From positions 1 through 27,591 of IMG/VR virus record IMGVR_UViG_3300020463_001280: 27,591 nucleotides of DNA. One strand, written 5' to 3'. Shown in pieces: positions 1 to 27,591 of this stretch. This DNA is from a virus. The notes below the pieces were generated by a model that worked only from the letters and a program-made list of their open reading frames with translations, was not told the origin of the DNA and searched no databases. The position numbers were made by a program, and so were the translations under genes. Each line of letters begins with the position of its first letter. Positions within the stretch are counted from its first letter, which is position 1.

Positions 1-78
1 GCAAGGGCATTTAAACGAGGATACAACGTTGCGGCGAGAGTCCATGTGTATCTATTTGGAAACGCAATAGGCACTTAA
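1..78 (+). CDS. 3' end of an unidentified gene (partial)
   Basis: The first frame is open from base 1 and ends in TAA at 76-78, giving 25 C-terminal residues that start ARAFKRGYNV and end LFGNAIGT. The stop lies 10 nt before the next start, and the strong Shine-Dalgarno of that gene begins inside it, so both probably share a transcript. The visible tail is basic and has no motif that I can place in a family. The start lies outside the window. Confidence 0.6.
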   Translation, partial: ARAFKRGYNVAARVHVYLFGNAIGT

Positions 79-88
79 GGAGGCCATT

Positions 89-430
89 ATGAGATTATTA
101 ATAGCGATACTAATTTTATTTACTGCGGTAGCAGTTTACACAGATGCGAATGCAGGCGAATGGCAAGACAAACCAATCGTTTGTGCTAACGAATCTGAAA
201 TAAAACAAGGGTTGGCAAATAGAGGAGAAATTAAACTATTTGAGTCAATCCAAATAACACCTGTACGTGATACAACTGGATTGTCAGAGATTCCGGTATA
301 TTTACCGCTGTCAATATACGTCAGTCCAAAAACAAAAACGTATACAATAATAGAGTACCATCCTGGTTATGATACTTACTGTATCATAAGTTATGGCACG
401 GATTGGAACTTAATTGGAGAACAACTATGA
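89..430 (+). CDS. Small secreted/periplasmic protein, function unknown
   Basis: The 113-residue product begins with a basic residue, a hydrophobic stretch (about 3-17) and a likely signal-peptidase site after ANA at residue 22. The mature part is about 90 residues with two cysteines (C32 and C97), which could form a disulfide after export. The start is well supported by AAGGAGG at 77-83, five bases before ATG. The stop overlaps the next start as ATGA, so translation is probably coupled. I do not recognise a domain. A role at the host envelope is an inference from the signal peptide only. Confidence 0.8.
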   Translation: MRLLIAILILFTAVAVYTDANAGEWQDKPIVCANESEIKQGLANRGEIKLFESIQITPVRDTTGLSEIPVYLPLSIYVSPKTKTYTIIEYHPGYDTYCIISYGTDWNLIGEQL

Positions 431-804
431 AGGACTTGTTTAATAAAGTCAAAGATACGTTGACTGGGAAAAAGAAAGATCCCGGTGAACTTACACATAA
501 GGAATTGATGGCTAAAGAAAAAGAACAAGCCACAAAAGAAGGAAAACCGTGGGTTGGAGTATTGAATACTCACGTTAATAAAGAAAACATAAGAAATGGA
601 TTCTTTGAACTAGATTGGAATAATGAGTTTATTGAACAATTATTAGATGCTGGTTACAAAGGAGAAACAAACGAAGAGATTGTTGACGGCTGGTTTAAAG
701 ACATAGCAAGAAACGTTCTTGCTGAAGAAGGTATGGACGAAGACAGACCCGCAGGATATATTAAAACAGACAATCTTGGAGATGGGAAAGCAGAGGTAAA
801 ATAA
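427..804 (+). CDS. Conserved marine-phage protein of unknown function
   Basis: I place the start at ATG 427, which overlaps the upstream TGA (ATGA) and has GGAG just upstream. The longer alternative at 403 would lie inside the previous gene. The product is 125 residues, with a lysine-rich N-terminus (about 1-40) and a more compact part (about 45-115) containing PWVGVLNTHVNKEN, RNGFFELDW and a WFKDIARNV helix. From memory, similar short acidic proteins with this NTHVNK...GFFELDW core occur in T4-like marine phages without an assigned role. Its stop overlaps the next small ORF by one base. Nothing suggests catalysis. Confidence 0.8.
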   Translation: MKDLFNKVKDTLTGKKKDPGELTHKELMAKEKEQATKEGKPWVGVLNTHVNKENIRNGFFELDWNNEFIEQLLDAGYKGETNEEIVDGWFKDIARNVLAEEGMDEDRPAGYIKTDNLGDGKAEVK

Positions 805-953
805 TGACGTATCCAGAATTAATTTATTCGGACATTTGGTTTTATATCGATTATGCAATTATGATTGCAGGAGTATTTTTTCTATATAAAATTGCAAGAA
901 ATTTAAGAATGATACTAAAAGAAATGTGTCATATCGGAAAAAAGATTAAGTAA
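804..953 (+). CDS. Small single-pass membrane protein
   Basis: This 49-residue ORF runs from ATG 804, sharing its A with the upstream TAA, to TAA 951-953, whose last base is the first base of the next ATG. It fills what would otherwise be a 150-base gap. Residues about 11-30 are hydrophobic and aromatic (IWFYIDYAIMIAGVFFLYKI) and form one likely transmembrane helix, followed by a basic tail ending GKKIK. The exact stop/start sharing on both sides supports a real coupled gene. Function is unknown. Confidence 0.65.
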   Translation: MTYPELIYSDIWFYIDYAIMIAGVFFLYKIARNLRMILKEMCHIGKKIK

Positions 954-1171
954 TGAGTACTGATATATTAGGTTATAGTTCACATGATTGGCGTAAGAAT
1001 ACAGATGATGCTATTGTGGTTTCTTCTAATATAGGAATACAATTAGAAGTCAATAAAAGCAAAGTAATCTTTACTAATCCTAAAACACTTAAAACTGAAG
1101 AAGTAGATGTTTCAAGACTTGTTAGAGTGTTTGTGAATAATAGAGATGATCTAAAAAGGAGTGTGAAATGA
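953..1171 (+). CDS. Small hypothetical protein
   Basis: A 72-residue protein starting at an ATG that overlaps the upstream TAA by one base and ending in a TGA that overlaps the next ATG (ATGA). The N-terminus contains GYSSHDWRKN and the remainder is predicted beta-rich (IQLEVNKSKVIFTNPKT, then VDVSRLVRVFV). I recognise no family. Its position in an unbroken chain of coupled genes, with a coding-like composition, supports a real gene. Confidence 0.7.
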   Translation: MSTDILGYSSHDWRKNTDDAIVVSSNIGIQLEVNKSKVIFTNPKTLKTEEVDVSRLVRVFVNNRDDLKRSVK

Positions 1172-1899
1172 GTTTAATTAGAATTAAAAGTTTTCATCCA
1201 TTAACTGAGTTTAGTCCTAGTTGGAATATTCCTATTTGGTTGACACAATGGTCTGAACCAGAAAAGGTTGATGTGGTTAGAAAGACTGTAGAAGACGATG
1301 AAGAAAATATTCTAAAAGAGTTTGACTATGCTAATAGTGGTGGTACTGGATTAGGTCCGGACGATATTACTACACGATTCGGCAAATATAATGTATTCAT
1401 AAGATACGAAAAGGTGCCTGAAGTAACAGGACTTTTGAAATTTTTACAATATAGTTACTTGCAGTATGTTACAACACAACAGATAGAACTTAAAGAACTT
1501 AAAATAGTTTCTTGGGCAAACATAATTAAGCAAGGACAACAAATGGAAAGTCATGCACACGGATCTCAACCTGACAGTTATCTAAGTGGTAACATACATT
1601 TAGATGAATATCAAAGCAAAACAACGTATCATTCTCCATATGATGTGTTAAGCAAGATATCGTTACCTAACCAAAAAGGAGGCAACACTTTATTTCCAAG
1701 TTATTGTCCGCATTATACAGATAAGCACGACGAAGCAAAGAAAAGAGTTAGTATAGCATACGATTTGAGATTAAAAGGTACGTTTGATGAAGATGAATTC
1801 AAGTGTGTTGATTTTATGAATCAAGCAATACTTGACGAAATTAACAAAAAACGAGCAGATGAATTAGCAAAACAAAAAAAAGAAGTTGACACAAAGTAA
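1168..1899 (+). CDS. Putative 2OG-Fe(II) oxygenase-like protein (CHP02466/2OG-FeII_Oxy_5 type)
   Basis: The 243-residue protein carries SHAHGSQPDSYLSGNIHLD (about 128-146), which resembles the HxH...SG strand of the CHP02466/PF13759 group of phage and bacterial 2-oxoglutarate-dependent oxygenases. GGNTLFPSYCPHY follows near 171-183 (possible distal iron histidine H182) and KKRVSIAYDLR near 191-201 (possible 2OG-binding arginine R193). These assignments are by eye. The family would use Fe(II), O2 and 2-oxoglutarate to hydroxylate an unknown substrate. AAGGAG lies 7 nt before ATG. The last codons hold the -35 box of the promoter for the next gene. The C-terminal 40 residues are charged and lysine-rich. 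Confidence 0.65.
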   Translation: MSLIRIKSFHPLTEFSPSWNIPIWLTQWSEPEKVDVVRKTVEDDEENILKEFDYANSGGTGLGPDDITTRFGKYNVFIRYEKVPEVTGLLKFLQYSYLQYVTTQQIELKELKIVSWANIIKQGQQMESHAHGSQPDSYLSGNIHLDEYQSKTTYHSPYDVLSKISLPNQKGGNTLFPSYCPHYTDKHDEAKKRVSIAYDLRLKGTFDEDEFKCVDFMNQAILDEINKKRADELAKQKKEVDTK

Positions 1900-1914
1900 T
1901 AAGGCAGTTATAAT
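1886..1914 (+). promoter_or_regulatory. Consensus sigma70 promoter for the exonuclease gene
   Basis: TTGACA at 1886-1891 and TATAAT at 1909-1914 are separated by exactly 17 bp, a full match to the bacterial housekeeping promoter. The usual start point 6-7 bases after the -10 box falls at 1920-1921, on the ATG of the exonuclease, so the transcript would be leaderless or nearly so. Confidence 0.75.
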
Positions 1915-1920
1915 AAAGAC

Positions 1921-2907
1921 ATGAAGTACATACTCGTAGACACCGCAAACACATTCTTTCGTGCAAGACATATTATACGTGGCAATCTAAATGAAAAGAT
2001 TGGCATGGCGTTGCACGTTACTTTCAATAGCATTAGAAAAGCATGGAAAGACTTTGATGCTGATCATGTTGTATTTTGTTTAGAAGGTAGGAGTTGGCGT
2101 AAAGATGTTTATGCTCCTTACAAAAGAAATAGAAGTGATGCACGAGCAATTCTTACTCCGGCACAACAAGAGGAAGAAGAAGTATTCTGGGAAACATTTG
2201 ACGAGTTTAAAAACTTTGTTTCTGATAAAACAAATTGTACAGTATTGCAAAATGAAAATTTAGAAGCAGATGATTTAATTGCAGGTTGGGTACAAGCACA
2301 CCCTAATGATGATCATGTTATTATTAGCACTGATGGTGACTTTGCACAACTTATCGCAAGTAATGTTACACAGTATAATGGTGTGAGTAATACAACTATT
2401 ACACACGAAGGATACTTTGATGACAAAGGCAAGAAAGTTATTGATAAAAAGACAGGCAAAGAAAAAGCGGCTCCGAATCCACAATGGTTATTATTTGAAA
2501 AATGTATGAGAGGCGATACTAGTGATAATGTATTTTCTGCATATCCAGGCGTAAGAGTAAAAGGCACAAAGAACAAGGTTGGATTACAAGAAGCATTTGC
2601 AGACAAAGATAGCAAAGGTTACAGTTGGAATAACATGATGTTACAACGTTGGGTTGATCATGAAGGTGCAGAACATAGAGTACTTGATGACTATGCAAGA
2701 AATGTAACACTTTGTGACTTGACTGCACAACCACAAAATATTAGAAAAATTATAAATGATACAATAGAAGATGCTACTGAAACACCTAAAGAAGTAAGTC
2801 AAGTTGGCATTAAACTTATGAAGTTCTGTGCAAAACATGATATGGTTAAAATAAGCGAACAAGCACAAAGTTTCAGTGAACCACTAAATGCGAGGTATGT
2901 AATATGA
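1921..2907 (+). CDS. rnh: T4 RNase H-like 5'-3' exonuclease / flap endonuclease
   Basis: A 328-residue FEN-family nuclease, close to T4 RNase H (about 305 residues), which removes lagging-strand RNA primers and flaps. Acidic metal-binding motifs appear in the expected order: VDTAN (D7), CLEGRSWRKDVYAPYKRNR with E55 and the basic helical-arch residues (53-71), EADDLIAGW (115-123), STDGDFAQL (136-144) and RGDTSDNVFSAYPG (197-210), the last resembling the helix-turn-helix region that T4 RNase H also has. It probably acts at the replication fork. Expression can start from the perfect promoter at 1886-1914. No good Shine-Dalgarno is properly placed before ATG. The stop overlaps the next ATG (ATGA). 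Confidence 0.9.
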   Translation: MKYILVDTANTFFRARHIIRGNLNEKIGMALHVTFNSIRKAWKDFDADHVVFCLEGRSWRKDVYAPYKRNRSDARAILTPAQQEEEEVFWETFDEFKNFVSDKTNCTVLQNENLEADDLIAGWVQAHPNDDHVIISTDGDFAQLIASNVTQYNGVSNTTITHEGYFDDKGKKVIDKKTGKEKAAPNPQWLLFEKCMRGDTSDNVFSAYPGVRVKGTKNKVGLQEAFADKDSKGYSWNNMMLQRWVDHEGAEHRVLDDYARNVTLCDLTAQPQNIRKIINDTIEDATETPKEVSQVGIKLMKFCAKHDMVKISEQAQSFSEPLNARYVI

Positions 2908-3383
2908 CAAAATTAAAAGCGAATCCAATTGTCAACGGCAAGTTTTGGATTATAGAGCAAGATGGTGAACGTGTAGGTACACTCACTAAAAATAACGATA
3001 AAACATTTATGTATTGTTGCGACACTGGTACAAGTTTCTTTGAAAATGAAAGACAACTTAATAACACATTTGATGATATCAATTGGGGTACTAGTCTAAG
3101 CGACAAAGACAAAGACACTAAAAAAGAAGTACATACATATCCAACAAGTGTAAAACCTTTTAATCAAATGTATGATGTAAAACGTAAACTACCTTTGTTT
3201 ACCAAGAGTAAAAAAAGCAAAAGTTTATATTGTGCAGGTTATTATATTATTAGATTTGATAAAGGTTGGGTAAGAAGTTTTTGTCCTAAATTAGTTACTA
3301 TTGAAAATTATGAATCTAAAGGCCCTGTTAGAACTGAAATAGTAATGAGACAGGAGTTAAGTAAGGCTAATGCAAACAAATAA
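2904..3383 (+). CDS. Conserved marine T4-like phage protein, unknown function
   Basis: A 159-residue, basic, beta-rich protein starting at an ATGA overlap with the exonuclease stop. The C-terminal half is the most recognisable part: KPFNQMYDVKRKLPLFTKSK (about 84-103), then GYYIIRFDKGWVRSFCPKL. From memory, this core recurs next to the exonuclease in marine T4-like phages with no known role. The tight coupling suggests a function in replication or nucleic-acid handling, but this is inference. No catalytic motif is visible. Confidence 0.8.
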   Translation: MTKLKANPIVNGKFWIIEQDGERVGTLTKNNDKTFMYCCDTGTSFFENERQLNNTFDDINWGTSLSDKDKDTKKEVHTYPTSVKPFNQMYDVKRKLPLFTKSKKSKSLYCAGYYIIRFDKGWVRSFCPKLVTIENYESKGPVRTEIVMRQELSKANANK

Positions 3384-3621
3384 ACCTATTAATACAACGC
3401 CATTACAACTGTTTATAGAGCAAGTAAAAGGTGCTGATGTATCTAATCAACAAGAGATTAGAATGCCTTTACAACAGGCTAAACAATTAGCCTTTACAAT
3501 AGGCGAAATAGAAGCACGTTTACACGGCACATTAGAACAGTTTGTAAGTAATACCGTAGGAAAAATAGAAGCAACACCAATTGACGTTTCTATGGACGGC
3601 GGTGGATTTAAAGAAGAATAA
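3370..3621 (+). CDS. Small conserved phage protein
   Basis: An 83-residue protein whose start overlaps the previous gene by 14 bases. AAGG is present a few bases before the ATG. The middle (about 30-65) is predicted alpha-helical (MPLQQAKQLAFTIGEIEAR), and the C-terminus is glycine-rich and acidic (DGGGFKEE). It looks like a small helical accessory protein, but I recognise no family. It ends the exonuclease transcription group and is followed by an AT-rich gap with a hairpin and a late-promoter-like octamer. Confidence 0.75.
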   Translation: MQTNKPINTTPLQLFIEQVKGADVSNQQEIRMPLQQAKQLAFTIGEIEARLHGTLEQFVSNTVGKIEATPIDVSMDGGGFKEE

Positions 3622-3640
3622 CAATAATCCTCACATTATA

Positions 3641-3648
3641 GATAAATA
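3641..3648 (+). promoter_or_regulatory. Late-promoter-like octamer GATAAATA
   Basis: GATAAATA matches the T4-type late promoter form NATAAATA and sits in the only intergenic space of this stretch, 33 bases before the next ATG. In AT-rich DNA the motif also occurs by chance, for example inside the kinase-like gene near 19420, so this is tentative. Confidence 0.35.
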
Positions 3649-3680
3649 TATACGTAGTTAATTAATAGGATTACGTATAT
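3648..3680 (+). other. Hairpin in the leader of the 3682 gene
   Basis: ATATACGTA (3648-3656) and TACGTATAT (3672-3680) are perfect inverted copies, giving a 9-bp stem with a 15-base loop. The second arm ends one base before the ATG at 3682. The only Shine-Dalgarno-like bases (AGGA, 3667-3670) lie in the loop. This could modulate translation of the next gene. It lacks the U-tract of an intrinsic terminator. Confidence 0.5.
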
Positions 3681-3681
3681 T

Positions 3682-3975
3682 ATGAGTAGACCAAAACCAA
3701 CGATTATATTAGAACACGTTAACAAGAAGAATTATAAGAGTGATCAGATTCTTCAAAGCGAAGCCATATGGGCAGTGTTCTATAAAGCGAAACCGTTTAA
3801 CCTAAAGACCAGCAATGTAATTACAAACTATCCTGGTCCTAAATATAAAAAAGTATCTTTTAGTAATCCCGGCCATGCACACAATCTTGCAAAAAAACTT
3901 AACAGCCTTTTTGAAGTTAAAGACTTTGAAGTTTATAAATTAACTCAAGGAACAGTAGTAAAAGAGGAAAAATAA
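3682..3975 (+). CDS. Conserved small phage protein
   Basis: A 97-residue basic protein. The central part, with AIWAVFYKAKPFNLKTS, YPGPKYKKVSFSNPGHAHNL and a following helix, is typical of a short protein that I recall from T4-like marine phages. No function is known to me. The start is the ATG directly after the hairpin at 3648-3680. The gene abuts the thermonuclease gene with no gap, so the two are probably co-translated. The KVSFSNPGHA segment could be a nucleotide- or nucleic-acid-contacting loop, but this is speculative. Confidence 0.75.
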   Translation: MSRPKPTIILEHVNKKNYKSDQILQSEAIWAVFYKAKPFNLKTSNVITNYPGPKYKKVSFSNPGHAHNLAKKLNSLFEVKDFEVYKLTQGTVVKEEK

Positions 3976-4407
3976 ATGTACAAATATCGTTGTAAAATAG
4001 TTAAAGTTATAGACGGAGATACTGTAGACGTAGATATCGATTTAGGCTTTGGTGTATGGATGCACAAAGAAAGAGTCAGAGTACACGGAATAGATACTCC
4101 AGAATCTAGAACTAGAGATAAAGTAGAAAAGAAGTTTGGTCTTTATGCAAAGAAAATTGTACAAGGATTTTTACCTAAAGGATCTATGCAGACATTGGTT
4201 ACAATGAAAGATGCAACAGGAAAATTTGGTAGGATATTAGGTAAGTTTGAAATCCAAGATGGTAAAACTAATACTACTATGATGATGGGTGATTGGATGA
4301 TCAGAGAATCTGTTGCAGTAGCATATGAAGGCCAATCAAAAGATGATATCGAACAAGAGCACCTGGCGAACAGAAAGACACTGATCGAAGCAGGATTGGT
4401 AAAGTGA
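3976..4407 (+). CDS. Thermonuclease (SNase-like) family nuclease
   Basis: A 143-residue protein with the staphylococcal-nuclease fold signature: VIDGDTVDVDIDLGF (11-25), RVRVHGIDTPESR (33-45) and GKFGRILG (82-89). By comparison with S. aureus nuclease, R35, E43 and R86 would be the catalytic residues, and aspartates near 13-20 and D40 would bind calcium. Length fits a single SNase domain. There is no signal peptide, so it should act in the cytoplasm, perhaps on host DNA or RNA or in phage nucleic-acid metabolism. It starts immediately after the previous stop and overlaps the next gene at a GTGA junction. Confidence 0.88.
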   Translation: MYKYRCKIVKVIDGDTVDVDIDLGFGVWMHKERVRVHGIDTPESRTRDKVEKKFGLYAKKIVQGFLPKGSMQTLVTMKDATGKFGRILGKFEIQDGKTNTTMMMGDWMIRESVAVAYEGQSKDDIEQEHLANRKTLIEAGLVK

Positions 4408-4790
4408 ACTGGAAAGAAACATACACAAAAATTTTCCTTAAAGAAGCAGGCATTTCAATCAACAAACAGACCTTAGCAGAGTATATGCCCAAATGGTGGC
4501 AGAATACAAGGAACAAAGAAGAAGGTGGATTGAGACTTACTGATGATGGAATAGAGTTTATAAAGGGTAAACTTGACCTTACAACCTACGATATACCCTT
4601 TCCCCAGGATTTTGAAATGACTACTCAAGTCATTATATTTTTGGACAAGTTTATAGACTGTCCTTATTGGTTAGGCCGTGGAGGTATGATTGTTACTAAA
4701 GAGAAAAAAGCATTAGAATTAAGTCTTTTTAGTGGCGATGTACGTAAATATGGATTAACCAAAGCACTAAAACGAGCAGACGAACACTAA
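4404..4790 (+). CDS. Conserved marine-phage protein (GTG start)
   Basis: A 128-residue protein beginning at GTG 4404, which overlaps the thermonuclease TGA (GTGA). No nearby ATG gives a comparable product. Recognisable segments are NWKETYTKIFLKEAGIS, PKWWQNTR (29-36), GGLRLTDDGIEFI (41-53) and FIDCPYWL near 83-90. The LTDDGIEF segment resembles a winged-helix-like turn, and from memory the protein is conserved in T4-like marine phages without a known function. It ends its transcription unit. The next gene has its own promoter. Confidence 0.75.
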   Translation: MNWKETYTKIFLKEAGISINKQTLAEYMPKWWQNTRNKEEGGLRLTDDGIEFIKGKLDLTTYDIPFPQDFEMTTQVIIFLDKFIDCPYWLGRGGMIVTKEKKALELSLFSGDVRKYGLTKALKRADEH

Positions 4791-4809
4791 AAACGTTGAT
4801 TTTACTAGA

Positions 4810-4830
4810 CATTTTTTTTGAAAAAAAATG
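4810..4830. repeat. A/T palindrome upstream of the ATPase promoter
   Basis: C-A followed by eight T, one G, eight A, then T-G makes a perfect 10-bp inverted repeat around a single G. It lies between the previous stop and the -35 box at 4841. It may act as a weak terminator or as an A/T-rich upstream promoter element. The unit lacks a GC stem. Confidence 0.5.
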
Positions 4831-4840
4831 CATTTTCTGG

Positions 4841-4869
4841 TTGACCTTTTGATAAAGAGGTGCTATTAT
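4841..4869 (+). promoter_or_regulatory. Sigma70-type promoter for the MoxR-like ATPase
   Basis: TTGACC (4841-4846) and TATTAT (4864-4869) are separated by 17 bp. The predicted start near 4876 leaves a leader of about 44 bases. It is nearly a sequence copy of the promoter at 6053-6081 (GGTTGAC, TTTT, TATTATATAA and then AATAAGG are shared), which suggests common control of the two genes. Confidence 0.75.
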
Positions 4870-4919
4870 ATAAACATAATAAGGCACTGAATATGACACA
4901 GAAAAAAAGGAGTACAAAA

Positions 4920-6008
4920 ATGGAAAATCTAGCAGTCCGTCAAGTAAGTCCTAACAATGCTAAGAAGAGCATTTTAAGGGCATTCAAAAAACAAAGACCG
5001 ATCTTTATATGGGGACCTCCAGGTATTGGTAAATCGGATATTGTTTCGCAAATAACAGAAACGTTTGATAATTCACACTTAATTGATATTAGGTTAAGTT
5101 TGTGGGAACCTACAGATATTAAAGGCATACCGTATTATGCTTCTAATGATAACACAATGAAGTGGGCACCTCCGGTTGAATTACCAGATGAGAAGATGGC
5201 TAAGAAATACAAGACTATTGTATTGTTCTTAGACGAAATGAATTCAGCCGCTCCGGCAGTACAGGCCGCGGCTTATCAACTTATTCTTAATAGAAGGGTT
5301 GGTACTTATAAACTACCTGACAACGTTTTGATTGTTGCCGCTGGTAACAGAGAAGCAGACAAAGGTGTTGTATATAGAATGCCTGCTCCGTTGGCTAACA
5401 GATTTGTTCACTTAGAACTTAAAGTGGATTTTGATGATTGGTTTCAGTGGGCAGTTGCAAATGATGTACACCAAGACGTTGTAGGTTATTTGACTTTTGC
5501 AAAGAAAGACTTGTATGACTTTGATCCTAAGAGTCCAAGTAGATCTTTTGCAACACCTCGTTCTTGGTCATTTGTATCCGAATTGCTTGAGGATGACGAT
5601 GACGAGAATACCACTACCGATTTGGTAAGTGGTGCAGTTGGCGAAGGCTTGGCTGTGAAGTTCATGGCGCACCGTAAGGTTGCTTCGAAACTCCCTAACC
5701 CAACAGACATTTTGGCTGGTAAGGTTAAGGATTTAGAGACTAAAGAAATCAGTGCCATGTATTCCTTAACAGTCTCTTTATGTTATGAACTTAAAGAAGC
5801 CTGTGATAAAAAAGATAAGAAGTTTGATACTAAGGTAAACAACTTCTTGAGATTTGCAATGGATAACTTTGAAACTGAATTGGTTGTCATGGGTATCAAA
5901 CTTGCACTTACTCAATATCAATTACCGATTGATCCAGATGAAGTCGAATGTTTCGATGAATTCCACGAAAAATTTGGTAAGTATATCTCGGCGGCACAAT
6001 CAGCCTAA
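4920..6008 (+). CDS. MoxR-type AAA+ ATPase
   Basis: I choose ATG 4920 because AGGAG (4908-4912) lies 7 bases upstream. An in-frame ATG at 4893 and a GTG at 4860 are possible but poorer. The 362-residue product has Walker A GPPGIGKS (32-39), Walker B VLFLDEMNSA (101-110, D105/E106), sensor 1 VAAGN (139-143) and PLANRF (157-162) with a candidate arginine finger. MoxR-family ATPases work with a VWA-domain partner as chaperones that remodel or insert cofactors into target complexes. The next gene encodes such a partner. From memory, this pair is conserved in T4-like marine phages. The gene has its own promoter and terminator. Confidence 0.88.
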   Translation: MENLAVRQVSPNNAKKSILRAFKKQRPIFIWGPPGIGKSDIVSQITETFDNSHLIDIRLSLWEPTDIKGIPYYASNDNTMKWAPPVELPDEKMAKKYKTIVLFLDEMNSAAPAVQAAAYQLILNRRVGTYKLPDNVLIVAAGNREADKGVVYRMPAPLANRFVHLELKVDFDDWFQWAVANDVHQDVVGYLTFAKKDLYDFDPKSPSRSFATPRSWSFVSELLEDDDDENTTTDLVSGAVGEGLAVKFMAHRKVASKLPNPTDILAGKVKDLETKEISAMYSLTVSLCYELKEACDKKDKKFDTKVNNFLRFAMDNFETELVVMGIKLALTQYQLPIDPDEVECFDEFHEKFGKYISAAQSA

Positions 6009-6015
6009 CCAATTT

Positions 6016-6050
6016 AGGGGGAGGATTTTGGTTCTCCCCCTTATCTTTTT
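6016..6050 (+). terminator. Intrinsic terminator after the ATPase gene
   Basis: AGGGGGAG (6016-6023) pairs with CTCCCCCT (6034-6041), extended by one G-T and one A-T pair around a 6-base loop, and is followed by TTATCTTTTT. This is a strong GC stem plus U-tract starting 8 bases after the stop codon. The promoter of the next gene follows 3 bases later. Confidence 0.85.
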
Positions 6051-6052
6051 GG

Positions 6053-6081
6053 TTGACATTTTCCGTTAAATATAGTATTAT
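6053..6081 (+). promoter_or_regulatory. Sigma70-type promoter for the VWA/metallopeptidase-like gene
   Basis: TTGACA (6053-6058), a 17-bp spacer and TATTAT (6076-6081). The start should fall near 6088, leaving about 20 bases of leader. It directly follows the terminator at 6016-6050 and resembles the promoter at 4841-4869. Confidence 0.8.
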
Positions 6082-6108
6082 ATAAGAACAATAAGGAATA
6101 GGCACAAC

Positions 6109-7371
6109 ATGACAGTACAAACATTAGAAAAAGTAGAAACTCCAGACATAGAAATTACTGACGAATTACGTAAAGAAGTATTTGATAAGATTGTAGTAGC
6201 AAGAGTAGGATTGCTTTTAAGACATCCTTTCTTTGGTAATATGGCTACAAGACTTATTATTAAAGAAGCAACAGATTGGTGTCCTACTGCGGCCACTGAT
6301 GGTAGACACTTGTTTTATAGTGTTCCTTTCTTTGCTAAAATGACTAACAAAGAAGTTGAGTTTGTTATTGCACACGAAATATTACATTGTGTATATGATC
6401 ATATGACACGTAGAGAAGATAGAGATCCACAGATACATAATATCGCGGCAGACTATATTGTAAACAATACACTTGTTAGAGATGGCATTGGTGAAAAACC
6501 TAAAGACATTCCAATTTTCCAAGACTTTAAATACGAAGGTTGGACATCTGAATCTGTATATGATGAAATTTATAAAAAGTATGATGAAGAAGAATTAAAG
6601 CAATTAGGTAAATTACTTGATGAGCATATTGACTGGGACAAAGATAGCGAAGGCAATTCTCCTGCTCCTAGTAAAAATGGTAAGAAGCAAGGTGGTAAGC
6701 CTGCTTATTCGAAAGAAGAATTACAAAAGATACGTGACGAAATAAAAGAGAATATGTTAGGTGCCGCACAGGCGGCTGGTGCAGGAAACTTACCTGCAGA
6801 AATCGAACGTATGATTAAAGAACTTACAGAACCTAAGATGAACTGGAGAGAAATTCTTAGACAACAAATACAATCAACTATTAAAAATGATTTTACTTTC
6901 CAACGTCCTTCACGTAAGGCTTGGCACACTGGTGCTATACTTCCTGGTATGAATTATGATCAGACAATTGATATTGCTATTGCAATAGATATGAGTGGTT
7001 CAATTGGGAATGAGCAAGGTGCAGACTTTTTAGGAGAGATACAAGGTATAATGCAAGAGTATCAAGACTACAATATTAAAATATGGTGCTTTGATACTAA
7101 GGTATATAATGAAGCAGACTTTACTGCCGACAATGGTACTGAACTTGCTGACTATAAACTTATGGGCGGTGGCGGAACAGACTTTATGTGTAATTGGGAT
7201 TACATGAAAGAGCAAGGTATTGAGCCAAAACGTTTCATTATGTTTACTGATGGTATGCCTTGGGATAGTTGGGGTGATCCAGATTACTGTGATACAGTAT
7301 TTGTTATTCATTCACACTATGATAAAAACACTGAATCACCATTCGGGGTATCAGTACATTATGAAGACTAA
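6109..7371 (+). CDS. Metallopeptidase-like plus VWA-domain protein (DUF2201 type), MoxR partner
   Basis: The 420-residue protein has an N-terminal zinc-metallopeptidase-like region with HEILH (89-93) followed by NIAADYIVNNTLV (111-123), a charged linker (about 155-215), and a C-terminal VWA-like domain. Its MIDAS elements are DMSGS (294-298), GGGGTDF (353-359) and FTDG (379-382). This matches the DUF2201_N plus VWA-like architecture. Such proteins are partners of MoxR ATPases, and the neighbouring gene encodes one. Whether the HExxH is proteolytically active cannot be decided here. It has its own promoter (6053-6081), and a weak AAGG/ATAGG precedes ATG. The stop lies inside the next gene's start region. 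Confidence 0.85.
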   Translation: MTVQTLEKVETPDIEITDELRKEVFDKIVVARVGLLLRHPFFGNMATRLIIKEATDWCPTAATDGRHLFYSVPFFAKMTNKEVEFVIAHEILHCVYDHMTRREDRDPQIHNIAADYIVNNTLVRDGIGEKPKDIPIFQDFKYEGWTSESVYDEIYKKYDEEELKQLGKLLDEHIDWDKDSEGNSPAPSKNGKKQGGKPAYSKEELQKIRDEIKENMLGAAQAAGAGNLPAEIERMIKELTEPKMNWREILRQQIQSTIKNDFTFQRPSRKAWHTGAILPGMNYDQTIDIAIAIDMSGSIGNEQGADFLGEIQGIMQEYQDYNIKIWCFDTKVYNEADFTADNGTELADYKLMGGGGTDFMCNWDYMKEQGIEPKRFIMFTDGMPWDSWGDPDYCDTVFVIHSHYDKNTESPFGVSVHYED

Positions 7372-7633
7372 CCCATTAAATTATTTTGGTATTAGAAAAC
7401 TAGATGTACCTACTAGTAATTTAGAGTGCATTGAAATTCCAATGTCTTATAATTTGGAACAAGCCATAGATAAATGGGTAAACCAAAATTGTAAGAATAG
7501 GTATTTTATTGGTAGAACGTTTATCAAGAATGAACGTGAAAACAAACCAAATTATAATATCAAAATCGGATTTGAGGACCCAAAAGAACTTTCGTATTTC
7601 GTTTTGGCGTGTCCTCATTTAAAATACAAATAA
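7361..7633 (+). CDS. Small hypothetical protein
   Basis: I place the start at ATG 7361, which overlaps the previous gene by 11 bases. An upstream in-frame ATG at 7220 would put 141 bases inside the VWA gene and adds sequence that looks like an out-of-frame shadow. The product is 90 residues, beginning MKTNPLNYFGIRKL and ending LACPHLKYK, and is predicted beta-rich with several aromatic residues. The segment KIGFEDPKELSYFVLACPH resembles short phage proteins that I recall, but no function can be assigned. A weak GGGG precedes the start. Confidence 0.65.
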   Translation: MKTNPLNYFGIRKLDVPTSNLECIEIPMSYNLEQAIDKWVNQNCKNRYFIGRTFIKNERENKPNYNIKIGFEDPKELSYFVLACPHLKYK

Positions 7634-7668
7634 GTAAAACTGTATATACAAACTAAGGAGAATGTCAT

Positions 7669-7998
7669 ATGACGACAGAAACTAAAAAACCAGAGACGGC
7701 AGAAGCACCGAAAACGGATGCACCTGCTCCAGGAACTGGCGGAGCAGTTGACTTAACTGTTCAAGATCTAAATACAATTAGATCGATTATTGATGTTGCT
7801 TCTCAACGTGGTGCCTTCAAAGCAAATGAAATGCAGGCGGTCGGGACAACTTACAATAAGTTAGAACAATTCTTAAATTCAGTTGCAAAGGTACAAGAAG
7901 AAGCACAAAAAAATAGTGCTCCGGCAACAGGTCAAGCACCTGCATCTACAAAAGATGCGGCAGAGGCATTGACTGGAACGCCAACAGGAGGACAATAA
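7669..7998 (+). CDS. Conserved small phage protein, probable structural or assembly partner
   Basis: A 109-residue protein with low-complexity Pro/Ala/Thr ends (about 1-25 and 83-109) and an ordered helical centre, VDLTVQDLNTIRSIIDVASQRGAF (27-50) and NEMQAVGTTYNKLEQFL (53-69). From memory, the centre is conserved among T4-like marine phages near tail or structural genes. AAGGAG (7655-7660), 8 bases before ATG, is a strong ribosome site. The stop shares a base with the next ATG. A role in virion assembly is inferred from position only. Confidence 0.75.
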   Translation: MTTETKKPETAEAPKTDAPAPGTGGAVDLTVQDLNTIRSIIDVASQRGAFKANEMQAVGTTYNKLEQFLNSVAKVQEEAQKNSAPATGQAPASTKDAAEALTGTPTGGQ

Positions 7999-8633
7999 TG
8001 GCTGAAATGAAACACGTAGGAAGATACATACAAAATCAACGAAAGGTTGCAGTTGCATACAGAACAGTACCACAAGATAGTGGTTATTGTTTAGTTGTTG
8101 ATACTGCATCTTTATCAGATGAGAACCACGATTCACTAATGAAGTTAGTCGAATCATCTGCAGGACAATCATGCTACGAACTAGCAGAAGCAATGGGAAG
8201 AACAACATTAGGCGACGGCCGTACAATGTTAGCGGCTTTCCACGCCGAAGGTAAGTTGCAGAGAGTCCCAACAGTGGATATCGAAATGACACCAACATCT
8301 ACACAGGTGATTAAGTTAAATGAACTTAATAAGATCATTGCTGATCAAAAAGGTGTTAGTATTGATGAAATACACTTAGGTGCACCTGCTGGCGGAAGTC
8401 CAATAGCAGAAGAAGTAGCGACAGCACAAGAGGTAAAACCTAAAACTGCTCCGGCAGTACAGGCAGAGGCTCAAACGGCTACTAATACACCTGATGCTTT
8501 AAGTGACGAGGACTTGGCTAAAAACCTAAGATCTCAAGCCGATGCTATGTTCAAGGAGGCTCAAAACTTACGTAAACAAGCGGAAGAACTAGTGCCTACT
8601 AAGAAGACAGCCAAGGCCAAAGCAAGTGCCTAA
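7998..8633 (+). CDS. Conserved phage protein with Ala-rich C-terminal coiled region
   Basis: The 211-residue product has a globular N-terminal part (1-125) beginning MAEMKHVGRYIQNQRKVAVA, followed by an Ala/Pro/Thr-rich linker and a charged helix (about 168-200, LAKNLRSQADAMFKEAQNLR) that could form a coiled coil. The C-terminus is lysine/alanine-rich. From memory, the N-terminal region, with a VAYRTVPQD strand and a LMKLVESSAGQSCYELAEAM helix, is typical of T4-like marine phages without an assigned role. It is translationally linked to both neighbours and lies two genes before the tail fibre, so a tail-related role is plausible. Confidence 0.72.
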   Translation: MAEMKHVGRYIQNQRKVAVAYRTVPQDSGYCLVVDTASLSDENHDSLMKLVESSAGQSCYELAEAMGRTTLGDGRTMLAAFHAEGKLQRVPTVDIEMTPTSTQVIKLNELNKIIADQKGVSIDEIHLGAPAGGSPIAEEVATAQEVKPKTAPAVQAEAQTATNTPDALSDEDLAKNLRSQADAMFKEAQNLRKQAEELVPTKKTAKAKASA

Positions 8634-8943
8634 GCCGGTATTTTTACCAAACGATATCGTAAAACATTGGCCCGAGGTATTCAAGGGAATAAAGGTGAAA
8701 GCCATTCCGTTAGAATACCTCGACGCTTTTCACGTTACATTTTCAGATGGCAAAAAGTGGATAGTTGAGTGTAAAATGCCCGACCGTCCTGTTAATTATG
8801 AACGTGAAATAAGGGCACTATTTGACCAATATGGACCTGTTATAAAACACGTAGAATTCAAGGTAGATAGTGCAAGAGTTAAAAATTACATACAAAAAGA
8901 GACTAGAAAGTTCTTAAAACGTAAAAGAAAGCCTAAATCGTAA
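8626..8943 (+). CDS. Conserved small basic phage protein (GTG start)
   Basis: A 105-residue protein starting at GTG 8626, overlapping the previous gene by 8 bases, with AAGG about 11 bases upstream. It begins PKPVFLPNDIVKHWPEVFKG and has an internal HVEFKVDSARVKNYI segment and a strongly basic tail (KFLKRKRKPKS). From memory, the FLPNDIVKHWPEVF start is shared with small proteins of T4-like marine phages. The basic tail suggests nucleic-acid or acidic-protein contact, but function is unknown. It is the last gene before the tail fibre. Confidence 0.72.
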   Translation: MPKPVFLPNDIVKHWPEVFKGIKVKAIPLEYLDAFHVTFSDGKKWIVECKMPDRPVNYEREIRALFDQYGPVIKHVEFKVDSARVKNYIQKETRKFLKRKRKPKS

Positions 8944-8965
8944 ATAATAAAACATTTGCTATTGG

Positions 8966-8973
8966 CATAAATA
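8966..8973 (+). promoter_or_regulatory. Late-promoter-like octamer upstream of the tail-fibre gene
   Basis: CATAAATA matches NATAAATA, the T4-type late promoter form, 28 bases before the tail-fibre ATG. Position before a structural gene is what a gp55-type late promoter would need. AGGAG follows at 8987-8991. Confidence 0.45.
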
Positions 8974-9000
8974 CTAATAAGAACTTAGGAGTTGCATTAA

Positions 9001-10251
9001 ATGGCTTTAAGAATTAGAAGAGGAACAGAAGCGGAACGCCAGTTATTAACTGGTCAAGATCCAGCAATCGGCGAACCAATATTCGTTACAGACACGAATA
9101 AACTGTATATAGGTAAATCAGGTACTACAGGCGGGCAAATTATAAACCCCGATCAAGCACTTAATGACCTATCTAACGTAAACTGTCCTACTCCTACTAA
9201 CGGCCAAGCATTAGTTTTCAATACTGCTACAAACAAATGGATTAACGGTTCAGTACAAACTATTAATTCAATAGGTGATATTGCTGACGTTGATATTACT
9301 ACTGCGGCACCTACTACAAACCAAGTTTTAAAATGGAATGGTACAAAGTTTATTCCAGCAAATGATGTTGATACACAAATTGCTTTAGCAAGTGCTTCAA
9401 TTGATGACTTAGGAGATGTAAGTACATCAGGATCAGACGCACCAACTAATGGACAAGTTTTGACTTGGAATGCAAGTGCATCACAGTTTAAACCTTCTAA
9501 CCCAACATTTAACCAAACAGGATCTTTTGACGGTACATTTGAAGGTACTATGAAAGGTACACTTGTTGGTGATGACTCAACAATATTAGTTGACGGTATC
9601 ACTAATACTATTAAATTAGACAACGGACAAGTTTTCTTTGATGGCATACAAATTAAATTACTAGCAGGAAACAACAATTTAAAGTTTGGTGAAATAACAG
9701 ATTCAGTTGGTCCAACATTACAAATATACAACACAGATAAATCACAGCCTGTCGAAATTGCGGCAGTAGGTGGAACAGGTGCTGACTTTAGTAAGTTTAC
9801 TTTTAATGTTAAAGATAACTCATTACAAACACCAGTACAATTTTCAGCAGGTGATTCATTGGCAGGTATTGCCTGGAATGGTTGGGACACTAACAATTCT
9901 AAATATGTACCTTCAGCACTGATGTACACAAAAGTTTCAACTAGTGCAGGATCTATTGCGGCTGATACTGTAAAAGGTACACTTGTATTTGCAACCAATG
10001 ATGGTACATCAACACCAAGTTTAAAATACATGGAGTTTACTTCCGATGGTAGACTTTCAATTAATTCGCAGACTGCGAATGCAACTTTAGATGTAAATGG
10101 TAATGCAAAGATTGGTACAGAACTTTTATTAGGTTCTATGACAACTACACAAAGAAATGCACTTACGGCACAAAATGGTATGATCATTTACAATACCACA
10201 GACAACAAGTTCCAAGGCTACGAAAACGGTGCTTGGTCAAACTTAATCTAA
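9001..10251 (+). CDS. Tail fibre / receptor-binding structural protein
   Basis: A 416-residue protein. The N-terminus RIRRGTEAERQ, GEPIFVTDTNKLYIG (about 4-38) matches the start common to many phage fibre and tropism-determinant-like proteins. Three repeats of the form D-L-x-D-V ... P-T-x-x-Q-x-L-x-W-N ... K-F/W lie at about 56-84, 93-121 and 136-167. The centre is beta-rich and low in charge. The C-terminus (380-416) has TTTQRNALTAQNGMIIYNTT and YENGAWSNLI, a typical fibre tip end. It should form a trimeric distal tail structure that contacts the host. AGGAG 9 bases upstream and a late-promoter-like octamer support late expression. The accessory island begins 28 bases downstream. Confidence 0.85.
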   Translation: MALRIRRGTEAERQLLTGQDPAIGEPIFVTDTNKLYIGKSGTTGGQIINPDQALNDLSNVNCPTPTNGQALVFNTATNKWINGSVQTINSIGDIADVDITTAAPTTNQVLKWNGTKFIPANDVDTQIALASASIDDLGDVSTSGSDAPTNGQVLTWNASASQFKPSNPTFNQTGSFDGTFEGTMKGTLVGDDSTILVDGITNTIKLDNGQVFFDGIQIKLLAGNNNLKFGEITDSVGPTLQIYNTDKSQPVEIAAVGGTGADFSKFTFNVKDNSLQTPVQFSAGDSLAGIAWNGWDTNNSKYVPSALMYTKVSTSAGSIAADTVKGTLVFATNDGTSTPSLKYMEFTSDGRLSINSQTANATLDVNGNAKIGTELLLGSMTTTQRNALTAQNGMIIYNTTDNKFQGYENGAWSNLI

Positions 10252-10279
10252 TCCAAACGTAAACCAATTAAATACAAAC

Positions 10280-10954
10280 ATGAGCACTATCACTCTCTAT
10301 ACTTCTGGAAGCACAGACAAACCAAAAACGGTTACCCATTCATGGACATATCTGCAGGAATGTGCAAGATGGAGTGCCAAAGAAATTGGTTTAACAGAGC
10401 AGGATAGGGTGCTTGATGTATTTCCTGCGAACACTATTGCCCACTGGACAATCACCGCCTTTCCTGCGTTTTTAAGCGGCGCACAGTACGTTTCTAGTCT
10501 GTTTGGTACATATACCTACCCTGAACTATTTAACCGCGTTAAACCGACGTATATCGCGTTAATACCACGTCATTTAGAACTGTTGATTAACACAAAAGGC
10601 TTTATGAATTTGGATATGAGTTGTGTAAAATATATGGTTACAGGCAGTTCCAAAATAGAACAAAGTTTCATAGATGCGTTTAAAGAAAGAGGCGTTCAAA
10701 AAATTGCAAATTGGTATGGTATGACCGAAGCACCTCCTCCTGTAATGATTGGTTATGATTCACCTACTTTTGATTTAGGTACAATAGATCAAAATAGATG
10801 GCACGTGATGTTTAGACCAATAGGAGAACATATTCGTTTGGCAGAGTGTATGATAAATGGAAGAGCAACGGGAGATATCTTTGATATGGATACTATGCAA
10901 TTTCATTCACGTTTGGATAATGTAGATGGTAAAACTTGGAAAAATAACTTTTAG
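10280..10954 (+). CDS. Minimal ANL-family adenylate-forming enzyme (acyl/AMP ligase N-domain)
   Basis: Only 224 residues, against about 500 or more for usual AMP-forming ligases. It retains the P-loop motif YTSGSTDKPK (7-16), the NWYGMTE motif (144-150), ATGD (196-199) and RLDN (211-214), and then ends where the C-terminal lysine domain would begin. It lacks the N-terminal sub-domain preceding the P-loop. The family activates a carboxylate as an acyl-adenylate. This form could still adenylate, but would need another protein, or nothing, for the transfer step. No Shine-Dalgarno is evident before ATG 10280. Its first 280 bases are markedly richer in GC than the flanks. It overlaps the next gene by 29 bases. 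Confidence 0.8.
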   Translation: MSTITLYTSGSTDKPKTVTHSWTYLQECARWSAKEIGLTEQDRVLDVFPANTIAHWTITAFPAFLSGAQYVSSLFGTYTYPELFNRVKPTYIALIPRHLELLINTKGFMNLDMSCVKYMVTGSSKIEQSFIDAFKERGVQKIANWYGMTEAPPPVMIGYDSPTFDLGTIDQNRWHVMFRPIGEHIRLAECMINGRATGDIFDMDTMQFHSRLDNVDGKTWKNNF

Positions 10955-11531
10955 AGAACTACTAGATAGCGACTTGGATAAGTTACAAGTTTTTTGTGAC
11001 CAGTGTAAAAATTTAGGCTACAATAATAATGTTTCATTTGATTCTATAAAACTTAATAAAATGAAGATGCCTTACGGCAAGTATTTTATAGGTATAGATG
11101 AAAGCAAAGACAAAATTTTTAATTTAGCAGGAGTACATCATTTACCAGAAGTGTCTAATAATGCGTGGCGGTGTTTGTTTAGAGGCGCACAATTACCTGG
11201 GTATAATTTAAGTAAAGGACTTACAAAAAATATATTTTTGACTGGTTATCAATTAAGTTATATATTACCTCTACAAATTAATTTTATTAGAAAACAATAT
11301 CCTGATTCTGTTTTTTATATGAGCAGTAATACACCTAAAGACACAAAAGACGCAAGTGGCAAAAGTATGCGTATGGATAAACTTATGCATAACACACTAT
11401 ATAAAGAAGGTGTTTTGAGTCTGTGGCAAGAAAACTTTGAATTATTTTATACTTCTCAAACTATTTGGGAAATAGATGAAAGTAAATATTGGCAGTATAG
11501 AAACAGATTTTTACCTAGCGATATAATCTAA
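10926..11531 (+). CDS. Unknown marine-phage protein, possibly acyltransferase-like
   Basis: A 201-residue protein with a start (ATG 10926) inside the end of the ligase gene. The opening ITFRELLDSDLDKLQVFC resembles the first strand and helix of GNAT acyltransferases. The best-conserved-looking stretch is AGVHHLPEVSNNAWRCLFRG (about 68-87) followed by AQLPGY. I recall similar LFRG-Q-PG proteins in marine phages, with no assigned role. If it is a GNAT, pairing with the acyl-adenylating enzyme would make sense, but the acetyl-CoA loop (Q/RxxGxG/A) is not visible. Its end overlaps the convergent halogenase gene by 21 bases. Confidence 0.6.
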   Translation: MVKLGKITFRELLDSDLDKLQVFCDQCKNLGYNNNVSFDSIKLNKMKMPYGKYFIGIDESKDKIFNLAGVHHLPEVSNNAWRCLFRGAQLPGYNLSKGLTKNIFLTGYQLSYILPLQINFIRKQYPDSVFYMSSNTPKDTKDASGKSMRMDKLMHNTLYKEGVLSLWQENFELFYTSQTIWEIDESKYWQYRNRFLPSDII

Positions 11532-13016
11532 AGCATCTTTTACACTATAATTATTTCTTAAAAGATGTTTGTAATTTTCAATTAATAATTTTGTGTAATG
11601 TAAATAATTTTCCATTTGCTCATCAGTAATATCCTTAAGAGGATTAATGTAAGGCTTATCAAATCCTAGTAGTAATGATGTCCAGTTCCACTGATTAAGT
11701 AATGTTTCGCCTTTACTCAACCATTTAGAACTCGCAAGTACATCTATATAATCACATAACTCTTGTAATGCAGTTGGATCATTTGCTACTTCTCTCCAAT
11801 ATGAAGTATCGTTTCTTTCACTTAACCTATAATGCATATGGACAAAACGTTTTGTATGATCAACAAATTTACGCATAACCTTATCGTGTGCTTTAATTAA
11901 ATTTTTACTATCCTTTTTATATAAGTCTACAAATGCTTTTACTGTAACACAGGTGACCATAATGCTAGTTGCTTCTAATGGTTCTATAAAACTTTGTGCA
12001 AGTCCATTACTTACGACATTGTGTTTACTTACATTTTCTAACATACCTGCATCAAATTCTACACTTTTAAATAATTTAAATTCATGTCCCTTTTGTTTCC
12101 AAAAATCTGTAATTGTTTGTAAAGCATCATCGTACTTTTGATGTTTACTGCTATACACATAACCAGAACCTATTTGGCCAATTGTAGGAATTTCCCATAT
12201 CCAACCATAGGGTTGGGCATGAGCAGATGTAACAGGATTACATGATTGCGTTTTTATAGTACCCCATATTGCTCTATCATTGATAAGTTCGTCATAGTGT
12301 TTCCAACTACTCATTGTGCCTATCAATAACCTTTTGAATCCTGTACAATCAAAGAATATGTCTGCTTCTATCTTTTGTCCTGTGGATAACTCTATGGCAC
12401 TTATGTTTTGATTGTCTGTATGTATTTTGTTTACTGTACCTACTATCTCTGTAAACTTATCTTTTGCAGTATGTTTTCTTAAACTTTCTCCAAATTGAAA
12501 TGCATTTATATGATAACTGTATCCAGGATATTCACTAATATTTGTTTTAAAATTTTTATCTTTTGGACTTAAATTGTTTGCAAGTAGGTGTTCTTGCGGT
12601 CCATGTGATTCGTTAAAATATTTGCTATCTTTAGTATTGCCATATTTTTTTAAATAATAATCTACACTTGTAAGTTCTTTTTTATATAACTCTTTTCCAT
12701 TTTCAGTAATAGGCCTATTAAAACTTTGATGAGGAATCATATCATCAAAACTATGCAACCATCTACTACCAGGCTTTACCCAATCATGAAATTCTACACC
12801 GTACTTAAATGTTGCCTTGGCATCTTTCATCCATTCCTTTTCATTTACACCAACAGTATCAGCAACGTGTTTAATTGTTGGAGTAGTGCTTTCTCCTACT
12901 CCAATAGGGTCTACTTCGTCACTATGAACGATTGTAATATCTGCATCTATAGTAGCAACGAGATAACTTAAAGTTATCCAACCTGCACTTCCTCCACCTA
13001 CTACACAAATTTTCAT
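11511..13016 (-). CDS. Flavin-dependent tryptophan-halogenase-family protein
   Basis: A 501-residue protein of normal family length. The FAD-binding motif GGGSAGW is at 7-13, VGESTTPTI at 40-48, the lysine that forms the chloramine/HOCl adduct in PrnA-type enzymes aligns with K71 in ATFKYGVEF (68-76), the halogenase signature WIWEIP is at 272-277, and FIEPLEATSI (343-352) supplies the catalytic glutamate region (E348). All diagnostic elements of the PF04820 family are therefore present. Activity needs reduced FAD from a reductase that I cannot identify here. Start ATG 13016 overlaps the upstream TGA (ATGA), with AAGGAT upstream. It is the last gene of a coupled minus-strand operon of oxygenases. 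The substrate is unknown. Confidence 0.92.
   Translation of the reverse strand: MKICVVGGGSAGWITLSYLVATIDADITIVHSDEVDPIGVGESTTPTIKHVADTVGVNEKEWMKDAKATFKYGVEFHDWVKPGSRWLHSFDDMIPHQSFNRPITENGKELYKKELTSVDYYLKKYGNTKDSKYFNESHGPQEHLLANNLSPKDKNFKTNISEYPGYSYHINAFQFGESLRKHTAKDKFTEIVGTVNKIHTDNQNISAIELSTGQKIEADIFFDCTGFKRLLIGTMSSWKHYDELINDRAIWGTIKTQSCNPVTSAHAQPYGWIWEIPTIGQIGSGYVYSSKHQKYDDALQTITDFWKQKGHEFKLFKSVEFDAGMLENVSKHNVVSNGLAQSFIEPLEATSIMVTCVTVKAFVDLYKKDSKNLIKAHDKVMRKFVDHTKRFVHMHYRLSERNDTSYWREVANDPTALQELCDYIDVLASSKWLSKGETLLNQWNWTSLLLGFDKPYINPLKDITDEQMENYLHYTKLLIENYKHLLRNNYSVKDALDYIAR
11531..11570. other. Stem-loop at the convergent gene ends (possible terminator)
   Basis: CATCTTTTA (11534-11542) and TAAAAGATG (11559-11567) are inverted copies, extended by a G-T and two A-T pairs outside, with a 16-base loop. 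It starts at the stop of the plus-strand gene at 11531 and lies inside the 3' end of the halogenase gene. It could end plus-strand transcription, but the stem is AT-rich and the U-tract is interrupted. Confidence 0.35.
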
Positions 13017-13492
13017 GAATCTATCCTTACGAATCCTTTTACATCTTCAAGTTCAGGTGTCAACACTTTACAGTCTACCAAATATATTGTAGACACATTT
13101 TTAAATTTTAAGACTGTAATTTTTGCATCAGCCACTAAAATTTTTACAATTCGGTCAGCAGTATCTATATAACTATTTTCATCTGTTTCAGCATTTAATA
13201 ATTGTATGTGAAAATTGTTTGCATCTATAAAAACTCTTTCACTAGCAATATTAATAGTTCCAATATTTCCGTGTAATCTATATAAGTTTGGTCTTGTCAA
13301 AGTTACAGTATCTACGTCCTTAGGTATGTCAACTGTACATCTATTATTAGGATTAGATTTATACGCCTCCCAAGTTTGTACTCCGTTCTCTAGATATCTA
13401 GCAAGTACCTTACCAGGTCCTGGTGTGTCTGCTCTTAATAAATGTCCTCGCGGAGTTTCTTTATGGTGTTCTTCCACCATGTTCTTTATCAT
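13013..13492 (-). CDS. Small beta-rich protein upstream of the halogenase, unknown function
   Basis: I place the start at the ATG at 13492, which overlaps the upstream TGA as ATGA and has AGGG six bases before it. A start at 13516 would add eight residues inside the previous gene. The 159-residue product has GHLLRADTPGPGKVLARY near 16-33 and then successive short strands (TVDIPKDVDTVTLTRPN, GTINIASERVFIDAN, IYLVDCKVL), suggesting a small beta-helix or beta-sandwich. No catalytic motif is visible. It is coupled to the oxygenase before it and the halogenase after it, so it may be a partner or substrate of the tailoring enzymes, which is inference. Confidence 0.65.
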   Translation of the reverse strand: MIKNMVEEHHKETPRGHLLRADTPGPGKVLARYLENGVQTWEAYKSNPNNRCTVDIPKDVDTVTLTRPNLYRLHGNIGTINIASERVFIDANNFHIQLLNAETDENSYIDTADRIVKILVADAKITVLKFKNVSTIYLVDCKVLTPELEDVKGFVRIDS

Positions 13493-14211
13493 ACTGTACC
13501 CTGTAAGTTTAAACAATCAAACATCTTATCAGATTGTATCCTAGCAAGTATATGTGCTCGTTCTGTTGTTCCTTCATTTAAAGTTCCGTGATGTATATGT
13601 GTGTTAATAATGTATGCCTTACCTGCCTCCATAGGATACTTTCTTTCATGGTTTGGACCAAAACAAAATACGTTTTTATCATTCGTCTTTAAAACAATAT
13701 GAATCTTTTTAACTTGGCTGTCAATGTGTGGTTTTATTTCTGCACCTGGTCCGTGTATTGTAATCACAGGCTGACCCATTTCTATATCACCTAAAAAATT
13801 TGTAAGGTCCTTCATATACCCAAAGTTATATCTTTCTAGCAAAGTTGCTTTATCTTCAAACTCAGGATCTAGCACTTCTGGGAATACTTCTTTGTTTACC
13901 TGGTTAGGTGGCGGTATTGGAATATCCCTATCTATTGGCCAACCTATTGTGTAACCTCCAATAGGACCACAATAATATCCACAGTAGTTACCTTCCATAT
14001 ATTGCTTACTAATTTCAATATCTAATAAATCTGGAAAGTCTGTAAAGTTAAAGTAAGTTTCTTTTCTAAATTTTTTCTCAACTTCATTAAAATATTCTAT
14101 TGCTTTAGCAGGATCTAGTTGCCAATTTAATTCAATTATGTCCCAATCCTTGCTAGTGTGTAATCCATTTATATCTATGTCTTTTGCATTATAATCTTTA
14201 ATCATCTTCAT
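13489..14211 (-). CDS. Aspartyl/asparaginyl beta-hydroxylase-fold oxygenase
   Basis: The 240-residue protein shows the compact cupin pattern of the Asp_Arg_Hydrox (PF05118) type: TIHGPGAEIKPHID (151-164) with H162-x-D164, IINTHIHHGT (201-210) with the distal histidine at 207 or 208, and TERAHILARI (216-225) with the 2OG-binding arginine R218. It would use Fe(II), O2 and 2-oxoglutarate to hydroxylate a side chain or small molecule. About 140 residues precede the core, including a cysteine/glycine patch GNYCGYYCGPIGG (74-86) and a proline-rich stretch (97-103). Its start shares a base with the previous stop (TAATG), with GGAG upstream. Confidence 0.8.
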   Translation of the reverse strand: MKMIKDYNAKDIDINGLHTSKDWDIIELNWQLDPAKAIEYFNEVEKKFRKETYFNFTDFPDLLDIEISKQYMEGNYCGYYCGPIGGYTIGWPIDRDIPIPPPNQVNKEVFPEVLDPEFEDKATLLERYNFGYMKDLTNFLGDIEMGQPVITIHGPGAEIKPHIDSQVKKIHIVLKTNDKNVFCFGPNHERKYPMEAGKAYIINTHIHHGTLNEGTTERAHILARIQSDKMFDCLNLQGTV

Positions 14212-14804
14212 TATATTTCTCCATCTGCCATATCTAAAACATCATGTTCTTTATCATGTGGAATTTTAAAGAATAAATGAATTCTATTTGTATCGCCATT
14301 GTTTTTAGTTCCGTGTTTTACACTTGTATTGACAAGATACATTTTTCCTTCATCAGGTAAAATATATTCTCTAGCAGGTTCAAATATAAAAAGACTTTTG
14401 TTATTACTATAGATAGGAACGTGTATTTTGTAAAAGGCATCTGAATCATTATGTAAATTTATTTTTGTACCCGGTGGATGTACTGCTATACTAAATTGAT
14501 GTGCAAAAGGAAACTGGTCTTTTATTTCGTTTATGTATCCAAACATTGCCGCAGTATCTCTATATTCGTGTTTTTCCTCTTTTGTTATGTTATAAGGTGG
14601 ACAAGGTTTTTCTAAGTCTTCTAAATTACTTTGTAATGCCCAACCATATACACCTTTAAGAATGTGTCCGCCAACACCTTCATCTACATTGCTATCTTCT
14701 GCAGACCACTTAAGATGTGAATAAGATTTTTCTAATTCTTTATACCAATCACGTAACTTATTCATATTGACTTTTTTCTTTAAAACTTTTAAATCATTGT
14801 TCAT
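14211..14804 (-). CDS. Aspartyl/asparaginyl beta-hydroxylase-fold oxygenase
   Basis: A 197-residue protein with VHPPGTKINLHNDSD (108-122; H118-x-D120), MYLVNTSVKHGT (155-166; H164) and TNRIHLFFKI (172-181; R174), the full HxD...H...R set of the PF05118-like family. The N-terminus begins with a lysine-rich stretch and a WYKELEKSY helix that is shared with the next paralogue (WYKDLEENW), so the two probably arose by duplication. The start overlaps the upstream TGA (ATGA). The substrate is unknown. Confidence 0.8.
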   Translation of the reverse strand: MNNDLKVLKKKVNMNKLRDWYKELEKSYSHLKWSAEDSNVDEGVGGHILKGVYGWALQSNLEDLEKPCPPYNITKEEKHEYRDTAAMFGYINEIKDQFPFAHQFSIAVHPPGTKINLHNDSDAFYKIHVPIYSNNKSLFIFEPAREYILPDEGKMYLVNTSVKHGTKNNGDTNRIHLFFKIPHDKEHDVLDMADGEI

Positions 14805-15475
14805 TGTAATAACAATCCTATCTCATCTACCCACACTTTACCATAAAGGTGTATCCTATCAGTGTTTCCTTTATTCTCTACACTATGTGGAATACTTGTA
14901 TTAACAAGATAAGCATATCCTGGTTCCATGTGTATTTGTTCTCCATCTAATGTCCAATTACTGTCTTTGTTAGTATGTATTGGTATGTGTATTCTAATTT
15001 TATCTGTGCTATCTGTATGAGTAATAAGTTTTGTACCAGGAGTATGTATAGTGACCATCCAACGTTTACTTCTTACAGGTAAATTATCAACAAGTTCTCT
15101 TCCATATCCATAAAAGTTTTTCCTTGGATACAATTCATCTAGATCCTCGTCTTTATATTCATCTTTTGCAATTACTGTTTCAGGAGGTAATGGTCCTTCT
15201 TTATCACCATTGAAACAAAGTACATACCAAGCAGTGTCATCTTTAAAAATATGTCCTGTCTTGCCAGTTGGATCTCCAACTTCCATTTTCCACATATCTT
15301 TATTTTTACCGTATATGAACTTCCAATCATTCCAGTTTTCTTCTAGATCTTTATACCAAGATTGTATTTTATCAACATCGACTGCAAATAATCTCTTTAC
15401 TTTCCAGTCGAGATCTAAAGGCTTGTATGTTCTAATATAAGGTTTGAAACCTGGGATGTGTTGTCCTTCGTCCAT
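14801..15475 (-). CDS. Aspartyl/asparaginyl beta-hydroxylase-fold oxygenase
   Basis: The 224-residue protein carries TIHTPGTKLITHTDS (142-156; H153-x-D155), YLVNTSIPHSVE (189-200; H197) and TDRIHLYGKV (205-214; R207). It is close in layout to the 14211-14804 product, with the shared WYKDLEENW helix at 40-48. The core follows about 140 residues that include GHIFKDDTAWYVL (74-86), a counterpart of GHILKGVYGWAL in the neighbour. The start (15475) overlaps the preceding gene by 44 bases, unusually long for this operon. AAAGAG lies upstream and no later ATG would keep the N-terminus. The substrate is unknown. Confidence 0.8.
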   Translation of the reverse strand: MDEGQHIPGFKPYIRTYKPLDLDWKVKRLFAVDVDKIQSWYKDLEENWNDWKFIYGKNKDMWKMEVGDPTGKTGHIFKDDTAWYVLCFNGDKEGPLPPETVIAKDEYKDEDLDELYPRKNFYGYGRELVDNLPVRSKRWMVTIHTPGTKLITHTDSTDKIRIHIPIHTNKDSNWTLDGEQIHMEPGYAYLVNTSIPHSVENKGNTDRIHLYGKVWVDEIGLLLQ

Positions 15476-16901
15476 GTTTTACTCTTTCGTTTAAGTCTAC
15501 TCCTACGTAATCATGCCCATACAATATTAAATTATCCGGAATCAATGATTCAAATTTATTAAACTTTTCTTCTAATACTTCGGGTGTTATGTTCCAGTGT
15601 AGCATTTCACTGGACCAAATGTTCGTGGTCCATAATACCCTAGTACCGTGTATTGTATTTATTTTATCAAATAGTTGCTCTGGATTATTAACGATATCTA
15701 TAACATAAAATTCGTGTTTAAGTTTTCTATACCTATCCCATAAACTTTGAAATCTAAAACTTCCGCCAAACTCTTTTAGTTCTTGTTCCCAGAATTGTTT
15801 ATAGTTGCCACGATATGTACTGCTAAAATTATAAGTTAAGTCATGCTCTAAGAGCCATTTATCCAAATCATAACCGTCCCAAGTTTCTAATAAATGCTTT
15901 TTATAATTAATACTCGCTTCGCACCAATCAAAGTAATGTACAGTTGTACCCTCATGAAATCCGTTTGCATTTAGTATTGCCAAAGGTTTGAATCCAGCCG
16001 CCGCAGTAAAGAAATGATCTATGTGTCTACCTTCTGTACGTACTCCTTCTCCCGAAAGTGTCTCTGTATTAAAAGCATACACTCTATCTTTTTCTATTTC
16101 TTCTTGATAACCTAGTTTTCTAATCCATGCCTTTTGACTTTGATTCAATCCTTCAACGCTGTCCTTTTCGAGCCACGCTGTTGCCATTTTATCTGATTGA
16201 TTGTAAGGATATAAAAATACTTTGCAATCTCGCATATCGTTATCTAAATTATCTATTTTTATATTATTACGCATAGCAATATCAATCCAATTACTTCCAT
16301 CTGCTGTTATATTATATTCTTGCTGTCCTTCGATCGGTTTAATCCATGCTGGAGTATATTCACTATGAACAGTATCTTCGCTGTACTCAAAATTGGACAG
16401 CAAAGGTTTTCTTGCATCATATACACCTATTTCATCAAAGTCTGGTTGTCCTAATTCTACCCATCTGTTTAAATTTACAAACAAATATTGTCTATGTAAT
16501 CCTGGATAAGATCCTGATGTAAGATAATGTTGTTTCTTTTTATCCATTATATGACCAACAACAAAGAAGTCTTCATTGTCTTCTGCATACTTAAGACTCT
16601 GTGTAATTAGACTTGGACCTCTAAATAAAAGCAATCCTTGACAAGCAATCATACAGTATTCCTTGCCTTCTATTATAGAAAGTTCTAAAATTTCTTTTAT
16701 AGTTTTATGAAACCCTACATACGAACACATACCCATTTTAATCATTCTATTAATATAAAAGTATGTCATATCAAATGAACGTTTTTGTAAAAACTTATTA
16801 GGAATATCTCTTGAGATATCTAATATGCCAATACCTACTTTATTGTCCACATTAATATTTTCATAATACCTATCTACTGTGATACTATTCCAGTCTTTCA
16901 T
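15432..16901 (-). CDS. Large two-part protein, possibly glycosyltransferase-like, function unknown
   Basis: A 489-residue protein. The N-terminal half (about 40-175) has the feel of a GT-A glycosyltransferase: a helix leading to EGKEYCMIACQGLLLFRGP, then FFVVGHIMD (about 112-120), PGLHRQYLFVNLNRWVELG. A clear DxD metal motif is not present. The C-terminal half contains FTAAAGFKPLAILNANGFHEG (about 299-319), a FDWCEASINYKKHLLETWDG segment and a late aromatic region. Both halves resemble proteins that I recall from marine phages without proven roles. It lies between two Asp-hydroxylase-fold genes. If it is a transferase, glycan decoration near the tail-fibre locus would fit, but this is only a suggestion. 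Confidence 0.6.
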   Translation of the reverse strand: MKDWNSITVDRYYENINVDNKVGIGILDISRDIPNKFLQKRSFDMTYFYINRMIKMGMCSYVGFHKTIKEILELSIIEGKEYCMIACQGLLLFRGPSLITQSLKYAEDNEDFFVVGHIMDKKKQHYLTSGSYPGLHRQYLFVNLNRWVELGQPDFDEIGVYDARKPLLSNFEYSEDTVHSEYTPAWIKPIEGQQEYNITADGSNWIDIAMRNNIKIDNLDNDMRDCKVFLYPYNQSDKMATAWLEKDSVEGLNQSQKAWIRKLGYQEEIEKDRVYAFNTETLSGEGVRTEGRHIDHFFTAAAGFKPLAILNANGFHEGTTVHYFDWCEASINYKKHLLETWDGYDLDKWLLEHDLTYNFSSTYRGNYKQFWEQELKEFGGSFRFQSLWDRYRKLKHEFYVIDIVNNPEQLFDKINTIHGTRVLWTTNIWSSEMLHWNITPEVLEEKFNKFESLIPDNLILYGHDYVGVDLNERVKHGRRTTHPRFQTLY

Positions 16902-16902
16902 A

Positions 16903-17598
16903 TTAACCTTTATTTGTAAAGTAACTTTGTCTTAACACGTAAAAGAAATCTCTTATACGTCTGCCTAATTCATAATGTATTATCATATGAATGCGTGGTT
17001 CGTTACTATCATTATATACTGCGTGTACGTTTGAAATATCCATTAAGAATGCACTACCTTTGTCTTCAAAAGGCACTACTCCATGATCCTTAAACACAAA
17101 CTTACAACCTTGAGGATTGTTTAGACTTATATTGCAAACACTTAATCTCTTTTCTTTGTCTTCACGATCTTGATGTGGTTCAATGTATCCGCCGGGTTCT
17201 AATAACATAAAACGCACACGATTTAAAAATTCTGCTGGCCAAACATTAGTCAGAAACTTTTTTGTTTCAGGACATTGTTCTGCTACCCAAGTCCAGTCTA
17301 ATTGTTTAACAACATCTTTGCGATCGCCATATTGATCCAAACTTTGTGTATCATCATTAAGACCGTGCAAGGTAAGACTCTTCCAACCCTTGCCATAATC
17401 CATTCTGTGGTCTTTAAAATGTTCTAATAATGATTCTGCTTCTAGATGCATTTTATCCCACGGTTGGGTATCTAATGCACTTAACTTAAAGCAAGGCCAA
17501 CCACTTTCCAGCACCACCCATTTAGGATCAAACTGCTCTGGATACTGTATTTTTATTGGTTTTTCGTGTTGTTCAAAAAATTGTTTTAATGCTTTCAT
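16903..17598 (-). CDS. Aspartyl/asparaginyl beta-hydroxylase-fold oxygenase
   Basis: The 231-residue product has MLLEPGGYIEPHQDRED (131-147; H142-x-D144), FLMDISNVHAVYND (184-197; H192) and PRIHMIIHYE (201-210; R202). This version, with EPGG...HQD, is the most canonical of the five in the window and is the one most like classic aspartyl beta-hydroxylase. The N-terminal 120 residues hold YGKGWKSLTLHGL (68-80), also typical of the family. It is the first gene of the minus-strand operon, 86 bases from the divergent plus-strand operon. The ribosome site is weak. Confidence 0.85.
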   Translation of the reverse strand: MKALKQFFEQHEKPIKIQYPEQFDPKWVVLESGWPCFKLSALDTQPWDKMHLEAESLLEHFKDHRMDYGKGWKSLTLHGLNDDTQSLDQYGDRKDVVKQLDWTWVAEQCPETKKFLTNVWPAEFLNRVRFMLLEPGGYIEPHQDREDKEKRLSVCNISLNNPQGCKFVFKDHGVVPFEDKGSAFLMDISNVHAVYNDSNEPRIHMIIHYELGRRIRDFFYVLRQSYFTNKG

Positions 17599-17684
17599 GT
17601 TCGCTTTTTTCGTCTTTGTAACTGTTAAATATACTTATGCCGTATTATGAAGGTGTGGGTTTACTATGAATTGGGATATAATTA
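17599..17684. promoter_or_regulatory. Divergent intergenic region between two operons
   Basis: These 86 bases must hold the start signals for both flanking operons. TATAAT occurs at 17677-17682 but too close to ATG 17685 and without a good -35. GTTAAATA (17624-17631) is a one-mismatch late-promoter-like octamer. A tiny ORF (ATG 17666 to TAA 17692, MNWDIINA) overlaps the start of the plus-strand gene. I cannot name a convincing promoter. Confidence 0.4.
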
Positions 17685-18233
17685 ATGCTTAAGATCGCTA
17701 TCACAGGACACACTAGTGGAATAGGTAAACATCTATTTGAAAAGGTAGGTTACAAAGGTTACAGTTTAAGCACAGGATTTGATCTTACTACTGATGATGC
17801 TATTGAAAGAATGATCACAGATGCATCTGATGTAGACATTTTAATCAACAATGCAGAGAACGGAGAAAACATTAAATTAAAAGTAATGCAACACGTCTGG
17901 GACAAATGGAGATGGGAAGATAAGATCCTTATTAATATGGGATCGTACAAAACAATGCAGGCAGAACTTATGCCTGAGATTAAAGAATCTGAAGGATACA
18001 AACAAACAATAGAACAACAAAACTTTTGGAACGAAATAGCACCTTTAGAAAGCAAACTTGCAGTAGGTTTGATTGAACTAGGACCAATTGGTACACAAAG
18101 AACTTTTGATAAAGGAATGAAAAATTATACAAGTATAGATGATGTATGCAAGTCTATCTTAGACATGGCTGATATATTAACACGTAATCAACGAATGGTT
18201 ACACAAATACTTTGTAAAGGCTTATACAAATAA
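17685..18233 (+). CDS. Short-chain-dehydrogenase-like protein, shortened
   Basis: The 182-residue protein has the SDR NAD(P)-binding glycine motif TGHTSGIG (7-14), an acidic DLTT after the second strand (33-36) and DILINNAENG (51-60). A serine is present in INMGSYKT (84-90), but the catalytic Y-x-x-x-K is absent: Y105 in EGYKQTIEQ has no lysine four residues later. At 182 residues it is shorter than the usual 250. It may therefore bind nucleotide without classical oxidoreductase activity, or act on a different scheme. An in-frame stop at 17679-17681 fixes the start at ATG 17685. It is followed one base later by a radical SAM gene. Confidence 0.75.
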   Translation: MLKIAITGHTSGIGKHLFEKVGYKGYSLSTGFDLTTDDAIERMITDASDVDILINNAENGENIKLKVMQHVWDKWRWEDKILINMGSYKTMQAELMPEIKESEGYKQTIEQQNFWNEIAPLESKLAVGLIELGPIGTQRTFDKGMKNYTSIDDVCKSILDMADILTRNQRMVTQILCKGLYK

Positions 18234-18234
18234 T

Positions 18235-19269
18235 ATGAGATGTAAATATTTAGATCACCAGATTAATGTCCGCACTGACGGACAATACAGACTTTGTTGT
18301 ATGAGTCTTGAACCAGAAAATGATTATAATATTAAAAAACATACTCCACAAGAATGGCACGACAGTGAGTTTCATAAAAAGACTCGAGAACAAATGGAAC
18401 GCAATGAATGGCCTGATGCTTGTACTAGATGTGAACAAATGGAAAAGCAAGGCTTAACTAGTCAAAGATTAAAACTTAAAGCATATGGTCCTGGGTTGTC
18501 TCATTTAGATTTAAGATTAGGAAATAGTTGTAATTTAAAATGTATTAGTTGTTGGCATATGAGCAGTAGCAGTATTGCTGAAGAGGCCATTGCTATGCAA
18601 AAAGCAGGAGTCACACCATTACATGGAATCCTAGATGTACCTAACTTCAATTGGAGTAGTGAGGAAACATTTGATAAACTTTTAGAACTACCCGTACAGG
18701 AAGTTTATTTTACTGGTGGTGAACCTATGATGGTAAAACATTTACCTGCTTTCTTAGAAAGATTAGATCCAGACACACAGATAAGATTCAATACAAACTG
18801 TACAATATGGAATCCTAAACTCGAAAAACTTTTACGTAAGTTTAGAATGGTAATAATGAGTTTAAGTTTAGATGCAACAGATAGCCGCATTGATTATATT
18901 AGGAATGGTAGTAAATGGAAAGAAGTAATAGAACCTAACTTACACAGATATGGTTCCTTTGCAAAAGTAGACATTGCTCCAACAGTGAGTATTTTAAATG
19001 CTTGGTTCTATGACGACATAAAAGAATACGCAGATAAGCACGGATATAAATTATTTGAAAACCTGCTTATGTTACCAGAATGGTTACACGTTAAGAACGC
19101 ACCAGATAAATTAAAGAAACAATTTCAAGGAGTAGACCAATGGTCATCACAAGAAGCCGATCCTAAAAAGATAGAAGAATTCAAAAGAAACATCACAAAA
19201 TTAGACAACTGGAGAAAGATGTATATAAAAGATTATTTAGGACCAGTTGCAGAAGCATACGGATTGTAA
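18235..19269 (+). CDS. Radical SAM protein with N-terminal twitch-like cysteine region
   Basis: The 344-residue protein has the radical SAM cluster motif CNLKCISC (C99, C103, C106) and the SAM-binding TGGEP (160-164). In front of the barrel lie C21-C22 and C63-C66, a layout that matches the N-terminal twitch radical SAM group, in which an auxiliary iron-sulfur cluster precedes the barrel. Such enzymes cleave SAM to a 5'-deoxyadenosyl radical. The substrate is unknown. The segment LDLRLGNSCNLKC closely matches the equivalent DLRLGNVCQLKC in the 23649-24944 protein, so the two are paralogues. It is preceded by the SDR-like gene and followed by the kinase-like gene. Confidence 0.88.
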   Translation: MRCKYLDHQINVRTDGQYRLCCMSLEPENDYNIKKHTPQEWHDSEFHKKTREQMERNEWPDACTRCEQMEKQGLTSQRLKLKAYGPGLSHLDLRLGNSCNLKCISCWHMSSSSIAEEAIAMQKAGVTPLHGILDVPNFNWSSEETFDKLLELPVQEVYFTGGEPMMVKHLPAFLERLDPDTQIRFNTNCTIWNPKLEKLLRKFRMVIMSLSLDATDSRIDYIRNGSKWKEVIEPNLHRYGSFAKVDIAPTVSILNAWFYDDIKEYADKHGYKLFENLLMLPEWLHVKNAPDKLKKQFQGVDQWSSQEADPKKIEEFKRNITKLDNWRKMYIKDYLGPVAEAYGL

Positions 19270-19278
19270 TTGAAAGTC

Positions 19279-19725
19279 ATGAAGTTAATAAAAGAAAACA
19301 AACAAAAAAGAAGGCAGGTATGGGAGTATGATGATTACTTTCGTAAGCAGTGGTTGTTTAATGATGAACGTTGGTTAAAAAACCACTATGAAATACTACA
19401 GAACATTGCACCCGATAAATATCTCAAAGGTTGGGGCACTAGTAATAACACGATGTGGATAGACACAAACAAGATAGAAGGTGAATTAGCAAGTGGGTTT
19501 GACCATACTCCAGACTTTGTAAAAAAAATTGAGAACTTCTGCTTAGATCATTATTACACAAAAACAAAACCATATGCACATGGTGATTGGGTTTTAAGTA
19601 ATATGATTATTAAAGATGATGAAATAATTTTGATTGATTGGGATAACTGTGGCATATATCCTGAACCACAAATATTACATAAGATGCAATTAGATCTAAA
19701 GTCTGCGTTTGGAGATAAGATATGA
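19279..19725 (+). CDS. Reduced APH/choline-kinase-like phosphotransferase
   Basis: From ATG 19279 the product is 148 residues. A TTG at 19270 would add three. It contains PYAHGDWVLSN (98-108), the catalytic loop of aminoglycoside-phosphotransferase-like kinases, and ILIDWDN (117-123), the metal-binding DFG counterpart. The whole ATP-binding N-lobe is missing, so only the C-lobe core remains (usual length is about 260-350). From memory, similar mini-kinase-like proteins occur in marine phages. It may phosphorylate a small molecule or sugar, or have become a binding protein. It ends with an ATGA overlap with the first propeller gene. Confidence 0.72.
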   Translation: MKLIKENKQKRRQVWEYDDYFRKQWLFNDERWLKNHYEILQNIAPDKYLKGWGTSNNTMWIDTNKIEGELASGFDHTPDFVKKIENFCLDHYYTKTKPYAHGDWVLSNMIIKDDEIILIDWDNCGIYPEPQILHKMQLDLKSAFGDKI

Positions 19726-20960
19726 CCCCACAAGCATTTAGTTACCCAACTGTAAGTAATAACGGCAAAATATATATACCGCCGTATGGACTTAATGAAA
19801 TCGTTGACTATATGTTAAAGTTTGATCCTGTGGATAACTCTTTTAAAAAAATTAAATTAGAAGTAAATGCTTTACCAGAAAAATGGCAATGTGGCATTGC
19901 ATATAGAAATAAAGTCTATTTTTTGCCATATAACGAAGATAATATTTTAGTTGTAAATACAGACGATGATAGCATAGAATACGTAAATGTAAACCATCCT
20001 GGCAAAGGAAAATATATCCAAGCACACATACATGGCGATAAATTAATTGCTTTACCTTACGGGGAACATGATCCTTATGATTATGTGTTAACATTTTATT
20101 TTAGAAATAACCTAGCAACATTTCATAAAATTAAGTTACCAAAGAACGATAGTAAGAAATGGCATACTACACAAATGGTAGATGGAATAATTTATGGGTT
20201 ACCTAGAGGCGAAAATTGGGAAGACACTTTTAATTATAGAATAAGTTATGACTGCAATAGTGGTGAGTATGAGATAGCAGACATGAGTCCTATATGGTTG
20301 GACTACAACAAACAACCTATGAATAATAAAAAATATACAACAATGGCAAAGGTTGGTAATAGATTATATGCACCACCTTACAGTGAAAATCCAGAGTTTG
20401 ATATCTTAAGTAAATTTGTAAACGGTGATTGGTATAGTGAACGTACAGGAATAAAAGGCACTAGCAGAAAGTATTTCAGTCATACGGTTGCTAGTAATGG
20501 AAAAGTATTTTTTCCACCCGCAGGACATGATGAAGACTGGAGCGAAATGTTAGTTGTAGATAGTATTAAAGATAATGGCAATGACAAGTATTGGCACACT
20601 ATTGACTTAAACATTGGTAAAGAAAGTAAAAAGTATTTTGCAGGTGTCGAAAACAGTCAAGGCAAAATATATTACATACCACGTGGTGGTTGTGTTTGTG
20701 AGCCAGAAGATACTTGGAAGAGCCAGGGTGATCTTAATAGTATTTTAGTGATTGACATCTACACAGAAAAGTTTTATACTATAGATATAAGTGACCATTT
20801 CAAAGAGTTTACAACAATAGAAAAATATAATAAGTGTGTGCTAATTGATGATGTTATATATGCATTTCCTTATGGTGAATCAAAAGACTTTCATCAGTTA
20901 TTAATATTTGACACTTTAGCAGACAAAGTTTTAGAAACAATAGATTTAAGAAATGTATAA
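19722..20960 (+). CDS. Beta-propeller-like repeat protein
   Basis: A 412-residue protein built from eight repeats with a core of the form G-K-I-Y-x-x-P-Y/R-G. Cores lie near residues 17-23, 65-70, 108-114, 157-163, 215-220, 262-268, 316-322 and 379-385. The 43-58 residue spacing with alternating hydrophobic strands (for example ILVVNT, MLVVDS, ILVIDI) fits kelch/NHL-like propeller blades. There is no signal peptide or membrane segment. Such propellers usually bind ligands, glycans or proteins. GGAG lies 7 bases before the ATG. A longer paralogue-like copy follows. Its role in the island is unknown. Confidence 0.7.
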   Translation: MTPQAFSYPTVSNNGKIYIPPYGLNEIVDYMLKFDPVDNSFKKIKLEVNALPEKWQCGIAYRNKVYFLPYNEDNILVVNTDDDSIEYVNVNHPGKGKYIQAHIHGDKLIALPYGEHDPYDYVLTFYFRNNLATFHKIKLPKNDSKKWHTTQMVDGIIYGLPRGENWEDTFNYRISYDCNSGEYEIADMSPIWLDYNKQPMNNKKYTTMAKVGNRLYAPPYSENPEFDILSKFVNGDWYSERTGIKGTSRKYFSHTVASNGKVFFPPAGHDEDWSEMLVVDSIKDNGNDKYWHTIDLNIGKESKKYFAGVENSQGKIYYIPRGGCVCEPEDTWKSQGDLNSILVIDIYTEKFYTIDISDHFKEFTTIEKYNKCVLIDDVIYAFPYGESKDFHQLLIFDTLADKVLETIDLRNV

Positions 20961-22098
20961 AGCATTTGAAGATTATTACAAAGACGAAAGCATTAAGCAT
21001 TTAATTTTACACGATTGGAATGGAACTTTAGTAAGTCCTCCATTCGCTACTGAAAAATGTAGAGATTATTCTAATTTAATGTTTCTAGAAAAAGGCCAGA
21101 TGCATTATATAAAACTTGACCTACCTGAAGCAACAAGCAAGACTAATGCACTTGCAAATATAGGAAATAGTTTATGGTTTGTTCCTTATGCGATCTATGA
21201 TAAATTTAATCAGGTTGTAGAAGTAACCAAAGGTGGTGTAAATTATTTTCCGGTTGACATTTCAGGCAAAGGACAGTATTATAGTATAGCATCAAATGGA
21301 GACTCTGCATTCAGTTTTCCTCTTGGATATACTGATGAGAGTTTTGGTCTCTACATTCGAGACGGTCAGGTAATAAAAGTAGATCTTGCACAGCGGGGCC
21401 TTAAGTTGCATATGGGGACTGTTTGGTGTAATGACCGTTATTTTAGTATGCCACGCGGAGACGAGCCAGGCTACAATTACCTATTAAGTTTTAATGGCAA
21501 AGATGTAGAGAAGTATGAAGTTCCTTATATCAACAAGAACATTACACGTAAGTTTACTGACTGTATAGTTGTAGGCAAAAAGTTGTTTGCGTTACCGTTT
21601 GGAGAAACTGCAGGCGTAAACTGTGTTGTAGAGTTTGATACAGAGACTAACACGTTTGCTACACATAACCTACAAGGCATAGACTTTGCAAAGAAATACA
21701 ATGCAGGAGTTCTACTAGGAAAAACCATCATTGCACTACCTTACGGAGATGAACACGTTAATGATAGTAATTTAGGCCTTAAATTTGACACCATTACAGG
21801 CCAGTCAGATCAGTTCAAAATTAATCAAAGTTTCGGCGGAAAGTACAGATTTAGGTGTGGAATTAAATATTATGACGAAGCATACTTCTTTCCTTCTGGT
21901 ACACCTGCTTGTCCTATACTAGTAATTAACAAGTACGGACAAATTACAAACGAATTGCACGAAAGAAATGTACTTTTCGGAAGACCGATAGTCTTTAATG
22001 ATTTTATCCATGTTATAAAAGTCGACTTGACAACCAAGTCACACAAACTTTGCATTTACGATCGTAATTTACAAATAGTTAATGAACAAATTATTTAA
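20953..22098 (+). CDS. Second beta-propeller-like repeat protein
   Basis: The 381-residue product has the same blade theme as its neighbour, with cores such as GNSLWFVPYA, GDSAFSFPLG, NDRYFSMPRG, GKKLFALPFG, GKTIIALPYG and YDEAYFFPSG, each followed by a strand of the type YLLSF or VVEFD. I count at least six clear blades and probably a seventh at the N-terminus. It overlaps the first propeller by 8 bases, so a tandem duplication is likely. No signal peptide is present. It ends in an 8-base overlap with the convergent radical SAM gene. It also contains a promoter-like sequence at 21254-21282. Confidence 0.7.
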   Translation: MYKAFEDYYKDESIKHLILHDWNGTLVSPPFATEKCRDYSNLMFLEKGQMHYIKLDLPEATSKTNALANIGNSLWFVPYAIYDKFNQVVEVTKGGVNYFPVDISGKGQYYSIASNGDSAFSFPLGYTDESFGLYIRDGQVIKVDLAQRGLKLHMGTVWCNDRYFSMPRGDEPGYNYLLSFNGKDVEKYEVPYINKNITRKFTDCIVVGKKLFALPFGETAGVNCVVEFDTETNTFATHNLQGIDFAKKYNAGVLLGKTIIALPYGDEHVNDSNLGLKFDTITGQSDQFKINQSFGGKYRFRCGIKYYDEAYFFPSGTPACPILVINKYGQITNELHERNVLFGRPIVFNDFIHVIKVDLTTKSHKLCIYDRNLQIVNEQII

Positions 22099-23002
22099 TT
22101 AATTCTTTTCTAAGATATATGTCAGTCAGACAACCGCATAGTTCTTTATTACAGATAACCGTTTTTTGAGGTAAAATAAAATCTTCTAGTGTACCAATTA
22201 GTCCACCTTGCAAACATTCTGCTCTAAAAATTCTACCCCATTCAATATAAATCATATCTAGTCCTGCCCAACATTTCCAACCCTTATGCTTGTTTAATCC
22301 TTCAACGATTAATTCATTTGCATCTATTTTTCTTTCGTCATAGAATATTTCACCTCTATGTAAATGACTATCATCTAGTTTCCTAAAGTAAGGCCATTTG
22401 TTTATAATTTCTTTTTGCTCTTTGGTGTAGACACTGACTTCATTTGTAATATAGTCACCACTTGTCTTATCTAAAATTAGTTTAGGCCATACTGCTAATC
22501 TATCTGTATTGTCATATAATGTAGCGGCAACCTTTTCTGCTTCTTTAAATCCTTTAGTATCATTAGGCATCATTAAATTCACAGCAATTTGCATTTTTGT
22601 ATTGTTTGCTATGTCTATAAACTTTTGCACGTCTGCATAAGCATGGTGGTAACTAATAATCATGCCATCTGTGTAAGGATCTATCTTTTTATAGTAGTCT
22701 ACACTTTGACTTCCGTTGGTAATAAAACTAAATGTGTGGCCTTGTTCTTTAATAAGTTTTGCCATGTCAATAAAACGTTTCCAGAAAGTAGGTTCACCAC
22801 CTGTAATTCTGTAACAAATTTCTTTGTCTTTAATTTTTAAACTTTTTATAAAGTTTTCTACGATGTCCCATTTAGGTTGTCCACTAGATCCGTTATGCAA
22901 AAAGTCAGGACAATAAGTGCAACGGTAATTACACTTATTTGATAACGCCCAACTGACTAAGAACCAATTTTCTTTGTCGGGATTTGCATAATTTATCTTC
23001 AT
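22091..23002 (-). CDS. Radical SAM protein with C-terminal SPASM/twitch-like cysteines
   Basis: A 303-residue protein with the cluster motif CNYRCTYC (C24, C28, C31) and TGGEP (67-71) at the start of a short barrel. The C-terminus has C244, C263, C284, C289 and C291 (KTVICNKELCGCL), enough to ligate an auxiliary iron-sulfur cluster. This layout is common in SPASM/twitch enzymes that modify peptides or sugars, but the substrate is not evident here. The start overlaps the upstream stop (TAATG). It is the last gene of the minus-strand operon D and converges with the propeller operon. Confidence 0.88.
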   Translation of the reverse strand: MKINYANPDKENWFLVSWALSNKCNYRCTYCPDFLHNGSSGQPKWDIVENFIKSLKIKDKEICYRITGGEPTFWKRFIDMAKLIKEQGHTFSFITNGSQSVDYYKKIDPYTDGMIISYHHAYADVQKFIDIANNTKMQIAVNLMMPNDTKGFKEAEKVAATLYDNTDRLAVWPKLILDKTSGDYITNEVSVYTKEQKEIINKWPYFRKLDDSHLHRGEIFYDERKIDANELIVEGLNKHKGWKCWAGLDMIYIEWGRIFRAECLQGGLIGTLEDFILPQKTVICNKELCGCLTDIYLRKELIK

Positions 23003-23649
23003 TAGTTCATCGAGTTTTTTATAATCAGATCATGAACCCTATCATTTACTTTACAGGTTAATATTAATGCATATAGTCCATCACTGAAACTAAACACACT
23101 GTGATCTAATTGAAAGTTTACAAAGTAAAGGTAACCAGGATCTGGATACATTGGCTTTCCATCTAGCATATGAACAAAATTCTCTGGTTTACATTTTCCA
23201 AACACAAGAAGTAGACGCATCCATTCCGGTCCTACACCAGGAAAGTCTCTGTGTGGCGGAAAGAATCCACCTTGATCAACTCTTAATAAATGCACTCTGC
23301 CTATGTCTGGGGCAAAAGCGTCAACAAGTTTTGCAAGTTCGGGTATTTTATTATACACTTCTGTTGGAGTTGTAAAGTTTTCTTCTTTCATCTCAACGTC
23401 ATGGTATTTTTGCATATAACCAAAACTATTCAAATGATAATTGTCCATTACATCGCCACTATGACTTGTAATAGGCAATCCCCAACGGTTATTATTGGCG
23501 TCTTTCTTTACATTGTACGGACACCAATTATCTTTGAACTGTTCTAACTGTGTTAAAACTTCGTGTTCATTGATTTTCCATTTAAGTTTTATGGTATTAC
23601 CCATATTGCACAGGGTATTCCATATTAAAGCACGTTCAGTTTTCTCCAT
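23002..23649 (-). CDS. Divergent Asp/Asn beta-hydroxylase-fold protein
   Basis: The 215-residue product has the cupin core LLRVDQGGFFPPHRDFPG (121-138; H133-x-D135) and LYFVNFQLDHSVFS (174-187; H183). At the position of the 2OG-binding arginine it reads SDGLYALIL (189-197), with no arginine. It may bind 2OG by another residue or have lost classic activity. The N-terminus (about 1-115) has LKWKINEHEVLTQ and a tryptophan/asparagine-rich region. It is joined to both neighbours by TAATG overlaps, between two radical SAM genes, so it probably acts in the same pathway. Confidence 0.7.
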   Translation of the reverse strand: MEKTERALIWNTLCNMGNTIKLKWKINEHEVLTQLEQFKDNWCPYNVKKDANNNRWGLPITSHSGDVMDNYHLNSFGYMQKYHDVEMKEENFTTPTEVYNKIPELAKLVDAFAPDIGRVHLLRVDQGGFFPPHRDFPGVGPEWMRLLLVFGKCKPENFVHMLDGKPMYPDPGYLYFVNFQLDHSVFSFSDGLYALILTCKVNDRVHDLIIKNSMN

Positions 23650-24944
23650 TATATATGTTCTCCTAATAATTTAAAGGTTTTTCTAAAATCTAAATCACGT
23701 TGCTTATCTGTGATTTCTAAGTATTCGACTAATGCAGGAACTTTGTTGCTCCAATCCTCCTGCATCATATATTTAACGAGCCCTTCCCATCTTGTTCTGC
23801 CCACAGGACTCCTGTCAAATTCTAAATTAAATTTTTGCCTATCAAGGAAACCGTCAATCCTTTGTTTTACTATTTGTTTTACTTCATTTGGCAACACTCT
23901 AACATTTAGATAACTTGGATAGTAAACTAAATGTGTTCCTATTATTCCTGCACCATATGGAGGACGGTTAATCTTTTTAAAATTTTGTTCCAATTTCCAA
24001 TCAGCAAACTCCTGTATATATGGTATATTCAAAAGTTGTACCGCAGATGCTATGTTTATAATTACATTTGGTGATGTTTCGTCTAGCAACCTTAAATTAG
24101 TTTCTATTTCTTTCCATTTACTTGGATATCTAATATATTCATTTTTCTCACCATACGCATCAATGCTAAAATTAAACTTTATTTCTTTAAACTTTTCCCA
24201 TAACTTAAACAGTTTTGGAGGCAGTCTTAATCCGTTACTGTTATATCTTATAATACAATTTTCAGCATGACCACTGTCTACCAAAAATTCTAAAATTTTA
24301 TAATGCTCAGGAATCATCAAAGGTTCACCACCTGCAAAATAAAGTTCCTTTATATTTTTTACTTGGCTTTTCATTGTATCAATGAAACTTCCTTTTTGAT
24401 ACCAAGTGTAATCAAAACTAGGATCCCAACCTTGGTCTTCTCTTACCAGGTTATATTTAGGATATTGTATTTTCCATTCCTTAATCCAACTAGAACTATC
24501 ATGCGGTGAACACATAATACATTTTAGTTGGCAAACATTACCTAAACGTAAATCGAAATATGGTATGTCTACTGGCAAACTTCCGTCATCTGCTGTTTTG
24601 CTTACTATTGAAGGTATGTCTAATCTTTCTGTCCAAACTTTTGTTTCCCATTGGCGTTTACTTACAATGCCATTTTGTTCTTCATTAAAGCATTTTCTAC
24701 AACTTGCAGGAATAATACCTTCTAACATTTGTAATCTTGTTCTTCTCATGTGGTCACTGTTCCATACTTCTTCTATTGTATGGTCACGCAGATTCATATT
24801 GACTCCGTCTTTCTTGACTAGTCCTACTTCTTTATCATCTTCTAATCCCGCACCACTGGCATTTGCCGTGCAACACACTCTTACGTCACCGTTAGGGCGT
24901 GTTGCTAAATGTATCCAGGGTAATGGGCAAAATGTTTTACTCAT
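23649..24944 (-). CDS. Radical SAM protein with N-terminal twitch-like cysteine region
   Basis: A 431-residue protein. The N-terminus FCPLPWIHLATRPNGDVRVC, with C6, C24, C25, C82 and C85, is a typical N-terminal twitch with an auxiliary cluster. The radical SAM motif is CQLKCIMC (C138, C142, C145), followed by FAGGEPLM (203-210). It is a longer paralogue of the 18235-19269 protein. The first ATG overlaps the zinc-finger gene by 8 bases. Such proteins are frequent in gene sets for peptide or sugar modification, but the substrate is not known. Confidence 0.9.
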   Translation of the reverse strand: MSKTFCPLPWIHLATRPNGDVRVCCTANASGAGLEDDKEVGLVKKDGVNMNLRDHTIEEVWNSDHMRRTRLQMLEGIIPASCRKCFNEEQNGIVSKRQWETKVWTERLDIPSIVSKTADDGSLPVDIPYFDLRLGNVCQLKCIMCSPHDSSSWIKEWKIQYPKYNLVREDQGWDPSFDYTWYQKGSFIDTMKSQVKNIKELYFAGGEPLMIPEHYKILEFLVDSGHAENCIIRYNSNGLRLPPKLFKLWEKFKEIKFNFSIDAYGEKNEYIRYPSKWKEIETNLRLLDETSPNVIINIASAVQLLNIPYIQEFADWKLEQNFKKINRPPYGAGIIGTHLVYYPSYLNVRVLPNEVKQIVKQRIDGFLDRQKFNLEFDRSPVGRTRWEGLVKYMMQEDWSNKVPALVEYLEITDKQRDLDFRKTFKLLGEHI

Positions 24945-25080
24945 CTTTCTCCAATACGTACTTTATGTTGCAGTAGCCACATATGGCTTCTCCATTTTTA
25001 AGTGTGTAATATACCTTAGGATGATCGTCATTTTCTCCTGTACAAGAAATATGTTCTTCTTTTACGTAGACAATTTTCAT
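24937..25080 (-). CDS. CHCC zinc-finger miniprotein (NDUFS6-like)
   Basis: This ORF of 47 residues reads MKIVYVKEEHISCTGENDDH and then PKVYYTLKNGEAICGYCNIK. It has C13, H20-P21, C34 and C37, the zf-CHCC (PF10276) pattern found in small alphaproteobacterial proteins related to the complex I subunit NDUFS6. It fills the 132-base gap between two genes, starting in an ATGA overlap with the methyltransferase stop and ending 8 bases into the next gene. This spacing and the fully placed zinc ligands make it very likely real. Its role may be metal delivery or protein contact, possibly for the radical SAM enzyme next to it. Confidence 0.78.
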   Translation of the reverse strand: MKIVYVKEEHISCTGENDDHPKVYYTLKNGEAICGYCNIKYVLEKDE

Positions 25081-25682
25081 CTTTTCCTCCCACAAATTAA
25101 AAAACGTTTGTACTTAGGCAACTCAAGTTCTTCTTCCAAATCAACTTTTAATTTAGACTTACGTTTAAATTCGCCTAAGTCTTGCATACAATTAATATGC
25201 TCGTTATGATCTTTGAAATTATTACTTTGTAATACAATATACACGTCATCTGGTATATTTGATAACCACTTGTTATATTGTTCTTGTGTAATATGTTCGC
25301 AACTAGTATTAATTACCATGTAAGTATCTTTATTAGGTGTATGCGTACACATATCTTCAGTTACAGCAGTAAATCTTCCTTCCATCTCATAACGTTTGTT
25401 CATGGTTGTTGCTATCTCTTTACATTTAGGATCTATATCAACACTTGTAATATGTTTGATTCCTAAATTACTATTAAACAACATTGTTGATAAAACTCCA
25501 TACCAACCGCCATAAATTACTATCTTGGCATTCTTCACGTTGCAATGATGCTCCACATGATCTACTAACCATGACTTGCTACGCAACTGTCCGCCCCAGA
25601 AACATTCTAGGACACGATCTCTGTCTTCACTGTTACGTATTGCGTCCGCCCAGAATTTAATATCGTCTATTTCAATTTTCAT
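25077..25682 (-). CDS. SAM-dependent class I methyltransferase-like protein
   Basis: A 201-residue Rossmann-type protein. The SAM-binding motif I lies at KIVIYGGWYGVLSTMLF (53-69), and the acidic residue after strand 2 is in TSVDIDPKC (79-87). MVINTSCEHI (122-131) occupies the place of motif IV, and the C-terminus has LELPKYKRFLICG. From memory, this GGW-G...VDIDP form is found in marine phages. The acceptor is unknown. Its start (ATG 25682) has GGAGG upstream, and its stop overlaps the zinc-finger start. Within the operon it could supply a tailoring methylation. Confidence 0.8.
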   Translation of the reverse strand: MKIEIDDIKFWADAIRNSEDRDRVLECFWGGQLRSKSWLVDHVEHHCNVKNAKIVIYGGWYGVLSTMLFNSNLGIKHITSVDIDPKCKEIATTMNKRYEMEGRFTAVTEDMCTHTPNKDTYMVINTSCEHITQEQYNKWLSNIPDDVYIVLQSNNFKDHNEHINCMQDLGEFKRKSKLKVDLEEELELPKYKRFLICGRKR

Positions 25683-25818
25683 TCCATGCCTCCGGACATA
25701 TACTTTTCATTGCATTTATTATTTCTAATGTTGTCCATGTTCCTGCCATTTCTTTTTCTAACTCGATAGACCTGTTATGTTCCTTTACAAATATTTCTAA
25801 ATATTCTTCTTCGGTCAT
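25672..25818 (-). CDS. Small hypothetical protein
   Basis: A 48-residue ORF, starting MTEEEYLEIFVKEHNRSIEL and ending CPEAWNEN, too short to be found by a length filter. Its start overlaps the TGA of the 25-residue ORF upstream (ATGA), and its end overlaps the methyltransferase start by 11 bases, so it fits the coupled style of the operon. It is predicted to be helical and charged. I recognise no family, and its reality rests on the overlaps. Confidence 0.5.
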   Translation of the reverse strand: MTEEEYLEIFVKEHNRSIELEKEMAGTWTTLEIINAMKSICPEAWNEN

Positions 25819-25892
25819 TTTTTTAACTTTCTAACAATCCAGGCTATCATTGCCATTATCGCTGTTATTAATGCTCCTATTCCTATTTCCAT
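25815..25892 (-). CDS. 25-residue hydrophobic, cationic peptide
   Basis: ATG 25892 lies in the end of the membrane-protein gene, and TGA overlaps the next start. The peptide begins MEIGIGALITAIMAMIAWIV and ends RKLKK: one hydrophobic segment followed by a basic tail. It may be a tiny membrane protein. The length is so small that coding status is uncertain, but the overlap at both ends favours it. Confidence 0.4.
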   Translation of the reverse strand: MEIGIGALITAIMAMIAWIVRKLKK

Positions 25893-26182
25893 TTTTTTCT
25901 TAGTTTCTTAACAAGCAATGGTAGATAAACAAATACTGCAACTACACTCCAAAAGGTTGCTAATACTGTTGCGTACAACTTCCAATTACCAATGTCTATT
26001 GCTATACCTATTGAAACTCCACCTATCCATACATAATCTAATGTAGCATGAAAACGTTTCCAATTACTTCCATACTTGGCCATTAGTGCTTCTCTTTTAC
26101 GTGCAAACCACGGGTGTACATGACGCATTATTACAAAGCCTTCATTTAACACCATTACCATAAATCCAATCCAAAATAACAT
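25883..26182 (-). CDS. Multi-pass membrane protein
   Basis: The 99-residue product has three probable transmembrane segments: about 1-20 (start LFWIGFMVMVLNEGF), about 48-66 and about 70-92. A basic soluble loop (HPWFARKREALMAKYGSNWK) lies between the first two, and a very basic tail (KKLRKKWK) follows the last. No family is recognised. It starts 2 bases after the radical SAM/SPASM stop, within the same minus-strand operon. It might anchor or export a product of the pathway, but this is inference. Confidence 0.72.
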   Translation of the reverse strand: MLFWIGFMVMVLNEGFVIMRHVHPWFARKREALMAKYGSNWKRFHATLDYVWIGGVSIGIAIDIGNWKLYATVLATFWSVVAVFVYLPLLVKKLRKKWK

Positions 26183-26183
26183 C

Positions 26184-27176
26184 TTATATCCTTTCTATGA
26201 ATTGTTCGTTTAATTTATCGAACGTGCCGCATTGGCGACTACATTCTTTTAGACCAGTTGTTGTCCAACAACTGCTAATCTTATTAAAAAACCCACTATC
26301 AAATATTTCTTTTAATGACTGCTTTTGTAAATTAGGAATAGTATTAACCTTTGTCATATAATCTATTCTACTTTGACTGTGTTGCGGAATCCAATCTAAA
26401 TCTAACCAACAGCATGGTGAAATGTTTCCATTTGCACCTACATACATTTGATTGTCTTGTTTTGCTTTACAATTAATCCTAGGCAAAAATTCTTCTGCGG
26501 CTTCTTTTGCTGGCGCAATCATTTCTAAACTTTTCTGCGATGGCCGTAAAGTATGTGTAACATTGTATGAATCATCAATTACATCTAACTTACCATCTTT
26601 AAATCTTGTGGTGTGTTTTACACTGAATCCTTTGAATCCTAATTCTTCACTTAATTCTTTACATTTATCTACTTGATGTTCGTTGTGTTTGAATACCAAC
26701 ATATCCCACCTTGCATCTCCACCTCCATTAATAAATGCTTTTGCATTTTTAATAATTTTATTCCAATCAGTATTGATTCTATATAATGCGTGTGTATCTT
26801 CTAAACCATCTATGCCAAATACAATTTTCACTTTTAATTCCGCTAACTCTTTCCACCATTTTTCTGTACGGCCACTGCCGTTAGTGTGCATTTGCAAACT
26901 CATAGTAGTATTTACTTCACGCATATATCTAAATATTTTCATAGTGTCTTTAGCAATCATAGGATCACCTAAGTTACCACACATATACACATGATTTAAT
27001 TGTTGTATGAAATCTAAAGGAAACCATTCTTTAAAAATGTCCAATGTAATTTCTTCTAGATATAAACTATCCAATAAAGGTCCACCTTGTATTCTTCGAG
27101 GACACATAGGGCATCTAGCCTGGCATTTCGAAGTTACTTCTAAGTGTATAGATTTTATATCCTGATAATTATACAT
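26184..27176 (-). CDS. Radical SAM/SPASM-domain protein
   Basis: I place the start at the ATG at 27176, which has AAGGA upstream and overlaps the previous gene by 8 bases. The ATG at 27206 would add ten residues inside that gene. The product is 330 residues: radical SAM motif CQARCPMC (C18, C22, C25), then GNLGDP (67-72) in place of GGEP, a barrel, and a C-terminal SPASM region with C236, C255-C256, C303, C312 and C316. SPASM enzymes hold extra iron-sulfur clusters and often modify peptides or carbohydrates. The substrate here is unknown. Confidence 0.88.
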   Translation of the reverse strand: MYNYQDIKSIHLEVTSKCQARCPMCPRRIQGGPLLDSLYLEEITLDIFKEWFPLDFIQQLNHVYMCGNLGDPMIAKDTMKIFRYMREVNTTMSLQMHTNGSGRTEKWWKELAELKVKIVFGIDGLEDTHALYRINTDWNKIIKNAKAFINGGGDARWDMLVFKHNEHQVDKCKELSEELGFKGFSVKHTTRFKDGKLDVIDDSYNVTHTLRPSQKSLEMIAPAKEAAEEFLPRINCKAKQDNQMYVGANGNISPCCWLDLDWIPQHSQSRIDYMTKVNTIPNLQKQSLKEIFDSGFFNKISSCWTTTGLKECSRQCGTFDKLNEQFIERI

Positions 27177-27591
27177 TATTTTCCTTTGGTACCTTGCTAT
27201 CTGCACTACTTACACAGGTTGGAGTAACGCACAGCATTGGTGCTTTAAACAGTTCAAATCCGTCGTCTAACGTGCCTAAGGGTTCATCATGGCAACTATA
27301 TGCACGTTTTACTTCATTGCTTCTTATAATACAACTTTGATATCCGCTGTTACACATCCAACCTTTAAATTTATTAAATCCAAAAGCATTTAACCTTTCT
27401 GCCTGATCAATCCAATACTCTACTCCTTTAGCATCATATAACGCAACTTGATAGGCTCCTTGCACACTTTCGTTTTGTAATATTTCTTTTTGGGTTTCTG
27501 TATAACCACCCACGACAAAACTAGCAGTAGGATCAGACTGAGGCTTGAGTGTAACATGAAGGCCCCTATCACTAAATCGTTTACTTCGTTC
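27169..27591 (-). CDS. C-terminal part of a radical SAM/SPASM-like protein (partial)
   Basis: The frame remains open to the window end, so the start lies beyond 27591. A GTG at 27513 is internal, not the start. The visible 140 residues contain LKPQSDPTASFVVGGYTETQ, a segment typical of a radical SAM barrel end, and then a cysteine-rich C-terminus: GWMCNSGYQSC, AYSCHDEPLG and LCVTPTCVSSADSK. The arrangement fits an auxiliary iron-sulfur cluster domain. The radical SAM CxxxCxxC motif would lie outside the window, so the class is inferred from the C-terminus only. It is joined to the next gene by an 8-base overlap. Confidence 0.65.
   Translation of the reverse strand, partial: ERSKRFSDRGLHVTLKPQSDPTASFVVGGYTETQKEILQNESVQGAYQVALYDAKGVEYWIDQAERLNAFGFNKFKGWMCNSGYQSCIIRSNEVKRAYSCHDEPLGTLDDGFELFKAPMLCVTPTCVSSADSKVPKENNV

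Follow-up and report, generated by a model that had tools for sequence, protein, structure and literature searches.

The window, by which we mean the whole 27,591-base stretch of DNA analysed here (an IMG/VR virus record, from a marine phage), carries a gene whose product is very probably an active class A flavin-dependent halogenase, its activity and halogenation chemistry being predicted from the sequence. This gene adjoins a pair of genes, for a truncated AMP-binding protein and a GNAT-fold protein, beside which halogenases recur in other viral loci. Taken as a whole, the enzyme probably carries out halogenation within a modification pathway of the phage, on a substrate that would either derive from an intermediate of the cassette or be a side chain of a protein or glycan. 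Phage halogenases as such are already known, and the less expected part is the gene context of this one. The central genes are:

9001..10251, plus strand: tail fibre or receptor-binding-type protein, its gene immediately preceding the AMP-binding gene (Mtd_N, PF18454; phrog_677, baseplate wedge tail fibre connector, T4-type)
10280..10954, plus strand: truncated AMP-binding (adenylate-forming) protein, 224 aa (PF00501, E = 1.8e-22, profile positions 168-331 of 384)
10926..11531, plus strand: GNAT-fold acyltransferase-like protein, 201 aa (AlphaFold2 pLDDT 88.9; top Foldseek matches all GNAT)
11511..13016, minus strand: predicted class A flavin-dependent halogenase, 501 aa, with K71, E348 and W272/W274 (PF04820, residue mapping, AlphaFold2, Foldseek)
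13013..13516, minus strand: 167-aa protein with no assigned function, ATGA-coupled to the halogenase (kept in L002-L004)

The halogenase ORF (11511-13016) runs on the minus strand from a start at 13016 to a TAA stop at 11511-11513. A sequence-only reading of this DNA had described it as a complete flavin-dependent halogenase of 501 residues, and all the motifs quoted there were found: the FAD motif GxGxxG is present as GGGSAGW at residues 7-13 (GGGSAG from residue 7), K71 sits within ATFKYGVEF, the WxWxIP motif reads WIWEIP (residues 272-277, aligned with PrnA 272-277), and FIEPLEAT occupies residues 343-350, E348 being the second glutamate of EPLE. The Pfam scan returned a whole-domain match to PF04820 over residues 2-453 (308.9 bits; cut-off 21; E = 8e-92), and PHROG 2928, 'tryptophan halogenase', matched at E = 1.5e-97. 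About 30 halogenase sequences from the PDB match at E <= 7e-30, with AbeH, RebH, PyrH and SttH among the best and VirX1 (6QGM) at E = 5e-41. Other viral contigs preserve the reading frame, at identities of 77%, 59% and 51-55%. At the level of sequence the ORF is confirmed as real, its match lying far beyond chance. The claimed ATGA coupling to an operon is likewise seen, as the TGA stop of the upstream 167-aa ORF overlaps the ATG of the halogenase at 13013-13016; the minus strand had been absent from the earlier description. At its 3' end the gene overlaps the convergent GNAT gene (10926-11531) by 21 bases.

We aligned the protein with PrnA, RebH, PyrH, AbeH, Xcc4156, BrvH and VirX1. K71 falls on the catalytic lysine (K79 of PrnA and RebH), E348 on the catalytic glutamate (E346 of PrnA, E357 of RebH), and W272, W274, I276 and P277 all fall on WxWxIP; a displacement of lysine or glutamate, which the sequence-only reading had named as evidence against a halogenase, is thus not observed in the alignment. 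The structure prediction proposed there gave an AlphaFold2 model (pLDDT 78.6, pTM 0.83) for which Foldseek found AbeH, RebH, PyrH, Thal and PrnA in the PDB (TM ~0.75-0.79, E ~1e-35), i.e. a PrnA/RebH-type fold. Residues 91-113, 153-164 and 346-349 are modelled with low confidence (pLDDT < 50 for 346-349), the support for E348 being that of the alignment. In PrnA and RebH, class A halogenation proceeds by HOX delivered to the lysine. This lysine is kept in 66 of 66 viral representatives and the glutamate in 64 of 66. Nine bacterial PF04820 representatives provide a natural control: they are without the lysine, most of them also without the glutamate, and form a separate bacterial clade. We considered that the window protein might be a non-halogenating paralogue of this kind and rejected the idea, because the members devoid of lysine and glutamate belong to a different clade; in the phylogeny against bacterial flavin-dependent halogenases the window protein stands outside it. 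The bacterial proteins without the lysine (L162, L166, L173, L179, L198, L212, L216, L217 and L223), which have apparently intact paralogues nearby, are by their residues likely not halogenases despite their family name.

Among 105 representatives placed in a tree, the window protein and VirX1 belong to one group (SH-aLRT 96) in which 75 of the 76 rows are viral; inside this group the window halogenase has its own clade of six rows (support 99). In a 59-row tree the viral label has to change twice. As the sequences were sampled by similarity to viral profiles, the viral exclusiveness of this group is not a census. A purely viral group was rejected, the sole bacterial member (L149) lying in a genuine Rhodobacter-like chromosomal locus. 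By this tree the window protein is a divergent subclade of the large group to which VirX1 belongs and whose members are nearly all viral.

The idea that a phage halogenase would be something new was not borne out, because phage members have been on record for years and relatives are numerous. Halogenase genes named prnA were tabulated for T4-like cyanophages in 2010 (PMC3037559, PMC2984593), a survey found such a gene in 20 of 153 cyanophages (PMC10452541), and VirX1 of cyanophage Syn10 is presented in a review as the first characterised viral halogenase, crystallised, preferring iodide and taking many aromatic substrates (PMC8407142; PDB 6QGM). We located VirX1 as CPUG_00131 in the Syn10 record. 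In INPHARED, 67 records have a match, and a scan of IMG/VR yielded at least 573 confirmed relatives. L012 (MT835646), a contig from human faeces that is labelled 'Bacteriophage sp.' and unverified, has halogenases that group with bacterial Xcc4156/BrvH, and may not be a phage.

VirX1 and the window enzyme are both phage-borne PF04820 proteins of class A type, in one viral supergroup and with lysine, glutamate and WxWxIP in register, but they are only 28% identical and belong to different subclades. Next to the VirX1 gene are another halogenase and several short genes in a row that have no annotation, whereas the window gene adjoins the AMP-binding/GNAT pair. The prnA genes of the cyanophages and pelagiphages P-SSM2, HTVC008M, P-TIM40 and S-RIM44 lie, like the window gene, near virion and 2OG oxygenase genes, at 26-32% protein identity; for the AMP-binding protein of the window type, a single weak match was all that INPHARED contained. 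RebH, PrnA, PyrH and AbeH have the fold, the FAD motif, the catalytic lysine and glutamate and WxWxIP in common with the window protein, which differs in having no Trp4 motifs and in its clade. BrvH and Xcc4156 (group C type) are also without Trp4 and keep the catalytic residues, but form a separate, mostly bacterial clade.

That the halogenase is carried by a phage, as first proposed, agrees with the IMG/VR record, the Mtd-like tail fibre gene, and a T4-type portal together with gp23 in four of the tested large contigs (150-356 kb) that have the same AMP-binding gene family. The 27,591-base window contains no capsid or terminase gene. A search of the first ten relatives for T4 gp23 found none, as those contigs are fragments. 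At 4860-7371 of the window, a MoxR-type AAA ATPase adjoins a VWA/metallopeptidase-domain protein (DUF2201), for which the PHROG label HNH endonuclease is unsupported by the Pfam match.

The two genes of the pair overlap by 29 bases. The 224-aa AMP-binding protein keeps TSGSTDKPK, YGMTE, TGD and RLD; the first third of PF00501 is missing from it, as is the C-terminal domain. This short form (about 205-245 aa) is usual across 51 viral loci (L093-L143). A C-terminal TWK is conserved in five aligned members of the family. For the 201-aa neighbour Pfam gave chance matches only, and a profile match to the GNAT 3t9y had E = 0.0055; its GNAT fold was settled by the predicted structure. A GNAT profile search of five bacterial genomes found none, a result that shows little as it had no positive control, and a DNA-level search of INPHARED with 10280-13016 gave no match. 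In three loci (L022:11228-13426, L135:5800-7995, L138:5800-7995) a 732-aa B12-binding radical SAM protein ends in a fused GNAT-like domain; in L020 and L136 this domain is a separate protein.

To test the association, the 51 AMP-binding loci were grouped into clusters at an 80% identity threshold, and pair clusters were counted where the flank was sufficient. Where the AMP-binding/GNAT pair is adjacent, a halogenase accompanies it in 12 of 15 dereplicated loci; eight loci with an AMP-binding gene and no adjacent GNAT have none (Fisher p = 3e-4, a value that is too small because the loci are related phages and their independence is overstated). Three of the 15 pair loci lack a halogenase, so one is not required for the pair to work. 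A second architecture (L135-L140, L142 and L143) also combines the pair with halogenases, all genes being on one strand and the order the other way round; it has two halogenases together with B12-type radical SAM proteins. Where a phage has an AMP-binding gene 66-73% identical to that of the window, the slot that holds a type A halogenase in window-like phages is taken by a type B halogenase of 368-405 aa, ~25% identical and of a different clade. Both the second architecture and this exchange of clades count for an association beyond shared descent; the replacement suggests that halogenation itself, rather than one particular protein, is what is kept. We consider it likely that halogenase and pair are functionally coupled. 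Against this reading, some close halogenases (L013, L014, L016, L017) lie outside the cassette, among glycosyltransferases, or with 2OG oxygenases and tail genes. Small halogenases (335-415 aa, ~25% identical to the window enzyme) were noted at the same slot in related phages (L105:7927-9099, L098:4470-5573, L022:10218-11231), and those sampled keep the residues aligned with the catalytic lysine and glutamate.

The recurrence bears on another account, by which a promiscuous, VirX1-like halogenase would make a free halogenated small molecule (e.g. a halo-indole) for auxiliary metabolism or chemical defence, its neighbours being unrelated passengers in a hypervariable region. Such an account could draw on the common supergroup of VirX1 and the window enzyme, on the broad range of aromatic substrates that the review ascribes to VirX1, on close relatives in other contexts and on the gene-rich hypervariable islands of marine T4-like phages (PMC3037559). 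Mere passengers would hardly explain why the halogenase recurs by the AMP-binding/GNAT pair across differing gene orders and strands, or why another halogenase clade takes the same slot, and we regard this account as rather unlikely. It is improbable, too, that the protein acts on free tryptophan in the manner of PrnA, RebH and PyrH, so that chloro- or bromotryptophan would enter protein synthesis or metabolism. Its best single PDB matches are indeed tryptophan halogenases (AbeH, RebH, PyrH), but its tree position is with the viral halogenases and not with PrnA, RebH and PyrH. Moreover, a Trp4 substrate-binding motif marks the tryptophan halogenases of groups A and B (PMC8269204), and neither of the two patterns is present in the window halogenase. 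Free tryptophan is therefore not the expected substrate, and there are good grounds in the motif pattern to presume a different one.

More improbable still is a flavoprotein monooxygenase that, with radical SAM partners, would hydroxylate a peptide-bound aromatic residue without any halogenation. The precedent is QhpG, which has a related, halogenase-like fold and dihydroxylates a peptidyl tryptophan crosslinked by a radical SAM enzyme (PMC7876137); the cassette has radical SAM genes, and the window halogenase gives weak NCBIfam matches to QhpG and GoxB. Yet the match to the QhpG model amounts to only 31 bits (NF049967, 31.5 bits against a cut-off of 240), compared to 309 bits for PF04820, and the catalytic lysine, the glutamate and WxWxIP are all there.

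For the preferred reading, i.e. a halogenating step within a phage modification pathway, the family, the fold, the register of the catalytic residues, the viral clade and the association with the AMP-binding/GNAT pair were computed; as to activity, the halide used, the substrate and how the steps succeed one another, we infer the following. Pfam scans found no flavin reductase among the window proteins scanned, and a host reductase would therefore supply reduced FAD. The reduced FAD would react first with O2 and next with halide, and the hypohalous acid so formed would pass to K71; E348 would activate the aromatic substrate for halogenation. The truncated adenylate-forming enzyme would activate an acid, the GNAT-fold protein would transfer the acyl group, and several 2OG oxygenases would hydroxylate; to judge by these neighbours, halogenation would more likely be directed at an acyl group that is activated or transferred, or at the side chain of a protein or glycan, than at free tryptophan. 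The further genes of the cassette are:

13489..14211, minus strand: Asp/Arg-hydroxylase-like 2OG-Fe(II) oxygenase (PF05118, E = 2e-7; HxD...H...R)
14211..14804, minus strand: Asp/Arg-hydroxylase-like 2OG-Fe(II) oxygenase (PF05118, E = 5.5e-9; HxD...H...R)
14801..15475, minus strand: Asp/Arg-hydroxylase-like 2OG-Fe(II) oxygenase (PF05118, E = 6e-13; HxD...H...R)
15432..16901, minus strand: 489-aa protein with no assigned function (many viral contigs have 51-68% homologues next to the cassette)
16903..17598, minus strand: Asp/Arg-hydroxylase-like 2OG-Fe(II) oxygenase (PF05118, E = 1e-12; 66-77% homologues in other cassettes)
18235..19269, plus strand: twitch-domain radical SAM protein with CNLKCISC, recurrent cassette member (PF04055; NF033640, 215.7 bits)
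19270..19725, plus strand: short protein of APH-like kinase fold, recurrent cassette member (PF01636, E = 0.001, below the cut-off)
19722..20960, plus strand: 412-aa protein with repeated PPYG/PYGE motifs, recurrent cassette member (beta-propeller-like by eye)

The HxD...H...R motif is intact in all four oxygenases. The 489-aa protein had no match in Pfam, PHROG, PDB or INPHARED, and the 412-aa protein no phage match in INPHARED. Tentatively, the recurring cassette, comprising the mini AMP-binding enzyme, the GNAT, an exchangeable halogenase, Asp-hydroxylase-like oxygenases and twitch radical SAM proteins and often found beside a tail fibre gene, might build a halogenated and hydroxylated acyl product, or decorate a virion protein or glycan with it, in a tailoring pathway that has not been described as such; our literature search found no description of the cassette. 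The tail fibre itself as the target of halogenation would fit the gene order and is a doubtful proposition, the neighbouring tail fibre gene being suggestive only as a pointer to a virion target.

As a single gene, the window halogenase adds a divergent subclade (51-100% identical) to the phage halogenases, a group from which enzymes with open active sites, VirX1 among them, can be drawn. We know of no natural substrate of any phage halogenase. The conserved pairing of mini AMP-binding enzyme and GNAT provides the first concrete gene neighbours by which such a substrate could be tracked; the cassette context, with its hint at a halogenated product or a virion decoration, is the part worth following.

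Two further observations concern the right-hand part of the window. Two adjacent proteins with PPYG/PYGE repeats, beta-propeller-like by eye, lie at 19722-22098 and are kept in the cassette of several contigs. Four radical SAM genes occur within 9 kb (18235-27206), two of which are clear twitch-domain members (NF033640).
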